From contig JAFQZS010000018.1 of the NCBI GenBank assembly GCA_017405765.1, positions 1 through 64,000 on the forward strand: 64,000 nucleotides of DNA, written 5' to 3'. The notes beneath the pieces were generated by a model that had not been told where the DNA came from, did no database searches, and was given only the letters and a program-made list of their open reading frames with translations. The stretch comes from Clostridia bacterium. Lineage in GTDB: Bacteria; Bacillota; Clostridia; Oscillospirales; RGIG577. Positions 1 through 64,000 of this stretch are shown piece after piece. Position 1 is the stretch's first letter. Every line of letters starts with the position of its first letter. The translations under genes were made by a program, and so were the position numbers.

Positions 1-165
1 ATCGTCCAGCTCAGCTTCCAATCCATTCTCCATGAATTCCGCTATGGTTTCCTTGAATAGATTTTGAATGTCTTCCATGCTGCTAACTCCACTGCTTTGC
101 AGCAATTCACGAATTTTCTCCCTCCGTGCTCGTTCCTCGGGACTGCGTTTTCTTCTGCTGCTCAT
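1..165 (-). CDS. IS256-family transposase, N-terminal fragment cut by window edge
   Basis: Only the first 55 codons lie in the window, and the frame is still open at base 1. The predicted protein begins MSSRRKRSPEERARREK and continues with SMEDIQNLFKETIAEF, then ENGLEAELDD. This is the usual N-terminus of IS256/mutator-type DDE transposases. A GGAGG ribosome site lies 9 bases before the ATG at 165. Whether the rest of the element is intact cannot be seen. The catalytic DDE residues would lie outside the window. Confidence 0.85.
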   Translation of the reverse strand, partial: MSSRRKRSPEERARREKIRELLQSSGVSSMEDIQNLFKETIAEFMENGLEAELDD

Positions 166-239
166 AATTAAACCTCCAATATGGTGCTTCTATTTTACAC
201 CTTATCGGAGGTTTACACAATTTTCGGGACGGCCTCGAA
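1..239 (-). mobile_element. Left end of an IS256-like insertion sequence
   Basis: The leader between the transposase start at 165 and about 239 has the look of an IS256-family terminal region, reading inward CCGAAAATTGTGTAAACC and then GGTGTAAAATAG. I place the outer boundary near 239 from the GAGGCCGTCCCG motif. The opposite end is not in the window, so the exact terminal inverted repeat and target duplication cannot be verified. Confidence 0.55.
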
Positions 240-333
240 AATCTCAATATTTTTTCAAAATTATTTCAAAAATGATTTAAATATTTTTACACGAAATAGA
301 ATTAAAAGACTTATCTTTCTCGCGTTTATTTTG

Positions 334-365
334 CCCGCTGAAAAGCCTGCTTTTCAGCGGGTTTT
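334..365. terminator. Rho-independent terminator-like hairpin
   Basis: An 11-base perfect stem (CCCGCTGAAAA with TTTTCAGCGGG) and a six-base loop are followed by TTTTC on the plus strand and by an AT-rich stretch on the minus strand. It lies just outside the IS end and may insulate the element from the chromosomal genes beyond it. Confidence 0.7.
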
Positions 366-373
366 CATCTATA

Positions 374-469
374 CGTCAAACACGGCTCTGCCGTATCTCA
401 TACGCCCGAACCACCCCAAAAAATCCGCTTGCGCGTATTTTTAGGGGACCCCGGGCGCCGTGTTTGACG
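374..469. repeat. 96-base extended imperfect palindrome (MITE/REP-like)
   Basis: The outer arms, CGTCAAACACGGC (374-386) and its exact complement (457-469), enclose further nested pairs: GCCCG 404-408 with CGGGC 452-456, CCCC 414-417 with GGGG 444-447, and A-rich 418-424 with ATTTTT 437-442, closing on a TTGC loop. The element has no reading frame. This and the hairpins at 334 and 532 account for most of the 378-base gap between the transposase and the next gene. Part of its core recurs near 26683-26706. Confidence 0.6.
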
Positions 470-531
470 CATTCCGCCTTCTTTTTCGAAAGCCTACCAG
501 CATGTCAAAAAACAAGTTTTTCAACACGCTG

Positions 532-566
532 AAGCGTGGGATATCAAAATATGATACCCCACGCTT
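532..566 (-). terminator. Hairpin overlapping the glycosyltransferase stop codon
   Basis: AAGCGTGGG (532-540) pairs with CCCACGCTT (558-566), with further ATATC/GATAC pairing inside. The stop codon of the gene ending at 544 sits in the loop. No strong T run follows directly on the minus strand, so this may stabilise the mRNA 3' end as much as terminate it. Confidence 0.5.
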
Positions 567-1491
567 TGCTGTTTAAGCCTGTTTTTACGGCTTCGGCGCT
601 TTCATTTAAAAGGCGCGCGCGTCTTTTAAAATATATCGCGCCGTATAATTCTCCCTGCTTTGAAAGAAAACGTGCAAGCTCTCTGTGCGGCTCGCTTAAA
701 TGCACGCCCTCAGCCGCGGCGCGAAGAAACCATTTTTGTGCATTCCCCGCATCGCCCTTTTCTTCATAGGCGCGCGCGATACAAAGCATTGAGGCGCAGC
801 GCTCGCCGGGCCAAACGACGCCCGGCATTGAAAGGTGACGGATCATCGTTTTAATACACATATCCCATTTCCCGCAATACATATATTCTCGCCCGAGATA
901 AAAAACTCCCTCGGCGTCGTGCGGGTCTTCCCTCACATAAGCCTCCAAAAGCGATACGAACTCACCGTGCGGCTTTGGCCTTTTTTCACGGCGGTAAAGC
1001 GTTACTCCGTCGGCGTAAACTCTCGTCTCGGGCGGCGCGCCTTGTGAAAGCACGAGCTTTTCATAAGCGGGACGCGCCCAAACGAAGCCCTCTCGCGCGT
1101 GTATCCTATCAAAAAAAGCCGTCTTATCTTCATTCGCCTCTTTGTCAAAGCCTATGATATATTTACATATGGCTCTCGTTGCGCCGTTTTTCCATGAAGC
1201 CTCCAGCTTTTCCCGCCAGCCTGCGTTAAATGTCTCGCAAATATCGGTGCATACGCAGATATCGGCGTCTTTCGGCACCATTTCAAGCGACATGTTCCTC
1301 GCTTCATCAAATCTCCACGGTATGACCTTTTCTGTTTTTACAACTGCTCCCGCATTTTTAAGACGCCAAGCGCTTTCGTCCTCCGACCCGACGTCAAGCA
1401 CATATACGTTATCCGCCTCCGCCATCGAGCTCATCCAATTCTCTACAAAGCGGCTTTCGTTTTTGCAAATTGCATACACATATACTTTCAT
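544..1491 (-). CDS. Family 2-like glycosyltransferase with TPR-like C-terminus
   Basis: This 315-residue cytosolic protein probably transfers a sugar in surface glycan synthesis; the acceptor is unknown. Residues 1-90 form a GT-A-like nucleotide-sugar fold: it starts MKVYVYAICKNE, has VYVLDVGSEDES in the donor loop and DADICVCTDICE at the place of the DxD region. From about residue 185 the sequence is helical with TPR-like helices (FYLGREYMYCGKWDMCIK and ARAYEEKGDAGNAQKWF). I chose ATG 1491 because GGGAGA lies just upstream and the family motif begins there; an in-frame upstream extension is low-complexity. No other glycan genes flank it, so the pathway is open. Confidence 0.75.
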   Translation of the reverse strand: MKVYVYAICKNESRFVENWMSSMAEADNVYVLDVGSEDESAWRLKNAGAVVKTEKVIPWRFDEARNMSLEMVPKDADICVCTDICETFNAGWREKLEASWKNGATRAICKYIIGFDKEANEDKTAFFDRIHAREGFVWARPAYEKLVLSQGAPPETRVYADGVTLYRREKRPKPHGEFVSLLEAYVREDPHDAEGVFYLGREYMYCGKWDMCIKTMIRHLSMPGVVWPGERCASMLCIARAYEEKGDAGNAQKWFLRAAAEGVHLSEPHRELARFLSKQGELYGAIYFKRRARLLNESAEAVKTGLNSKAWGIIF

Positions 1492-1581
1492 ACGATTTCT
1501 CCCAAGATATGCGCGGGGGCGCGCTCTCACACGCCCCCGCAATATCATATGTGCCGCCGCTTTTTGTCGTTACATCAGGCT

Positions 1582-2298
1582 TTACTCAGATAATATCCTC
1601 CCGTCGGTCGATATCACAACTACCTGCCACGGTATGAGCTTGCCGCTCTCGCTCAACGCCTTTTCAAGCGCGTATCTTAAGCCTCCGCAGCAGGGCACCT
1701 CCATGCGCACTAGCGTCACGCTTTTTATATCGTTATTTTTAATTATCTCAAAAAGCTTATCGCTGTAATCTACGCCGTCAAGCTTCGGGCACCCTACAAG
1801 CGTTATGCGGTTTTTTATAAACTTATCGTGAAAGCCGCCATAGGCGTAAGCCGTGCAATCGGCCGCAATAAGCAGGTCTGCACCGTCAAAATAAGGCGCT
1901 TTCACCGGCGCAAGCTTTATCTGCACGGGCCACTGCGAAAGACGACTGACTGCGGGACGAAAAGCTGCCGCCTCATCTTCTTTTGCTTCGCGCGTTATTG
2001 ATGCTGCGCGTAAGCCCGGACAGCCCGGCAAAGCCGCCGCAAACGGAGCGCCGTTCTTTTTTCGCTCTTTATTTTTTAAAACTGCCGCCTCGTCATATGC
2101 AGCCGCTTCCCGCTCAATAAAGCTTATCGCGTTCATCGGGCATGCAGGCAGACAGTCTCCCAGGCCGTCGCAGTAATCGTCGCGCATAAGGTGCGCCTTT
2201 CCTCCGGCCATTCCTATCGCGCCCTCATGGCAGGCGTCTGCGCATATACCGCACCCGTTGCACTTTTCTTTATCTATCGAGATTATCTTCCTTACCAT
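1582..2298 (-). CDS. Two-cluster 4Fe-4S ferredoxin-like protein
   Basis: The protein has 238 residues and is probably a cytosolic electron carrier or redox subunit. The first cluster motif, CNGCGICADAC, starts at residue 13, followed by a second set, YCDGLGDCLPACP, at about 42-54. The remaining 180 residues carry further cysteines (ADCTAYAYGGF, LVGCPKLD and a CCGG motif), as in clostridial 4Fe-4S proteins annotated next to reductases. The C-terminal domain may hold another metal or meet a partner. The partner is not visible here, because the gene is flanked by a glycosyltransferase and an acquired-looking GIY-YIG gene. GGAGGG lies close upstream of the ATG. Confidence 0.8.
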   Translation of the reverse strand: MVRKIISIDKEKCNGCGICADACHEGAIGMAGGKAHLMRDDYCDGLGDCLPACPMNAISFIEREAAAYDEAAVLKNKERKKNGAPFAAALPGCPGLRAASITREAKEDEAAAFRPAVSRLSQWPVQIKLAPVKAPYFDGADLLIAADCTAYAYGGFHDKFIKNRITLVGCPKLDGVDYSDKLFEIIKNNDIKSVTLVRMEVPCCGGLRYALEKALSESGKLIPWQVVVISTDGRILSE

Positions 2299-2449
2299 AT
2301 GATGTCCCTCCGTATATTGTTTTCTCTTCGGACTTATCGTATCATTATCGCGCGCTAAAGTCTGTGGTATTTACCACAAAATCAAAATCTTTTGCAAAAA
2401 AGGCCGCCCACGTGAGGACGAAAATAAGAAAGTATTCATTCGATTCTAA

Positions 2450-2481
2450 AAACGGTATGACCTTTCGGGGACATACCGTTT
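2450..2481 (-). terminator. Terminator-like hairpin downstream of the GIY-YIG gene
   Basis: AAACGGTATG (2450-2459) is perfectly complementary to CATACCGTTT (2472-2481), and on the minus strand the stem runs into five T residues. It lies about 100 bases beyond the stop of the GIY-YIG gene, in a 280-base gap with no convincing gene. Confidence 0.6.
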
Positions 2482-2578
2482 CTTGATTCATAGGATACAT
2501 AGACTTGTCCAGAGGCTTCTGTCTGAAGACAACTGCAAAACCCATCTAAACTTCTAAAAAAGCACCTATTCACGGCCT

Positions 2579-3268
2579 TCAACCCTTCTGCTGTCGATAT
2601 ACATCGACAGGTTGTCCTTCTGCATTTTTCCAATCAGTCCAGCCAGTATTGGATTGGTTCATAACAACAGTACCAGCGTGAGAAGGAGAACAATCGCCTA
2701 ACTCAAAATCCTCCAGCAATGTACCTTTGTTGTCTAATGATAAGGCTGCGCGCACTGCTTTTGCTTTTCGGGGAACTCCTTCATCTTCGGCAATGCCCAA
2801 TACGCTTCCCTTCAAGAGTACCCAATTGCTATTATTGATGACAGCAGCAGCATGTACGACCTTATCGTCAGATTTTTTCTTTTTCTCAAAGGTGTATGTA
2901 CCGTTGGGTATGAGTTTGCTTTTGCTGTTATCTGTAGCAGTATCGAAGATTTCGTCTTTGCTTTCCGTTTTCGGAAATACCACTTTCCCGTCAAAAGACG
3001 ATAGAAGCTGTACAGCAATGTTAACATCCAGCGCAAAAAGCTCGGTATCGGAAACTCGACTTTTTGCAAAAATCGTATGCAGCATAATTTCTTTTTCATC
3101 GTAATCCTCTACCTCTATAGCAAATTCACGTTTAAAGCCGGTGACATTCCTATAGCCGTGATGTTCAATATAATTCATGCGCTGTTCGAAATTAGAGGAT
3201 CCCGTTTTGCCAATCTTGACAAGTCCGGGAACGACGGATGTCATAAGATAGATAATGCCTTTTGCCAT
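2579..3268 (-). CDS. GIY-YIG nuclease domain protein with C-terminal DUF4357
   Basis: The 229-residue protein starts with a compact GIY-YIG nuclease-like domain: GIIYLMTSVVPG at residues 4-15, then LVKIGKTGSSNFEQRM with the YIG-equivalent VKIG and the catalytic-helix arginine. The C-terminal 60 residues (SPSHAGTVVMNQSNTGWTDW) match the DUF4357 pattern often fused to GIY-YIG domains. Such proteins are seen in accessory and defence-associated regions, but the function here is unproven. The gene and its flanks (about 2300-3550) are clearly richer in A+T than the surrounding GC-rich genes, and it has its own hairpin downstream. This suggests recent horizontal acquisition of a single cargo gene. 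Confidence 0.8.
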   Translation of the reverse strand: MAKGIIYLMTSVVPGLVKIGKTGSSNFEQRMNYIEHHGYRNVTGFKREFAIEVEDYDEKEIMLHTIFAKSRVSDTELFALDVNIAVQLLSSFDGKVVFPKTESKDEIFDTATDNSKSKLIPNGTYTFEKKKKSDDKVVHAAAVINNSNWVLLKGSVLGIAEDEGVPRKAKAVRAALSLDNKGTLLEDFELGDCSPSHAGTVVMNQSNTGWTDWKNAEGQPVDVYRQQKG

Positions 3269-3482
3269 TTCACAAAAGCCCCCTCATATTTTATAGCTAT
3301 TTGATATCTTTCACGTTTTTTACTGTCTCAATTTTATAATACCAAACCCAACAGGTCAACACACAAATCCGTAAGACGATTACATCATGTTATATAATCG
3401 TTTCTCGGATGACTTCTGAAGTTGGATTCTATTACCAAGGCGTGATAATGGCTTCTATTATTCGACTACAGTATAAAACAAA
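3269..3482. other. AT-rich intergenic region
   Basis: No gene, RNA gene or clear promoter is visible between the GIY-YIG start and the cinA terminator. The composition matches the acquired gene and not the operon to the right. Confidence 0.5.
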
Positions 3483-3520
3483 AATCGCACAGCCAGCATT
3501 TAAGCCAAAGCTGTGCGATT
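3483..3520 (-). terminator. Terminator of the desulfurase-thiI-cinA operon
   Basis: AATCGCACAGC (3483-3493) pairs perfectly with GCTGTGCGATT (3510-3520). On the minus strand the stem is followed by TTTTTGTTTTAT, a textbook intrinsic terminator about 90 bases beyond the cinA stop. Confidence 0.85.
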
Positions 3521-3608
3521 CTTACACTCTCTCGTATCGACAGATATCCTAAAGTGTCGTTTTTAGTAAAAGCTTTTCTTACATCGACCGTCTCCGAAGC
3601 GTCTCCCT

Positions 3609-4864
3609 CTACCTTGCCTGTGCGGCGCGCCTGAGCATATCGAGTGCATAATTCGCCGAAAGCAGGCGAACCATCTCGCGCACGGTGTAGGAAATATTGA
3701 GCTGCCTAGTCTTTAGCTCCTTTCCGTCGTAAAGCGCGATATATACAAGGCCTGCGGGCTTGTTTTCACTTTGGCCGGGGCCTGCCACGCCCGTAACGGC
3801 AAGGCCGAAGTCGGCGCCCGATATCTTATATATGCCCTTCGCCATAGCTGCGGCGCATTCTTCGCTTACAGCGCCGTGCTCCTTTATAATGCTCTCATCC
3901 ACGCCCAAAAGCTTTATTTTAACGTCGTTCGAATACGCCACAACGCCCATCTCGAACACCTCGGACGCGCCCGCTATATCGGTTATGCGCTTTGCGATAA
4001 GACCGCCGGTGCAGCTTTCGGCAAACGCAGCTTTAAGTCCCTTCTCCTTTAAGAGCTTAACAATCGCGTTCTCTATCGTTCCTATATCCACGCCGTAAAT
4101 ATATTCGCCCACGCGCGCTCTCACTTTTTCTATCGCCTCGTCGATGAGCTTTTCGGCCTCCTCTTTCGTCTTGCACTTCGCCGTAACGCGTAAGATACAT
4201 TCGCCTTCCTTTGCATAGGGAGCTATCGTCGGATTCGTGGACGTCGTCATCATGTCGTAAAGCTTATCTTCAAGCGTTGACTCGCCTATCCCCGCCGTAT
4301 ATATCGTCTTCGATGCGATAATGGAATCGCAGAACTGCGACAGATAATCGACTACCGAATTTTCAAACATCGTTTTCATCTCTCTGGGGGGGCCGGGCAG
4401 CATTATTGCGATCTTCCCGTTGTCGTCCTCCACGGCGCATCCGGGGGCCGTGCCCACTTTATTCTCAAAGATTACCGCGCTCTCGGGCATAAGCGCCTGC
4501 TTTAAATTATTAGGCGTCATTTCGCGCTTTATCTTCTTAAAAAATCCCTCTATGCGCGCGCGCGACGGCTCGTGCATAACGAGCTTCTTGCCGAAATCCC
4601 GCGCTATCGTCTCTTTTGAAAGGTCGTCGTAAGTGGGGCCCAGTCCTCCCGTCGTTATGATTATGTCGGCGCGCATTTTGCCAGCTCAAGCGCGCGCTCA
4701 AGTCTGTCGGGGTTGTCGCCCACAGTCGTCTGATAATATACGTCGATACCCATCTGCGACAGCTTTTCCGAGATATACTTCGCGTTCGTGTTAAGAATAT
4801 TGCCCAAAAGCAGCTCCGTTCCTATTGAGATAAGCTCCGCGCTCTTTTTCTTGGCCTGTTCCAT
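3609..4864 (-). pseudogene. cinA: cinA, split by a one-base frameshift
   Basis: CinA family proteins combine an N-terminal molybdopterin-binding-like domain with a C-terminal nicotinamide-nucleotide amidase (PncC) domain. Here the frame starting at 4864 ([18 protein letters not shown]) stops after 67 codons. Homology resumes in another frame from codon ATG at 4676 ([18 protein letters not shown]) and runs to 3609 through the amidase domain (FAESCTGGLIAKRI, GVAGPG). The break is at a run of four A residues (minus strand, 4679-4676). One extra A would restore a full-length protein of about 418 residues. This may be a sequencing error, a true mutation or recoding. The second frame has no own ribosome site, though it overlaps the first by 16 bases. 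Confidence 0.85.
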
Positions 4865-4878
4865 AACGTCCTCCTCTT

Positions 4879-6060
4879 TTATTCCTGTTCTTCAAAGTTT
4901 ATACGTATTTTCTTTATATTATCCATAGCCTCCGCAATAAGCGGCGCAAAGTTGAACGCCGCCTCGGCCGCCTTAACTTCCTCAACGCTAGGCCGCGTCT
5001 TAGGATGCTTTGGCGTGAACACCGTGCAGCAGTCCTCGTAAGGCAGAATAGACGTTTCAAACGCGCCTATCTTTCTTGATAGCGCGACTATCTCCGTCTT
5101 GTCCATGCCTATAACGGGTCTCAGCACCGGCATCGTCGCCGCCGAATCGGTCGAAGCCAGCGCGTGCATCGTCTGGCTTGCCACCTGGCCTATGCTCTCT
5201 CCCGTCACTACGGCGAGCGCGCCCACTTGCTCGGCCTTGGCGCAGGCTATCTCCATCATTATGCGCCGCATAACTAAAGTGGTAAGCTCGTCGGGACAGT
5301 ATTTCCTTATATGCTCCTGTATCTTCGTGAACGGCACGATGTAAAGGTTCATGCGCCCCGCGTAACGCGAAAGTATATATGCAAGCTCCTTTACCTTATC
5401 AAGCGCCTGCATCGACGTATACGGATAGCTGAAATAATGTATGCACGACAACTCCACGCCGCGCTTTGCGGCCATATATCCTGCGACGGGGCTGTCTATG
5501 CCGCCCGAAAGCATGAGCATGGCCTTTCCGTTCGTGCCCACGGGCATTCCTCCCGCGCCCTTTATGCGCCCCGCATGAACGTAGGCCATCTCATCGCGTA
5601 TCTCTATGTTTACCACGACGTCGGGCGAATGAACGTCAACTTTAAGATGCGGGAATTTTTCAAGAAGATAACCTCCCGCCTCGGCCGCGATCTCGGGCGA
5701 CTTTAGGGGGAAACTTTTATCCGAGCGCTTTGACTCCACCTTGAACGTGCGCGCGCCCATAAGCTCTTTGCTACAGTACTGTGCGGTAAACGGCAGTATC
5801 TTATCCATATCCTTTTCACATTCTCCGGCGCGCGAAAGCGTTGCTATACCGAACACGCGGCTAAGCGCATCAACTGCCTCGTCAATATCAGCGTCGCCCT
5901 CGGGATAAACATACACCGCCGACTGCGCATGAGTTATCGTAAATTTGCCGTAAGGCTTTATAGCTCGTCTTACGTTGGCTATAAGCTTGTTTTCAAAGCT
6001 TTTGCGATTTAAGCCCTTTAAGACAAGCTCGCCCATTTTAAGAAGAATTATCTCTTTCAT
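4879..6060 (-). CDS. thiI: tRNA 4-thiouridine sulfurtransferase ThiI (no rhodanese domain)
   Basis: ThiI activates U8 of tRNA with ATP for sulfur insertion and, in many bacteria, also supplies sulfur for thiamine thiazole. The 393 residues show an N-terminal ferredoxin-like/THUMP region (about 1-165) and a PP-loop adenylation domain starting with [15 protein letters not shown] near 182. Later family motifs are [14 protein letters not shown] and [11 protein letters not shown]. The length ends at about 390, so the C-terminal rhodanese domain of enterobacterial ThiI is absent, as in Bacillus. It lies 11 bases after the cysteine desulfurase and 14 before cinA; the desulfurase is the expected sulfur donor. 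The start has GGAGG 5 bases upstream. Confidence 0.95.
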
Positions 6061-6071
6061 ACGTCCTCCTG

Positions 6072-7202
6072 TTATGCGTGTATGAGCGTACGCGCGCCCT
6101 CTGTCATGCGCGCCGCCAAAATCACGGCTTCTTCTTCGGTATTATTATCGCCTATGCTTATGCGAACGCCCGTTTTATATGTTTTCTCATCAAATCCCGC
6201 GCGTGAAAGAATGCTCTTTGATTTATGCTTGGACGAGCAGGCCGACCCGACTGAGATATATATACCGAAGCATTCGAGATAATGGAGCATCGTCTCGCTC
6301 ATTACGGGCGTCGAAACGTTTAATATAAAAGGGCTCGAATTTTCGGGCGAGTTTATCTTAAAATATTCGGGGTATCTGAAAAGCTCCGAGACAATGCGTT
6401 CTTTTATCTTTCGCGCACGCGATTCGCGCGCAGAAAATTCTGCATACCCCTTTTTTGCGGCTTCGGCAAACGCGACGATGGCCGGCAGATTTTCAGTGCC
6501 GGAGCGCATTCCCGCCTCCTGACCTCCGCCTAAAATTATTGGATTTATCTTAGTCCCGCGCTTTATGTAAAGCGCGCCTGCGCCCTTCGGCGCATGTATC
6601 TTATGCGCGCTGATAGTTATTATATCGGCCAAAATACTCTTAACGGAAAAATCGATCTTTAAAAAGCCCTGCACAGCGTCGCAGTGAAGCGTCGCGCGCG
6701 GACATTTCTCGTCCATAAGCTTTCTTATCTGCGCAATGTCGTTTATCGTACCAAGCTCGTTATTAACAAGCATCACGCTCACCAATATAGTCTTGTCGTC
6801 GATCGCCCGAAAAAGCGCGTCATGATCGACCTGTCCTCTCGGCGCCGGTACGCTTATCACATCAAAGCCGCGCGCTTTAAGCTCCTTCGCGGGATTTTCC
6901 ACAGACGCATGCTCAACAGACGATATCACGATGCGTTCTCCCATGCGCCTCTTAGCGTCCGCCGTGCCGAACAGAGCGATATTGTTGCCCTCAGTGCCTC
7001 CGCCGGTAAAATAAAGCTCCTCCGGCTTTGCGCCCAGTATACGCGAGATCGCGGCGCGCGCCGCCTTCATTTCGGCTCCGGCTTCCATACCGAACGAATG
7101 TATGGCGGACGGATTTGCAAAAACGTCTCGCATTATCCTGTCGGCCGCGTCTATCGCCTGCGTATACGGGCGCGTCGTCGCGGCGTTGTCAAAATATATC
7201 AT
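6072..7202 (-). CDS. Cysteine desulfurase (NifS/IscS family) paired with ThiI
   Basis: This PLP enzyme takes sulfur from L-cysteine and leaves a persulfide. The 376 residues begin MIYFDNAATTRPY, the standard class V aminotransferase opening. They include GGTEGNNIAL, the PLP-lysine region ISAHKIHAPKGAGAL, and the active-site cysteine in SVGSACSSKHKS. I chose ATG 7202, with GAGGG 9 bases upstream, over a 25-codon in-frame extension with no homology. Immediate linkage to thiI suggests it is the dedicated sulfur donor for tRNA thiolation (compare NifZ in Bacillus) and not a general Fe-S assembly enzyme; no iscU lies nearby. Confidence 0.93.
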   Translation of the reverse strand: MIYFDNAATTRPYTQAIDAADRIMRDVFANPSAIHSFGMEAGAEMKAARAAISRILGAKPEELYFTGGGTEGNNIALFGTADAKRRMGERIVISSVEHASVENPAKELKARGFDVISVPAPRGQVDHDALFRAIDDKTILVSVMLVNNELGTINDIAQIRKLMDEKCPRATLHCDAVQGFLKIDFSVKSILADIITISAHKIHAPKGAGALYIKRGTKINPIILGGGQEAGMRSGTENLPAIVAFAEAAKKGYAEFSARESRARKIKERIVSELFRYPEYFKINSPENSSPFILNVSTPVMSETMLHYLECFGIYISVGSACSSKHKSKSILSRAGFDEKTYKTGVRISIGDNNTEEEAVILAARMTEGARTLIHA

Positions 7203-7311
7203 AAAACGAACCCTCAAAATCCACCTTATATTATCCAAAAAAAGACTCTCATGCAGTCTTATTAAAATATTATACACATAAAAGCGCGCCGTTTCAATCG
7301 TTTTGATTTAA

Positions 7312-7391
7312 GAAAGGCGGCGTAATAAAAGCGCGCCGCCTTTCGCGAATCATAAAGAAACTGCCCGTCTTATTTGTCATAAGATGGGCAG
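7312..7391 (-). terminator. Two tandem hairpins after the nucleotidyltransferase gene
   Basis: CTGCCCGTCTTA (7361-7372) pairs with 7380-7391, and GAAAGGCGGCG (7312-7322) pairs perfectly with 7334-7344. The first is followed on the minus strand by TTTCTTTATG. Together they separate the sugar-nucleotide gene from the desulfurase operon. Confidence 0.65.
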
Positions 7392-7409
7392 AACATAAAA
7401 AAACACGCT

Positions 7410-9683
7410 TCACGCTTCATGCGTATATCCGCGTATGAGCTCGTCGAAAAAGTCGCATATCTCCTCGGCTGCCTCAAGCGTTTCTCCCTGCGCCCGCAGA
7501 GTAAGACGCTCCGCGTCTTCCTCGGCCCTTATTGTAATGCTCCCGCGCGGGCGAGTTATCTTAACTCCGTCGCCCAAAGAGGCGTCCTTTCCCGCATACG
7601 ACACTATGCGTCCCATAAGACGCGCGCGTCCGGACGGTGCGCACGGTATACTGCGCGAAGCTGAGTGCACCTTCGGAAGCTCCCGGGCGAGCTCGTCTGC
7701 GCCGATGCCGTTATATATCGTATGACAAGCTATAAAGCAGGTCTGAGCCGCCGCATCGTATAAAAGCGCCGCCGTTTCATTTGACTGTTCGCGTTCTCCT
7801 AATGCAAATCTGCCGCCGTATTTTTTCGCTGTGTCATAAAGCGCGTCTCTTACATGAGACGGCGCCGCAAACGGTTTTTGAGAGCCCTCCTTAAAATATG
7901 CGAGCGCACAGAGCATAATAATGCGCTCGCCCGCGATAATTTCATTTTTTCGTGTTATTATCTCAAGCTTGCCGTTTGTTATGTCATATACGTCGCACGT
8001 GGGCGGGCCGTCCGGATCTACGCCTATCCTCTCAAATATACGCTTAGCCGCTTCATAGTCCGCTCCGCGTCCCGTAAGGCATATTTCTCCCGTATCAGAA
8101 AGCCTCAGCGCCCTCGCCGCCGCGTCGATATAGAGCGAAGAAGCATCGGGAAAGCTTAAACGCCGCGCCGATTTAAGACGCGAAAAATCAAAGCTTCTGC
8201 GCTGCTTTAAGGCGCGCGAAAGCGCGTCCGTCACCCTGGGCGCTACGGGCAGCCCATCTTCTCCTATAAGAAAAACTCTTATCTCTCTTTCGGCACATTC
8301 CGAAAACACGCCCCCCGAGCATCCTGCGCGCGCCGTAATATATGCGCATGCGCCGTAATTTAAGGCTCCAACGTCCAAAACGCTCGTGCCGTCGATCGCC
8401 ATACCCTGTGCGATGAGAGAGCTTATCAGATCCGCTTCGCGGCGTCCGCAGCTTCCCACAGCTATAAGCTCTCCGCCGAATATGCGTGAAAGCGCCGCCC
8501 CCATACCGATCGCCGACTCCGGCGAAAAATCATCGCAAATCTTTATACGCGCTCCGTTCGTCGTTATTTTCACGCTCTCTGCGCCCGAATATATCTCTGC
8601 GCCGCATCTTATTAGCATGCTTCGCCCGATATCTGCGTTGCTTCCGACACTTGCGCCCGCGCCTAGTACGCAGCCCTCTGTTATATGCGCCCGTTCTCCT
8701 ATAACGGCGCCTTCGTCTGCCACAGCCCCGCGAATAAGGGCGTCCCTGTCTATTTTTACTGCGTCAAGCACAACGCTGTCTTCGATTTTTGCGCCCGACG
8801 CGATCTCGCAGCCGCTGCCTATAACGGTGTACGGCCCTATTTGCGCGCCCGATGAAATACGCGCTGTGCGTTCTATATATACAGGCGGTATTATGCTCGC
8901 TTCGTCGTATTCCTCGTATGAGTTCACGTCCCAAACGCGGCCGAGATCACGACCCAGCAGGCTTTCGCCTATACCTTCGACATTTTCAAAAATATCGCGG
9001 TGGCATTTAAGATAAGACTGCGGATCGCCTATATCGCGCCAATATCCGCGCGCGTCAAATCCGAACAGCGCATCTCCGCGTTCAAGCGCCAGCGGAAAGA
9101 GATCCTTTGCAAAATCAAAATACGTTCCCTCCGGCACAAGCCTAAAAAGCTCGCCCTTTAAAACATATATGCCTGTATTTATCATATCGGAATAAACGCG
9201 CGCCCACGCAGGCTTCTCACAGAATTTGATTATGCGCATATCTTCATCTACAAGCGCGGTGCCGTATTGCGACGGGTCGGACACATGATAAAGCAGTATA
9301 GTAGCATCGGAATTCTTCTCCTTGTGAAAGCGCACCGCCGCGCTTATATCGAGATTGAATACCGCGTCTCCGCTTACTATTACGATATCCTCATCATCCG
9401 AAAAAAAACGCCGGGCAGCCTTTACTGACCCGGCAGTTCCAAGCGGGCTGTCTTCTTTAAAAAAGGAAAGCGAAACGTCCGCTGCGCTTTGAAGCGCCTG
9501 CGTTATTTTTTCGGGCATAACGCCCAGCGTTATACCTATATCGGTGATCCCTGCGCGCTTCAGCGCACGCAAAGCGTGCTCAATTACGGGTACCCCGAAC
9601 ACCTGCACAAGCGGCTTTGGACGCGCAGCCGTTAAAGGCCAAAGCCTAACGCCGCGTCCTCCCGCTAAAATTATGGCTTTCAT
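7410..9683 (-). CDS. Sugar nucleotidyltransferase / left-handed beta helix / phosphomannomutase-like fusion
   Basis: The 757-residue fusion has three parts. Residues 1-235 are a nucleotidyltransferase beginning MKAIILAGGRGVRLWPLT, with the signature GGxGxRLxPLT and VSGDAVFNLD. About 250-370 is a hexapeptide-repeat left-handed beta helix (ARISSGAQIGPYTVIGSG). From about 380 to the end is a phosphohexomutase-like region (VLDVGALNYGA, then a late SGRARLMGRIV loop). The usual TxSHNP phosphoserine loop of mutases is not visible; the equivalent stretch reads TARAGCSGGVFSE. The mutase half may therefore be regulatory or degenerate. Such fusions occur in Clostridia and cyanobacteria as mannose-1-phosphate guanylyltransferase-like proteins. 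ATG 9683 is 11 bases from GGAGG; an upstream GTG touches that site and is less likely. Confidence 0.8.
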   Translation of the reverse strand: MKAIILAGGRGVRLWPLTAARPKPLVQVFGVPVIEHALRALKRAGITDIGITLGVMPEKITQALQSAADVSLSFFKEDSPLGTAGSVKAARRFFSDDEDIVIVSGDAVFNLDISAAVRFHKEKNSDATILLYHVSDPSQYGTALVDEDMRIIKFCEKPAWARVYSDMINTGIYVLKGELFRLVPEGTYFDFAKDLFPLALERGDALFGFDARGYWRDIGDPQSYLKCHRDIFENVEGIGESLLGRDLGRVWDVNSYEEYDEASIIPPVYIERTARISSGAQIGPYTVIGSGCEIASGAKIEDSVVLDAVKIDRDALIRGAVADEGAVIGERAHITEGCVLGAGASVGSNADIGRSMLIRCGAEIYSGAESVKITTNGARIKICDDFSPESAIGMGAALSRIFGGELIAVGSCGRREADLISSLIAQGMAIDGTSVLDVGALNYGACAYITARAGCSGGVFSECAEREIRVFLIGEDGLPVAPRVTDALSRALKQRRSFDFSRLKSARRLSFPDASSLYIDAAARALRLSDTGEICLTGRGADYEAAKRIFERIGVDPDGPPTCDVYDITNGKLEIITRKNEIIAGERIIMLCALAYFKEGSQKPFAAPSHVRDALYDTAKKYGGRFALGEREQSNETAALLYDAAAQTCFIACHTIYNGIGADELARELPKVHSASRSIPCAPSGRARLMGRIVSYAGKDASLGDGVKITRPRGSITIRAEEDAERLTLRAQGETLEAAEEICDFFDELIRGYTHEA

Positions 9684-9740
9684 GCGAATACACACCTCCG
9701 CATGATATTATGACCGGACCTGCCGCTTTTAATACGCGCC

Positions 9741-10085
9741 TTATTCCTCGCTCATCATTCTTATAACTCCCGCTATATCGTCAACAGGCAGCGATATTGC
9801 CATACCGCGTCCCTCTTTGTTCAATCCGGCGCCCGCGCTTACGGCGCGCATGATATCTCTCCTTTTCTGGCGCGGCACAAGTATCATTACTATCTCCTTT
9901 TCGGGCTGTATCGTTATGCCGAAAAACTTCTTTGTATCCTTGTTTCCGGTGCCGCGCGCCAAAAATACCGTGCCTCCGTTCGCGCCCGCGCTTCGCGCCG
10001 AGTCCATAACGTCGTCTGCAAACCCGCGATTTACGATAACTAGTATCAGCTCGTATTTTTCGTTCTTATAAAGCTCCGAACTCAA
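9741..10085 (-). CDS. PII-like regulatory protein, second copy
   Basis: This 114-residue small trimeric-type regulator has a ferredoxin-like GlnB/PII fold: ELILVIVNRGFADDVMDSAR opens with strand and helix, AGANGGTVFLARGTG forms the nucleotide-binding-type turn, and the C-terminal part is EGRGMAISLPVDDIAGV. It lacks the classic uridylylated T-loop tyrosine context. Its start overlaps the stop of the preceding PII-like gene (ATGA), so the two are translationally coupled. As third gene behind a DUF1538 membrane protein, it most likely regulates that protein; the ligand is unknown. Confidence 0.85.
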   Translation of the reverse strand: MSSELYKNEKYELILVIVNRGFADDVMDSARSAGANGGTVFLARGTGNKDTKKFFGITIQPEKEIVMILVPRQKRRDIMRAVSAGAGLNKEGRGMAISLPVDDIAGVIRMMSEE

Positions 10086-10480
10086 CCTCTTTCGCCCCTT
10101 TCAATTATCTTCTCTCCTATCAACATGCCAAGCAGCGTCGTTCCCCCGACGCTTTGAACAGGTATCGTGAACGCCACGCCTCCGCCGGGCCTTTCAAATC
10201 CCATTTTATCGGAAAGCGCCGTCAGTATATCATGCGCCTCATTTGCATACACCGCGCATATGAATATATCCTTTTCACTTCCGCCTATACCCAGTATGTC
10301 GAGCATCTCGCTCGGCGCAGTGCCGCGTCCCAGCGCAACAATGCCGCCGTGCGCGCCCAGACGGTGCGCCTCCTTCGATACTTTAGGCCCCTGTCCGCGC
10401 GAAACTATGGCTATAAGCAACTTTATGGGCCTTACGCCTTTTTGTAATTCTTTTTGCATATGCTCCCCCTTTGCACTCAT
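10082..10480 (-). CDS. PII-like regulatory protein, first copy
   Basis: The 132-residue protein shares the fold of its neighbour: IKLLIAIVSRGQGPKVSKEA, then LGAHGGIVALGRGTAPSEML, a short connecting segment DILGIGGSEKDI in place of a long T-loop, and PGGGVAFTIPVQSVGG near the end. The two copies are clearly divergent, suggesting a heteromeric or two-ligand sensor. ATG 10480 follows the stop of the DUF1538 gene by 2 bases and has AAGG 7 bases upstream. An internal ATG at 10459 with a closer GGGGGAG is an alternative start. Confidence 0.85.
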   Translation of the reverse strand: MSAKGEHMQKELQKGVRPIKLLIAIVSRGQGPKVSKEAHRLGAHGGIVALGRGTAPSEMLDILGIGGSEKDIFICAVYANEAHDILTALSDKMGFERPGGGVAFTIPVQSVGGTTLLGMLIGEKIIERGERG

Positions 10481-10482
10481 GC

Positions 10483-12072
10483 TTAAGCCTTATTCTCGGT
10501 CTCGGCTTCATGCCTAGCCTCGACGTCGTCCCAAGCTTCAGCCTCAGCTTCATTTTCAGACTCGGTCTCAAATTCAACGATATCTTCTTCGTCAGACGGC
10601 TCCTGTGATACATTCGCGCCGCGTTTTAACTTTATTTTATAGATAAGACCCATTATCTGTATCGTTATAAGCGGCGTCATGGCTACCATTGCCACAATGC
10701 CGAAAGCGTCTGTCATCATGTCTCCGCCCGTTCGTAGTACCGTTCCCATCGAAAGCGGCAGTAAAAACGTAGCCGTCATCGGTCCCGAAGCAACGCCGCC
10801 CGAGTCGAATGCTATCGCGGTGAACACATCGCTTGTAAAAAATGAAAGTATTATCGCAAGCGCGTATCCCGGCGCAATAAACCACCACAGGGAAAGCCCG
10901 TTAAGGCTTTTTATCATAGACAGCGCAAGAGAAACCGCCACGCCTATCGCCATGCACATAAGCATGGAATTTCTCGATATCGAGCCGCCCGACACGCTTT
11001 CCACCTGCTCGGTAAGCACATGTACGGCAGGCTCCGCCATCACGACGAAGAAGCCTATAAGCGCTCCGATGGGAATAAGTATCCAGTTGTACGAAAGCCC
11101 CGCAATGCTTTGCCCTATGTGATAACCGACGGGCATAAAGCCCACGTTTACGGCATTCAAAAATATCACAAGTCCTATATATGTATAGCCCGCGCCCACA
11201 AAGATTTTCGCAAGGCTTCTTTTTGGCAGCTTTAAAAATATAGCCTGAAAAATCAAAAAGAACACGAGTATGGGCATAAGCGCCAGCGCAACGTGCGAAA
11301 AATATTTCGGCAAGCTTAAAAACAGCGCTCTAAAAAGCTCTCCTGCGCCGTTTATTTCTGCAAGCTCGGGCAGGCTTTGCGAGCCTGACGGCGAACCGTA
11401 AAAAAGGCCCAGCGCCATTACAGCTATTATCGGCCCTACCGAGCAAAGCGCAATATATCCGAAAGAGTCGTCGCGCGAGCTTGCGCCTCCGCGCACGGCC
11501 GAAATACCTATGCCAAGCGCCATTATAAACGGCACCGTTATAGGTCCGGTAGTCACGCCGCCCGAATCGAACGCCACGCCCAAAAAACCGTCGGAAACAA
11601 AAAGCGCCATTATAAATACAGCCGCATATAAAACAAGCAGCGTTATTTTTAAATTCCACCCGAATATTACTCTGAGCGCCGCAAGCACCAAAAATATGCC
11701 TACTCCCAGCGCAACGGTAAAGATCATCGTACTGTCAGGTATCAAAGGCACCTGACCGGCCAGCACCGAAAGGTCGGGCTCTGCCACAGTTACGGCAAAG
11801 CCTAAAACAAAGCACACAACTATGAAAAGCCACAGCTTGCGCGATTTTGAAAGCTCGGAGCCTATAAGGTCTCCCATAAGCATCATTGAAACGTCGGCGC
11901 CAAGCGTAAAAAGCCCCATGCCTATGATAAGCAAGACCGCGCTTACCAAAAAAAGAGCAAGCGTTCCCCACGGCATCGAAGCTACGGTAAAATTCAGTAT
12001 GATCACTATCGCAGTTATCGGAAGTATTGCAATTACCGCTTCTTTCAGTTTTTTTACCAAAGTATTGTTCAA
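10483..12072 (-). CDS. DUF1538 integral membrane protein with internal duplication
   Basis: The 529-residue polytopic membrane protein has roughly a dozen hydrophobic segments. It consists of two homologous halves, each with a hairpin motif: VAFDSGGVTTGPITVPF in the first, IAFDSGGVASGPMTATF in the second. Each half then has an FGxxAxxxxxPxI segment (SFGYIALCSVGPII and AFGIVAMVAMTPLI). This geometry resembles secondary transporters with re-entrant loops; the substrate is unknown. The last 35 residues are very acidic (ESENEAEAEAWDD), possibly a docking tail. A TTG start at 12072 fits GGAGG 7 bases upstream; a 28-codon upstream extension is unlike the family. Two PII-like genes follow within 2 bases, a pairing also seen in other genomes. 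Confidence 0.88.
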   Translation of the reverse strand: MNNTLVKKLKEAVIAILPITAIVIILNFTVASMPWGTLALFLVSAVLLIIGMGLFTLGADVSMMLMGDLIGSELSKSRKLWLFIVVCFVLGFAVTVAEPDLSVLAGQVPLIPDSTMIFTVALGVGIFLVLAALRVIFGWNLKITLLVLYAAVFIMALFVSDGFLGVAFDSGGVTTGPITVPFIMALGIGISAVRGGASSRDDSFGYIALCSVGPIIAVMALGLFYGSPSGSQSLPELAEINGAGELFRALFLSLPKYFSHVALALMPILVFFLIFQAIFLKLPKRSLAKIFVGAGYTYIGLVIFLNAVNVGFMPVGYHIGQSIAGLSYNWILIPIGALIGFFVVMAEPAVHVLTEQVESVSGGSISRNSMLMCMAIGVAVSLALSMIKSLNGLSLWWFIAPGYALAIILSFFTSDVFTAIAFDSGGVASGPMTATFLLPLSMGTVLRTGGDMMTDAFGIVAMVAMTPLITIQIMGLIYKIKLKRGANVSQEPSDEEDIVEFETESENEAEAEAWDDVEARHEAETENKA

Positions 12073-12194
12073 ACTTTCACCTCCGCTTTTGCGGTTTTTA
12101 AAAGATTTGTTCTGTTTTGTCCAGGTATGCAAAAATACCATAAAATAGGCGGACAAGTTTTCATAAGCCGAAAAAAAAGTCCTCTTTCATTGAC

Positions 12195-12212
12195 TTTTCC
12201 ACATTATCAACA
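12195..12212. promoter_or_regulatory. Two adjacent DnaA-box-like 9-mers
   Basis: TTTTCCACA (12195-12203) is directly followed by TTATCAACA (12204-12212), each one substitution away from the DnaA box TTATCCACA. They lie in the 286-base AT-rich gap between tsaD and the DUF1538 gene, which holds no other recognisable element apart from A/T tracts. Binding is inference from sequence alone. Confidence 0.35.
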
Positions 12213-12358
12213 GGGTTTTGAACAGTACAAGCCGCAATTTCACGCGGTTTTTTAAGTTTTTAAATAAATATGAACACGAAAAAAATATCGTCTTTTTAAA
12301 ACCCATGTTTACATAACGCTGTTTTCTTTCATTATTGACTCGTCCTGAATATTTTTGC

Positions 12359-13363
12359 TCATTCAATGGATTCGGCCGATTTGCCGTTTAGAGTATAATC
12401 TGCCGTGCGCCCGTTTTTGAACTCGTAAAAGGCCTGAGATCCCACCATGGCCGCGTTATCGGTGCAAAGAGATATCGGCGGCATATAAAGGCTCAGAGAG
12501 TGCTTCTTTGCCTCGCTTGAAAGCTTTTCACGAAGCACGGAATTTGCGCATACGCCCCCTGCCATAACAACAGTGCGTATATTATAAGAAAGCGCGGCCT
12601 TTATCACGTTTTGTGTGAGGATCCCCGTTACGGCTTCCGAAAAGGAAGCTGCCACATCGGCGCGGTCGAGCTCTTCTCCTCTCTGCTTTATCGTGTGCGC
12701 GTAGTTTATGACAGAGGTCTTTACTCCGCTGAAGCTGAAATCGTAAGGCGCGTCCTTAAAGTGAACGCGGGGGAATTTTATCGCCTGCGCGTCTCCCTCC
12801 CGCGCAAGCCTGTCAATATGCACTCCGCCGGGATACGGAAGCCCCAGCACGCGCGCCGCCTTGTCAAAGGCCTCTCCCGCAGCGTCGTCGCGCGTGCGGC
12901 CGAGTATCTTATACTCCGTATAATCATTGACGATCACGATATGGCTGTGCGAGCCCGACGCGATAAGCGCGATAAACGGCGGCTTAAGATCGGGGTGAGC
13001 TATGTAATTCGCCGCAACATGCGAACGTATATGATGCACGGGTATGAGCGGCTTTTTATGCGCATACGACACGCCCTTTGCGAAATTTACGCCTACGAGC
13101 AGCGCGCCTATAAGTCCCGGCGCATACGTCACGGCGACCGCATCTATATCCTCCATCGTAAGCGACGCATCCGAAAGCGCCGCGCGCGCAACGAATGATA
13201 TGTTTTCAACGTGGCGCCGCGATGCGATCTCCGGCACTACGCCGCCGTATTTCACATGCTCCGCTATCTGTGTGTTTACTATGTTTGACAAAACTTCACG
13301 CCCGTCTTTTACGACTGCCGCCGCAGTCTCGTCGCACGAGCTTTCTATCGCAAGAATTTTCAA
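12359..13363 (-). CDS. tsaD: tRNA N6-adenosine threonylcarbamoyltransferase TsaD
   Basis: TsaD transfers threonylcarbamoyl from TC-AMP to A37 of ANN-decoding tRNAs, working with TsaB and TsaE. All 334 residues fit the ASKHA fold: it opens KILAIESSCDETAAAVV, has the metal-binding histidines in VHHIRSHVAANY, FDKAARVLGLPYPGG, and the late MAGGVCANSVLRE and SLCTDNAAMVG motifs. It starts with TTG at 13363, with GGAG 10 bases upstream. It is the last gene of a run with rimI and the phosphatase, 23 bases after rimI. TsaB, usually next to these, is not in this cluster. Confidence 0.95.
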   Translation of the reverse strand: MKILAIESSCDETAAAVVKDGREVLSNIVNTQIAEHVKYGGVVPEIASRRHVENISFVARAALSDASLTMEDIDAVAVTYAPGLIGALLVGVNFAKGVSYAHKKPLIPVHHIRSHVAANYIAHPDLKPPFIALIASGSHSHIVIVNDYTEYKILGRTRDDAAGEAFDKAARVLGLPYPGGVHIDRLAREGDAQAIKFPRVHFKDAPYDFSFSGVKTSVINYAHTIKQRGEELDRADVAASFSEAVTGILTQNVIKAALSYNIRTVVMAGGVCANSVLREKLSSEAKKHSLSLYMPPISLCTDNAAMVGSQAFYEFKNGRTADYTLNGKSAESIE

Positions 13364-13386
13364 GACCGAGTCTCTCCTTTTATCGT

Positions 13387-13830
13387 TTAAAAAATTTCAC
13401 GCCTCATTATAAGCGCATCCTCACGCGGCTCTCTGTAATAACCGCGCCGCACCGATATCTCTTCAAATCCGGCCGATTTATAAAGCGAAACAGCTGCATC
13501 CGCGCTTCTTCTCACTTCAAGGAAGATCTCACGCGCGCCCTTTTCTTTAAGGCGCGTCTCCATTGAAAGAAGCAGTGTCCGCGCAATACCGCGCCTTCTG
13601 AACGCCGGAAGCACGGCCACATTTGTTATATCGGCAGTATCTATAGTAAGCGACGCGCCTATAAAGCCCGCCGCTTCACCGCCCGAAAAGGCAATAAAAT
13701 AATGCGTATACGGCTTTTCTATATCTTCATATATCATTTCCTCGCTCCACGGATTAAGTATGCACTCGCGCTCGATAAGAGAGACCGCGTGCGCATCGTC
13801 CGTCGCGCATTCTCTTATAGTAAAGTTTAT
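13387..13830 (-). CDS. rimI: Ribosomal protein N-acetyltransferase RimI-like, apparent ATA start
   Basis: This is a GNAT acetyltransferase of 147 residues, the usual RimI length. Visible motifs are ECILNPWSEEM near residue 30, ITNVAVLPAFRRRGIARTLL (acetyl-CoA-binding Rx2GxG/A) and a C-terminal SAGFEEISVRRGYY. The frame is open from a TAA upstream of 13843 but contains no ATG, GTG or TTG before ATG 13737, which would cut off the first 31 residues including the NPWS motif. An ATA codon at 13830 lies exactly 7 bases after GGGAGGG, one base after the preceding stop codon. I therefore infer an AUA start. Confidence 0.82.
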   Translation of the reverse strand: MNFTIRECATDDAHAVSLIERECILNPWSEEMIYEDIEKPYTHYFIAFSGGEAAGFIGASLTIDTADITNVAVLPAFRRRGIARTLLLSMETRLKEKGAREIFLEVRRSADAAVSLYKSAGFEEISVRRGYYREPREDALIMRREIF

Positions 13831-13831
13831 T

Positions 13832-14257
13832 TTAAAGCCCTCCCAATATGTTTAAAAGTCCCTCGTATATCTCATCGGCGCAGGCCTGATATTCGTAAAG
13901 ATCGCCTCCGAAGGGGTCTGTTATATCGTTTGCGGCAAGCGGGCGCACTTTATGCGAAAACTGCGGGAACATGCGCTTTATCTGCATGCTCTGTGAGCGC
14001 GTCATCGTATAAACGGCGTCGGCCGCCTCAAGCATCCCGTCGGTAAGCATTCGCGAGGTGTGCGACGTCAGGTCTATATTCTTTTTCGCCATCGTCATTA
14101 TTGAATTGTAGCTTGCTCCGCTCGGAAACGAGGCGGCCGTACCAGCAGAGGACACCCAAACGTCTTTTATGCCTTTTTCCTTCAAAAGCTCTATCATCAT
14201 TACCTCAGCCATCGGGCTTCGGCATGTATTTCCCGTACATACGAACAGTATATTCAT
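13832..14257 (-). CDS. Low-molecular-weight phosphatase, YwlE-type (protein-arginine phosphatase)
   Basis: The 141 residues belong to the LMW-PTP fold with P-loop CTGNTCRS at residues 7-14 and a general-acid aspartate in ITDPFGGDLYEY. In Bacillus YwlE, threonine at position 11 of this loop favours phosphoarginine over phosphotyrosine; here residue 11 is also threonine. Since the McsA/McsB protein-arginine kinase pair is encoded 14 kb away, removal of phosphoarginine is the best reading; this is inference by family. The gene lies between polA and rimI, and its GGGAGGG near the 3' end is the ribosome site of rimI. Confidence 0.85.
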   Translation of the reverse strand: MNILFVCTGNTCRSPMAEVMMIELLKEKGIKDVWVSSAGTAASFPSGASYNSIMTMAKKNIDLTSHTSRMLTDGMLEAADAVYTMTRSQSMQIKRMFPQFSHKVRPLAANDITDPFGGDLYEYQACADEIYEGLLNILGGL

Positions 14258-14368
14258 ACTCTCCTCCTTAACATTATTCTTTTATGTGATCCCAATGCGC
14301 AAAAAAGATCTTCTGCGTCGTTTCTCGCGGTAAAGGCGAGGCGGCTTTTTGGGGCCTGTGTCCCGAAA

Positions 14369-16930
14369 CTACTTTGCATCGTACCATGACCTTCCGTGAC
14401 TTACGCTCACCTTTAAAGGCACTCCTATATCGCACACGTTCTCCATCTCGCGCACAAGTATTTCGCTTGCGCGCGAAAGCTCCTCATCCTTTGCAAGAAG
14501 CACTAGCTCGTCGTGTATCTGAAGCACGAGCTTCGTTTCAAGCCCTTCTTTTTTCAGCGCCCTGTCAACATTAACCATCGCAAGCTTGATGATATCGGCC
14601 GCCGTGCCCTGTATCGGCGTATTTAACGCCACGCGCTCGCCAAAGGCGCGCACATTCTTATTCGAGCTTTTAAGCTCGTCGATAAAGCGCACGCGTCCGA
14701 ACTTTGTTTTAACGTATCCGTCCTCTTTCGCGCGCTTTACCACCTCGTCAAGATAACGGCGCACGCCGCCGAACGTCTTAAAATAGCTGTCTATATATTC
14801 CTTTGCCTGCTTCACGCTCACGCCTATATTCCCCGCGAGCGTAAAACCCGATATGCCGTATACTATTCCGAAGTTTACGGCCTTTGCGCCCGAACGCATT
14901 TCAGGCGTCACATCCTGTGGCTTTACTCCCCAGACCTGAGCTGCCGTGGCCGTATGGATATCGCCGCCCTCAGAGAATATCCGCGTCATCGTCTCATCGC
15001 CGGACATTCCCGCCAAAACCCTCAGCTCTATCTGCGAATAATCGGCCGAAAGATACTCGTATCCCTCGCGCTCACATACGAACGCCTTGCGTATCCGCCG
15101 TCCTTCGGGCAGGCGGACGGGTATGTTCTGGAGATTAGGCTCCGTTGACGAAAGCCGCCCCGTATGCGTCAGTGCCTGATTAAAGCAGGTGTGAAGATAG
15201 CCGTCCGCATCGCGCGCCTTTTTAAGACCTTCTATATAAGTGGAGCTTAGCTTAGTCTTCTGCCGATATTCAAGAATTTTATCGATTATCGGATGATACG
15301 GCGCAAGCTTTTCAAGCGTCTCCGCATCTGTAGAATATCCTGTCTTGGTTTTTTTGAGCACGGGAAGCCCGAGCCGCTCAAACAGTATAGTGCCGAGCTG
15401 CTTCGGCGAGCCTATGTTGAACTCCTCCCCCGCAATGTCGTATATCTCGCGCGTCGAGCGCTCTATCGCTTCCGAAAGCTCGCGCCCTATCTCGTCAAGC
15501 ACGTCCGCGTCGATATACATACCCTCGCGCTCCATCTCGAAAAGCACGCCCGCAAGCGGCATCTCGATATCGTAAAACAAACGGTGCTGACCGTTCTTTT
15601 CTATATGATCGCACATCTTTTCATAGAGCGCCGGCATATTTACAAGCGCCTCGCAGGCGTCGTCCTCGCTTTCGTATATGTCCCCCATAGGAGATATGCC
15701 GCTTTCCAAAAAGCGTCCCGCCGCCCGAAAGAATCCGCCTGCGGGCAGCGCAGGATCGGCAACATAAGCCGCAAGCATAAAGTCGAAGTCGCCGCCCAAA
15801 TAGCGAAGCTCTTCCGAGCCAAGCTTTGTCATATCGCGCTTTATGTCATATGCGCGTTTTTTTACGGTCTTATCGCAAAACAACGCGCCCAAAGCCTCAT
15901 TTTTGCATTTATATACTGCTTCGCCGCACAAAACATATGTGTGTTCGCTCTGCATGATGTAGTACATAACGCCTTCATTTTGTATTCTCTTTATTATACT
16001 GTCGTCATATGGCAGAGCCTCATATTTTTCCCTTCCCGGCGCATCCGTTTCTTTTTTTTCCGGCTTTAAGCCCAGCCGCGTTATAAAAGCCTTCAGCTCA
16101 AGCTCCGACAGTATCGCGTAAAGCCTGTCGGTATCATACGGGCTTATGCGCGCATCCCCTGGCGAAAAGCTTATCGGCGCATCGGTCCTTATCGTGCCGA
16201 GCGTGCGGCTTAAATACGCCATATCGCGCCCTGCGATAAGCTTATTTTTAACGCCTGCCTTTTCTTTGTCTATCGCGCCCTCCTTATATATCTCGTCAAG
16301 CGTGCCGTATTTCTGTAAAAGGGATGCGGCCGTCTTTTCTCCTATGCCCGCAACTCCCGGAATATTGTCCGACGCATCTCCCCAAAGAGCTTTTAAGTCA
16401 ATAAGCTGAGAAACCTTAAGGCCGTAGTTTTTTTCGACCTCTTCGGGATTATATCGCGTCGTAAGCGTTTGTCCTCCCTTTGTCGTAATAAGAAGCACAT
16501 TGGTTTTATCGCTTACAAGCTGCAGATCGTCGCGGTCGCCCGTTACTATATCGCATGAAACGTTCTGCTTTTCACAAAGTCGCGCCACGGTGCCTATTAT
16601 GTCGTCGGCCTCAAAGCCCGCGCATTCAAGACACGGTACGTTCATGGCGGAAAGTATCTCCTTTACAACGGGAAGCTGAGCGGCCAGCTCATCCGGCATA
16701 CCCTTTCTTTTTATCTTATATCCCGAATACATCTCGTTTCTGAACGTACCGCCCGGCAGATCGAACGCGGCGCAGACGCAGTCGGGCTTTTCATCCTCGA
16801 TGAACTTTAAAAAAATGTTTAAAAAACCGTAAACGGCATTCGTCGGCTGCCCCTTTGAATTCGTAAGCAGCCTTATCGCATAAAACGCACGGTTTATAAT
16901 GCTGTTGCCGTCAAAAATCATCAGCTTCAT
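14369..16930 (-). CDS. polA: DNA polymerase I
   Basis: Pol I fills gaps and removes primers in replication and repair. The 853 residues have a complete 5' nuclease (MIFDGNSIINRAFYAI, ECAGFEADDIIGT, VTGDRDDLQLV), a middle 3'-5' exonuclease-fold domain (about 300-460) and a full polymerase. The polymerase has motif A DYSQIELRVLAG, motif B RSGAKAVNFGIVYG and motif C QIHDELVL. The middle domain lacks the DxE metal ligands of proofreading enzymes (the region reads MYYIMQSEHTYVLC), so proofreading is probably absent, as in many Gram-positive Pol I proteins. GGAGG lies 10 bases before ATG 16930. It appears to head the YwlE-rimI-tsaD run, 111 bases upstream of the phosphatase. Confidence 0.96.
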   Translation of the reverse strand: MKLMIFDGNSIINRAFYAIRLLTNSKGQPTNAVYGFLNIFLKFIEDEKPDCVCAAFDLPGGTFRNEMYSGYKIKRKGMPDELAAQLPVVKEILSAMNVPCLECAGFEADDIIGTVARLCEKQNVSCDIVTGDRDDLQLVSDKTNVLLITTKGGQTLTTRYNPEEVEKNYGLKVSQLIDLKALWGDASDNIPGVAGIGEKTAASLLQKYGTLDEIYKEGAIDKEKAGVKNKLIAGRDMAYLSRTLGTIRTDAPISFSPGDARISPYDTDRLYAILSELELKAFITRLGLKPEKKETDAPGREKYEALPYDDSIIKRIQNEGVMYYIMQSEHTYVLCGEAVYKCKNEALGALFCDKTVKKRAYDIKRDMTKLGSEELRYLGGDFDFMLAAYVADPALPAGGFFRAAGRFLESGISPMGDIYESEDDACEALVNMPALYEKMCDHIEKNGQHRLFYDIEMPLAGVLFEMEREGMYIDADVLDEIGRELSEAIERSTREIYDIAGEEFNIGSPKQLGTILFERLGLPVLKKTKTGYSTDAETLEKLAPYHPIIDKILEYRQKTKLSSTYIEGLKKARDADGYLHTCFNQALTHTGRLSSTEPNLQNIPVRLPEGRRIRKAFVCEREGYEYLSADYSQIELRVLAGMSGDETMTRIFSEGGDIHTATAAQVWGVKPQDVTPEMRSGAKAVNFGIVYGISGFTLAGNIGVSVKQAKEYIDSYFKTFGGVRRYLDEVVKRAKEDGYVKTKFGRVRFIDELKSSNKNVRAFGERVALNTPIQGTAADIIKLAMVNVDRALKKEGLETKLVLQIHDELVLLAKDEELSRASEILVREMENVCDIGVPLKVSVSHGRSWYDAK

Positions 16931-17026
16931 ATTATAAAAGCCTCCGTAAATGTATTTAATAAATAATTATATCATATTTTTATACGATATGTACAGCTTT
17001 ATAAAGCATATTATCACCGCAAAAAA

Positions 17027-17053
17027 GCGGCAGCGTTTCGATCTCGCTGCCGC
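17027..17053 (-). terminator. Intrinsic terminator after the DUF2798 gene
   Basis: GCGGCAGCG and CGCTGCCGC form a GC-rich stem, followed on the minus strand by CTTTTTTG. It separates the small membrane-protein gene from polA. Confidence 0.85.
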
Positions 17054-17091
17054 CCAACGGCTCTCCGTTCAAAGAAGAATACGCCTATCGT

Positions 17092-17601
17092 TTATACCCG
17101 TTCCCTGCTTTCGGCGTCCTTTTTTGCATCTGCCTTTTCGTGATACTTTCTCATGACAAATCTTGCAATAGGCTGCGCAATGCATGTTTCCACTCCCAGC
17201 GAAACGGCAAAGTTTCTCGGCCATTTGTAAAAGAACATCGTTATCGGCTCCATGCTTATATTGCGTTCTCCTATCCATGATCCGAGTACCGTCAGTATGA
17301 CCGACATAAGAAGTACCGAAAAAAGAATATTAGCCAACACATGAGCGTTGAAGCTATCCTCTCGGCGTAGAATCATATTTGTAAGCACGCTCGCGGGCTT
17401 ATACGTTATAAGCACCACGGCTATTACACACAGCCACACAAAGGGTATGACCTCCAGCGTATACCTCCATGTCGTAAGAGAAAATCCCATTTCAAAGCAC
17501 GTAATTATCGGAGCTATGATGTTTACCGAGATCACCGATATCACGAGCATGAAAAGTGCAAACTCCTTTTTGCTGCGCGGCAGCTTCATATAAAAATCCA
17601 T
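17092..17601 (-). CDS. DUF2798-family membrane protein
   Basis: The 169-residue integral membrane protein begins MDFYMKLPRSKKEFALFMLV, typical of DUF2798 proteins. It has about four hydrophobic helices (near 17-40, 50-70, 90-115 and 125-150) and a short charged C-terminus (KYHEKADAKKDAESRERV). No function has been assigned to the family. ATG 17601 has GAGGG 10 bases upstream. A longer frame from 17661 would start inside the terminator hairpin of the preceding gene, so I reject it. Confidence 0.8.
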   Translation of the reverse strand: MDFYMKLPRSKKEFALFMLVISVISVNIIAPIITCFEMGFSLTTWRYTLEVIPFVWLCVIAVVLITYKPASVLTNMILRREDSFNAHVLANILFSVLLMSVILTVLGSWIGERNISMEPITMFFYKWPRNFAVSLGVETCIAQPIARFVMRKYHEKADAKKDAESRERV

Positions 17602-17640
17602 TTTCTTCTGCCCTCTTTCATAAAACCTTGCGATAAAAGA

Positions 17641-17669
17641 AAGCGTGAGACGAAACTTCATCTCACGCT
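17641..17669 (-). terminator. Terminator of the two-lipoprotein operon
   Basis: AGCGTGAGA (17642-17650) pairs with TCTCACGCT (17661-17669), followed on the minus strand by TTTCTTTTATC. It lies 136 bases beyond the stop of the DUF3298-like lipoprotein gene. Confidence 0.75.
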
Positions 17670-17804
17670 GAACAATTATACGCGCCTTTATTCTTTTACG
17701 TTGAATATTTTACCGCTTTTTCATCCTTTTTTCAAAGGAGCTTTTTACTGAAATTCACGGAAAAAAGCGCCCTGTTTTCTTTAATTTCAGACAACAACAA
17801 TGCC

Positions 17805-19499
17805 TCAGTCAAATATCGTAAGGTTCTCTCGCCCGAGCGCTTCAAATGAGATCGAATAATAATCTCCCCATTCGGCGTTACGCTCATATGATATCGTAAG
17901 CCCCTCCTGATAGAGATTGAACTGACCTTTTTCAATAGCCTCGAGATAATACTCGTCGTCCTTTAATTCATTGTCCCACTGGGACTGCTCTTCTTTTATC
18001 TTCTCAACAAGCAGCGCTTTATAATCCACACCGTCCTTAAACAGATCGGAAAGCTCAACTGCGCTCCCCGTCGTCTCGTCGTAAAGAGCCTGGTTGTTAT
18101 GGACGTCAAATAACTCCTGGTTGCCGTTATAATCGTCGTCATACGTGTATACCTCAACGTATCTTGAGTCATTTTCCAAAAGATACTTGCCGTAGCGCGT
18201 CACAGAGTAGCTTACGTTCAACATAACGGTGCTGCCCCGATACTTTGAAAACAGCTCCTCTGCAAGCGTCCTTACCGTTTCATCCGCCGCATCGTACTTT
18301 TCGTTTATCATATCGGAAAGCGCGTCGTCAGATATGTCGCACGGTATCGAGGCGTACATATTCACGTTAGTGTACTGATAGTCTTCATCATTAAATCCCA
18401 AGTCGTTCGGCGAATAATATGCATCTGTTGACTTCACGGGATAATTTGATACGATGAACTCTTCTGCGCGCGTGTTTTCGTAAATGGAGTCCTGCGTTTC
18501 AAAGCGCGAGAATACGCCTATCGCTTCAGACACCTCCGGCTCGCTGTAAGATATGTTGAAATACGCCGGATTGAAGCTCTTATAAGCTTCATAATAATAC
18601 GAGGTGTCAAATTCGGGCGTGTTGTAATCAAAAATAAGCTCTATGCCATACTCGCTCACCGAAAACTTCATATCGTCGGATATGCCCTTAAAGGGATAAA
18701 CAAGCGATAGGTTCGAGTCGTATTCGTAGAACTCGCCCTCCCCGGGGCCGTCCCCCGCCGACATATTATTCTTTGCAAGATAATCGGCTATCTGTGCGTT
18801 TATTATCTCCTTATAATCCGCATCGTCGGCGAACATATCGGAAAGCGGGAACTGCTCGCCCGTTCGCAGGTCGAAATTGAGAGGGACCGCGTCTCCTATG
18901 AAAACGGAATCGTAAACGTCGTCGTCCTCGTAGCTGCCGTAAACGTTCAGCGTAACGAGCAGCGAAAGAATATTTGAGAAATTCGCGCACTCGCGCACGT
19001 ACACCTCTTTTTCAAACGTATAGCGCGAAAAATCGACGGCGCGTATACCGCGATACGGCGGCAGCTTTGCATTGTAAAGCTCTAAGACCGTGTCGTATAT
19101 CGTATCGTTTATCTTTGTTTCAACTTCCTTGTCAAGAAGGCCGCTGGCTATGTAATAATGTATGCGGCCTTCCGAAAAAACAAGAGCACCTGTTTCAGAT
19201 GACGATCCGTCGGCTTTCTGGGCGCTTTCGTCCATTTCAACGTCGGCCTGATTCAACACAAGTCCGTTCGTATATATTATCCGCTCAGGCGTGACGGGGA
19301 CTGTCACCTTGTTTGCGCCGTCTTTAAGCGAGGCGGGCGCTTTGTAGGGCGCGGCGCTTCTTATTATCGGGCTTTCTATGGAAACGTACTCTCGCTGCTC
19401 TTTGCCGTTAGACTGCGCGCAGCCGAAAAGCGCCGCTAATATCAGCGCGCCCGCAAGCGCCGCGGCAAGCGGCTTTATGCTTTTATGCAAGCGGAACAT
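17805..19499 (-). CDS. Lipoprotein with two DUF3298/RsiV-like repeats
   Basis: The 564-residue exported lipoprotein has signal peptide MFRLHKSIKPLAAALAGALI with a lipobox ending in ALFGC near residue 28. It contains two related halves. In the first, VPLNFDLRTGEQFPLSDMF precedes a DYKEIINAQIADYL helix. In the second, ALYDETTGSAVELSDLF precedes DYKALLVEKIKEEQ. This pattern is the DUF3298 domain of RsiV-like extracytoplasmic proteins. No sigma factor or transmembrane anti-sigma segment is visible, so it is probably a surface or ligand-binding protein. ATG 19499 has AAAGGAGG 6 bases upstream and overlaps the end of the preceding gene by 17 bases, giving coupled translation. Confidence 0.78.
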   Translation of the reverse strand: MFRLHKSIKPLAAALAGALILAALFGCAQSNGKEQREYVSIESPIIRSAAPYKAPASLKDGANKVTVPVTPERIIYTNGLVLNQADVEMDESAQKADGSSSETGALVFSEGRIHYYIASGLLDKEVETKINDTIYDTVLELYNAKLPPYRGIRAVDFSRYTFEKEVYVRECANFSNILSLLVTLNVYGSYEDDDVYDSVFIGDAVPLNFDLRTGEQFPLSDMFADDADYKEIINAQIADYLAKNNMSAGDGPGEGEFYEYDSNLSLVYPFKGISDDMKFSVSEYGIELIFDYNTPEFDTSYYYEAYKSFNPAYFNISYSEPEVSEAIGVFSRFETQDSIYENTRAEEFIVSNYPVKSTDAYYSPNDLGFNDEDYQYTNVNMYASIPCDISDDALSDMINEKYDAADETVRTLAEELFSKYRGSTVMLNVSYSVTRYGKYLLENDSRYVEVYTYDDDYNGNQELFDVHNNQALYDETTGSAVELSDLFKDGVDYKALLVEKIKEEQSQWDNELKDDEYYLEAIEKGQFNLYQEGLTISYERNAEWGDYYSISFEALGRENLTIFD

Positions 19500-20367
19500 A
19501 CCCTGCCTCCTTTGCGGCATTCTGTCCGTCCTCGGACAGCGTCCAGTTAAGGAGCGCTCTCGCGGGGCTGTCCTCCGGCTCGTCGGCGCGTATCACGGCA
19601 TAATAAGCGGTAGTGTAGGGATAGCTTCCGTCGGCTATCGTTTCGGGCGAGGGATATACGCCTTCAACCGAGATAAGCTTAGCCGCGTCGCGCACATACA
19701 TTTCGTTCACATAGAAGTAATATGAGTATCCGAGCGCCTGGTCGGAGTTGTCGTAACCCGATACAGCCTCAACAAGCTCGCCCATTCCGACTATGCGCTT
19801 CTCTGTCGGCGCGTCGGCAGGCTCAACGTCGCCCATTACAAGATCTAAAAAGCCCGTCTGCGAACCCGAGTTCACCTCGCGCTGATACGCGATTATCTCT
19901 TTATCCTCGCCGCCCACCTCGGACCAGTTCGTTATCTTATCTGTATAGATATCAACTATCTGTTGGCAGCTCAGATCGTCAACGGGGTTTTTCTCATTCA
20001 CCATGAAGATAAAGCCCTCGTTTACAACAGGATGCACCTCAAGCTCAACGCCGGCTTCGGCCGCAAGGGCATATTCCTCCTCTGAAGGGCTGGTAACAAA
20101 GATGACGTCGCAGTCCTTATTGATAAGGTTCACGTATGCGTTGTGCGTCGTATTGTGCTTGATATACGTCGAAGCGTCGCCGAGAGAAACTCCCGTTGCG
20201 TCGGAGAAGAACTGCTCGGACAGCGGTATCGTTGCCGTGGAGCCGTCCACCTTAGGATAATTGTCCGGCGTGAACGGATAAGTCTTTTCCTCCGTCGTCG
20301 TCTGCGAACAGCCGAAAAGCGCCGCAAGCATACATACGAGCACGGCGGCTGCAACTAATTTTTTCAT
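19483..20367 (-). CDS. PstS-like substrate-binding lipoprotein without transporter genes
   Basis: The 294 residues include a lipoprotein signal peptide (MKKLVAAAVLVCMLAALFGC) and a type 2 periplasmic-binding fold of the phosphate/PstS-like group: DGSTATIPLSEQFF near 41, QQIVDIYTDKITNWSEVGG, and REVNSGSQTGFLDLV, where phosphate contacts lie in PstS. No ABC permease or ATPase accompanies it. The only partner is the overlapping double-DUF3298 lipoprotein downstream. It may sense or scavenge an anion at the surface; ligand unknown. ATG 20367 follows GGAG by 10 bases; a 20-codon extension upstream lacks a signal-like N-terminus. Confidence 0.82.
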   Translation of the reverse strand: MKKLVAAAVLVCMLAALFGCSQTTTEEKTYPFTPDNYPKVDGSTATIPLSEQFFSDATGVSLGDASTYIKHNTTHNAYVNLINKDCDVIFVTSPSEEEYALAAEAGVELEVHPVVNEGFIFMVNEKNPVDDLSCQQIVDIYTDKITNWSEVGGEDKEIIAYQREVNSGSQTGFLDLVMGDVEPADAPTEKRIVGMGELVEAVSGYDNSDQALGYSYYFYVNEMYVRDAAKLISVEGVYPSPETIADGSYPYTTAYYAVIRADEPEDSPARALLNWTLSEDGQNAAKEAGYVPLA

Positions 20368-20678
20368 TTTTACTTCACTCCTTACTTTTTTGTAAACTGA
20401 CTTGTTTTTGCTTAAAGCTTTTGTCATTTTGAAAGCTTTCCTTGCTTAAATGCAGGGAAAAACGTTCTTTATATCATTCCAAGGCGCAGACGCGCCGAAG
20501 AACCTCATATATAAGCCTTACTGAGGCAGCAAACATGATGTTAAACAGCCATTTTTAAAAAGCGTCTTCATGTCTTCATCTTTAGTATATCATTTTTTAT
20601 CGGACTTTTACGCAACTTCCGCAAAAATCCCGCATATTATAACGTATATATTCAAAGCACAAAAAGGAGGTGCAGAGT

Positions 20679-20831
20679 TTGAATAACATGTATAACAGCG
20701 CGCCGCGCGGCTCTTCACACAGAGACGTTAAGCGTACCGATAAAGACGCCGACAACAGTGTAAAAAGGCGGGGCGACCTCGACGATTATATTTTCCGCTT
20801 CAATTTGGAAAAGCCCGTGAGCGAAAGATAA
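20679..20831 (+). CDS. Small hypothetical protein (50 residues), TTG start
   Basis: An unrecognised small gene. A strong site, AAAGGAGG (20663-20670), lies 8 bases before a TTG start; an ATG three codons later is an alternative. The product is hydrophilic and highly charged (SSHRDVKRTDKDADNSVKRR), ending with an aromatic patch DDYIFRFNLEK. A hairpin-forming stretch (CTCTT...AAGAG, GCCGT...ACGGC; 20831-20872) follows. It precedes the SleB-like gene by 111 bases, on the same strand. The ribosome site is the main reason to call it real. Confidence 0.55.
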   Translation: MNNMYNSAPRGSSHRDVKRTDKDADNSVKRRGDLDDYIFRFNLEKPVSER

Positions 20832-20942
20832 CTCTTTGCCGTTTTTGTATACCTTTAGACGGCCTTTAAGAGTAAAAGGTTGCATAAAAAACAGTTTTTT
20901 TGAAAAACTAACCTCGAAAACAAAAATAACGAGGTAGGAATA

Positions 20943-21638
20943 ATGAAAAAAGCCATGTCCAAGAACACCGCGTCCGCCCTTTTAATATCGGCTGTACTGA
21001 TAGCGGCTCTTCTTCTCTTTGTTTTTTATGCTCAAAGCATAAAACCGGAAACTGCCGAAACCTTTTCGCGCTACGGCTCCAGCGGCGACGAAGTAAAGAC
21101 CATACAGACAAAGCTCAAAAACTGGGGTTACTATAACGGCGCGATCGACGGAATATACGGCAGTGAAACTCAGGCGGCCGTAAAATACTTTCAACAGAAA
21201 AACGGCCTTAAGGGCGACGGCATTGCAGGCGTTCAAACGCTTAATGCCATGGGTATCACAAGCTCGGGCTCGCAGTCGTCTTATACGCAGTCGGAGCGAA
21301 GCCTTCTTACGCGCATAATAAGCGCCGAAGCTCGCGGCGAGCCTTACGAAGGACAGGTGGCCGTAGGCGCGGTGATCCTTAACCGCGTCGAACATCCGTC
21401 GTTTCCGAATACCATCGCGGGCGTCGTATATCAGCCCGGCGCGTTCTCCGCACTTGACGACGGGCAGTTCAATCAGCCCGTCGATGCGGCCTGCGCGCGC
21501 GCCGCAGACGCAGCCATGGCAGGAAGCGACCCTTCGGGCGGCGCGATATATTATTACAATCCCGCAAAATCAACGAACAAATGGATCTTGAGCCGCCCCG
21601 TTATAAAAAGGATCGGCAATCACGTCTTTGCCGCATAA
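20943..21638 (+). CDS. SleB-like spore cortex-lytic / cell wall hydrolase
   Basis: The 231-residue exported enzyme has an N-terminal signal or membrane anchor (about 10-32). A peptidoglycan-binding type 1 domain (about 40-105, GSSGDEVKTIQTKLKNWGYY and DGIYGSETQAAVKYFQ) follows. Then comes a hydrolase_2 domain (about 117-231) starting SLLTRIISAEARGEPYEGQ, where the glutamate of SAEARGE is the expected catalytic acid. SleB enzymes are lytic transglycosylases acting on muramic-delta-lactam cortex during germination. No ypeB follows, so a housekeeping or SwlB-like role is possible. A TGCATA (20881) upstream loosely resembles a forespore -35 element, without a good -10. Confidence 0.85.
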   Translation: MKKAMSKNTASALLISAVLIAALLLFVFYAQSIKPETAETFSRYGSSGDEVKTIQTKLKNWGYYNGAIDGIYGSETQAAVKYFQQKNGLKGDGIAGVQTLNAMGITSSGSQSSYTQSERSLLTRIISAEARGEPYEGQVAVGAVILNRVEHPSFPNTIAGVVYQPGAFSALDDGQFNQPVDAACARAADAAMAGSDPSGGAIYYYNPAKSTNKWILSRPVIKRIGNHVFAA

Positions 21639-21642
21639 AAAA

Positions 21643-21676
21643 CGCGCCCTCTCAATTCTCGGTTGAGAAGGCGCGA
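21643..21676. terminator. Bidirectional terminator between sleB-like gene and pilT
   Basis: Convergent genes end on either side. GCGCCctCTCAA pairs with TTGAGAaGGCGC, followed by TTTTTTCTT on the plus strand and TTTTTTATG on the minus strand. Confidence 0.88.
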
Positions 21677-21692
21677 TTTTTTCTTATTCATT

Positions 21693-22748
21693 TTATGCTT
21701 TTTTGATCATCTGATCGGGGTTCATCGCATAATGGACGGCTGTGTCCTTCGTTATACGCCCCGCTTTGACTAAGGCAAGGATCGAGTTGTCCATGCTTAT
21801 CATGCCCTCGCCGGAGCCCGTTTGGATAGCTGCGTCGATCTGATGGATGCGGCTGTCTCTTACAAGCGTGCGTATAGCGTTGTTTAAGTGCATTATCTCA
21901 AAAGCCGGCGTAAGCCCTCCGTCCACAGTGGGCAGAAGCTGCTGACTTACTACGGTACGCAAAACCTGAGACAGCTGTACGCGTATCTGCTGCTGCTGTC
22001 CGGGGGGGAACACGTCTATGATTCGGTCTATAGTGTTTACCGCGCCCACGGTGTGAAGCGTGGATATTACAAGATGTCCTGTTTCGGCTGCGGTCATAGC
22101 TGTCTGTATCGTGTCGAGGTCTCTCATTTCTCCGAGCAGGATAACGTCGGGAGCTTGTCTTAAGCTTGCTCTTAACGCCGTAACATAGCTTTCCGTATCG
22201 ACGTTCAGCTCTCTTTGGCTTACAATGCCTTCTCTGTGAGAATGAAGATACTCTATCGGGTCTTCTATAGTTATTATGTGCGCGTTGCGCGTTTGGTTTA
22301 TTCTGTCGACTACGCAGGCGAGCGTAGTCGATTTGCCGCTTCCGGCAGGGCCGGTCACCAAAACGAGACCTCTCGTGCGCTCTGATATTTTCATGACCTC
22401 ATCGGGAATGCTAAGATCCTCCCAGCTCGGTATGCCGAACTTGACTACGCGCATTACGGCCGCAAGCGAGCCGCGCTGTCTGAATATATTAACGCGGAAG
22501 CGCGCAAGACCCGGCAAGGAGGTGGAAAAGTCGTCGTCCCACCCGTGCGGGCTTTCGGGCAGCGGCCTTTGTGCCAATTCATATATATCACGCACCAAAG
22601 CCTCCACGTCTTTCGGGAGAAGAAATCCGTCGCTTATCGACCTTATCTCTCCCGCGCGTTTTATAGATACCGGCTTGCCGGCTATAAGAAACAGATCGGC
22701 CGCGTTTTCATTGACCGCCGTTTCCAAATATGTCCGAATATTCTCCAT
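21693..22748 (-). CDS. pilT: PilT-type type IV pilus ATPase
   Basis: The 351-residue cytoplasmic hexameric ATPase has Walker A GPAGSGKST near residue 135, an Asp box ITIEDPIEYLH, Walker B VILLGEMRDLDT and a His box LVISTLHT. It also has the PilT-type AIRTLVRDSRIHQI segment near 295 (AIRNLIRE in classic PilT). PilT normally retracts pili and needs an extension ATPase PilB, which is not in this cluster. It is the last gene of a six- to seven-gene operon with PilC and pilin-like proteins. ATG 22748 overlaps the preceding stop; a TTG two codons earlier is an alternative. Confidence 0.92.
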   Translation of the reverse strand: MENIRTYLETAVNENAADLFLIAGKPVSIKRAGEIRSISDGFLLPKDVEALVRDIYELAQRPLPESPHGWDDDFSTSLPGLARFRVNIFRQRGSLAAVMRVVKFGIPSWEDLSIPDEVMKISERTRGLVLVTGPAGSGKSTTLACVVDRINQTRNAHIITIEDPIEYLHSHREGIVSQRELNVDTESYVTALRASLRQAPDVILLGEMRDLDTIQTAMTAAETGHLVISTLHTVGAVNTIDRIIDVFPPGQQQQIRVQLSQVLRTVVSQQLLPTVDGGLTPAFEIMHLNNAIRTLVRDSRIHQIDAAIQTGSGEGMISMDNSILALVKAGRITKDTAVHYAMNPDQMIKKA

Positions 22749-22750
22749 TG

Positions 22751-23122
22751 TCAATTACCGTCCCATACTTTGATTGTATTGTCAGTCTCCCAGTCTCCCG
22801 TAAAGACAGTCTGCCAGCGAATGATCTTTATATCCCCGCTGCTGTTTTGAAGCTCCACCTGCAATGTCTGCTCTGCGCCCACCGGCAGCTCTATCAGGGC
22901 AGAACCGCCTTCAGGCATTCCCCCGCGCTTAAGCTTTGCCACCTGCTCTACGGCCTCAGAATCCGCCGCATAATACTCCTTCGCAGACTGAGCCGTCATC
23001 TCGCACATGGCGCGCTCCTTATCTGCAGCCGAGAACGTAAGCACTGCGAACACGCATAAGCATAGGGAGCAAAAAATCATAACAAGCGATACAACGCCCG
23101 AGATCTGTCCTCCCCGCTTCAT
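22751..23122 (-). CDS. Pilin-like membrane-anchored protein (123 residues)
   Basis: No family is recognised with confidence. The N-terminus is short and basic (MKRGGQ) and is followed by a hydrophobic helix at about 8-30 (VVSLVMIFCSLCLCVFAVL), then a small soluble domain. That is the layout of minor pilins, but with no E5 and no clear cleavage motif. The C-terminal part (TLQVELQNSSGDIKIIRW) is probably a beta sheet. It overlaps its neighbours by 2-4 bases on both sides, so it is co-translated with the pilin-like gene and pilT. Confidence 0.7.
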   Translation of the reverse strand: MKRGGQISGVVSLVMIFCSLCLCVFAVLTFSAADKERAMCEMTAQSAKEYYAADSEAVEQVAKLKRGGMPEGGSALIELPVGAEQTLQVELQNSSGDIKIIRWQTVFTGDWETDNTIKVWDGN

Positions 23123-23514
23123 GTCTCTTCCTCCAAGGCGGCTACGTTCCAGTCAATAAGCTCTTCCCCGTCAAACGTGACGTCGAGCTTGCCGGAAACA
23201 AACCCGTCTTCCTGTTTTGCGTTAAGATGTAGGACAAGTCCGTCGTCAAGCTCAATAACGAGAGCGTCGTTCTCTACATCGCCGCCCGTAAGCCGCGCCG
23301 TTTTATCAATGTCGCCGCCCGAAGCCTTAAAGCACTCCGCCGCCACGCGCGCCTCATTTACGGCTTTATTCAAAATAACGCTGTCGCGGCTTACTACCTC
23401 GGCGCGCACAAAGAGCCCGCCGCAGACAGCAACGCAAAAGGCAAAAATGCCGACGGCGATAAGCAGCTCTATAGCAAAAAGACCTGCCCGCGTAGGCCTA
23501 ACACGGTTCTCCAA
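23119..23514 (-). CDS. Type IV prepilin-like protein
   Basis: The 131-residue protein has a class III-like N-terminus: basic leader RVRPTRAG, then LFAIELLIAVGIFAF. Cleavage after the glycine puts leucine at +1 and glutamate at +5, the hallmark E5 of type IV pilins, within a 20-residue hydrophobic helix. The short globular part (LTGGDVENDALVIELDD) suggests a minor pseudopilin. The prepilin peptidase that would process it is not in the window. Start and stop overlap or abut the neighbouring genes. Confidence 0.78.
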   Translation of the reverse strand: MENRVRPTRAGLFAIELLIAVGIFAFCVAVCGGLFVRAEVVSRDSVILNKAVNEARVAAECFKASGGDIDKTARLTGGDVENDALVIELDDGLVLHLNAKQEDGFVSGKLDVTFDGEELIDWNVAALEEET

Positions 23515-23516
23515 TT

Positions 23517-23990
23517 CTATCCCCCGCTTCTTAAATATACATATGACGTCTCACGTCTGCCGTCAGCATCTGTATAATCTATACCGATCATTCTGCCGTC
23601 CTGAGTGACAGTCAGATCCTGCGCCTCGATTATCTGTTGTCCGTCGTCAGGCCCAAGTCCGCTGTCCTTCACACAAAACAGCTCCATAAGCCAGCCGTTA
23701 TGCACATATATGATCGTCTCGCAAACCATTCCGTCAGAAAGCCTTTCCTGAAGAAACACGGCGTCCTCACCGCCAAAGCTGCCGGCCTTTACGGAGTCTG
23801 CCATGTCATAGCTGTGGATCTTCGCAGTGATATACGTTATCCCGAGCCTCTCATCGGCAGATCCATTCACCCTGTCCTGTACCTGACGGTAAACTCCCGC
23901 CCCCGTCGTAAGCGCCAAAAGCATCGCCACTCCGAACACACAGGCTACTATCAATGATGCGGCTATACCCGAGCCGCTTTTTGTCTTCAT
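23517..23990 (-). CDS. DUF4860-like pseudopilin-type protein
   Basis: The 157 residues show one N-terminal membrane helix (about 9-31, IAASLIVACVFGVAMLLAL). The soluble domain, with ITYITAKIHSYDMADSV, VFLQERLSDGMVCETIIYVHNG and LFCVKDSGL, matches the DUF4860 pattern seen in clostridial pilus-like clusters. Function unknown; probably an exported minor component of the assembly. Its start overlaps the previous gene's stop by 4 bases. Confidence 0.72.
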   Translation of the reverse strand: MKTKSGSGIAASLIVACVFGVAMLLALTTGAGVYRQVQDRVNGSADERLGITYITAKIHSYDMADSVKAGSFGGEDAVFLQERLSDGMVCETIIYVHNGWLMELFCVKDSGLGPDDGQQIIEAQDLTVTQDGRMIGIDYTDADGRRETSYVYLRSGG

Positions 23991-24310
23991 GACGGCCGCC
24001 GGACAACTGTTATCTCCGGCATTATATTAGATGCAAATATTTCATAGTACACTATATATTTCTCCTCATCAACGGCTATCCCGCTTGCGCTTTTTAAAGC
24101 ATCATATGTCGCGGGATAAGCGCCTTCTACGGCATAACAGCTCACCGCAGCGCGCCTAACGGCCAACTCCGCCTGCCTAAGTCCGTCACGCTCCGACGCC
24201 TCGGCTGCCTGCTGTACGCCCGACATTGCCCAAAGCGCAACAACGACAAACAGCGCCATGCTGAGGGCAAACGGTACCCATGCCCACCGTTTTCGATACT
24301 TTCTTTTCAT
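23987..24310 (-). CDS. Pilin-like protein (107 residues)
   Basis: A strongly basic start (MKRKYRKRWAW) precedes one membrane helix (about 12-30) and a short soluble segment. That segment contains RRAAVSCYAVEGAYPATYDAL, which resembles the alphaC/beta region of pseudopilins where a 'YP..LD.L' pattern is common. No class III cleavage site is evident. It sits between pilC and the DUF4860 gene with minimal spacing (3 bases, then a 4-base overlap). Confidence 0.68.
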   Translation of the reverse strand: MKRKYRKRWAWVPFALSMALFVVVALWAMSGVQQAAEASERDGLRQAELAVRRAAVSCYAVEGAYPATYDALKSASGIAVDEEKYIVYYEIFASNIMPEITVVRRPS

Positions 24311-24313
24311 CGC

Positions 24314-25363
24314 TTATCCAACCCCCGACAGAAGTCCCATCATAGGCAGCATTACGCTTAAGAGTATCACACCGGCCAAAACGCTTGTAATAACGACGAT
24401 AGCCGGTTCCACCGTGCCTACCGCACGGTCTATGCGTCTTAAGCTTTCCTCCTCCTGACGGGCAGCCAAATTCTCAAGCGTCTCAGGCAGCGAACCCGTG
24501 CGCTCGGCAAGCTTTAAAAGGCTGCAATCGCGTTTAGAGAAAAGACCGCTCTTTGCCAGCGCGTCGGCAGGGCTTTCCCCCGCCTCTATACTCTCCCTGC
24601 ACAGCGCGGTCTTTGCGTCTATCTCACGCGATCCTCCGCAAAGTTTCGCCGACATATCCACCGCTTCTTCCATATTCATACCGCTGGCAGTCGCCATAGC
24701 CATAGACGACGCGAATCGGGAAGTCGCCATCTGGCCCATAATGCCGCGCCCGCCGAAACGAAGTGTAAACCATGATGAAAAACCGCTTCTCAGCTTCGGT
24801 ACAAGCCTTATTACAAGCGCTATGATCACAATGACAACAAGCGCTATGGCAATGCCCGTCCCGGTTTTGGCCAATACTGCGCCCGCATTCATCATGCTCG
24901 AAGCCACGGCGCCCATTCTCACGCCGAGCTGTGCGAAAACGCGGTCAAATACCGGCAGCACCTGTGTGATCAAAAGCACGACCACCGCGATCATTACCAC
25001 AAGCAGCACCACCGGTACGGTGATGGCGCTGCGGATATCCGACTTTAAGCGGATCTTTCTGACATAATGGCGTTCAAGCGCCAAAAGCGTCTCCTCAAGT
25101 CTTCCGGTGTTCTCCGCAAGCGCGATCATATCCGTCATATACTGCGGAAATACTTTGGAACTGCGCAGCGCCTCCGCCAACGTCAGACCTTCATTTATAT
25201 GGTCGATAAGCACGTCAAGCCAGCGCGACACCTGCGGATCATCCTCGTCCTCACGAAGGAGAGCGATGCCGTCGGCGGGAGTTATTCCCGCACGATACAG
25301 CTGATAAAGCTCCTGACAGAATACCGGAAGGTACCTCTCCGGAACGGTTTCACTTTTACTCAT
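24314..25363 (-). CDS. PilC/GspF-type inner membrane platform protein
   Basis: The 349-residue platform protein has two repeated T2SSF domains: residues 10-130 (FCQELYQLYRAGITPADGIA) and about 210-330 (FASSMAMATASGMNMEEAV, SLLKLAERTGSLPETLENLA). Membrane segments lie near 120-145, 165-190 and 325-348. PilC couples the ATPase to the growing or shrinking pilus. ATG 25363 has GAGGGG 7 bases upstream and follows the transglutaminase-like gene by 15 bases, so all are probably one transcript. Confidence 0.9.
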   Translation of the reverse strand: MSKSETVPERYLPVFCQELYQLYRAGITPADGIALLREDEDDPQVSRWLDVLIDHINEGLTLAEALRSSKVFPQYMTDMIALAENTGRLEETLLALERHYVRKIRLKSDIRSAITVPVVLLVVMIAVVVLLITQVLPVFDRVFAQLGVRMGAVASSMMNAGAVLAKTGTGIAIALVVIVIIALVIRLVPKLRSGFSSWFTLRFGGRGIMGQMATSRFASSMAMATASGMNMEEAVDMSAKLCGGSREIDAKTALCRESIEAGESPADALAKSGLFSKRDCSLLKLAERTGSLPETLENLAARQEEESLRRIDRAVGTVEPAIVVITSVLAGVILLSVMLPMMGLLSGVG

Positions 25364-25378
25364 CTGCTAACCCCTCAC

Positions 25379-26422
25379 TCAGTACAGATACTTTGCCGTA
25401 TAATTCTCTCCGTTGCCGATATATTCCAATACGCTTTCGCTGTTGTTGCTGCTGGAGGCAAAGGTGGGATCCATAAGCTTCCACTCGGTGCCGTTGAAGT
25501 ATATCTTGCCCTCTACCCAGCCGTCGGTCTCGCTCCAAACGCTTATCCATGCGTGATATGCGCCGTCCGTATAACCTAAAACGAGCTTAACGGGCACTCC
25601 CTGCGAACGGAGCATCGCCGCCATAAGAGACGCATAATCAAAGCAAATGCCCTTTCCCGTTCTCAGCGTTTCGTCAATATCGGGCAGATAGCCGCTCTTT
25701 ACGCTCTGCGCCTTCGCCTTATCATATGTAACATGTCCTACAACGAAGTTATAAACGCTCTCCACCTTTGCCAGATTGTTGCCGGCTCCGGCGCAAAGCT
25801 CTTTCGCTTTCTTTACAGCCTCGCTGTTCTCGGAGTAATATACATACTGATTAGGTCTGATAAAGGGAGCGAACTGATCCTTAAGCGTCGCAGAGAATGT
25901 TACTGAAAGTATCGTCACGTATTTCGTTCCCGAAGTGTTCTTATAAACGCCTACCGTATACGATCCGTTTCCGTCCGACAGGGGGAACGCCTCGTATGCT
26001 CCGTCGGTGCGCAGATTATACTGGTATGTAGTCCCGCTCGGGCCCGCAACGAGCACCTTTACGCCGCTCGAAGCATCGGCAAGCCATGACGCCATAATAT
26101 ATCCGTCGCTCGTATTTGAATAATCAATAACGGCAGATTCGTTGCTCTTCACATCCGTTCCGGGCGCAGTCGTCGTAAGCACCATGCCTAAATTGGGAGC
26201 GTCCGCAAGCGGAACAGCCTCGTCAAGAAGGGCGCCAAGCTCCACCTCCGGTCCTTCCTCGGACATTTCGTCCAAATCTGCCGCGTCGGCGCCGCTTTCG
26301 GTCTTAGTGTCGGACGCCTCATTTCCCGAAGCATCCTCTCCCGCGCCGTCAGAGGCGCATCCTGCGAACAGGGCTAAGATAAGCATTGCCGCAAGCAGCA
26401 TGCAAAGTAGTTTCTTCTTCAT
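25379..26422 (-). CDS. Transglutaminase-like lipoprotein heading the pilus-like operon
   Basis: The 347-residue exported lipoprotein has signal peptide MKKKLLCMLLAAMLILALFAGC with a lipobox cysteine near 22, then an acidic low-complexity linker (residues 25-75). A beta-sandwich-like middle and a transglutaminase-core domain follow. The catalytic cysteine is in GKGICFDYASLMAAML and the histidine in YHAWISVW, followed by a later aspartate (KLMDPTFAS). Such proteins act as cysteine proteases or cross-linkers on the cell surface. The 15-base spacing to pilC suggests a role in pilus-like assembly or anchoring, which is inference. GGAGGG lies upstream of ATG 26422. Confidence 0.82.
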   Translation of the reverse strand: MKKKLLCMLLAAMLILALFAGCASDGAGEDASGNEASDTKTESGADAADLDEMSEEGPEVELGALLDEAVPLADAPNLGMVLTTTAPGTDVKSNESAVIDYSNTSDGYIMASWLADASSGVKVLVAGPSGTTYQYNLRTDGAYEAFPLSDGNGSYTVGVYKNTSGTKYVTILSVTFSATLKDQFAPFIRPNQYVYYSENSEAVKKAKELCAGAGNNLAKVESVYNFVVGHVTYDKAKAQSVKSGYLPDIDETLRTGKGICFDYASLMAAMLRSQGVPVKLVLGYTDGAYHAWISVWSETDGWVEGKIYFNGTEWKLMDPTFASSSNNSESVLEYIGNGENYTAKYLY

Positions 26423-26959
26423 AGTATCCCTCCGTATCTACTCTTTTTTATTTATAACTTAAGGGGGAACGTCTTAATAAATCACACTCAAAATGTTATC
26501 ATCTTTCAGCGGATTTGTAAAGACGTCATATAAGCAAAAGAGTCTGATGCCGTAAACCGGTATGAGACTCAACGCGCGTTTTTTACGTTTGCGCCGATCC
26601 TGCAGGGGTCTTATTTGTTATGTCGTATTACGACTACCATTAGTTCCCTTATGCCGCCTTAAAAAGGCGAATTTTATTTATCTTCCGCTTGGCGTATTTT
26701 TAGGGACGATCTAAGATCACAAAAGCGGGCGAGGCGTCGTATCTACAGTTATGAAAGCCTTTGTTTTCAAAAAAAATATCGCTTTTAATCAAGAGATAAG
26801 GTTACCCCCGTCGGAAAGGCAGCAAAATGTCTTTACGCCTCGCTTCAAAAGTTTACATGCGCTTTTTACCAAAAAAGCGAGTCTTCGCCTACTCGCATAA
26901 ACGCTCCCGCACAAAGCATACTATAACAATACAACATAAACTAAGGCGGTTTACGAAAT
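26423..26959. other. 537-base gap with several RNA-like hairpins
   Basis: I find no protein gene here. It holds an extended hairpin 26540-26570 (GAGTCT/AGACTC with CCG/CGG inside, followed on the minus strand by TTTTGCTT), a GCCTT/AAGGC hairpin near 26655-26668 followed by ATTTTATTT, a stretch similar to the 374-469 palindrome near 26683-26706, and hairpins at 26861-26879 and 26877-26896. Known riboswitch consensus motifs are not recognisable. An unannotated structured RNA or leader is possible. Confidence 0.35.
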
Positions 26960-27106
26960 ATGACTACCCCCAAAGACGAGATATTCCCCTCTGACGTATG
27001 TCCCTCCAAAGAAAAAACTCCCCGCGTTCTGAAAAGCGGCGAGCACGATATGCATTCGCGCACGGCTGACCCCAATGATGTTAAAAAAGATTTGAAAAAT
27101 TCATAA
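26960..27106 (+). CDS. Possible small hypothetical protein (48 residues)
   Basis: An ATG frame with a weak ribosome site (AAGGCGG, 9 bases upstream) encodes a hydrophilic peptide starting MTTPKDEIFPSDVCPSKEK and ending NDVKKDLKNS. It resembles no family I know. It ends just before the ctsR promoter. Like the 50-residue product at 20679, it is short, charged and unstructured-looking, but I see no sequence similarity between them. Confidence 0.3.
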   Translation: MTTPKDEIFPSDVCPSKEKTPRVLKSGEHDMHSRTADPNDVKKDLKNS

Positions 27107-27114
27107 ATTGTACA

Positions 27115-27176
27115 TTGATTTTCTTATGATGCGGATGTATCATATAATCTAAAGTCAAGAACAGTCAAAGTCAAAA
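27115..27176 (+). promoter_or_regulatory. ctsR promoter with CtsR operator
   Basis: The operator consists of direct heptads AGTCAAG (27153-27159) and AGTCAAA (27163-27169), separated by three bases, then GTCAAAA (27170-27176). The known CtsR site is tandem RGTCAAA heptads with a 3-base spacer. It follows a promoter: TTGATT (27115-27120) with TATCAT 17 bases on, or TATAAT (27143-27148). Binding over the transcription start would autorepress ctsR-mcsA-mcsB-clpC. Confidence 0.85.
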
Positions 27177-27202
27177 AAACATTGCGACCGGAGGCGAATA
27201 TT

Positions 27203-27649
27203 TTGAAACTGTCCGATATTATCGCGGAATTTATCAGCGAAAGCCTGTCGGAAAGCGGCGAATGCGAGATCGGCCGAAACGAGCTTGCTATGAAATTCGG
27301 ATGCGCGCCTTCGCAGATAACATACGTCATAACAACGCGCTTCTCGCCCAATCAGGGCTATATAGTAACGAGCAGGCGCGGCGGCGGCGGATACATCCGT
27401 ATCGCCCGTATGTGCTGTGACAGGCGGCAGACTATAATGCATATAGTAAACTCCATAGAGGGCGATATGGATCAGAATACCGCAAATATTTTTTTAAAAA
27501 ATATGACGGGATACGACTATATGACTAAAGAAGAGGCAAAAATGATAAGCGCGGCCATATCAGAAAGCTCGCTTAAAAACGTACCTGCCGAAACGCGCGC
27601 CTTTGTTCGCGCAGACATATTTAAAAACATGCTTATAAGCTTACTTTAA
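27203..27649 (+). CDS. ctsR: Heat-shock repressor CtsR
   Basis: CtsR represses clp genes in Firmicutes until heat or McsB relieves it. The 148 residues show the winged helix-turn-helix (SDIIAEFISESL, GRNELAMKFGCAPSQITYVI, FSPNQGYIVTSRRGGGGYI with the glycine-rich wing). The C-terminal dimer and McsB-sensing half includes TGYDYMTKEEAKMISAAI. The start is TTG 27203, with GGAGG 8 bases upstream. An earlier in-frame TTG at 27182 precedes that ribosome site and has no homology. First gene of a four-gene operon. Confidence 0.95.
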   Translation: MKLSDIIAEFISESLSESGECEIGRNELAMKFGCAPSQITYVITTRFSPNQGYIVTSRRGGGGYIRIARMCCDRRQTIMHIVNSIEGDMDQNTANIFLKNMTGYDYMTKEEAKMISAAISESSLKNVPAETRAFVRADIFKNMLISLL

Positions 27650-27669
27650 AATCACAGGAGGTTAGTGTT

Positions 27670-28203
27670 ATGCTTTGCGAATACTGCAATTTGAAACCGG
27701 CAACGGTGATACTTAAACAGAATATTGACGGAGAGATGAAAACTGTTCACATCTGCCGCGACTGCGCGCAGGCTTTGGGCGTTACTCTCGATAAAATAAA
27801 CGTCGGCGAAGTTATGAACGATATGGACAGCTTTTTTGCATCCATGTTCGGAAAAAAGAGCTCCTCGCAGTCAAAGCCGGGAACGATAGCCTGCGACTTC
27901 TGCGGAATGACGCTTACGGAACTCCAAAAAACAGGCAAGGCCGGCTGCGCAAACTGCTATAACGTCTTTGCGGACGTTATGGATAACGCGATACGCCGCA
28001 TACACGCCGCCTCAACACATTGCGGCAAGGTGCCCGCAAGCGTCGACGGACAGATGAGCGTGACAAGAAAGATAGAAGAATTAAAAGCAAAGCTCAACGT
28101 AGCCGTACAGAACGAAGAATATGAGCTTGCGGCTACCATACGCGACGAAATAAAAGCGCTGCAGGCGAAAGGAGAGGAAAAAAATGAGCAGAAACTGGTA
28201 TAA
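27670..28203 (+). CDS. mcsA: McsA, zinc-binding activator of the arginine kinase
   Basis: The 177-residue protein has four CxxC motifs: CEYC at 3, CRDC near 32, CDFC near 77 and CANC near 98. They form two zinc modules. A C-terminal UVR helix pair (IEELKAKLNVAVQNEEYELAATI) ends the protein. McsA activates McsB and targets it to substrates. The 3' end overlaps the mcsB start by 20 bases. GGAGG precedes the ATG. Confidence 0.95.
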   Translation: MLCEYCNLKPATVILKQNIDGEMKTVHICRDCAQALGVTLDKINVGEVMNDMDSFFASMFGKKSSSQSKPGTIACDFCGMTLTELQKTGKAGCANCYNVFADVMDNAIRRIHAASTHCGKVPASVDGQMSVTRKIEELKAKLNVAVQNEEYELAATIRDEIKALQAKGEEKNEQKLV

Positions 28204-29227
28204 ATCAACGGGCGATTGTTCCGATATCGTTATCTCCACGCGCGTCCGCCTTGCCAGAAACCTCTCGCACTATCCCTTCCCCGGCCGTATGGACGACGCC
28301 ATGCAGGACGCCATGCTCTCCGAAATAAAGGCCGTAATGGAGAAGGAGACTGGCGTATTTGGCAGCGATTATACCTTTATAGATATGACGCAGCTTTCCG
28401 ACAACGAGCGTCTTGCCATGACGGAGCAGCATCTTATAAGCACAGAATTTGAAACTTCGCCCGCAAAGCGCGCTCTCATAGTAAACGGCGACCAGACGGT
28501 AAGCATAATGATAAACGAGGAGGATCATGTGCGCATACAGTGCATAATGAGCGGCCTTGCGATAGCCGAATGCTACGATCTTGCAAGCAAAATAGACGAC
28601 TGTCTCGACCGCGCGCTCGGCTTTGCCTTCTCCAATCAATACGGATATCTTACAAAATGCCCCACTAACGTGGGCACCGGCATGAGAGTGTCCGTTATGA
28701 TGAACTTAACGGCCCTGTTTTTAAGCGGCAAGATGTCTTCGACGGTCCAGTCGCTTTCAAAGCTCGGCCTTACCGTACGCGGCATGTACGGCGAGGGCTC
28801 TCTCCCCTACGGAAACCTTTATCAGATATCTAATCAGGTGACCTTAGGCCTTTCTGAGCACGAGATACTTGAAAAGCTCTACACGATAGCGCGCCAGATC
28901 GTAGAAAACGAGCGCAACACCCGCCGCGAGCGCGTTGGAAGGCGCCGCGACCAGATCGAGGATTACTGCTACCGCAGTCTCGGCATGATGAAGGCGGCAA
29001 GAATAATGACCTCGATGGAAACGATAAACCTGTTGAACGGCGTGCGCTACGGCGTATCGACGGGGCTTCTGCCCGACATCGATTTCGCACTTTTGAACGA
29101 GATAATGGTGTGCACCCAAAAGGCAAATCTCATGATGCAATACGAAAATGAGAATATGAGCGAGGAGGAGCGCGACGCCGTGCGCGCAGAATATATCCGC
29201 GCAAAGCTTGCGGGCGTTGAAATATAA
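28184..29227 (+). CDS. mcsB: Protein-arginine kinase McsB
   Basis: The 347-residue kinase of the phosphagen-kinase fold phosphorylates arginines on CtsR and on proteins marked for ClpCP degradation. Visible motifs are STRVRLARNLSHYPFPGRM near residue 20, LTKCPTNVGTGMRVSVMMNL around 160 (nucleotide loop), RGMYGEGSLPYGNLYQISN near 195, and RRERVGRRRDQIEDYCYRS. All are expected for active McsB. Together with the YwlE-type phosphatase at 13832 it suggests a full phosphoarginine cycle. The ribosome site AAAGGAGAGG lies inside mcsA. Confidence 0.96.
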   Translation: MSRNWYKSTGDCSDIVISTRVRLARNLSHYPFPGRMDDAMQDAMLSEIKAVMEKETGVFGSDYTFIDMTQLSDNERLAMTEQHLISTEFETSPAKRALIVNGDQTVSIMINEEDHVRIQCIMSGLAIAECYDLASKIDDCLDRALGFAFSNQYGYLTKCPTNVGTGMRVSVMMNLTALFLSGKMSSTVQSLSKLGLTVRGMYGEGSLPYGNLYQISNQVTLGLSEHEILEKLYTIARQIVENERNTRRERVGRRRDQIEDYCYRSLGMMKAARIMTSMETINLLNGVRYGVSTGLLPDIDFALLNEIMVCTQKANLMMQYENENMSEEERDAVRAEYIRAKLAGVEI

Positions 29228-29271
29228 AACCTCGTCTCGGGAGCAACTTATATACAAAAGGAGGAATACTC

Positions 29272-31743
29272 ATGTCCATGTTTGAAAATAAATTTACCCA
29301 GCGCGCCGAAAACGCGATAAAGCGCGCGCATGAGGCGGCGGTACGTTTGGGAAACGACTATGTGGGAAGCGAGCATCTTTTGTTGGGGCTGCTTGAGGAA
29401 AAGGGCGGCATCGCATCGAGCGTGCTTGCCGCCGAGGGCATAACCGACGCTGAGATAATAGAACTCATAGGCACGGGCACGGCCGTCTCTCAAGACGGCG
29501 GCGCCGACCAGAACTCAAGCGAATCCGCTGCGCGCGGCCTTACTCCGCGCACAAAGCGCATAATCGAAGTAAGCTTCAATGAATCGAGAAAGCTCCAGCA
29601 CAATTACATCGGCACCGAGCATCTTTTAATGGCTCTCCTTCGCGAGACCGACTGCGTAGCATGCCGTCTCCTTATGGAATTCGGCGTAAATCCGCAAAAG
29701 ATGTACAACGATATAAAGAATCAGATAACGAATACCGCAACGGCCGGGGTATCGGCCTCTTTAGGCGGAGAAAAGAAGGGGCATGCCCATTCTCAAACGC
29801 CCACCTTAAATCAATACGGCCGCGATCTTACAGACCTTGCGCGCGACGGCAAGATAGACCCCATCATAGGCCGTGAAACAGAGATAGAGCGCCTTATGCA
29901 GATATTGTCGCGCCGCACGAAGAACAACCCCTGCCTCATAGGCGAGCCGGGCGTCGGAAAGACAGCCATAGCCGAAGGGCTTGCGCTTAAAATATTTTCG
30001 GGCGATATACCCGAGAATTTAAAGGACAAAAGGCTCATAAGCCTTGACATATCCTCGCTCGTTGCAGGCTCGAAATACCGCGGCGAATTTGAGGAGCGCC
30101 TTAAAAACATCGTGTCGGAGATAAAGAAGGCCGGAAACGTTATCCTCTTTATCGACGAGGTGCATACGCTTATCGGCGCAGGCGCTGCCGAGGGCGCGAT
30201 AGACGCGGCCAACATCTTGAAGCCCTCGCTTGCTAGGGGCGATTTCCAGCTTATAGGCGCAACGACGATAGACGAATACAGAAAGCACATAGAAAAGGAC
30301 GCCGCTCTTGAGCGACGCTTCCAGCCGATAACTGTAGCGGAACCCACCGTTGACGAAACGATACTCATTTTAAAAGGAATAAGAGACAAATACGAGGCGC
30401 ACCACAAGGTAACGATAACTGACGAAGCCATAGAAGCGGCGGCTACGCTTTCACACCGCTACATCGGCGACAGATTCCTGCCCGACAAGGCCATAGACCT
30501 TATCGACGAGGCGGCCTCTAAGATACGCCTAAAGACCTTCACCGCGCCGCCGGAGTTAAAGGAGCTTGAAAAGCAGATCCAAAGCATCTCGAAGGAGAAG
30601 GAATCGGCGATACGTGCGCAGGAATTTGAAAAAGCTGCTGCAATACGCGACGAAGAGGTCGCAATGAAGAAGAAGCTCGACGAAAAGCTGCGCGCATGGA
30701 GCAGCGCGTCACATTCGGCGCAGCTTGAAGTAACGCACGACCTTATCGAAGACATCGTAACGCAGTGGACGAATATCCCCGTAAAGAAGCTGGCAAGCCA
30801 GGAAGCGGAGCGCCTTTTAAATCTTGAAGAGGAACTTCACAAGCGCGTAGTAGGCCAGGACGAAGCCGTCCACGCGATAGCGAAGGCTATTCGCCGCGGC
30901 AGAGTTGGCCTTAAAGACCCCAAGCGTCCCACCGGCTCGTTTATCTTCTTAGGCCCCACGGGCGTAGGCAAGACGGAGCTTTCAAAAGCGCTCTCCGAGA
31001 TACTCTTCGGCACAGAAAACGCCATGATACGCATAGATATGTCGGAATATATGGAAAAGCATACGGTATCGCGTCTCGTCGGCTCGCCTCCCGGGTACGT
31101 AGGCTACGACGAGGGCGGCCAGCTTACCGAGAAGGTGCGCCGCATGCCCTACTGCGTGCTCTTATTCGACGAGATAGAGAAGGCGCATCCCGACGTGTTC
31201 AATATCCTTTTACAGATACTTGAGGACGGTATTTTAACGGACGCGCAGGGACGAAGAGTAGACTTTAAGAACGCGATAATCATTATGACCTCTAATGTCG
31301 GCGCAAAGAGCATAACCGACAAAAGGCGCCTGGGCTTTGAGCAGAGCGACAACAACGAGGAGGCCGATTATAAGAAGATAAAGTCGGCCGTTATGACGGA
31401 ATTAAAGCGCACGTTCAGACCTGAGTTCTTAAACCGCGTGGACGACATAATCGTATTCCATCAGCTCTCGCATGACGATATACGCCTCATCGCCTCGAAG
31501 ATGATCGATAATCTCATATCGCGTCTGTTGACGCTCCAGATAGGGCTCAAAGTCGATGACGACGTTATCTCCTACATCAGCGAAGCGGGCTTTGATAAGG
31601 TATACGGCGCAAGGCCGCTAAGACGCGCGATCCAGAATTATATGGAGGACGCGCTGGCCGAAAACCTGCTCTCGGGCGACATTGCCGCGGGCGACAACGT
31701 GACGGCAAAGATGAAAGACGGACAGATCATTTTTGCAAAATAA
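29272..31743 (+). CDS. clpC: AAA+ unfoldase ClpC
   Basis: The 823-residue ring ATPase feeds proteins to ClpP. An N-terminal double Clp repeat (about 1-150, which binds phosphoarginine in Bacillus) is followed by D1 with Walker A GEPGVGKT and Walker B VILFIDEVHTL. A shortened M domain with a UVR-like helix (AIRAQEFEKAAAIRDEE) follows, then D2 with Walker A GPTGVGKT and Walker B VLLFDEIEKAHPDVF. ClpP-contact loops are expected in D2. Last gene of the ctsR operon, 44 bases after mcsB, with AAAGGAGG before ATG 29272. Confidence 0.96.
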   Translation: MSMFENKFTQRAENAIKRAHEAAVRLGNDYVGSEHLLLGLLEEKGGIASSVLAAEGITDAEIIELIGTGTAVSQDGGADQNSSESAARGLTPRTKRIIEVSFNESRKLQHNYIGTEHLLMALLRETDCVACRLLMEFGVNPQKMYNDIKNQITNTATAGVSASLGGEKKGHAHSQTPTLNQYGRDLTDLARDGKIDPIIGRETEIERLMQILSRRTKNNPCLIGEPGVGKTAIAEGLALKIFSGDIPENLKDKRLISLDISSLVAGSKYRGEFEERLKNIVSEIKKAGNVILFIDEVHTLIGAGAAEGAIDAANILKPSLARGDFQLIGATTIDEYRKHIEKDAALERRFQPITVAEPTVDETILILKGIRDKYEAHHKVTITDEAIEAAATLSHRYIGDRFLPDKAIDLIDEAASKIRLKTFTAPPELKELEKQIQSISKEKESAIRAQEFEKAAAIRDEEVAMKKKLDEKLRAWSSASHSAQLEVTHDLIEDIVTQWTNIPVKKLASQEAERLLNLEEELHKRVVGQDEAVHAIAKAIRRGRVGLKDPKRPTGSFIFLGPTGVGKTELSKALSEILFGTENAMIRIDMSEYMEKHTVSRLVGSPPGYVGYDEGGQLTEKVRRMPYCVLLFDEIEKAHPDVFNILLQILEDGILTDAQGRRVDFKNAIIIMTSNVGAKSITDKRRLGFEQSDNNEEADYKKIKSAVMTELKRTFRPEFLNRVDDIIVFHQLSHDDIRLIASKMIDNLISRLLTLQIGLKVDDDVISYISEAGFDKVYGARPLRRAIQNYMEDALAENLLSGDIAAGDNVTAKMKDGQIIFAK

Positions 31744-31805
31744 AATAATTTAACGAAGACAACGGGAATGCGGCAAAACAGCCTCTTTTAAAAAACGCAT
31801 AAAAG

Positions 31806-31850
31806 AAAGACGCTTTCACGGGAATATACATCCCTTTGAAAGCGTCTTTT
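31806..31850 (+). terminator. Terminator of the ctsR-clpC operon
   Basis: AAAGACGCTTTCA (31806-31818) pairs with TGAAAGCGTCTTT (31837-31849). The stem ends in a T run on the plus strand (TTTTCATTTGTTTTT). The remaining gap to 31994 has no gene. Confidence 0.88.
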
Positions 31851-31994
31851 CATTTGTTTTTAAGCGAAATGTTTGTGCTGTTTGCCATCGGATCTATATT
31901 TTCGCCTCATCCGTCTTTTAATTATATGCTAAGCCTAATCGCCGCGTCCCCTCGCACCCGGGCGCTGCCCCCCGGTAAAAAGGCATGGCATTTT

Positions 31995-33257
31995 TTATAA
32001 CTGCGGCGGTGCGCTTTCGCCTTGCATCGGCGTGTTTTCGCCGATTTCTCTCATTTCGTGGCGCGCGTCGCCCTTAGGCGGCGCATTTTCGCCGGCTTCT
32101 CCCATTTCGGGGCGCGCGTCGCCCTTAGGCGGCGCGTTTTCGCCGAATTCTCCCATTTCGGGGCGCGCGTCGCCCTTAGGCGGCGCGTTTTCGCTGACTT
32201 CTCCCATTTCGGGGCGCGCTTCGCTTTGCGGCGGCGCGCTTTCGCCGCCTTCTCCCATTTCGGGGCGCGCTTCGCTTTGCGGCGGCGCGCTTTCGCCGCC
32301 TTCTCCCATTTCGGGACGCGCGTCATTCTGCGGCGGCGCGTTTTCGCCGGCTTCTCCCATTTCGGGGCGTGCGTCATTCTGCGGCGGCGCGCTTTCATAA
32401 TTTATAATGTTTTCTTCAACGACCGCTTCACTGCGCGCATCTTGTCTGCCTTCCCAAACGTGCGGCTTTTGCTCATTTATGCTCGGTCTTACATTCGAGG
32501 CGCTTGCCTCCGACGTGATCTTACCGGACGAGATCTCGCCTTGCGGCGTTACCTCGGAAAATGTCGGTCCGCTTTCGTTTCCCGTCCCTGTATCCGCCAA
32601 AGGATCGGCGCCGTGCGGCAAAGCTATGCCCTCACGCTCGAATATATATCGTCCCGGGCTTTTCCTTTCTTCACGCGCAAGTCCGCGTTCTTCACGGCTC
32701 ATTTCCATCGTATAAAGCGGCACGTCTTCTCTCAATGCGCCTACCGAGCTTTCGACTGCGGCGCTTATGCGCTCGCTCTGCGAAGGCGTATCTGACGCAA
32801 CGCCCGCTATAATGTAGCTTTCATCCGAGTCAAGATACCCTTTCGTTTCGAGCGTCTTTATCGTTTCATCAAGCGAATCCTCCATTTTCATATTCATTAT
32901 CTCGTCCGAAATTATTTTCGTAAGCTCCTCGCTGTCCTCGTTAAGAGCGGCAACCGCAATAACGCGCCCCAGCCTGTTTATAGATATTTCTACCGACGTT
33001 TCACCCACGTCGAGCGAGACGTACGCCGAGGCGGGAACTGTAAGATAGCCGTAGGAACCGCCCAATATGACTAACGCCATAAAGGCTGCCGCAACTGATT
33101 TGAACCACTTTCTCTTCCTTAGGGGCAGCTTTGTAATTTCAGCGTCAAGCTCTATCGTTTCGCCGATCTCGCCGCTTGCCGCCGCAGTCACGACAACGCC
33201 GTCCTCACGAAGCAGCGCGCAGAGACCGCCGCGCTTTTCAAGTATTATCGCTTTCAT
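31995..33257 (-). CDS. rsgI: RsgI-like anti-sigma factor with proline-rich tandem repeats
   Basis: The 420-residue membrane anti-sigma factor has an N-terminal cytoplasmic RsgI_N domain (MKAIILEKRGGLCALL, about 1-45) that holds SigI. One transmembrane helix (about 55-76, SVAAAFMALVILGGSYG) follows. Then comes the conserved extracytoplasmic segment SAYVSLDVGETSVEISINRL, where clostridial RsgI proteins are cleaved. The C-terminal 130 residues are seven 17-residue repeats (consensus E-N-APP-K-GDARPEMGE-xG), not a carbohydrate-binding module as in cellulosome RsgI proteins. The ATG overlaps the sigI stop region, so the two are co-expressed. Confidence 0.88.
   Translation of the reverse strand: MKAIILEKRGGLCALLREDGVVVTAAASGEIGETIELDAEITKLPLRKRKWFKSVAAAFMALVILGGSYGYLTVPASAYVSLDVGETSVEISINRLGRVIAVAALNEDSEELTKIISDEIMNMKMEDSLDETIKTLETKGYLDSDESYIIAGVASDTPSQSERISAAVESSVGALREDVPLYTMEMSREERGLAREERKSPGRYIFEREGIALPHGADPLADTGTGNESGPTFSEVTPQGEISSGKITSEASASNVRPSINEQKPHVWEGRQDARSEAVVEENIINYESAPPQNDARPEMGEAGENAPPQNDARPEMGEGGESAPPQSEARPEMGEGGESAPPQSEARPEMGEVSENAPPKGDARPEMGEFGENAPPKGDARPEMGEAGENAPPKGDARHEMREIGENTPMQGESAPPQL
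32040..32396 (-). repeat. Seven 51-base in-frame tandem repeats in rsgI
   Basis: Each 51-base unit encodes 17 residues built around APPQNDARPEMGE with variation at a few positions (QND, QSE, KGD). The array is an exact codon multiple, so copy-number change alters stalk length without frameshift. It lies in the extracellular tail of the RsgI-like protein. Confidence 0.85.
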
Positions 33258-33262
33258 TACAG

Positions 33263-33991
33263 TCACCCCCTTCGTATGTAGTCGATATACGACGCAAGTA
33301 TCGGAAACTCGCCGTCCAAAATCTCCGCCGAGGCTATTATGTATCGACGGTGGCGGTCAAGGATCTTTTTCACGACGCCGCTTGCCTCAAAGAGCTCCTT
33401 TATCGGAAGCATTCTTTTAAGCCTCATTTTCGCCATAAGCGCGGCGCTCGCTATAAGCGCGCGCACCGCCGTGCGGCAGCTTGCTTTCGTTTTTTGCGAT
33501 TTCGGCGAGCATTCGGCCAGATCGAAAAAAGAAAAGCCGTATTCTTTAAGTATGGCCTGCATCGCGGCTATCTCTTCTCTCGCACGGCTTGCCTCGTCGT
33601 CTTGGGCTGCCGTCTCCATCGAGCTTTTCGCGATCCTTACGCCTACAACATTTTCCAAAGGCCCGCGCTCGCCGCCGTCTTCGCCGAAGGCCTCCGGTGA
33701 AACGGAAAGCTCCAAAGCGGCCTTGCCGCTTGCTCGCATTTCATCCGTAAGCCGCCGCTTTATTACGAGCGCGGCAAAAAAATCAAATGTGCCTTTTCCC
33801 TCATCATATCCTTTTACGGCCTCCGAAAACGCAAGAAGGGCCGTTGACCATTCGTCGTCGCTTTCCGTAACGTATCTTCCTGTCGTTTTGGATGCAACGG
33901 AAAGTATCCACGCCTTTTTCTCGTTTAAAAGCTCCTCAAATGCGCGTTCGTCCGTTTTTGCAGCCATGATCAGTTTATTCGGATCGTTCAA
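33263..33991 (-). CDS. sigI: RNA polymerase sigma-I factor
   Basis: The 242-residue alternative sigma factor is of the SigI group. The sigma-70 region 2 is recognisable near the N-terminus (VASKTTGRYVTESDDEWSTALLAF, then GKGTFDFFAALVIKRRLTDEMR). It is followed by a linker, and C-terminally by the SigI-specific helix-turn-helix domain (LPIKELFEASGVVKKILDRHRRY). Known SigI proteins respond to heat or polysaccharides. Starts with TTG 33991, AGAGG 8 bases upstream. Directly followed by rsgI. Confidence 0.92.
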   Translation of the reverse strand: MNDPNKLIMAAKTDERAFEELLNEKKAWILSVASKTTGRYVTESDDEWSTALLAFSEAVKGYDEGKGTFDFFAALVIKRRLTDEMRASGKAALELSVSPEAFGEDGGERGPLENVVGVRIAKSSMETAAQDDEASRAREEIAAMQAILKEYGFSFFDLAECSPKSQKTKASCRTAVRALIASAALMAKMRLKRMLPIKELFEASGVVKKILDRHRRYIIASAEILDGEFPILASYIDYIRRG

Positions 33992-34066
33992 AAGATTTCA
34001 CCTCTGTGCTGTGCGTTTCAAGGTCAATATGATTTTATCACGCGGCAGGCAGATACATCAATAGAG

Positions 34067-34102
34067 AAGCCGCAAAGTCACAAAGGACTTTGCGGCTTTT
34101 TT
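34067..34102. terminator. Strong hairpin between SLH protein gene and sigI
   Basis: AAGCCGCAAAGTC (34067-34079) and its complement (34086-34098) form a 13-base perfect stem. The longer T run (TTTTTT) is on the plus strand, although both neighbouring genes are on the minus strand; minus-strand termination would rely on TTCTCTATT. Confidence 0.7.
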
Positions 34103-34109
34103 GGAAAAA

Positions 34110-36755
34110 TTATGCTATTGCGTTAAATGCGCGGTAAGTTATCGCTATTGCTTCCTCATCCGTCACGGAAGTGTCGGGGTCGAATACGCCGTCCCCACGT
34201 CCGTTTATTATGTGATTATGTACGGCCCATCCGAGCTCGCCGTTTACCCAGTGACCGCCTACGTCGCCGAACTCGTGACTATAGCCCTTCGTCTCAATGC
34301 CCATTACGTTCGCGGTGCGGTTCAAGATCGCGGTTATCTCCGCGCGCTTAAGCTCGCCGTTCGGGTCGAACGTGCGGTTCCCGCGTCCGTTTATGATGCC
34401 GAGCGCATTGGCCGCCAGCACGTTTCGGTCGTTCGTGTCCGAAAATGCGCCTTCGTTTATCTTTACGCCCTTATCTTCAAGGAAGGAGTCGATATCCTCT
34501 CCGCTCGCCTTTTCGATAAGCTTTACAAACATCTGTGCTGCCTCGCCGCGCGTAAGCTTGTTCTGATAACCGCGCTGCAGGTCGTTCGGCACGAGTCCCT
34601 TTTCGATCGCAGAGTTTATTTCGGGTTTCGCCCAATCGGACGGAGCGTCCGGTTTTCCGGCGTCGGAAGAAACGCCGCTTTTTGCAGACTGACCGCCTGC
34701 GGACGAGCCGCCGCCCTGCTGAGGCTGGTTGCCCTGCTGAGGCTGGTTGCCCTGCATGGGCTGACCGCCCATACCGCCGATCGAACCGTTTCCGCTTACG
34801 GCCTCAGACGAAGCCGCTTCGCTGTCGTTTACGTAAAGCGTATAAGTTTCACCTTCCGTAAGCTCGTCGGACGCGAATACCACGCTGTTCGCGTTTTTGG
34901 GCGCCGTTGCCGTGTAGAGCGTATTGCCGGAGGCGTCCTTTATAACGAGCTTGCTGCCCGCCGTAACTGATACGGCGCTTCCCGACTGGACGTTCGCGCC
35001 GCCCGGCATAGACTGACCTTTCATGCCGCCCTGCATGGGCTGGCCGTCGCGCTGATCCATAGCGCCCATATTGCCGCGTGCAAAGAATGCGTCGTTTATT
35101 TCGATCGCTTCGCTCGTCTCGTCAATACCGAAAAGCTCGGGAGTCATGCCGCCCTGTTCGGAAGGCATACTGTTCATACCGCCCTGCATCGGCCGGCCGC
35201 TCATATCGCCCTGCATCGGCCGGCCGCTCATATCGCCCTGCATCGGCCGGCCGCTCATATCGCCCTGCATCGGCTGGCCGTTCATGCTGCCCTGCATCGG
35301 CTGGCCGCTCATACCGCCCTGCATCGGCTGGCCGCTCATATCGCCCTGCATCGGCTGGCCGCTCATATCGCCCTGCATGGGTTGGCCGCTCATATCGCCC
35401 TGCATGGGTTGGCCGCTCATATCGCCCTGCATGGGTTGGCCGCTCATATCGCCCTGCATGGGTTGGCCGCTCATATCGCCCTGCATCGGCTGGCCGCTCA
35501 TATCGCCCTGTCCGGGCTGCATGCCCATGCCCGCGCCGACTGCGCCAAACGATACATAAGTGCCTTTACTTACCGTTTCCGCCATGCCGGACATTCCGAC
35601 TGCCAAAAGAGTGCCGTCGTTCACTATGATGCCCGTCTGCGAATCAAGCGCGCCGTTGCCGTTGTTGGTCGAGCCGAAGACCTCGGTCGTGCCGCCGTTC
35701 ACGGTTATTGTGCCGTTCGAGTCAAGGCCGTCGCCGCCTGCATCGATATACCAGTTTCCGCCGTTTATCGTAAGCGCAAAGGCGTAATTCGTAAAGTCGC
35801 CGTTCGCGGCGTTCACGCCGTCGTCGGAGGCATTGACCTTGCCTTGTCCGCCGTTTAAATTAACTGTCGCGCCTTCTATGCCCTCGTAGCATTTCTCAAC
35901 GGTAACGTCGCCGCCGTCGATCGTAAGGTCGTATTCGGCCTTCAGCGCGTCGTCGCCCGCCGAAAGAGCAAGCGTTCCACCGGAAATATAAAGATTTCCG
36001 TCGGCGTGTATCGCGTCGTCCGCCGCGTCAACGTCTATCGTGCCGCCGTTTATCGAAATATCGCCCGCCGAATCTGCGTCATCGTCGTCGGGGCTTGCCT
36101 TAATGCCTTCGTTTCCTGCCGTTATATCGAGCGAGCCTCCGTTTATAATTACCTTATTGTCGCTTGCAAGGCCGTGATTTTCGGCGCTTATGTTGATATC
36201 GCCGCTTTCAACGCTTATCGTTGAAAGCGCAGCGCCCTTTATGCCGTTCTTGCAGTTTCCGTAGACATTCAGCGTACCGTTTCCGTCAAGGGTCAGCGAT
36301 GCGCCCGACTTTACCTTGATAGCCGCGCCCTCGAAATCGTCGCTTTCCTCGTTTGCTATGTCCTCGCTGTTCGTAAGATTGACGGTGCCCGACGTGTAGA
36401 TCGTAACGTCGTTTGATTTGCCGCATACTATCGGAGCCGTATCGTCGCTTTCAAGCGTCAGGTCCTTAAGTATGAGCGTAACGTCGCCCGTTTCCTTTTT
36501 GACGGTCACATTTCCGTCCGAACATGTGCCCGTCACGGTATATACGCCGCTTTCGTTTATAGTAAGCGACGTTCCGCTTATCTTATAGCCGCTTTGCTGT
36601 CCCGACGCCGCAACTCCGCTTTGCGAGAACGTGAACGTAACGTCGCTTGCCCCAGGCGCGCTTGCCGCCATTGCCGACAGAGGGAGCGAGCAGGCCAGCA
36701 TAGCCGTAGTTACCGCCGCCGCCATTACTCTGTTTTTCATACGTTTGTTTTTCAT
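34110..36755 (-). CDS. S-layer-anchored beta-helix protein with 9-residue MQGDMSGQP repeats
   Basis: The 881-residue surface protein has a signal peptide (about 1-31, ending SLPLSAMAA). Residues 35-410 are a repetitive right-handed beta-helix (DUF4353, carbohydrate-binding-domain-like), with rungs such as KVIINGGSLDITAG and GDISINGGTIDVDAADDAIHADG. Residues about 415-560 hold the Met/Gln-rich repeats. Another linker rich in QPQQGN precedes three S-layer-homology domains (from about 690: NKLTRGEAAQMFVKLIE, NGELKRAEITAILNRT, FGDVGGHWVNGELGWAV). SLH domains bind pyruvylated wall polymer. AAGGAGG lies 8 bases before ATG 36755. Role unproven; adhesion or polysaccharide binding is likely. Confidence 0.9.
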   Translation of the reverse strand: MKNKRMKNRVMAAAVTTAMLACSLPLSAMAASAPGASDVTFTFSQSGVAASGQQSGYKISGTSLTINESGVYTVTGTCSDGNVTVKKETGDVTLILKDLTLESDDTAPIVCGKSNDVTIYTSGTVNLTNSEDIANEESDDFEGAAIKVKSGASLTLDGNGTLNVYGNCKNGIKGAALSTISVESGDINISAENHGLASDNKVIINGGSLDITAGNEGIKASPDDDDADSAGDISINGGTIDVDAADDAIHADGNLYISGGTLALSAGDDALKAEYDLTIDGGDVTVEKCYEGIEGATVNLNGGQGKVNASDDGVNAANGDFTNYAFALTINGGNWYIDAGGDGLDSNGTITVNGGTTEVFGSTNNGNGALDSQTGIIVNDGTLLAVGMSGMAETVSKGTYVSFGAVGAGMGMQPGQGDMSGQPMQGDMSGQPMQGDMSGQPMQGDMSGQPMQGDMSGQPMQGDMSGQPMQGDMSGQPMQGGMSGQPMQGSMNGQPMQGDMSGRPMQGDMSGRPMQGDMSGRPMQGGMNSMPSEQGGMTPELFGIDETSEAIEINDAFFARGNMGAMDQRDGQPMQGGMKGQSMPGGANVQSGSAVSVTAGSKLVIKDASGNTLYTATAPKNANSVVFASDELTEGETYTLYVNDSEAASSEAVSGNGSIGGMGGQPMQGNQPQQGNQPQQGGGSSAGGQSAKSGVSSDAGKPDAPSDWAKPEINSAIEKGLVPNDLQRGYQNKLTRGEAAQMFVKLIEKASGEDIDSFLEDKGVKINEGAFSDTNDRNVLAANALGIINGRGNRTFDPNGELKRAEITAILNRTANVMGIETKGYSHEFGDVGGHWVNGELGWAVHNHIINGRGDGVFDPDTSVTDEEAIAITYRAFNAIA
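35182..35505 (-). repeat. Twelve 27-base tandem repeats in the SLH protein gene
   Basis: Twelve consecutive 27-base units encode the nonapeptide series MQGDMSGQP with small variants (R for Q, N for S, G or S for D). Neighbouring copies are often identical in DNA (for example the four units with ATGGGTTGG), showing recent duplication. All are in frame. Confidence 0.9.
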
Positions 36756-36899
36756 TTGTTATACCTCCTTAGAATATACGGTCTAACCGCTTGAAAACGC
36801 GGTCTTTTTTTCCTTACGCTATATAATTCGTAAGACGCGGCGAAAATTTTGGGGTCGGACGAAAAAATTTTTAGCGTTTTTCAAAATCACACGCGGCTA

Positions 36900-36928
36900 T
36901 TGTAAAAAATTCAAAAATATATTAAAAT
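36900..36928 (+). promoter_or_regulatory. Candidate promoter of the aldo/keto reductase gene
   Basis: TTGTAA (36900-36905) and TAAAAT (36923-36928) are separated by 17 bases, in an AT-rich stretch 31 bases before the start codon at 36959. Confidence 0.55.
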
Positions 36929-36958
36929 TTAATAAAAAAATATAACGGAGGCGTCACT

Positions 36959-37810
36959 ATGGAATTTGTTTCTTTGAAGAACGGCGTTAAAATGCCGATT
37001 TTGGGCTTCGGCGTATATCAGGTGTCCGATCTTGACGAGTGCGAACGCTCGGTGTCGTGGGCTATCTCTGCGGGATACCGGCTCATCGATACGGCGGCTA
37101 TATATAAAAACGAAGAAGCCGTGGGGCGCGCGATAAAGAAGAGCGGCGTGCCGCGCGACGAGCTTTTTATAACTACGAAGGTATGGATACAGGACGCGGG
37201 CGAAAAGGCGGCTGCGGCAGCTTACGATGCCTCCCTTAAAAAGTTGGGGCTCGATTACGTCGATCTTTATCTTATACATCAGCCGTTCGGCGATTATTAC
37301 GGCTCGTGGCGCGCCATGGAAAAGCTGTACCGCGACGGCCGCGTAAAAGCGATAGGCGTAAGCAACTTCAACGACGCGCGTCTCGTCGATATCGCCATGA
37401 ATGCCGACACGATCCCCCACGTAAATCAAGTCGAGACTCACCCCTTCTTCCAGCAGAATACGCTTCGCGAGGCGATGGACGAGTTCGGCGTTCGTCACGA
37501 GGCGTGGGGCCCGCTTGCGGAGGCGAAGTTCGGCATTTTTGAGAACGAAACGCTTGTGGATATCGCAAAAAAGCATAATAAAACGGTCGCACAGGTCGTG
37601 CTTCGATGGAACGTGGACAGGGGCGTCGTTGTGATACCGAAGTCGGTGCATAAGGAGCGTATCGAGGAAAACTTCAGCGTCTGGGACTTTAAGCTCGATG
37701 CGGACGATATGGCGGCCATTGCGAAGCTTGACCGGGGACGAAGCGAGCTTGTTGACCACCAGAGCGCGAAGGTCGCAAAATATCTTATAAACTGGAAAGC
37801 TCACGATTAA
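36959..37810 (+). CDS. Aldo/keto reductase
   Basis: The 283-residue NADPH-dependent oxidoreductase reduces aldehydes or ketones. The catalytic tetrad is visible: D44 and Y49 ([11 protein letters not shown]), K74 (FITTKVW) and H107 (VDLYLIHQP). Family motif [14 protein letters not shown] and cofactor-binding [13 protein letters not shown] are present. The substrate is undetermined; close relatives are 2,5-diketo-gluconate reductase-like. GGAGG lies upstream of the ATG. The gene is monocistronic, with its own promoter and terminator. Confidence 0.93.
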
Positions 37811-37830
37811 GAGAATAAAAAATTATTATA

Positions 37831-37855
37831 AAAACGGGCTTTCGCGCCCGTTTTT
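37831..37855 (+). terminator. Terminator of the aldo/keto reductase gene
   Basis: AAAACGGGC and GCCCGTTTT form a stem with loop TTTCGC, followed by T residues on the plus strand. Confidence 0.88.
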
Positions 37856-37901
37856 ACTGATTGTTAAAACTATTTATATAATTTAAAGGAGACAATCCCG
37901 C

Positions 37902-39050
37902 ATGTCACAATTTATCGGCAGCGCGAACGATGAAAAAAAGGTGGAATATATCGAGCTTATCTTCGACCTCATCTTTGTATACATAGTCGGGCGCAACAAC
38001 TCTCTGCTCCACAGCGTGGAAAACGGCTTTATAAGCGCAGATATATATCTTACATATATACTTACTACGCTTATCGCGCTTCATATTTGGTATTTTACAA
38101 CGATCTTCATAAACCGGCACGGGTCCGGCGGCGCAGCAGAATATATAGGCCTGTTCATAACCATGTATCTTCTCTATTATATGGCCGACGGCACGCGCGT
38201 AGACTGGCAGGACTACTATGTTCGCTACAATACGGCGTGGGCTCTTATCATGCTGAATCTTGCCGTCCAGTATATGATCAAGTTAAAAAAGAACGGCGGC
38301 CTTCGCCCATGGGAGGACGCTCAGATAAAAAAAGACATACGAAATCTGATTATCGAGGCGGCTGTCATATTTGCGTCTATACCGCTGTTTTTTGCGATCA
38401 AGATACCGCTTTCTCCCGTGGCCATGATCTTCGGCGTTGCGGCCGCCGCAATGACAAGACGCGCAAACCTGCTGCGTCCCATGGATTTTTCGCACCTTAC
38501 CGAGCGCGTCATGCTTTATGTTGTATTTTCCTTCGGTGAAATGATAATCGGCATATCGGGATATTTTGAGGGCGGTATAAACTTAAACAACATATATTTT
38601 TCAACTATGAGCTTTCTCATCGTTACCGGCCTGTTTTTAAGCTACGGTTTTGTTTACGACCATCTTATTGACCGTGAAAAGAGAACGAGCGGCTCGGGAT
38701 ATATGATAATACATGTTTTTCTTATCACTGCGCTCAACAATCTTACTGTCGCGCTTGAATTTATGCGCGAGCCGCAGATAAGCGCGATGCCTAAGAATAT
38801 TTTTCTTGTCGCATCATTCCTCGTGTATTTCATGTTTCTCTTCCTTTTGGAGAATTACTCAAAAGAAGAGCTTCGCGCCTCGGGAAAGTTCTACATTAAG
38901 CTTATCGTGTCGGCAGCCGCATTTACGGCGCTGATGGCGCTGTTTTATCAAAGCGGCAGAATAAGCATAGCCGTTACCGTGGCGTTCGTATTCTCTGTAT
39001 ATGTTATCTTAAGACTTTTTGAAAAAAACAAAAAAGCTGCCGTTATATAA
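37902..39050 (+). CDS. LtrA-family low-temperature-requirement membrane protein
   Basis: The 382-residue polytopic membrane protein has about ten hydrophobic helices. The N-terminal signature KKVEYIELIFDLIFVYIV and mid-protein HLTERVMLYVVFSFGEMIIGI are the LtrA hallmarks. The family is needed for growth in the cold in Listeria, but its activity is unknown. AAAGGAG lies 12 bases before ATG 37902. Terminators lie on both sides, so it is transcribed alone. Confidence 0.88.
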   Translation: MSQFIGSANDEKKVEYIELIFDLIFVYIVGRNNSLLHSVENGFISADIYLTYILTTLIALHIWYFTTIFINRHGSGGAAEYIGLFITMYLLYYMADGTRVDWQDYYVRYNTAWALIMLNLAVQYMIKLKKNGGLRPWEDAQIKKDIRNLIIEAAVIFASIPLFFAIKIPLSPVAMIFGVAAAAMTRRANLLRPMDFSHLTERVMLYVVFSFGEMIIGISGYFEGGINLNNIYFSTMSFLIVTGLFLSYGFVYDHLIDREKRTSGSGYMIIHVFLITALNNLTVALEFMREPQISAMPKNIFLVASFLVYFMFLFLLENYSKEELRASGKFYIKLIVSAAAFTALMALFYQSGRISIAVTVAFVFSVYVILRLFEKNKKAAVI

Positions 39051-39055
39051 AAAAT

Positions 39056-39083
39056 GCGCCTAAGGCCTTAAAGCTTTAGGCGC
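39056..39083. terminator. Bidirectional terminator between ltrA-like and CDF genes
   Basis: GCGCCTAA (39056-39063) pairs with TTAGGCGC (39076-39083), with a GGCCTTAAAGCT loop. The minus strand runs into TTTTTTATAT, while the plus strand has CTTTCTTT. Convergent genes flank it. Confidence 0.82.
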
Positions 39084-39116
39084 GGCTTTCTTTAGAATAT
39101 CTATCCCAAAAAACGC

Positions 39117-40283
39117 TTACGTATATGAATGCTCCGCATGTACTTTTGCCCGGCAGGAGGGGTCCTTTTCACTCACCGCCTCGTCTATTCTCCGTTCAAG
39201 CTCTGCGGGCGACGTTTTAAAACCGTATGGCATAACAACGTCGAACACAAGACGCGTGTACGCCGTCGTTCTAACGACACGGAAATCATGTATCGTAAGC
39301 CTTTCGTCTATCTGCGAAACTATCCTTTCCGCCTCGTCTTTTTTCTCTTTTGTAAATTTATCGTCAGTAACTATGGGGTCCATGTGTATCGTGGCCTCAA
39401 GGCCGTATTTTTCCCTGAGCCTAAGCTCCAGCGCGTCGATCGCCTCGTGAAGCTTTAAAATGTCGCCGTCACACGCCACCTCTGCGTGAAAAGATATCAT
39501 CACGTTGCCCGGTCCGTAGTTGTGCACAACAAGGTCGTGTATTCCGAGTATTTCGGGAAAAGACTCTGCCTCCGCCTTTATGTCTCTTACGAAGCTTTCG
39601 TCGGGCGGCGCGCCTATTATTGAGCTTACGTTCTCGCGCGCCGTGTTGAATCCGGTAAAAAGTATGAACGCCGCAACGGCGATCCCGAGATATCCGTCTA
39701 CCGGTACGCCCGCATGATATCCTATAGCAGAGCCGATAAGCACCGCAGCCGTTGCCGCGGCGTCGGAGAGAGCATCGGCCGCAGCCGTTTTCATCGCGCC
39801 CGAATTTATGCGCGCGCCGAGCTTCTTATTAAATACATACATCCAGAGCTTCAACAGAATAGAAACGGCAAGTATTACTGCAGTCGCCGTGCCAAAATGC
39901 ACATTTGCGGGATGCATTATCTTTTCCCACGAAGTTTTGATAAACTCCACGCCGAGAAGCATTATCGCAAGCGAGATAATAAACCCGCTTATATATTCTA
40001 TCCTTCCGTGACCGAACGGATGCGCCTTGTCTGCCGGCGCGGCCGACAGCTTAAAGCCCGCGAGCATTACAACGGACGAGCCCGCGTCGGACAGATTGTT
40101 GAAGGCGTCGGCCGTTATGGCCACAGACGCGGATAAGATACCCAAAATGAGCTTTGCCGCAAACAGCAGTACATTTAAGATTATGCCGCTGACGCCCGAG
40201 AGCGCGCCGTATTTGCCGCGCACAAAAGGATCGTTTATATCGTTGGCGTTTTTTATGAATCGTTTTATCAAAAATTCAGTCAT
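39117..40283 (-). CDS. Cation diffusion facilitator (metal efflux) protein
   Basis: The 388-residue member of the CDF family exports divalent metals (Zn, Co, Mn or Fe) by proton exchange. Six membrane helices start with ALSGVSGIILNVLLFAAKLI. The metal site shows ADAFNNLSDAGSS near 53 and AAADALSDAAATAAVL near 160; the first has the N-x3-D variant of the H/DxxxD motif found in some Mn/Fe exporters, and HPFGHGRIEYI follows. The C-terminal cytoplasmic domain is about 215-300. Part of the acn-icd-rex transcript but behind a hairpin. Confidence 0.88.
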   Translation of the reverse strand: MTEFLIKRFIKNANDINDPFVRGKYGALSGVSGIILNVLLFAAKLILGILSASVAITADAFNNLSDAGSSVVMLAGFKLSAAPADKAHPFGHGRIEYISGFIISLAIMLLGVEFIKTSWEKIMHPANVHFGTATAVILAVSILLKLWMYVFNKKLGARINSGAMKTAAADALSDAAATAAVLIGSAIGYHAGVPVDGYLGIAVAAFILFTGFNTARENVSSIIGAPPDESFVRDIKAEAESFPEILGIHDLVVHNYGPGNVMISFHAEVACDGDILKLHEAIDALELRLREKYGLEATIHMDPIVTDDKFTKEKKDEAERIVSQIDERLTIHDFRVVRTTAYTRLVFDVVMPYGFKTSPAELERRIDEAVSEKDPSCRAKVHAEHSYT

Positions 40284-40302
40284 AACCGCCTCCATATACA
40301 AA

Positions 40303-40325
40303 GCGACGCAGATATTCCGCGTCGC
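40303..40325 (-). terminator. Hairpin between rex and the metal-efflux gene
   Basis: GCGACGC (40303-40309) pairs with GCGTCGC (40319-40325). The short T run after it on the minus strand (TTTGTAT) makes it a weak or partial terminator. Confidence 0.55.
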
Positions 40326-40361
40326 CGGTGTTTATCATATTATATTCCCGTTTTTTCTGCT

Positions 40362-40997
40362 TTATTCGACTTTTTTGCTTTCAGCCACACGATATGAAAG
40401 CGTCATAAGGCTGTCGCTGAGATGCACGTTTTCCACTATCATTCCGGGCACTTCGATATCCTCGTTCGAAAAATTCCAGATAGCCTTTATGCCCAGACTG
40501 TCGAGCTTGCTTATCATCGGCGCCGTAACAGATTTCGGCAGCGTAAGTATTGCAATATCGATGTTCATCGAGCTTGCAAAGTCGTCAAGGCTGTCTATGG
40601 GAAAAACCTCCACATTGCCTATGGTCTTGCCGATTATCTTTGGATTTATGTCAAAAATGCGCACGAGATTAAAGCCCATGGGCTTCATGTCCATATTCGC
40701 GCCCAGAGCGTGTCCCAGATTGCCCGCTCCTATCATGATCGCGTTTTTCTCCACATCCAGCCCCAAAATAGAGCCTATCTTATCATGGAGCAGCACAACA
40801 TTATAGCCATAGCCCTGCTGACCGAAGCCGCCGAAGCAGTTGAGATCCTGGCGTATCTGAGACGCAGTCGTACCCATGCGGCGACCAAGCTCGGTTGAAG
40901 ATATTTTCGTAACGCCCTTTTGCATGAGCTCCTCCAGATATCTGTAATATCTGGGAAGGCGCCTGATTACGAGCGTAGATACAGGCTTCTTTTCCAT
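40362..40997 (-). CDS. rex: Redox-sensing repressor Rex
   Basis: Rex represses fermentation and respiration genes until NADH rises. The 211 residues show an N-terminal winged helix (TLVIRRLPRYYRYLEELM, ISSTELGRRMGTTASQIRQDL), the GGFGQQGYGYNV junction and a Rossmann NADH domain with AIMIGAGNLGHAL. ATG 40997 has GAGG 8 bases upstream. It lies 30 bases after isocitrate dehydrogenase; co-expression with acn and icd suggests redox control of the 2-oxoglutarate branch, although I did not find a convincing Rex operator upstream. Confidence 0.95.
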   Translation of the reverse strand: MEKKPVSTLVIRRLPRYYRYLEELMQKGVTKISSTELGRRMGTTASQIRQDLNCFGGFGQQGYGYNVVLLHDKIGSILGLDVEKNAIMIGAGNLGHALGANMDMKPMGFNLVRIFDINPKIIGKTIGNVEVFPIDSLDDFASSMNIDIAILTLPKSVTAPMISKLDSLGIKAIWNFSNEDIEVPGMIVENVHLSDSLMTLSYRVAESKKVE

Positions 40998-41027
40998 TAA
41001 CATCACCTCTTTTATTTTAAAAAGGGA

Positions 41028-42191
41028 TCATAACTTGTTTATCGTTTCCATAACGTAATCGGAGAATTCCTCACAGGTCGCGCCTGTGTCGCGTCCCGTC
41101 ATAACGAGCCTCTTTTCCTCATACATGCATATGTCGAGCGCACGCTCAAGACGTGCCGCCCTGTCGTTGTATCCTATGTGATTTAATAACATCACTGCCG
41201 CGCGTAAAACGGAACAGGGGTCGGCGTATTTCTCGCGTCCTTCTTTTACCATACGCGGAGCCGAGCCGTGTATCGCCTCGAACATGGCGTATCTTTTTCC
41301 TATATTCGCGCTGCCTGCGGTGCCTACGCCGCCCTGAAATTCCGCCGCCTCGTCGGTTATGATATCGCCGTAGAGGTTAGGCAGTATGAACACCCGAAAG
41401 TCGCGGCGGCGCTTTTCGTCGACAAGCTTCGCCGTCATGATGTCTATGTACCAGTCGTCTGTTTCGATCTCGGGATAATCGAGAGCCACTTTTCGGCAAA
41501 GATCAAGAAACTTGCCGTCGGTCGTCTTTATTACATTGGCCTTTGTAACTATGGACACGCGCGATTTGTTGTTGTTCTTCGCAAACTCATATGCAAGACG
41601 CGCTATCCTCTCTGTACCCTCCGTCGTAGTGACGACAAAGTCTATCGCCAGATCGTCGTTTACATGTACGCCCTTAGAGCCTACGGCATACGCTCCCTCC
41701 GTGTTCTCTCTGAAGAACGTCCAGTCTATCCCCTTGTCGGGCACCTTAACGGGACGCACGTTAGCAAACAGGTCAAGCGCCTTCCTCATAGCTACGTTGG
41801 CGCTTTCGATATTGGGCCATTCGTCGCCCTTGCGCGGAGTAGTGGTGGGTCCTTTTAATATAACGTGGCATTTTTTAAGCTCCGAGAGCACTTCGTCCGG
41901 CAGCGCCTGATTTTTTGCCGCGCGGTTTTCGATGGTGCAGCCCTCTATATCGCGTATCTCCACCTTGCCGGCCGCGATCTCGTTCTTTAAAAGATACTCA
42001 AGCACTCTGCGCGCCTGATGCGTTATCGCGGGGCCTATGCCGTCGCCTCCCACAACGCCGATTATGAGCGTGTCCAGCGCCGAATAATCAAGAAAGTCGC
42101 CCGCTGCGTTGATCTCGTCAACGCGCTTTAACTGTTCTCTTAAAAGCGCTTCAAATTTTTCGGTGGCAGCCTTGATCTGTTGATTTGTCAT
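41028..42191 (-). CDS. Isocitrate dehydrogenase (isocitrate/isopropylmalate family)
   Basis: The 387-residue enzyme oxidatively decarboxylates isocitrate to 2-oxoglutarate. Motifs are VVGGDGIGPAITHQA near residue 47, FFRENTEGAYAVGSKG (substrate site), NLYGDIITDEAAEFQGG and AIHGSAPRMV. The N-terminal extension before the GDGIGP motif is about 45 residues, longer than in typical short NAD forms. Cofactor choice (NAD or NADP) is not certain from inspection, and a 3-isopropylmalate role is less likely next to aconitase. ATG 42191 has AGGAGAG upstream; 35 bases after acn. Confidence 0.85.
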   Translation of the reverse strand: MTNQQIKAATEKFEALLREQLKRVDEINAAGDFLDYSALDTLIIGVVGGDGIGPAITHQARRVLEYLLKNEIAAGKVEIRDIEGCTIENRAAKNQALPDEVLSELKKCHVILKGPTTTPRKGDEWPNIESANVAMRKALDLFANVRPVKVPDKGIDWTFFRENTEGAYAVGSKGVHVNDDLAIDFVVTTTEGTERIARLAYEFAKNNNKSRVSIVTKANVIKTTDGKFLDLCRKVALDYPEIETDDWYIDIMTAKLVDEKRRRDFRVFILPNLYGDIITDEAAEFQGGVGTAGSANIGKRYAMFEAIHGSAPRMVKEGREKYADPCSVLRAAVMLLNHIGYNDRAARLERALDICMYEEKRLVMTGRDTGATCEEFSDYVMETINKL

Positions 42192-42226
42192 TTTATCTCT
42201 CCTGATGTATAAATTGCATTTGTTTT

Positions 42227-44176
42227 TTACTGCTGTTTCGCATAGTTCAGCGCGCCTCCGGCCAAGATCATCGCACGCTGACGCTCCGAAAGCTCGCACT
42301 CTGCCGTGAATTCAAACGCCTGAGTCTCGTTTATAACGGTAATAGGTTCGCCGTTTTCTATCTCATAGCGCACATTAGGCATTGAAAGCGCATCGCCTTC
42401 TTCGATTTTATCATAAATATCGGGATTTGTAAATGTCAAAGGAAGTATGCCCGAATTTATAAGATTTGCACAATGGATACGCGCAAAGCTTTTTGCGATA
42501 ACGGCCTTGACGCCGAGATACAGCGGAACGAGCGCCGCATGCTCGCGCGAGGAGCCCTGTCCGTAATTTGCGCCGCCTAAGATAAAGCCGCCGCCCGCCT
42601 TTTTCGCCCTTGCGGAGAAGGTGGGGTCGATCACCTCGAAGCAGAAGGTGCTCAGATACGGTATATTAGAGCGGTACGGCAGTATTTTTGCGCCGGCCGG
42701 CATGATGTGGTCCGTCGTTATGTTGTCGCCCGTTTTTAAAAGTACGGCGCCGTTGTCTATAGATTCGGGCAGCGCGGTGTTTAAGGGGAACGGCTTAATG
42801 TTGGGGCCCAATATAACCTCTACGGAATCGGCCTCTTCTTCGCTTGCGGGCGGGATTATCATATTGTCGTTCACGGCGAACTTATCGGGCATATCCACGC
42901 CGCGCACGGATATCGATTTTGAAAGCTCCCTGGGGTCGCAAAGGTAACCCATAAGTGCGGTAGCCGCCGCCGTCTCCGGGCTTACAAGATAGACCTGGGC
43001 GTCCTTCGTTCCGCTTCTTCCCTCAAAGTTACGGTTGAACGTGCGCACCGATACGCCGCCGGAATTCGGCGAAAATCCCATGCCTATGCAGGGACCGCAG
43101 GCGCATTCGAGCACGCGCGCGCCCGCGTCTATGATGTCTGAGAGCGCGCCGTTTTTTGCAAGCATATTGAGCACCTGCTTCGAGCCGGGCGAAACGGAAA
43201 GCGAAATGTTCGGCGCTATCGTGCGTCCCTTCAGCATACGCGCCACAGTCATAAGGTCTGTAAACGATGAGTTTGTACACGAGCCTATGCAAACCTGATC
43301 GACGTGTATTTTGCCGATCTCCGAAACCTGCTTAACAGCATCGGGACTGTGGGGCATTGCCGCCTGAGGCGCCAGATCGGAAAGATTTATCTCTATAACT
43401 TCGTCATACTCTGCATCGGGGTCGGCAAAGATGGGAACATAGTCCGCCTCGCGGCCCTGCGCCTTTAAGAACTGATGCGTCGATTCGTCGCTCGGGAATA
43501 TCGACGTCGTAGCGCCCAGCTCCGCGCCCATATTCGTTATCGTTGCTCTCTGGGGCACGGTGAGCGTGCGCGCGCCCGGTCCGCCGTATTCTATGATCCT
43601 GCCTACGCCGCCCTTTACGGAAAGAATGCGTAAAACTTCTAAAATAACGTCCTTTGCGCTTACGAATTTTTTAAGCTCTCCCGTGAGCTTTATAAGCGTT
43701 ATCTTGGGCATCGTGATGTAATATGCGCCGCCTGCCATCGCAACGGCCACGTCGAGGCCGCCCGCGCCCATTGCGAGCATACATATGCCGCCGCCGGTGG
43801 GCGTGTGCGAATCGCTGCCCAAAAGCGTTTTGCCGGGCTTTCCAAAGCGCTCAAGATGCACCTGATGGCATATGCCGTTGCCCGGACGAGAAAAGTATAT
43901 GCCGTGCTTTTTTGTAACGCTCTGCATATAGCGGTGATCGTCTGCATTTTCAAAGCCCGACTGGAGCGTATTGTGGTCGATATACGCCACGGAAAGCTCT
44001 GTCTTTACACGCGGCGTATCCATCGCCTGAAACTGTAAGTACGCCATTGTGCCCGTCGCGTCCTGAGTAAGCGTCTGATCTATTCTCAAAGCTATCTGCT
44101 CTCCGGGTATCATCTCTCCCGAAACGAGGTGCGCCGAAATTATTTTTTCAGCAAGATTTTGCGGTTTGCCTCCCAT
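42227..44176 (-). CDS. acnA: Aconitate hydratase
   Basis: The 649-residue 4Fe-4S enzyme interconverts citrate and isocitrate. The cluster cysteines are in CIGSCTNSS near 295 and CACGPCIGMG near 360; other family motifs are LLGSDSHTPTGGG, TGDNITTDHIMPAG and NYGQGSSREHAAL. The length is shorter than E. coli AcnA, matching the clostridial/mitochondrial-like group, so the gene symbol is approximate. ATG 44176 has GGAGGG 8 bases upstream. First gene of acn-icd-rex. No citrate synthase is in the window. Confidence 0.94.
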   Translation of the reverse strand: MGGKPQNLAEKIISAHLVSGEMIPGEQIALRIDQTLTQDATGTMAYLQFQAMDTPRVKTELSVAYIDHNTLQSGFENADDHRYMQSVTKKHGIYFSRPGNGICHQVHLERFGKPGKTLLGSDSHTPTGGGICMLAMGAGGLDVAVAMAGGAYYITMPKITLIKLTGELKKFVSAKDVILEVLRILSVKGGVGRIIEYGGPGARTLTVPQRATITNMGAELGATTSIFPSDESTHQFLKAQGREADYVPIFADPDAEYDEVIEINLSDLAPQAAMPHSPDAVKQVSEIGKIHVDQVCIGSCTNSSFTDLMTVARMLKGRTIAPNISLSVSPGSKQVLNMLAKNGALSDIIDAGARVLECACGPCIGMGFSPNSGGVSVRTFNRNFEGRSGTKDAQVYLVSPETAAATALMGYLCDPRELSKSISVRGVDMPDKFAVNDNMIIPPASEEEADSVEVILGPNIKPFPLNTALPESIDNGAVLLKTGDNITTDHIMPAGAKILPYRSNIPYLSTFCFEVIDPTFSARAKKAGGGFILGGANYGQGSSREHAALVPLYLGVKAVIAKSFARIHCANLINSGILPLTFTNPDIYDKIEEGDALSMPNVRYEIENGEPITVINETQAFEFTAECELSERQRAMILAGGALNYAKQQ

Positions 44177-44237
44177 ATTTATACCCTCCGTTCGCACTTA
44201 TTTGCAAAAGTATGTTTATGATTTCATTTATATGATT

Positions 44238-44266
44238 ATTGTATAATTATTACTTCAATCTGTCAA
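44238..44266 (-). promoter_or_regulatory. Promoter of the acn-icd-rex operon
   Basis: On the minus strand a perfect TTGACA (44266-44261) is followed 17 bases later by TACAAT (44243-44238). The -35 box touches the stop codon of the flavin-reductase-like gene upstream. Confidence 0.8.
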
Positions 44267-44859
44267 CGTCCGTGTCTGCGCGCTTTTGCTTCTTTTTTTC
44301 TTACACTGAAGCCGAAGCGGCCGCGCCCCCTGCCCAAATCGAAGTATTCGCCGTGAGCGTACGCCATAAGTCCCATGCTCTCCATATGAAGGCGGCCGCT
44401 TTTGTCGATGAAGCGCTCCTTTACGTTAACGGACTCTATCTCTGCGATAAACATATCGTGGCTTCCCAGTCGCTCCACTTTTTTCACACGGCATTCCAGC
44501 GCCAGCGGGCTTTCCGATATTATGGGACAATCTATCGAAAGAGCGGGCTCTGTATGGAGACCGGCTTCCTTTAATTTATCCGTATCGCGTCCGCTTTTTA
44601 CTCCGCAGAGATCTACGGCGCGCGCCATAGCCGCCGTGGTAAGATTTACGGCAAATACTCCCGCCTGCATGATAAGACCGTGAGAATAGCGTTCGGGGCG
44701 CACGGATATATACGTCATTGCCGGATCGGAGCATATTATGCCCGTCCAGCCTATGGTAAGCGCGTTAGGCCTGTCAAGACTGCCGCATGATACAAGCGCG
44801 GCCGGTACGGGGGCTAAGAGAGTGCCTGCGGGCCATAATACCCTTTTGTCGTCGTTCAA
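44263..44859 (-). CDS. Flavin reductase-like (FMN-binding split barrel) protein
   Basis: The 198-residue protein has the flavoredoxin/flavin reductase fold. MNDDKRVLWPAGTLLAPVPA opens, then PNALTIGWTGIICSDPAMTYISVRP contacts FMN, and FAVNLTTAAMARAVDLCGVKSGRD follows. The partner is unknown. A TTG at 44859, 9 bases after GGAGG, fits better than the upstream ATG at 44886, which precedes the ribosome site. The basic tail (SVRKKEAKARRHGR) is unusual. The 277-base gap upstream, shared with the peptide-transport operon, includes a C9 tract near 44972-44980. Confidence 0.82.
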   Translation of the reverse strand: MNDDKRVLWPAGTLLAPVPAALVSCGSLDRPNALTIGWTGIICSDPAMTYISVRPERYSHGLIMQAGVFAVNLTTAAMARAVDLCGVKSGRDTDKLKEAGLHTEPALSIDCPIISESPLALECRVKKVERLGSHDMFIAEIESVNVKERFIDKSGRLHMESMGLMAYAHGEYFDLGRGRGRFGFSVRKKEAKARRHGR

Positions 44860-45075
44860 AAACAACGCCCTCCTTTTTATGAGCATTTCATATTTTTTAT
44901 ATTATATCACATTACAATATTGCGCGCATCAAGAGAAAACGGTATATTTTTGTGTGCGTGTACGTCCTCCTCCCCCCCCCGCCTGCACCTTGGTTCTTTG
45001 AACAAAAGGAAAACGCAAAATATTTTTCCGTATTAAAGTGTAAAAATGTTTTTTTGCAAATCGCAGATAAAAAAA

Positions 45076-45104
45076 TTGCAAAAATCACAAGAGTACGTTA
45101 TAAT
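45076..45104 (+). promoter_or_regulatory. Promoter of the peptide-uptake operon
   Basis: TTGCAA (45076-45081) and TATAAT (45099-45104) are separated by 17 bases, about 33 bases before the first start codon. Confidence 0.75.
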
Positions 45105-45136
45105 AAAAAATATTAGTTTTTATATAAGGACATAAA

Positions 45137-46120
45137 ATGGAAAATTTGCTTGAAATACGCGACCTTCAGGTAAGCTTCGGCGGCTCGAAAAACAAGGTCA
45201 ATGTTATAAAAGGATTAAATATAGAAATAAAGCGCGGAGAAACTCTCGGCATAGTGGGCGAAAGCGGGTCCGGTAAATCGGTGACGTCGCTTGCAGTTAT
45301 GGGCCTTCTGCCGCAGCATACTTCTCACGTTCGGGGCGAAATAAATTTCGAAGGCGAAAATCTGCTCGCTCTCTCTTCGCGTGCTCTCGAAAAGCTGCGC
45401 GGCAACAAGATCGCCATGATATTTCAGGAGCCGATGACCTCGTTAAACCCCATACAGACATGCGGACGCCAGATAATGGAGCCTCTCATGCTTCATATGG
45501 GCATGAAAAAGAAAGAGGCGGCGGCGCGCGCGCGCGATCTTTTAAAGCTATGCGGCATATCGGCGCCCGAGCAGCGAATGAAAGAATATCCCCATCAGAT
45601 GTCGGGCGGTATGCGCCAGCGCATAATGATAGCAATTGCACTTGCCTGCAATCCGTCTCTGCTTATAGCGGACGAGCCCACCACCGCGCTCGACGTAACG
45701 ATACAGGCTCAGATACTTGAGCTTATGAAGGAACTGAAAAGTAAAATAAACATGAGCATCATGATGATAACGCACGACCTCGGCATCGTTGCCGATTCGT
45801 GCGACCGCGTCGTTATAATGTACGCAGGTCAGATAGTCGAAAGCGCGCCCACGGCCGAGCTGTTTGCCGATCCGCGTCATCCCTATACAAAGGGGCTGCT
45901 TAATGCAATACCGATGCTCGACAAAAAGAAAGAGCGCCTTGAATCAATAGACGGAATGGTGCCCGACGCGGACAAAATGCCTAAGGGCTGCCGCTTTCAC
46001 CCAAGATGCTCCGCTTCCATGCCAAAATGCTCAGCGGCGGCTCCCCGTCTTACAAAATGCGGCGAAAACCGCTTTGTACGCTGCTTTTTATTCTCCGATG
46101 AAACGGAGGAAAACACATGA
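45137..46120 (+). CDS. Oligo/dipeptide ABC transporter ATPase (DppD/OppD type)
   Basis: The 327-residue ABC ATPase has Walker [12 protein letters not shown] near 41, Q-loop [11 protein letters not shown], signature [14 protein letters not shown] and Walker [15 protein letters not shown]. The C-terminal oligopeptide extension includes [15 protein letters not shown], where cysteines of these ATPases usually bind an Fe-S cluster. It powers peptide import with its partner ATPase, whose ATG overlaps its stop by 4 bases. Confidence 0.95.
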
Positions 46121-47091
46121 GTGAAGTTAAAAACAAGATACTGCTCGAAACGAAAGATTTAAAGCAATATTTCACCGTAAAAGATCCGCGGGGAAAAAAA
46201 CAAAGCTTAAAAGCCGTTGACGGCGTTACCATTTCCATATCCGAGGGCGAAACGTTCGGTCTCGTCGGCGAGAGCGGCTGCGGCAAATCAACTCTCGGCA
46301 AGACCATACTCAGTCTCTATCCTCCGACCTCCGGTACGATAATGTTTGACGGAGAAGACACGACCTCCTTAAAGGGGCAGCGACTTAAAGAATTCAGAAA
46401 AAAGACGCAGATGATATTTCAGGACCCCTCGTCGTGCTTAAATCCGCGTCTCAAGGTAAGCGATATCCTCTGTGAGCCGTTTGCGATACATAATATGCTC
46501 TCGGCGCCCGAGCGCCAGGCGCGGGCAGCCGAGCTTTGCGATATGGTGGGACTGTCGCGCACTTACCTTAAACGGTATCCTCACGAGATGTCCGGCGGCC
46601 AGAAGCAGCGCGTCGGCATCGCTCGCGCGCTCGCGCTCGAGCCTAAGCTTATCGTGTGCGACGAACCTGTAAGCGCGCTCGACGTGTCGATACAGGCGCA
46701 GGTCATAAATCTGCTTTCCGACCTTCAGACGCAGTTCGACTTTACTTATCTTTTCATATCGCATAATCTGAGCGTAGTAAAGCACTGCTGTCAGCGCATA
46801 GGCGTAATGTACCTTGGGAGGATAGTCGAGCTTGCTCCCTCGGATAAAATATACGACGGCGCGCTGCATCCCTACACACGCGCTCTCATTTCGGCAATAC
46901 CCATACCCGACCCCGCTCTTTTGCGCGAAAGAAAGATACTTTCTGGCGATATACCCAGCCCCACTCAAAAGATAGAGGGCTGTCCGTTTAAGACGCGCTG
47001 TCCTAATGCGTCCGAAAAATGCAAAAGCGAGGCGCCGAAGCTTAAAGAATATGCGCCCGGGCACTTTGTTTCATGTCATTTATACGGCTGA
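46117..47091 (+). CDS. Oligo/dipeptide ABC transporter ATPase (DppF/OppF type)
   Basis: The 324-residue second ATPase of the heterodimer has Walker A GESGCGKSTLG, signature MSGGQKQRVGIARAL and Walker B IVCDEPVSALDVS. The C-terminal segment has cysteines (GCPFKTRCPNASEKCKSE). Overlaps the preceding gene by ATGA and is followed after 47 bases by the binding-protein gene. Confidence 0.95.
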   Translation: MSEVKNKILLETKDLKQYFTVKDPRGKKQSLKAVDGVTISISEGETFGLVGESGCGKSTLGKTILSLYPPTSGTIMFDGEDTTSLKGQRLKEFRKKTQMIFQDPSSCLNPRLKVSDILCEPFAIHNMLSAPERQARAAELCDMVGLSRTYLKRYPHEMSGGQKQRVGIARALALEPKLIVCDEPVSALDVSIQAQVINLLSDLQTQFDFTYLFISHNLSVVKHCCQRIGVMYLGRIVELAPSDKIYDGALHPYTRALISAIPIPDPALLRERKILSGDIPSPTQKIEGCPFKTRCPNASEKCKSEAPKLKEYAPGHFVSCHLYG

Positions 47092-47138
47092 GGCCGTGTG
47101 AATATAAAGTAAGCATAAAAAATTTTGGAGGGAAAAAT

Positions 47139-48782
47139 ATGAACAAAAAAAGACTTATCTGTCTCATTCTGTCATGTCTTCTCGTCGTATGCTTCTTTGC
47201 AGGCTGCAGCAATAACAGCGGCAGCAGCGACAGCAGCGACGCCGCAGACACAAGCGCGGAAGCGGCGACGGATAACACCGTAGTAATCGGTCTTGCGTCC
47301 GACTTAAAGACGCTCGACCCCGGCCACATGTACGAGATCTTCGGCAACATGATCTGCTATGCTACATACGATATGCTGTTTAGGATCTCGGGCGACAATC
47401 TTTCGGATCCCCAGCCCTCGGTAGCTACCGAAGACTGGAGCCTCGATGAAACGAGAACGGTATATACCCTGCCTTTAAGACAGGACGTATACTTCACGAG
47501 CGGCAATCAGCTCACCGCAAAGGACGTAATATTTACCATAAACAGAGTAAAGAACTTAAAGTCCAACAATACGCCCAATGCAGAGGGCGTAGTTTCCGTT
47601 GAAGCGCCCGACGACTTTACTGTTGTTATAACGCTTGACAAGCCCGACGCATCCTTCCTTACGAAGCTTGCTTCAAACGCCTTCGCAGTTCTTGACAGCG
47701 AGGTCGTAAAGGAGCACGGCGGCACCGACGCGGAAGACGCCGCTTCCACGGACAGCGCTCGCACCTGGCTCGATGCAAATTCGGCCGGCAGCGGCCCCTA
47801 CATCTTAGAGAGCTGGACTCAGGGCGTTGAGATAGTATTAAAGAAAAACCCGAACTATTGGGGCGAATGCGGCAATGTAGATACCTTTATCATAAAGGAG
47901 ATACCCGATTCCAACACCCAGATCCAGATGCTTGAAAGAGGCGAAATTGATATCGCCTTCACGCTTAACGCAGACAACATCGCTCAGCTCAAGAATGAGG
48001 ACGGAAGCACAAAGGACGGTATAACGATAATAAACGGCCAGACCTCGCTCATAAGCTTCCTGCTTATGAACAACGACCCCACTATCGGCGGCCCCATGGC
48101 CGATCCCAGAGTACAGCAGGCAGTACGCCTTGCAATAAACTACGAGAACCTTCTTAAGCTCTGCGGAGACGGCGCGACCTTACCGCTCTCCTATATCCCG
48201 CTCAACTTCGTGGGCGGTCTTACGAGAGACGTAAGCTACACCGACGTAGACGCGGCAAAGGCTCTTATGGCCGAGGCAGGATATGAAAACGGCTTCGATG
48301 TAGTGCTCACCACGGCTGACTACGACACCGAAGGCTTAAAGTGGCCCACCATGGCTCAGAGGATCGCATCCGACCTTGCTGAGATCGGCATAAATGTAAA
48401 GATAGAGACGGGCGAAATAGGCGTTGTTATCGACGCATACAGAGACGGCACCTGCCAGTTCCTTATAATGCACTGGAGCCCCGACTATTATGACATCAAC
48501 AATCAGCTCGCATTCCTTCCCGACGCGACTGTCGGCGCACGCGCCAACTGGCATGCTGAGGGTCACGAAGATATGATAGCTCTCGGCGACCTCATCACAG
48601 GCGAGGCAGACCCCGCGCAGCGTGCTGAGTATTCGAGACAGCTTCAAGAGCTTACCGCCGAGGACAGCCCGTATGCATTCCTTCTTCAGCATCCGAAGAA
48701 CTTTGCTATAGGCGACAGAGTCGACAACGTAATATACAACGACCTCGTTAAGCTCCAGCTTTCCGAAATGAACGTAAAATAA
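47139..48782 (+). CDS. Peptide-binding lipoprotein (SBP family 5)
   Basis: The 547-residue extracellular binding protein has signal peptide MNKKRLICLILSCLLVVCF and lipobox FFAGC near 24, then a serine/aspartate-rich linker. The SBP_bac_5 fold opens TVVIGLASDLKTLDPGHMYE and contains the family motif ADPRVQQAVRLAINYENLL. It would capture peptides or related solutes for the flanking permeases. GGAGGG precedes ATG 47139. Two strong hairpins follow the gene, consistent with higher binding-protein than permease expression. Confidence 0.93.
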   Translation: MNKKRLICLILSCLLVVCFFAGCSNNSGSSDSSDAADTSAEAATDNTVVIGLASDLKTLDPGHMYEIFGNMICYATYDMLFRISGDNLSDPQPSVATEDWSLDETRTVYTLPLRQDVYFTSGNQLTAKDVIFTINRVKNLKSNNTPNAEGVVSVEAPDDFTVVITLDKPDASFLTKLASNAFAVLDSEVVKEHGGTDAEDAASTDSARTWLDANSAGSGPYILESWTQGVEIVLKKNPNYWGECGNVDTFIIKEIPDSNTQIQMLERGEIDIAFTLNADNIAQLKNEDGSTKDGITIINGQTSLISFLLMNNDPTIGGPMADPRVQQAVRLAINYENLLKLCGDGATLPLSYIPLNFVGGLTRDVSYTDVDAAKALMAEAGYENGFDVVLTTADYDTEGLKWPTMAQRIASDLAEIGINVKIETGEIGVVIDAYRDGTCQFLIMHWSPDYYDINNQLAFLPDATVGARANWHAEGHEDMIALGDLITGEADPAQRAEYSRQLQELTAEDSPYAFLLQHPKNFAIGDRVDNVIYNDLVKLQLSEMNVK

Positions 48783-48807
48783 TATCTTTATATCCGGCTC
48801 GCATTTG

Positions 48808-48900
48808 TGATACGCGCCCCGGCGCGTATCACGCCCTGCGGGCGGAAGGATCCATATTTCATAACGCGCAAAGCGGGACTTTTGCGCGCTGCGAAATATG
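48808..48900 (+). other. Two intercistronic hairpins between binding protein and permease
   Basis: TGATACGCGCC (48808-48818) and GGCGCGTATCA (48821-48831) form a perfect stem. A second stem pairs CATATTTC (48853-48860) with GAAATATG (48893-48900) and inner GCGCAAA (48866-48872) with TTTGCGC (48881-48887). They lack T runs, so they look like RNA-stabilising or partially terminating elements within an operon. Confidence 0.7.
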
Positions 48901-48934
48901 AATCAAACACGACATTTGAAAGGAGAGGCGATCC

Positions 48935-49948
48935 TTGCTTCGATATATAGGACGAAGACTTTTGCTGATGGTGATACTGCTCATAGGAGTATCGCTTTTG
49001 GTATTTCTTATATCACATCTCGTTCCAAGCAGCCCCGTGGCGGCGAATTTGAGCCAGACAGCGATGAACGACCCTGCGGCCGTTGCTGCATTCGAGGCAA
49101 AATGGGGGCTTGACAAGCCGCTTTACGAACAGTATTTCATATACTTAAAAAATCTTCTGCACGGTGACTTGGGCACCTCGATACGCACGGGGCAGCCCGT
49201 TTTGGATGATCTGAAACGCTACTTCCCCGCAACGCTGGAGCTTTCCATATTTGCAATGATCATAGCCATAGTGCTGGGCATCCTCTTCGGCGTAATCTCG
49301 GCGGTGTTCCGAAACAAGCCCGCAGACCAGATACTAAGGGGCGTGTCTATATCGGGCGTATCGATACCCAGCTTCTGGTTCTCGCTTCTCGTGCTCTACG
49401 TCTTTTTCTACCGTCTCGGCTGGTTCCCCGGTCCCGGACGCATAAGCGCGCGCACGAGCGTGCCGCAGGGCGGAAGCGGTCTTTACATCTGGGATGCGCT
49501 GATAACAGGCAACTGGACCGTGTTCGGAGACGCGCTTTCGCATATAATACTGCCTGCGATAGTTTTGGGCTTCTTTACTATGGGTCTTATCACGCGCCAA
49601 ACGAGAAGCAATCTTTTGGAGGTCATGAGCCAGGATTACATACGCACGGCGCGGGCGAAAGGTCTTTCCGAGCGCAAAGTAGTTTGGGGACACGCTCTAG
49701 GAAACGCTCTTATCCCCGTTATAACGGTAGCGGGCATGGGGTTTTGCAACCTCCTTGGCGGCATGGTGTTCGTTGAAAAGATATTCGCATGGCCGGGCAT
49801 AGGCCAGTATGCGTACCTGTCGGCCACAACGCTCGATTTCCCTGCAATATGCGGCGTTTCGCTGCTAATCGCGCTTACATACGTTATAGTCAATCTTATA
49901 ATAGACATACTGTACGGCATAATCGATCCGCGTGTAAGATACAGATAA
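48935..49948 (+). CDS. Peptide ABC transporter permease (DppB type)
   Basis: The 337-residue membrane permease has six helices: a first helix at about 9-30 (LLLMVILLIGVSLLVFLIS), a large external loop, and the EAA motif near ARAKGLSERKVVWGHALGNAL. Start is TTG 48935 with GGAGAGG upstream. Encoded before the partner permease. Confidence 0.92.
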   Translation: MLRYIGRRLLLMVILLIGVSLLVFLISHLVPSSPVAANLSQTAMNDPAAVAAFEAKWGLDKPLYEQYFIYLKNLLHGDLGTSIRTGQPVLDDLKRYFPATLELSIFAMIIAIVLGILFGVISAVFRNKPADQILRGVSISGVSIPSFWFSLLVLYVFFYRLGWFPGPGRISARTSVPQGGSGLYIWDALITGNWTVFGDALSHIILPAIVLGFFTMGLITRQTRSNLLEVMSQDYIRTARAKGLSERKVVWGHALGNALIPVITVAGMGFCNLLGGMVFVEKIFAWPGIGQYAYLSATTLDFPAICGVSLLIALTYVIVNLIIDILYGIIDPRVRYR

Positions 49949-49988
49949 GCGAAAGCGTTCACTCGATTTTGGAAGGATAAATACATAG

Positions 49989-50825
49989 ATGTCAGAGATC
50001 AAGGGTATATTTGCACAGAAAAACTTCACATTCAAGCTGGGCATGGCGCTCTGCCTTATTTGGATAGTCGTGGCGTTCATCGCCCCGCTTATCGCTCCGT
50101 ATAATCCGCTTGTGCAGGATATGGACGCCCGTTTCATGTCGCCGTGCTCCGATCACTTTTTCGGCACCGACAGTCTCGGACGCGACATTTTGAGCCGTGT
50201 CCTCTACGGCAGCCGCATATCCATAACGGCCGGACTTATAACCGTAGTCTTTGCCTTTGCCGTAGGCATAATCTTCGGCGCCGTTGCAGGCTACGCCGGA
50301 GGCGCGGTAGACGATATAATGATGCGTATTTCCGAAATGATAATGGCCTTTCCTCCGCTGATACTCGCGATGGTACTGGCGGCTGCGATGGGACCCAGCA
50401 TCATAAATTCGGTGGTGGCCATGGCAATAATCTGGTGGCCGAACTATGCGCGTCTTGCGCGAAGCGTCGTCATATCCGTCAAGGGCAACGACTACGTCAC
50501 GGCAAGTACGCTTATGGGCGCGTCAAAGGGGCGCATCCTCTTTCACGAGATCCTACCCAACTGCATAGGTCCGCTTATCGTTATGGCAACGCTCGATATA
50601 GGCAATGCGATACTGATGTTCTCGGGACTGAGCTTCTTAGGCCTCGGCGTACAGCCGCCGATACCCGAATGGGGCGCAATGGTCTCCGACGGCGTTGAGA
50701 CGTTCAATTACTGGTGGATATCGGCCTTTCCAGGCATCGCCATATTTACCGTGGCAATAGGCGCAAACTTCATAGGCGACGGACTCAGGGATTATATGGA
50801 CCCGAAATTAAGAAAGCAGAGATGA
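49989..50825 (+). CDS. Peptide ABC transporter permease (DppC type)
   Basis: The 278-residue permease has a first helix near 22-42 and the family start FIAPLIAPYNPLVQDM followed by FFGTDSLGRDILSRVLYG. The EAA loop is TASTLMGASKGRILFHEILPN. The dimer with the DppB-type protein forms the membrane channel. GGAAGG lies upstream of the ATG. Confidence 0.93.
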   Translation: MSEIKGIFAQKNFTFKLGMALCLIWIVVAFIAPLIAPYNPLVQDMDARFMSPCSDHFFGTDSLGRDILSRVLYGSRISITAGLITVVFAFAVGIIFGAVAGYAGGAVDDIMMRISEMIMAFPPLILAMVLAAAMGPSIINSVVAMAIIWWPNYARLARSVVISVKGNDYVTASTLMGASKGRILFHEILPNCIGPLIVMATLDIGNAILMFSGLSFLGLGVQPPIPEWGAMVSDGVETFNYWWISAFPGIAIFTVAIGANFIGDGLRDYMDPKLRKQR

Positions 50826-50832
50826 TACTTTT

Positions 50833-50861
50833 CCCCGCCTCACGGCGGGGTGTGTTTTTTG
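50833..50861 (+). terminator. Terminator after the permease genes
   Basis: CCCCGCC (50833-50839) pairs with GGCGGGG (50844-50850), and a T6 run ends at 50860. A palindrome, GAACCGCGGTTC (50861-50872), follows directly. Confidence 0.8.
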
Positions 50862-50919
50862 AACCGCGGTTCTAAAAAATACCGTTTGTTTGAAAGCAAG
50901 GATACAAAGGAGCATACTT

Positions 50920-51249
50920 ATGGAAATCAAAAAAATATCGGAGTTTTCCTCCACGGGCGCGCCGCTTTACGATATGCGCGTTATACTCAATAAGACGGGA
51001 AAACACGAGATCGTGAAATTCTCCGTCATAACCTTCGAGCCGCATGTCCGCGTGCCCGAAACGGGCGAGAGCGTCCACGAAGAGGACGAATACTCGTTTT
51101 TCATAGACGGCGCGCTCTATACGCAAAGCGGCGCGACGCAAGCAGACGTTTCCGCCGGCGACGTTACGCTTATACCGGCGGGCGAGCGCCACTTCTGCGA
51201 GAACCGCTCCGATGAAAAATGTACATTAGTTTGTGTGATGGTGAAATAA
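50920..51249 (+). CDS. Small cupin-domain protein
   Basis: The 109-residue single beta-barrel has cupin motif 1 around ESVHEEDEYSFFIDG and motif 2 around VSAGDVTLIPAGERHFCEN, with one histidine and two or three glutamates as likely metal ligands. It might bind a peptide- or sugar-derived metabolite; function unknown. ATG 50920 has AAAGGAG upstream. It abuts the M24 peptidase by one base, so they share a job. Confidence 0.8.
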   Translation: MEIKKISEFSSTGAPLYDMRVILNKTGKHEIVKFSVITFEPHVRVPETGESVHEEDEYSFFIDGALYTQSGATQADVSAGDVTLIPAGERHFCENRSDEKCTLVCVMVK

Positions 51250-51250
51250 T

Positions 51251-52300
51251 ATGTATAAGCAAAGAATAAAAAAAGTTACCGAAAATATGCGCGCCATGGG
51301 ACTTTCTCAAATAATAGTCACCGCGAGCGCGCCCGTGTATTACCTTACCGGCCAATGGGTCGATCCGCTCGAGAGAATGCTTGCGCTTTATCTTGATGAT
51401 ACAGGGCGCGGCGTACTCTTCGGAAATATGCTCTTTAAATTAGATCAGAGCGTTTTTCCGCAGGAAATACATACCGACAACGATGACCCCACAGCGGGCA
51501 TTGCAAAAGTTCTAAAGTCCGGTACAGTCGGGATAGACAAGTTCTGGAGCGCAAAATTTTTGATATCGCTTATGGAGAAGCGTCCCGACGTGCGTCCCGT
51601 CGTTGGCAGCGCGCCCGTTGACGCGGCGCGTCTCATAAAGGACGAACGCGAGATAGAAGCGCTCGTACACGCCTCGAAAATGAATGACGAGGTGATATCG
51701 TTCGCTATAAACTCGCTTAAAGAAGGCGTGACCGAGGCTGAGCTTATGATGGATATAAACCGCGAATTTTCCGCGCGCGGCGCAGACGCGCCCACCGCTC
51801 AGATAGTCGCGTTCGGCGCGCACTGCGCCGAGGAGCATCACGAAAGCGACGCGACCGTAATAAAATCGGGCGACAGCGTGATATTCGACCTGTTTACGCC
51901 TATCTCGCGCTATTGGTGCGACATGACTCGCACAGTTTTCTTCGGCGAGCCTTCGAATAAGCAAAAGGAAGTCTACGATATAGTGAAAAGGGCTAATGCG
52001 GCGGGCATTGCCGCCGTGCGCCCCGGCGTGCCGCTTTGCGAGATAGACCGCGCGGCAAGAAAGATAATAGAAGACGCAGGCTACGGTCGGTATTTTACGC
52101 ACCGTCTCGGCCACGGACTCGGACTTGACTGCCACGAGCCGCCGGATGTAAGTGAAACAAGCGCCGCCATCGCAAAAGAAGGCATGGTCTTTTCGATAGA
52201 ACCGGGTATTTATCTCCCCGGCGAATTCGGCGTGCGCATTGAAGACCTCGTACTTGTTACGAAAGACGGATGCCGCGTGCTGACGGAAGCGAAGAAGTAA
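51251..52300 (+). CDS. M24 aminopeptidase / Xaa-Pro dipeptidase-like enzyme
   Basis: The 349-residue metallopeptidase of the pita-bread fold has all five expected ligands: VIFDLFTPISRYWCDMTRT (two aspartates), HRLGHGLGLDCHEPP (histidine), FSIEPGIYLPGEFGVRIEDLVL (two glutamates). The N-terminal creatinase-like domain spans 1-125. It most likely cleaves proline-containing or other dipeptides brought in by the transporter upstream, though creatinase-type substrates are possible. A weak ribosome site, GGTG, lies 8 bases upstream. Confidence 0.9.
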   Translation: MYKQRIKKVTENMRAMGLSQIIVTASAPVYYLTGQWVDPLERMLALYLDDTGRGVLFGNMLFKLDQSVFPQEIHTDNDDPTAGIAKVLKSGTVGIDKFWSAKFLISLMEKRPDVRPVVGSAPVDAARLIKDEREIEALVHASKMNDEVISFAINSLKEGVTEAELMMDINREFSARGADAPTAQIVAFGAHCAEEHHESDATVIKSGDSVIFDLFTPISRYWCDMTRTVFFGEPSNKQKEVYDIVKRANAAGIAAVRPGVPLCEIDRAARKIIEDAGYGRYFTHRLGHGLGLDCHEPPDVSETSAAIAKEGMVFSIEPGIYLPGEFGVRIEDLVLVTKDGCRVLTEAKK

Positions 52301-52355
52301 AACGGGGCAAATTGCATCGCCTTTAATATAAATTAAAACACAGGAGGGATACATT

Positions 52356-52817
52356 ATGCTTGAAGCCGGAACGAAAGCGCCCGCATTCACTTTGAACGAC
52401 AAGGACGGACGCGCCGTGTCGCTTGCGGATTTTGCGGGCAGAAAAGTTGTGCTGTATTTTTATCCAAAGGACAACACCTCGGGATGTACGCGCCAGGCGT
52501 GTGCGTTCGGGAGAACATATGACGAATATGAGCGCCTCGGAGCAGCCGTTATAGGCGTCAGCCGCGACAGCGAGGCCTCTCACCGAAAATTTGCCGAAAA
52601 AAACGATCTTCCCTTTATACTGCTTGCCGATCCGGAGCTTGCGGCAATAAAGGCTTACGACGTGTGGCAGGAGAAAAAGCTCTACGGCAAGGTTTCAATG
52701 GGCGTTGTTCGCACGACTTATCTTATTGACGAGTCGGGCGTCATAGAAAAAGTATGGAAAAGAGCCAAGCCCGACACGAACGCCGACGAAATACTTGCAT
52801 ATCTAAAAAAAGCGTAA
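52356..52817 (+). CDS. bcp: Thiol peroxidase of the Bcp/PrxQ family
   Basis: The 153-residue peroxiredoxin reduces hydroperoxides with thioredoxin. It opens with TKAPAFTLNDKDGRAVSL; the peroxidatic cysteine is C44 and a possible resolving cysteine is C49 in NTSGCTRQACAF. The usual PGCTxEA sequence is altered to SGCTRQA, replacing a proline and a glutamate. GGAGGG lies before the ATG. Confidence 0.93.
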   Translation: MLEAGTKAPAFTLNDKDGRAVSLADFAGRKVVLYFYPKDNTSGCTRQACAFGRTYDEYERLGAAVIGVSRDSEASHRKFAEKNDLPFILLADPELAAIKAYDVWQEKKLYGKVSMGVVRTTYLIDESGVIEKVWKRAKPDTNADEILAYLKKA

Positions 52818-52830
52818 TAGGCAAATATAT

Positions 52831-52866
52831 ATCCCCGCCGATATGAACCGGCGGGGATTCTTTCTT
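52831..52866 (+). terminator. Terminator of bcp
   Basis: ATCCCCGCCG (52831-52840) pairs with CGGCGGGGAT (52849-52858), followed by TCTTTCTT on the plus strand. Confidence 0.8.
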
Positions 52867-52964
52867 GCTTTGAAAGCAAGAGAAGATAACTTGAAAAGGC
52901 GTTTTTAGAACGCAGTTCTAAAATACGCGCCGCGTCTTGCGGGGGAGGCGCGCATCCCCCCTGC

Positions 52965-52994
52965 TTGACCTGCGCGCTCACTTCATGCTAAAAT
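52965..52994 (+). promoter_or_regulatory. Promoter of walR
   Basis: TTGACC (52965-52970) is followed after 18 bases by TAAAAT (52989-52994), preceded by TG in extended -10 position (TGCTAAAAT). The walR start is at 53033, with GGAGG upstream. Confidence 0.75.
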
Positions 52995-53032
52995 AAAATA
53001 CTACAGATGAACAGCTCACTGGAGGTGTCCGA

Positions 53033-53728
53033 ATGGCATATAAAATACTCATTGTCGAGGACGAATCATATATTGTCGATATACTTGACTTCAATCTGAA
53101 AAAAGAAGGCTTTGAAACGGACGCGGCATACAACGGCCCCGATGGCCTTAAAAAAGCCTTGGGCGGCGGTTTCGATCTGATACTTTTAGACGTTATGCTT
53201 CCCGGCATGGACGGCTTTGAAGTATGCCGCCGCTTAAGAGAACAAAGCGCGACTCCCGTTATAATGCTTACTGCGCGCGAGGAAGAGTCCGACAAGGTGA
53301 CGGGGCTTGAACTCGGCGCCGACGACTATATAACAAAACCCTTTTCTATAAAGGAGCTTATCGCGCGAGTAAAGGCCAATCTGCGCCGCCAGAGCCTTTC
53401 GGACAAGACGTCGCTTCAGAGCCGCACCGTTTTCGGAGATCTTATTATCGACCGCGACAATTTTGAAGTAAAAAAGCGCGGCGAGGTAGTAAACCTCACC
53501 TTGCGCGAATTTGAGCTTTTAAAGTTCCTCTCGTCTCAGCCTAAAAAGGTCTACTCCCGCGAGGAGCTTTTAAAGGAGGTCTGGGGCTACGAATACGCCG
53601 CCTCTGCCGACGACGGACGAACAGTTGACGTAATGATACGCCGTCTCAGAGAAAAAATTGAAGACAACGACAAACAGCCGCGCTATATTATTACAAAGCG
53701 CGGCGCGGGATACTATTTTGATTTTTAA
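53033..53728 (+). CDS. walR: Response regulator WalR (YycF)
   Basis: The 231-residue OmpR/PhoB regulator controls cell-wall hydrolase genes. Receiver phospho-acceptor is D53 (FDLILLDVMLPGMDGF), with acidic pair E9-D10 and lysine in DDYITKPFS. The C-terminal winged helix shows LREFELLKFLSSQPKKVYSR and DVMIRRLREKIEDNDKQPRY. Context with walK, yycH and yycI identifies it as WalR and not PhoP. First gene of the operon, 29 bases before walK. Confidence 0.95.
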   Translation: MAYKILIVEDESYIVDILDFNLKKEGFETDAAYNGPDGLKKALGGGFDLILLDVMLPGMDGFEVCRRLREQSATPVIMLTAREEESDKVTGLELGADDYITKPFSIKELIARVKANLRRQSLSDKTSLQSRTVFGDLIIDRDNFEVKKRGEVVNLTLREFELLKFLSSQPKKVYSREELLKEVWGYEYAASADDGRTVDVMIRRLREKIEDNDKQPRYIITKRGAGYYFDF

Positions 53729-53757
53729 TAAGACTTTTATTATTTAGGAAGATCAGT

Positions 53758-55539
53758 ATGTTCAAAAGCCTTCAGATGCGTATGACCTTTGTGCTCATAC
53801 TTCTCATCGTCTGCATAATGATGGTCGTGGGCACCTTCATACTTCATGGCACTACTTCGTTTTATATACGCGACTTTACTACAAAAATGAACGTCGTATT
53901 CACCGATGAAACGAGGGAGACGCTGTCGCGCCAGGCGCAGGGCGAAAATGCCTACGTCGCGCTCAACAATCTGCTTTCGGCATATTCCGCTCAGATAGGC
54001 GTCACAGCCTACCGCAATTATTATATCCTCGACGGTCAGAACGCCGAGTTCCTTGAGGGCACCAACCCTGACGAGGGCATGCAGCTTTCGCGTACTCCCA
54101 ATATAATAACGGCGCTGTCGGGCGACGTCGGTCAAAGCGTTTCTACCGTATCCGAATATATGGACTATGCCGTACCCATTTTTTCAGACGACGGCGCTGT
54201 CAAATATATCATATATGTAAAGGACACAAAGCAACAGGTACAGGAAGTCATGTGGATGATCTTCGCCGTTATCGTGCAGGCAATGATGCTCGGCCTTATT
54301 ATCGCCGTGGGACTTAGCTTCCCGCTGGCGCGCACGATAGCCGCACCGATAGGCAATATAACGCGCGGTGCAAAGAAGCTCTCCGACGGCGATTTCGGCT
54401 ACCGCCTGAACGTGACCTCGACGGACGAGATAGGCGTACTTACCGAGGCCTTCAACTCGATGGCAGGCGTTATAAACGACACAATGGAAGAGATAAATCA
54501 GGAGAAGAACAAGCTCGAGACCCTCTTTTTATATATGACCGACGGCATAGTGGCCTTTGATCCCGACGGCGGTCTTTTGCATATAAACAAGGTCTGCCGC
54601 GATATGTTCAAAGTGGACGACGGTGAAGAAGTTACTTTTGAGACGCTTTTCTCAAAAACAGACACTGGCGTTACTTTCGACGAGGTGCTCGCGCTTGAGC
54701 GAGGAAAAACGCTTATATACGACTTTGAATTAAATGAAAAATTCCTTGAGATAATCTTCGCCCGCTTCGACCCGGACAACCAGTACGGCGGCATACTCGC
54801 AATAATCCACGACGTGACCCAGCAGCAAAAGCTCGATACCTCGCGGCGCGAGTTTATCGCCAACGTCTCTCATGAGCTTCGCACGCCGCTTACGAATATA
54901 AAAAGCTACACGGAAACAGTACTTGAAAGCGACGACATACCGCCGGAGCTTCGTCATAAGTTTTTGGGCATCGTAGTAAACGAGGCCGACAGGATGACGC
55001 GCATCGTAAAAGACCTTTTGGTAGTATCGCGCCTTGACAACAACAGAATGGACTGGAAGTTCTCTCGTTTTTATCCCGAGCTTACGCTTCGCGGAACATA
55101 TGAAGCCGTACTCATGGACGCAAAGAGGCATTCGCATGAAGTCACGCTTAATATAGAGAATGAACTCGGCACCATGACGGGCGATAAAGAGCGCATAGAG
55201 CAGGTAATAGTAAACATCTTATCAAACGCTATGAAATACACGCCCGACGGCGGACATATCGAAATAGTTGCCTCGCGCAATGACGACGTACTTAAAATAA
55301 CCGTGGAGGACAACGGTATAGGCATACCCCAAAAGGACCTTCCTCGTCTTTTTGAGCGCTTTTACCGCGTAGATAAGGCGCGCTCGCGCGAACGCGGCGG
55401 CACAGGTCTCGGTCTTGCCATCGCGCGCGAGATAGTCTTGGCTCACGGCGGCACGATAAACATAGAAAGCGAACTTGACCGCGGCACAAAGGTCACGCTC
55501 ACTCTCCCGTGCAAACTCAGCGCGCCCGTAATACACTGA
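53758..55539 (+). CDS. walK: Sensor histidine kinase WalK (YycG)
   Basis: The 593-residue membrane kinase has two transmembrane helices (about 8-30 and 163-190) around an extracellular PAS-like domain, then HAMP (about 190-240) and a cytoplasmic PAS region (250-355). HisKA has phosphorylated H372 in SHELRTPLTNIKSYTE. The HATPase has N box and G boxes (VEDNGIGIPQ, GGTGLGLAI). This matches Firmicute WalK, signalling to WalR. AGGAAG lies upstream of the ATG. Confidence 0.95.
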   Translation: MFKSLQMRMTFVLILLIVCIMMVVGTFILHGTTSFYIRDFTTKMNVVFTDETRETLSRQAQGENAYVALNNLLSAYSAQIGVTAYRNYYILDGQNAEFLEGTNPDEGMQLSRTPNIITALSGDVGQSVSTVSEYMDYAVPIFSDDGAVKYIIYVKDTKQQVQEVMWMIFAVIVQAMMLGLIIAVGLSFPLARTIAAPIGNITRGAKKLSDGDFGYRLNVTSTDEIGVLTEAFNSMAGVINDTMEEINQEKNKLETLFLYMTDGIVAFDPDGGLLHINKVCRDMFKVDDGEEVTFETLFSKTDTGVTFDEVLALERGKTLIYDFELNEKFLEIIFARFDPDNQYGGILAIIHDVTQQQKLDTSRREFIANVSHELRTPLTNIKSYTETVLESDDIPPELRHKFLGIVVNEADRMTRIVKDLLVVSRLDNNRMDWKFSRFYPELTLRGTYEAVLMDAKRHSHEVTLNIENELGTMTGDKERIEQVIVNILSNAMKYTPDGGHIEIVASRNDDVLKITVEDNGIGIPQKDLPRLFERFYRVDKARSRERGGTGLGLAIAREIVLAHGGTINIESELDRGTKVTLTLPCKLSAPVIH

Positions 55540-55592
55540 GCGCCTATTGCGCAAAGAGCGTATATAATATAACTTTATAAAAGGAAGAACAC

Positions 55593-57008
55593 GTGAAAAA
55601 GACAGATATCTTTTTAAACGTATTGCTTGTAATACTTATAATAAGCGCAGCTGTACTGACCATAAGAGTGTGGGCCTTCGACACGGGTATGCTCTCGAAG
55701 GAGGCGGCGCTTCCTCGCTTTATAACGCGTCTGGAAAACGGCCTTAAATACGGTGTTTTTCTCGACGCGCGCGAAAGCGTGCCCGAAAACACGATGATAG
55801 AGAGCTCTCTTATCTATCCTCAGGATATTGTGTTCTGCACAGACGCCGGCTCACGCATCATGCCGCCGTTCGACTCGGGACTCCGCCAGAGCATAAACGG
55901 CACGGCGTCAAGTCTTATAGGCGTAGTCATGTCGTCCGACGACTGCGTGGTAAATTTCGTATATGAAAACGAAATACGCGAGGCGCTCTCATTTAACTGT
56001 GTCTGCTTCTCATATGGATATAAGCTTGACTTTTCTCTTTACTCCAAGTATCTCGGCCTCATTTCGGACCGCTTTTTAAACTATGACAGCTTCGACTGCG
56101 CCGTCATCGCACAGAGAGGCGACCGCATCTTCGTATACTTCTTCTTAAAGGACACAAATGAAGGCATAGGCGCGTCAATGCCCGCCGACGGGCGCGTATC
56201 GGCGATGTATGCCGCGCTGCAAAGCGACAAAAGCTCCTTTGTGCCCTGCTCGTTCGGCTACGAGTTAAGCGACGAGCTTTCGTTTGAGCTGCCGCCCTAC
56301 TGCGTTTTGTCCAATGAAGTCGTAAACGCCCCCAAGCTCTCCTCATATCCTTACATTTCGCCGGTCGAAGAGGGACAGGAGAAAATAAGAAAGGCGGAAA
56401 AGCTGTTAAAGCCTTTCGGCTTCAACAGCTCGTCAGGACGCTGGTATGAAAATGCCGACGAGCTTTCATATATTTCCGACTATGCGACGCTGAGTTTTAC
56501 ATACGACGGCTTTTTTGAATACAAGGCCCTTAGCGCCGATCGCGGCTTTACTCCCGCGGGTGCGTCCGAAGCGGCCGTTTTGGACCAAAGCCAGATAATA
56601 AGTACGGCGGCGGCGCTGATCTCATCAATATATTCATCGGCGCTTTCCGACAACGTATCCTCGGCCACATATGCCGGAATGGAAAAAAATATGCAGACAA
56701 ACACTGTCCGCATCTACTTTGATTACTTTTTCGGCGGAGTCGCGCTTTATAAAAACGGCGCTCCAAAAGGCTACGGCGCTGTGATAGATATAAACGACCG
56801 CGGCGAGATAGTATATGCAAAGCTCATATCCGATGTGATACGCGAAGAAACGGTGCGCGCCGAAGCGATACCGCGCGATCTTCTGTTCTATACGATAGAG
56901 CTTCACGGTTATGAGAACATTTCATCTATAAAGTTCCTTTATTCGCAGTCGAATGACAAAACGGAATATATAGCCGGATACAGTGTACAGACGGGAGGCG
57001 GAGCATGA
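55593..57008 (+). CDS. yycH: WalK regulatory protein YycH
   Basis: The 471-residue protein has one N-terminal membrane helix (about 7-25, ILLNVLLVILIISAAV-like) and a large extracellular domain. YycH and YycI form a complex that modulates WalK. The start is GTG 55593, with AAAGGAAG 8 bases upstream. Its stop overlaps yycI by 4 bases. Confidence 0.85.
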   Translation: MKKTDIFLNVLLVILIISAAVLTIRVWAFDTGMLSKEAALPRFITRLENGLKYGVFLDARESVPENTMIESSLIYPQDIVFCTDAGSRIMPPFDSGLRQSINGTASSLIGVVMSSDDCVVNFVYENEIREALSFNCVCFSYGYKLDFSLYSKYLGLISDRFLNYDSFDCAVIAQRGDRIFVYFFLKDTNEGIGASMPADGRVSAMYAALQSDKSSFVPCSFGYELSDELSFELPPYCVLSNEVVNAPKLSSYPYISPVEEGQEKIRKAEKLLKPFGFNSSSGRWYENADELSYISDYATLSFTYDGFFEYKALSADRGFTPAGASEAAVLDQSQIISTAAALISSIYSSALSDNVSSATYAGMEKNMQTNTVRIYFDYFFGGVALYKNGAPKGYGAVIDINDRGEIVYAKLISDVIREETVRAEAIPRDLLFYTIELHGYENISSIKFLYSQSNDKTEYIAGYSVQTGGGA

Positions 57009-57802
57009 GCGGACGCGCTTTAAAATCGATATTCGTCGTGCTTTTTCTTGTCACGAATATTATTCTCTTGCTTTACACATCATATACATATTACATGAAG
57101 GTTCACATTGCTCCCGAGCTTATTACTAAGACCATAGCAGTTATGGAGCGCGGCGGCGTGGACGTTTCGCGCTCGCTTGTGCCGTCTTATAAAGAAAAGA
57201 CGACGCCGCTTCTTCTTGTAAACGTGCCCGATACGGAAAAGCGCCTGACGGAGACGATTTTGGGGCAGAGCCTGTCCGAGCTTAAATATCAAAGCGGTAT
57301 GTACGTAAACGACGACGGCGCGTACGTTATACTTTCGGGCGGAATGTCGGTGACGTGCGGCAATATCGCCGCCGCAGATACAGACGCGCTTTCGGCGGCG
57401 GAGGCTTTTGTTACGATGCTTGACGGCAAGCTGTCGTCGCACGAGCTTATCTCACAAGACGATGAGCACGGCGAATACGTATTCGGCCAATATATTGACA
57501 AACGCGCAGTAGAAGGCGCGCAGCTTCGCGTAAAAGTAAGCTCAAATATCCTTTCGGCCGAGGGAACGTATATATATGCACCTGTTTTGCCGGCCGCCGA
57601 AAACGGATACAGCGAGCCGCTCGACGTAATGCTCAAATTCCTTGCACAGGACACGAAAAGCAAAGAGATACGATCGCTTTTGCTTTGCTACATCGCCGAA
57701 AAAAAGATAAGCGCTTCGGGTCTCAGACCTGCATATTGTATAACAGACGAAAACGGATACAACTACTACTTTGACGCCGAAACAGGAGAGCGAATAAAGT
57801 GA
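57005..57802 (+). CDS. yycI: WalK regulatory protein YycI
   Basis: The 265-residue single-pass membrane protein has a short cytoplasmic start, a helix at about 10-30 (FVVLFLVTNIILLLYTSY), then an extracellular domain with the two-lobed architecture shared with YycH. The C-terminal part, LRPAYCITDENGYNYYFDAETGE, has YycI-like ending motifs. Position after yycH in the walRK operon supports the call more than sequence identity. Confidence 0.82.
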   Translation: MSGRALKSIFVVLFLVTNIILLLYTSYTYYMKVHIAPELITKTIAVMERGGVDVSRSLVPSYKEKTTPLLLVNVPDTEKRLTETILGQSLSELKYQSGMYVNDDGAYVILSGGMSVTCGNIAAADTDALSAAEAFVTMLDGKLSSHELISQDDEHGEYVFGQYIDKRAVEGAQLRVKVSSNILSAEGTYIYAPVLPAAENGYSEPLDVMLKFLAQDTKSKEIRSLLLCYIAEKKISASGLRPAYCITDENGYNYYFDAETGERIK

Positions 57803-57860
57803 TATCCGAAAAAGTTTACAATTCGTACACATTCTTTTTGTAAAGAAAGCCGGATATTCA

Positions 57861-57888
57861 TTTACAACTGCAAAAAATATGGTATAAT
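57861..57888 (+). promoter_or_regulatory. Promoter of murA
   Basis: TTTACA (57861-57866) and TATAAT (57883-57888) are 16 bases apart, 39 bases before the chosen start. murA may therefore be transcribed separately as well as with the wal operon. Confidence 0.7.
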
Positions 57889-57926
57889 ATACTTAGTTAT
57901 GTCTACATAAAAGGATGGTGAGGGAT

Positions 57927-59216
57927 GTGGACAAGCTCGTAATTAAGGGGGGCAACCCGTTAAAGGGTGAGGTGACCATAAGCGGAGCAAAAAATGCTGC
58001 CGTTGCAATTATTCCCGCGACTATCGTAGTTGCCGGAGTTTGTCGTATAGAAAACATTCCCAATATCAGCGACGTTGATATAATATTGAAAATTCTTGCG
58101 CAGATGGGCGCAGGCGTTAAGCTGATAAATAAGAATTGTGTTGAAATAGATACCTCTCGTATTGAGCCTTCGGTCGTTGATTACGATCTCGTTAAAAAAA
58201 TGCGCGGCTCGTATTACCTTATGGGCGCGCTGCTTTCGCGCTTTTCCGAGGCAAGCGTATCTATGCCCGGCGGATGCGATTTGGGGCCGCGTCCGATAGA
58301 CCAGCATCTCAAGGGCTTTGAGGCTCTGGGCGCAAAAATCGATGTAAAATACGGCATAATGTGTGCAAAGGCACAGCATTTAAAGGGCGCTTCCGTTTAT
58401 CTCGATGTGGTTTCCGTCGGCGCAACTATAAATATAATGCTTGCTGCGACGCGCGCAGACGGCGTTACTATAATAGAGAACGCCGCAAAAGAACCGCATA
58501 TCGTAGATTTGGCAAATTTCTTGAACTCTATGGGCGCGCAGATATCCGGCGCGGGCACCGACAGTATAAAAATAAGAGGCGTAAAGACGATGCACGGCGG
58601 CGACTATACGATAATACCCGACCAGATCGAGGCGGGTACGTTCATGGTGGCGGCCGCGGCAACGAAGGGCAGCGTTCTTATTAAAAATGTTATCCCCAAG
58701 CATCTTGAGTCTATCACGGCGAAGCTTATGGAGATGGGCGTTGAGGTGGAGGAATACGACGAGGCCGTTTTCGTTACGCGCACTAAGCCCATATCCAAGG
58801 TAAATATAAAAACGCTGCCGTATCCGGGCTTTCCCACCGATATGAATCCGCAGGCAGCCGTGCTGCTATGTCTTGCAGATGAAGGCTCGAGCGTTATCAG
58901 CGAAAGCGTATGGGACAACAGATTCCGCTATACGGACGAGCTTAAGCGCATGGGTGCGCGCATCAAAGTCGACGGCCGAGTTGCCGTTATAGACGGCGTG
59001 GGCAGGTTTATGGGCGCAAAGGTTAAAGCGTGCGATCTGCGCGCGGGCGCGGCTATGATCATAGCGGGACTCTGCGCTACCGGCACCACGGAGATAGAGG
59101 ATATTTCTCACATTGAGCGTGGATATGAAGACGTTGTGGCAAAATTCCGTTCGCTTGGCGCAGATATTAAAAAGATAATAGTGCCCACGGCGCCGCCTTA
59201 TGAAAAGGCTCTTTAA
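57927..59216 (+). CDS. murA: UDP-N-acetylglucosamine 1-carboxyvinyltransferase MurA
   Basis: The 429-residue enzyme commits UDP-GlcNAc to peptidoglycan synthesis by adding enolpyruvate. It opens MDKLVIKGGNPLKGEVTISGAKNA. The fosfomycin-binding cysteine is C117 (SMPGGCDLGPRP), and other motifs are PDQIEAGTFMVAAA and DNRFRYTDELKRMGA. I chose GTG 57927 because MurA proteins begin there; an ATG four codons earlier leaves no space for a ribosome site. Its position behind walRKHI ties wall synthesis to wall-stress control. Confidence 0.96.
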   Translation: MDKLVIKGGNPLKGEVTISGAKNAAVAIIPATIVVAGVCRIENIPNISDVDIILKILAQMGAGVKLINKNCVEIDTSRIEPSVVDYDLVKKMRGSYYLMGALLSRFSEASVSMPGGCDLGPRPIDQHLKGFEALGAKIDVKYGIMCAKAQHLKGASVYLDVVSVGATINIMLAATRADGVTIIENAAKEPHIVDLANFLNSMGAQISGAGTDSIKIRGVKTMHGGDYTIIPDQIEAGTFMVAAAATKGSVLIKNVIPKHLESITAKLMEMGVEVEEYDEAVFVTRTKPISKVNIKTLPYPGFPTDMNPQAAVLLCLADEGSSVISESVWDNRFRYTDELKRMGARIKVDGRVAVIDGVGRFMGAKVKACDLRAGAAMIIAGLCATGTTEIEDISHIERGYEDVVAKFRSLGADIKKIIVPTAPPYEKAL

Positions 59217-59300
59217 GAATAGAGCTTTAAATAAAACGCTTTCAGAGCAATGTAGTTAAGATAAGACGGCAGGAAGAATACCTCATACAAAAAGCGATAT

Positions 59301-59348
59301 ATACCCCCAAGCAGGACAATAAATAAAAAACTGCCCGGGGGTATTTCT
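59301..59348 (+). terminator. Terminator of murA
   Basis: ATACCCCC (59301-59308) pairs with GGGGGTAT (59337-59344), with inner GCAG/CTGC pairing and an A-rich loop. TTTCTAT follows on the plus strand. Confidence 0.7.
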
Positions 59349-59386
59349 ATCTAAAGAAAAGGCAAGTTAAGTATTCTTTATATAAC

Positions 59387-59416
59387 AAAAAGGAAGCCTT
59401 CGGGCTTCCTTTTTTG
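59387..59416. terminator. Bidirectional terminator between murA and gdhA
   Basis: AAAGGAAGCC (59389-59398) and GGCTTCCTTT (59403-59412) enclose a TTCG loop. T runs lie on both strands. Confidence 0.9.
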
Positions 59417-59435
59417 TTATTCTGTTTTTAAGAGC

Positions 59436-60794
<1,359 letters not shown>

Positions 60795-60827
60795 CTAATA
60801 TTTAATTTTAAAAAAATACCACAAATT

Positions 60828-60856
60828 ATTATATTCCATTTTATTGCTTAACGCAA
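60828..60856 (-). promoter_or_regulatory. Promoter of gdhA
   Basis: On the minus strand TTGCGT (60856-60851) is followed after 17 bases by TATAAT (60833-60828), 48 bases before the start codon. Confidence 0.75.
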
Positions 60857-60942
60857 CATTTTTTTTAAAAATTTCGTATTATTTTATTTTTAACGTGCAA
60901 ATGACTGTTTTCTACCTAAATATTGCAAGTTTTTCAAATGAT

Positions 60943-61605
60943 TCATTCATTTTTGGGCAGCGGCACGCTCAAAACATACTGCCAGGTGTCGACGCCGTTC
61001 GGTCTTGCCATAACATAGCATATAAGCTCGCATGAACCGTCTTCGTTTACAAAAAGGCCCTGCGCTTCAACGGAGTCGACAAACTCTGCGCCGTATGTCT
61101 CGGCGGCCAATATATTCGCAGCGTCCATAGCGCCCCAATACGTATATCCGAACATCGTAAACATTTGGTCAAGCTCAATGCGCGAGTCGGTTGCCGTATC
61201 GTAGTTTACGATATATACCGAGCCGTCAGTGCCGTACATCGGAACGAACGATTCATCTATGCGTATCGACACAATGGTATCATAAAGCGCCGTTTTCGGC
61301 GTTATGTATATCTCTATGCCCGAAAAGCCGCCGTTTATCGCCGTTTGTATATCGTCGCCGTAGAAAAGCATATTGATCTCGTCATTTATGCTCTTAGCCG
61401 CCTCTGTATCGGGGAGGAGGTTGGGTATTTCTATGTTGAGCGTTAAGTCATCGGAGTCAACGTGCTCCGACACAGCCATTGCAACATATTGCTCGACGCC
61501 GCCTTTTTTTGTATCTGTATCGCCGTTATCTGTTTTGCGGCAGGCAGTAAACACGCACAAGAATAAGGTCAGCGCAAGAATGATCGCCAATGTCTTTTTC
61601 ATCAT
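60943..61605 (-). CDS. Hypothetical lipoprotein, RsiV/DUF3298-like
   Basis: The 220-residue exported lipoprotein has signal sequence KKTLAIILALTLFLCVF with lipobox VFTAC near 22. The mature part begins with a hydrophilic DTDTKKGG linker, then a domain with LNIEIPNLLPDTEAAKSIND and NYDTATDSRIELDQMF. That resembles the start and the 'D..T...I.L..MF' region of DUF3298-type proteins. I do not recognise a precise family. GGAGGAG precedes two consecutive ATG codons; either could start. Stands alone between gdhA and ddh. Confidence 0.65.
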   Translation of the reverse strand: MMKKTLAIILALTLFLCVFTACRKTDNGDTDTKKGGVEQYVAMAVSEHVDSDDLTLNIEIPNLLPDTEAAKSINDEINMLFYGDDIQTAINGGFSGIEIYITPKTALYDTIVSIRIDESFVPMYGTDGSVYIVNYDTATDSRIELDQMFTMFGYTYWGAMDAANILAAETYGAEFVDSVEAQGLFVNEDGSCELICYVMARPNGVDTWQYVLSVPLPKNE

Positions 61606-61649
61606 ATCTCCTCCTTTTTAAAATGAACATTACTTTGCTTTATGATCTG

Positions 61650-62639
61650 TTAAAGCATTTTTGCACGCAGAGTTTCACCGTCGAGCGGGGAAATAAGAGC
61701 CGGCGGGATATCAAGTACGCTCTTTGCGCCGAAGTCTCCCTTCTTAGCAAGTCTGTAAGCCGCGCGCGCATATGCTACAAGTACGCTCGATGTAAATTCG
61801 GGGTTTGAGTCGAGCTTTAAGGAATATTCGATTATATGCTTTGTTTGTAAGTTTTCGCCTGTGCGTCCGCTGCGTATTACGAAACCGCCGTGGGGCATTG
61901 CGCTGTGGTCGCGCTTCAACTCCTCCAGCGAGATAAAATGCACCGTAGTGTCGTAATCGGAGAAATAGTTCGGCATATTCTTTATTTCGGCTTCAACGCG
62001 CGCCGCGTCGGCGCCTTCCTTTAATACGACGAAGCATTCGCGCAAATGTTTCTGGCGTGTTGTTAGCTCGGGATTTTCGCCGCTCTTTACGGCTTCAAGC
62101 GCAGACTCTACAGGTATAGTATACTGCTTTGCGTCGAGTACGCCTTCAACGCGGCGTATCGCGTCGGAATGGCCCTGGCTTATGCCCTTGCCCCAGAACG
62201 TGTAGTCCTTGCCTTCGGGCAGCACGGCCTGAGCATATACTCGGTTTAATGAGAAAAGCCCCGGATCCCATCCTACGCTGATTATCGAGGTGTGTCCCGT
62301 TTCCTTGGCAGCTGCGTCTACAGAGGCAAAATATTCGGGTATTCTTGCATGAGTGTCAAAACTGTCTATCGTGTTGAAAAGACGCGCGTAAACGGGACCC
62401 TGCTTCGGAAGATCGGTCGCCGATCCGCCGCAGAGTATGAGTACGTCCACTTTATCTTTATATGATGCAGCATCATCCGTCGATGCGACCGGCACGCCTT
62501 CTGTGAGAAGCGAGAGCGTCTTCGGATCGCGTCTTGTAAATACAACGGAAAGCTCCGTGTCCTTGTGCTGCCTTACGGCGAGTTCAACTCCGCGGCCGAT
62601 GTTGCCGTAGCCTAAAATGCCTATTCTTATTTTTTCCAT
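61650..62639 (-). CDS. ddh: meso-Diaminopimelate D-dehydrogenase
   Basis: The 329-residue NADPH enzyme makes meso-diaminopimelate in one step from tetrahydrodipicolinate, for lysine and peptidoglycan. It begins MEKIRIGILGYGNIGRGVEL (Rossmann fold). It contains SFDTHARIPEYF, SVGWDPGLFSLNRV and GKGISQGHSDAIRRVEGV, all characteristic of the family, then MPHGGFVIRSGRTG. ATG 62639 has AGGAGG 8 bases upstream. The gene suggests the wall peptide contains DAP. Confidence 0.96.
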   Translation of the reverse strand: MEKIRIGILGYGNIGRGVELAVRQHKDTELSVVFTRRDPKTLSLLTEGVPVASTDDAASYKDKVDVLILCGGSATDLPKQGPVYARLFNTIDSFDTHARIPEYFASVDAAAKETGHTSIISVGWDPGLFSLNRVYAQAVLPEGKDYTFWGKGISQGHSDAIRRVEGVLDAKQYTIPVESALEAVKSGENPELTTRQKHLRECFVVLKEGADAARVEAEIKNMPNYFSDYDTTVHFISLEELKRDHSAMPHGGFVIRSGRTGENLQTKHIIEYSLKLDSNPEFTSSVLVAYARAAYRLAKKGDFGAKSVLDIPPALISPLDGETLRAKML

Positions 62640-62706
62640 AGAAAACCTCCTGATTGTTTGACGTCCTTTTCGGAGCATACTTTTGTATATTTTTATTATT
62701 GTTTAT

Positions 62707-62736
62707 ATTATATAGTAAGCTTAACGCTTACGGCAA
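62707..62736 (-). promoter_or_regulatory. Promoter of ddh
   Basis: On the minus strand TTGCCG (62736-62731) is followed after 18 bases by TATAAT (62712-62707), about 67 bases before the start codon. Confidence 0.65.
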
Positions 62737-62929
62737 TACTTTTTAAGGCTGAACATATTAAGAAAACATATAGGGGCGTTTGGAGCTTGAGCTCCTTATC
62801 ATTTGCCTCTCCGAGCTTTCAAGACAGAGACGAAAAAAGCGGTCGTTTTATTGCTTCTTTCTATCGCCGCGCAGGCAAACGGAAAACCCAAAGACGCCTT
62901 TTTACTGCGGCGCTTTAATTCAAACGCTC

Positions 62930-63406
62930 CTATTTATGATAGCTTTCATGCGCGTTTATTTTAAACGCGCGGTATATCTGCTCAAGCAGTACAACACGGC
63001 AGAGCTGATGAGGCAGCGTCATTTTCGATACGGAGAGGCGAAGATCGCTTCTTTTTTTTATGTCTTCATAAAGCCCGTGCGACGAGCCTATAATAAAATT
63101 TATGCGCGAGGAGCCGCCTGTCATAAGCACGGCTATTCTTTCGGCAAAGACTTCGCTGGTAAGCTCGCCGCCTTCAATGCACATTGCAACGTTATATCCT
63201 TTTGATATATGCTTCTCTATCTGCTTTGCCTCCGAAAGAAGAGCGGCTCGAATTGCAGCCTGCGAGCTTTCGTCTGACACGCGCGCTTCCGGAAGCTCCA
63301 CTATATTTATTTTGCAATAAGCCGAGAGACGTTTTTCATATTCCCGCATCGCATCGGAGTAGAATTTTTCACTCATTCTTCCCAATGCAATAATATTTAT
63401 GTGCAT
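62930..63406 (-). CDS. rlmH: 23S rRNA pseudouridine-1915 N3-methyltransferase RlmH
   Basis: The 158-residue SPOUT methyltransferase acts on the 70S ribosome. The knot contains FIIGSSHGLYEDIKKRSD, and LSVSKMTLPHQLCRVVLLEQ then IYRAF is the family C-terminus. It begins MHINIIALGR. The ATG overlaps the walJ stop by one base (TGATG), the usual Firmicute arrangement of walJ followed by rlmH. Confidence 0.95.
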   Translation of the reverse strand: MHINIIALGRMSEKFYSDAMREYEKRLSAYCKINIVELPEARVSDESSQAAIRAALLSEAKQIEKHISKGYNVAMCIEGGELTSEVFAERIAVLMTGGSSRINFIIGSSHGLYEDIKKRSDLRLSVSKMTLPHQLCRVVLLEQIYRAFKINAHESYHK

Positions 63407-64000
63407 CAAACCGTTATCGCCTCGCTTATAAATGCGGCGGGCGAAACGAAAAGACGCACGTCCTCGCCGTCATTTATACCGTTTTCTTTTAACGCTGTCT
63501 TTCCTGTGCCGTATGCCAGCGACGGCATGTTGTTTTCACGCGAAAGATGGCCTAGCATGGCCCATGTCGTACCCATCCGGACACTGTGCGCCAAAAAGGC
63601 GGCGCAGTCGTCGTTTGAAAGATGACCGCGTTTACCCGCCACCCTGCGTTTAAGACTTTCGGGATAATGTCCCGAAAAGAGCATGTCTATGTCATGGTTG
63701 GATTCTATGTAGAGTGCATCGCATCCCGAAAGCGCATTTGATACAGTGCGGCTTATATGTCCGAGGTCTGAGGCATAGCCAAGCTTTTTAAGCGTTTTTT
63801 CGTCGCGAAACACAAACCCAAGCGGATCGGCCGCATCGTGAGGAGTGCGAAAGGGCGTAATTTCAATATCGCCCAACGTAAAGGCAGTATTTTCGGCTAT
63901 GATGTGCGCGCCGCCCGATACTCTGTCCGATATGGGCATTGAATACAGCGTGCTTTCGTTTACAAAAAGCGGTATATTATATTTTCGGCACAAAACGTCT
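63406..64000 (-). CDS. walJ: Metallo-beta-lactamase-fold protein WalJ (YycJ), 5' end outside window
   Basis: The last 197 or so codons are present; the frame is open at base 64000 (reading DVLCRKYNIPLFVNE). It covers the C-terminal part of the metallo-beta-lactamase fold: TPHDAADPLGFVF, YASDLGHISRTV (metal-binding aspartate region), LYIESNHDIDML and WAMLGHLSRENN. The metal-binding HxHxDH motif would lie in the missing part. WalJ is typically encoded after yycI; here it is separate from walRKHI and on the opposite strand. Confidence 0.9.
   Translation of the reverse strand, partial: DVLCRKYNIPLFVNESTLYSMPISDRVSGGAHIIAENTAFTLGDIEITPFRTPHDAADPLGFVFRDEKTLKKLGYASDLGHISRTVSNALSGCDALYIESNHDIDMLFSGHYPESLKRRVAGKRGHLSNDDCAAFLAHSVRMGTTWAMLGHLSRENNMPSLAYGTGKTALKENGINDGEDVRLFVSPAAFISEAITV

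Follow-up and report, generated by a model that had tools for sequence, protein, structure and literature searches.

Near-obligate pairing of a DUF1538 membrane protein with PII-like partners in Clostridia suggests a PII-like-gated cation/H+ antiporter

Introduction

PII proteins are best known for their association with nitrogen and carbon transporters. What PII-like proteins might do beside a membrane protein of the DUF1538 family is the question raised by three adjoining genes in the genome of a gut member of the Clostridia (order Oscillospirales; GenBank assembly GCA_017405765.1), and we addressed it starting from the first 64,000 nucleotides of contig JAFQZS010000018.1, a stretch called the window throughout. 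A first-pass annotation of this DNA, made from the sequence alone, took the membrane protein to be a transporter or channel of unknown substrate and undefined chemistry, controlled by two diverged PII-like sensors for which its acidic tail might serve as a docking site. A search of the open-access literature (subscription papers were outside its scope) found no description of a pairing between DUF1538 and PII-like proteins. Here, we asked how widely the pairing is conserved, what kinds of proteins take part in it, and which explanation best accounts for it.

Results

The three genes lie on the minus strand, where they had first been placed. The DUF1538 gene (10483 to 12072; 529 amino acids) has a TTG start with a Shine-Dalgarno sequence, GGAGGTG, just upstream. 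It is followed by PII-like A, the first domain type (10082 to 10480; 132 amino acids counted from the first ATG), and then by PII-like B, the second domain type (9741 to 10085; 114 amino acids, TTG start), and the stop of A and the start of B overlap by four bases (TTGA), as first described. The gap of 2 bases originally given between the DUF1538 gene and PII-like A holds with the first ATG but widens to 23 bases with a second ATG at 10459, which is preceded by GGGGGAG, would give a protein of 125 amino acids, and appears the likelier start because of its better ribosome site. The two PII-like proteins are 33% identical to each other.

Upstream of the operon, an intergenic region (12073 to 12358, no strand assigned) extends to a tsaD-like gene; promoter-like sites there do not exceed chance level, and terminator patterns are likewise at chance. 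No tRNA genes occur in the window, and no known RNA family (Rfam) was matched in positions 1 to 20000, the intergenic region included. Control by a Na+ or c-di-AMP riboswitch leader was considered and rejected, given this blank Rfam result and given that none of 48 related loci has a riboswitch immediately 5' of the operon. At one locus (L153), a c-di-AMP riboswitch (5491 to 5663) lies directly 3' of the DUF1538-PII genes.

The membrane protein has the two homologous halves first ascribed to it: PF07556 (DUF1538) matches it in two stretches (453 bits against a Pfam cut-off of 22.6; E = 1.3e-136), and it has the two FDSGGV-xx-GP motifs as well as the acidic tail. Conserved columns mark AEP motifs at residues 97 to 99 and 346 to 348 and FDSGG motifs at residues 168 to 172 and 422 to 426. 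Against the UmpA and UmpB equivalog models (NF041627 and NF041628), the whole protein scores 155 and 140 bits, where the cut-offs are 490 and 500, and single halves score 62 to 102 bits. Scores so far below the equivalog cut-offs make it a homologue of UmpA and UmpB and not a filed member of either family.

Substrate and chemistry are less of a blank for DUF1538 than the first-pass annotation supposed, since Na+(Li+,K+)/H+ antiport has already been reported for a DUF1538 pair from Halomonas, UmpAB, in a paper that also gives growth data (PMC5484666). The same work showed by coimmunoprecipitation that UmpAB of Halomonas zhaodongensis is a heterodimer, and antiport activity among the UmpA/UmpB equivalogs is that of Halomonas UmpAB only (PMC5484666). 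Antiport by the window protein would therefore be an extension from one paper on distant members (PMC5484666). The alternative reading of the protein as a channel found no support.

In a tree of 163 DUF1538 domains, the N-terminal halves of fused proteins cluster with the first genes of pairs (A) and the C-terminal halves with the second genes (B). Support for the A/N side is 0.999, and all fused halves are united at 0.998 to 0.999, which fits a single fusion event; judged by these relationships, a UmpA-type gene (the N-half) and a UmpB-type gene (the C-half) have been fused to give the window protein. The loop rich in positive charge is 2-3 in N-halves and A proteins but 1-2 in C-halves and B proteins. 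This opposite loop charge predicts that the halves are inverted relative to one another and that the C terminus, with its tail, is cytosolic. Lone DUF1538 proteins have unbiased loop charge (0.8 and 0.8; n = 5 only) and are, at these few examples, candidate dual-topology homodimers. A lone DUF1538 gene followed by a lone PII-like gene is found at each of five loci (L191, L204, L218, L227, and L228).

An AlphaFold2 model of the window protein, for which the underlying alignment was rebuilt without plasmid-derived rows, has a pLDDT of 91.7 and a pTM of 0.87, and its helices are interrupted where the conserved AEP and FDSGG motifs lie. Searches of the PDB with this model (Foldseek) returned nothing below an E value of 0.001, and no solved relatives were found by sequence. 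With the best match at E = 0.07 and TM-scores no higher than 0.23, no known fold was found for DUF1538 in the PDB; the family may thus have an unsolved transporter fold, and no PDB match speaks for an antiporter fold.

The first-pass annotation had left it to a survey of DUF1538 neighborhoods whether the co-occurrence with PII-like genes is conserved elsewhere, and decisively it is. Of 204 loci with a downstream flank of 500 bases or more, 202 have a PII-like gene next to DUF1538; the set is partly nonindependent because some genomes are present in more than one fetch. Sampling covered 80 loci from a genome-contig scan and 30 more from a survey of the order, nearly all of them with the PII-like gene immediately 3' of DUF1538, and 90 regions fetched in a survey of the phylum (398 genomes, 139 with DUF1538); outside Bacillota, DUF1538 was sampled via plasmids only. 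In the two exceptions, the PII-like gene lies about 600 bases downstream (G060) or a PII-PII gene is found on another contig (G333).

The adjacency profile was built iteratively from the same loci, and the genome-wide and plasmid searches are independent of adjacency. Within the window's order, all 50 genomes with DUF1538 also carry a PII-like gene. Among 72,556 plasmid records, DUF1538 occurs in nine, and the PII-like family occurs in the same nine. Adjacency and co-occurrence, both genome-wide and in plasmids, support the first-pass pairing of a membrane transporter with PII-like partners, to which it is genetically locked.

Across Bacillota and Alphaproteobacteria, the linkage takes at least six architectural forms, among them two DUF1538 genes with one PII-like gene, with two PII-like genes or with a PII-PII fusion, a fused DUF1538 gene with PII-PII, and a lone DUF1538 gene with a lone PII-like gene. 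In Clostridia, the PII-like partner is most often a single PII-PII fusion about 230 residues long (95 open reading frames with two domains against 28 with one), and plasmids of Methylocystis and Chelativorans, two genera of Alphaproteobacteria, have the gene order umpA-umpB-PII. At two loci (L192 and L202), the umpA-umpB-PII set occurs twice in tandem on one contig.

Such co-occurrence could in principle reflect operon hitch-hiking, with the PII-like proteins acting on another target. A single genome of the order (G057) keeps strong PII-like hits without DUF1538, as hitch-hiking would allow, but the linkage persists across these taxa and architectures and is reciprocal in plasmids, so that we consider this explanation improbable. 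The genome in question has two PII-like genes of this family (L238, 5621 to 6453; G057:C49).

By Pfam score, the assignment of the partners to the PII family is weak for PII-like A, which at 13.5 bits falls short of the PF00543 cut-off (25 bits), and borderline for PII-like B, which at 27.3 bits is just over it; what secures the assignment is the family profile, together with the modeled fold of one relative. PF00543 was matched at E ≤ 0.01 by 16 of the 21 members of the PII-like family set, and the nearest solved sequences to the family profile are PDB PII chains (E of about 1e-5), solely PII chains having been found. We also modeled a relative (L068) as a read-through protein, in which the stop codon of its DUF1538 gene is read as Gly and PII-PII follows in frame. 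This single-chain model has a mean pLDDT of 89. Foldseek matched the soluble portion of it to structures of PII and SbtB (probability 1.00, TMt mostly 0.6 to 0.7). The ferredoxin-like PII fold expected of the family is thus seen in the model of this relative, which stands in for the window's own proteins.

Across 373 PII-like domains, hardly any retain the canonical residues Q39, K58, T83, D88, K90, and R101: no domain aligns a residue at the K58 column, T83, D88, and K90 are replaced, and R101 is rare. The domains therefore lack the canonical GlnB/GlnK residue set (Q39, K58, T-G-x-x-G-D-G-K, and R101/R103) and the long T-loop, and they retain RG-T-G, EKE, and KPG-x-G segments. PF06153 (DarA/PstA) has no match at E ≤ 1 in PII-like A or PII-like B, and none in the 21-member family set. 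Because canonical PII effector residues are missing, the role of ligand sensor first proposed for the pair is unproved.

These losses bear on two further explanations. One holds that the proteins are ordinary GlnB/GlnK nitrogen sensors in an operon for nitrogen assimilation, in keeping with the fact that some family members match PF00543 and with public records that annotate it as "P-II family nitrogen regulator." However, the family has neither the canonical residues for ATP and 2-oxoglutarate nor a long T-loop, the window's genome encodes a separate canonical PII fused to the C terminus of an ammonium transporter (L001, 91 to 1848; G000:C50), and no nitrogen genes adjoin the window operon. 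Ordinary nitrogen sensing is for these reasons very unlikely.

The other sees in the PII-like proteins a permanent part of the antiporter, kept for structure or stability: a cytosolic ring with no ligand switch. Loss of the canonical ligand residues in the 373 domains would be expected of such subunits, as would near-obligate pairing and the tandem PII-PII fusion in most Clostridia. Yet UmpAB was reported to be functional in Escherichia coli KNabc on expression without a PII-like gene, none being mentioned in the paper (PMC5484666), the kept glycine and charged positions (RG-TG, EKE, and KPG-G) suggest a retained pocket, and in one genome (G333) transporter and PII-like pair are unlinked. We regard permanent subunits as unlikely, although less so than hitch-hiking.

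If the partners are docked and released, where might they bind? The acidic tail of the window protein, predicted to be cytosolic, spans residues 489 to 529 (10486 to 10608, minus strand), as delimited by tail comparison and motif counts, and includes the conserved short motif DEEDIVEF at residues 494 to 501 (10570 to 10593, minus strand). An acidic-hydrophobic motif of this type (EDIVEF in the window protein, with variants such as DDIIEF and DEIIVL) is present in 110 of the 117 fused proteins that make up the window's subclade, where shuffling the tails gives about 32, and a stricter pattern is present in 95 of 155 against 6.8 expected; both patterns were picked after the tails had been viewed, so these counts describe the tails and do not test them. 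In the sister subclade, the motif is found in 0 of 34 proteins, and the tails are short and basic.

In the isolated AlphaFold2 model, the window tail is predicted with low confidence (pLDDT 53 to 77), and in the L068 read-through model, motif residues 494 to 496 form a strand with moderate confidence; as two models of different proteins, they are consistent with pairing of a tail strand with the PII-like sheet without proving it, and for contact between the proteins the L068 model is suggestive. The tail is thereby a clade-specific candidate for a docking peptide or tether. Because the motif is confined to one subclade and the PII-like partner is universal, the tail is not a general docking site, and in the many PII-paired members that lack the motif, pairing must use another surface. 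The docking role first suggested for the tail is therefore narrowed from the family at large to a candidate within the window's subclade.

A sister PII-like family (A6), reached through weak profile hits, bears on the substrate. It aligns with the window family at an hhalign E value of 2.4e-11, against 0.25 for the genome's own GlnK, which as a single sequence is a weaker comparison. Of its 43 loci (L240 to L282; e.g., L242, 882 to 2477, and L248, 2172 to 3739), about 40 have a PF00999 Na+/H+ exchanger gene next to A6; the family was not found in the window's genome. A6 resembles the window family in a KP-x-x-G-I-x-F segment and in having a partner from a cation/H+ antiporter family. It differs in being a single domain, usually encoded upstream of the exchanger, and in serving a partner, PF00999, with a fold unrelated to DUF1538. 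That two unrelated antiporter families each have related PII-like proteins is indirect support for reading DUF1538 as a cation/H+ antiporter.

A different substrate, such as another cation or an organic ion, with the PII-like pair reporting that metabolite, would be compatible with the distance of the window protein from characterized UmpAB and with the lack of a structural relative of known substrate. We nonetheless find it doubtful, since the intramembrane motifs are conserved columns common to the whole DUF1538 family, the sister PII-like family adjoins PF00999 exchangers, and DUF1538 is among the gene families found informative for bacterial growth pH in a machine-learning study (PMC13255231).

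Discussion

The explanation that we consider probable is that the window operon encodes a PII-like-gated monovalent cation/H+ antiporter, its three genes specifying one transport unit. The DUF1538 protein would be an Na+/Li+/K+ / H+ antiporter of the UmpAB superfamily with its mirror-image halves fused. The PII-like pair, fused into one protein in most relatives, would bind the antiporter from the cytosol and, depending on the ligand or ion that it holds, switch transport on or off, much as in GlnK-AmtB and SbtB-SbtA. In the window's subclade, the EDIVEF-type C-terminal peptide is probably the tether for that pair. The analysis itself establishes the anatomy of the genes, their linkage, the history of the fusion, the topology bias, the tail motif, the loss of canonical PII ligand residues, and the PII fold of a relative; from these and the precedents we infer antiport by this particular protein, its contact with the partners, a ligand, and a direction of control. 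More tentatively, and with some doubt, the system may represent a new PII-regulated class: an inverted-repeat cation/H+ antiporter with a fold not in the PDB and a dual-topology ancestor, paired obligately with a PII-like family of its own, which has no ATP/2-oxoglutarate site and would respond to an ionic or pH-linked signal, with a sister family serving PF00999 exchangers.

Near-universal pairing in the loci sampled suggests a previously undescribed gating of bacterial ion and pH balance by proteins that carry the name of a nitrogen regulator in databases. Should a dedicated PII-like partner exist both for DUF1538 and for PF00999 antiporters, switching of the PII type would reach Na+/K+ and pH homeostasis in many gut Clostridia. 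The pairing also makes the control of DUF1538 antiporters directly testable, since the operon has just three genes, the tail peptide is defined, and nature supplies variants that have or lack it.

The nearest known transporter is UmpAB, which shares with the window protein the Pfam family and two homologous halves of about 7 transmembrane segments each, its A-type and B-type subunits being the counterparts of the N-half and C-half. UmpAB is two-component, whereas the window protein joins both halves in a single polypeptide, scores under the equivalog cut-offs (NF041627/NF041628) and, unlike UmpAB as described, has an acidic tail motif and PII-like partners. On the regulatory side, the c-di-AMP-binding DarA/PstA proteins (PF06153) are PII-like in fold and also occur in Firmicutes, but the window pair does not match PF06153. 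AmtB-GlnK, a gene pair conserved in prokaryotes, supplied the model of ligand-controlled docking in the first-pass annotation; AmtB belongs to a transporter family different from DUF1538, and GlnK has a long T-loop, an ATP/2-oxoglutarate site, and a C-terminal RTGE segment, all three of which the window pair lacks. PII-regulated transporters known so far are said to be trimers (PMC10710835), which we count among the points against the proposed gating. The Na+/HCO3- symporter SbtA and its partner SbtB, like the window system, combine a transporter and a PII-like protein in one operon, SbtB being a short PII-like protein of PII fold and the SbtA-SbtB complex being thought to block transport (PMC8352866). 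SbtA is a 5+5 trimer of ASBT-like topology, whereas the window transporter has a fold without a PDB match, and SbtB docks by its T-loop and binds AMP or cAMP, whereas proteins of the window family have a short T-loop and domains that are often in tandem (PMC8352866).
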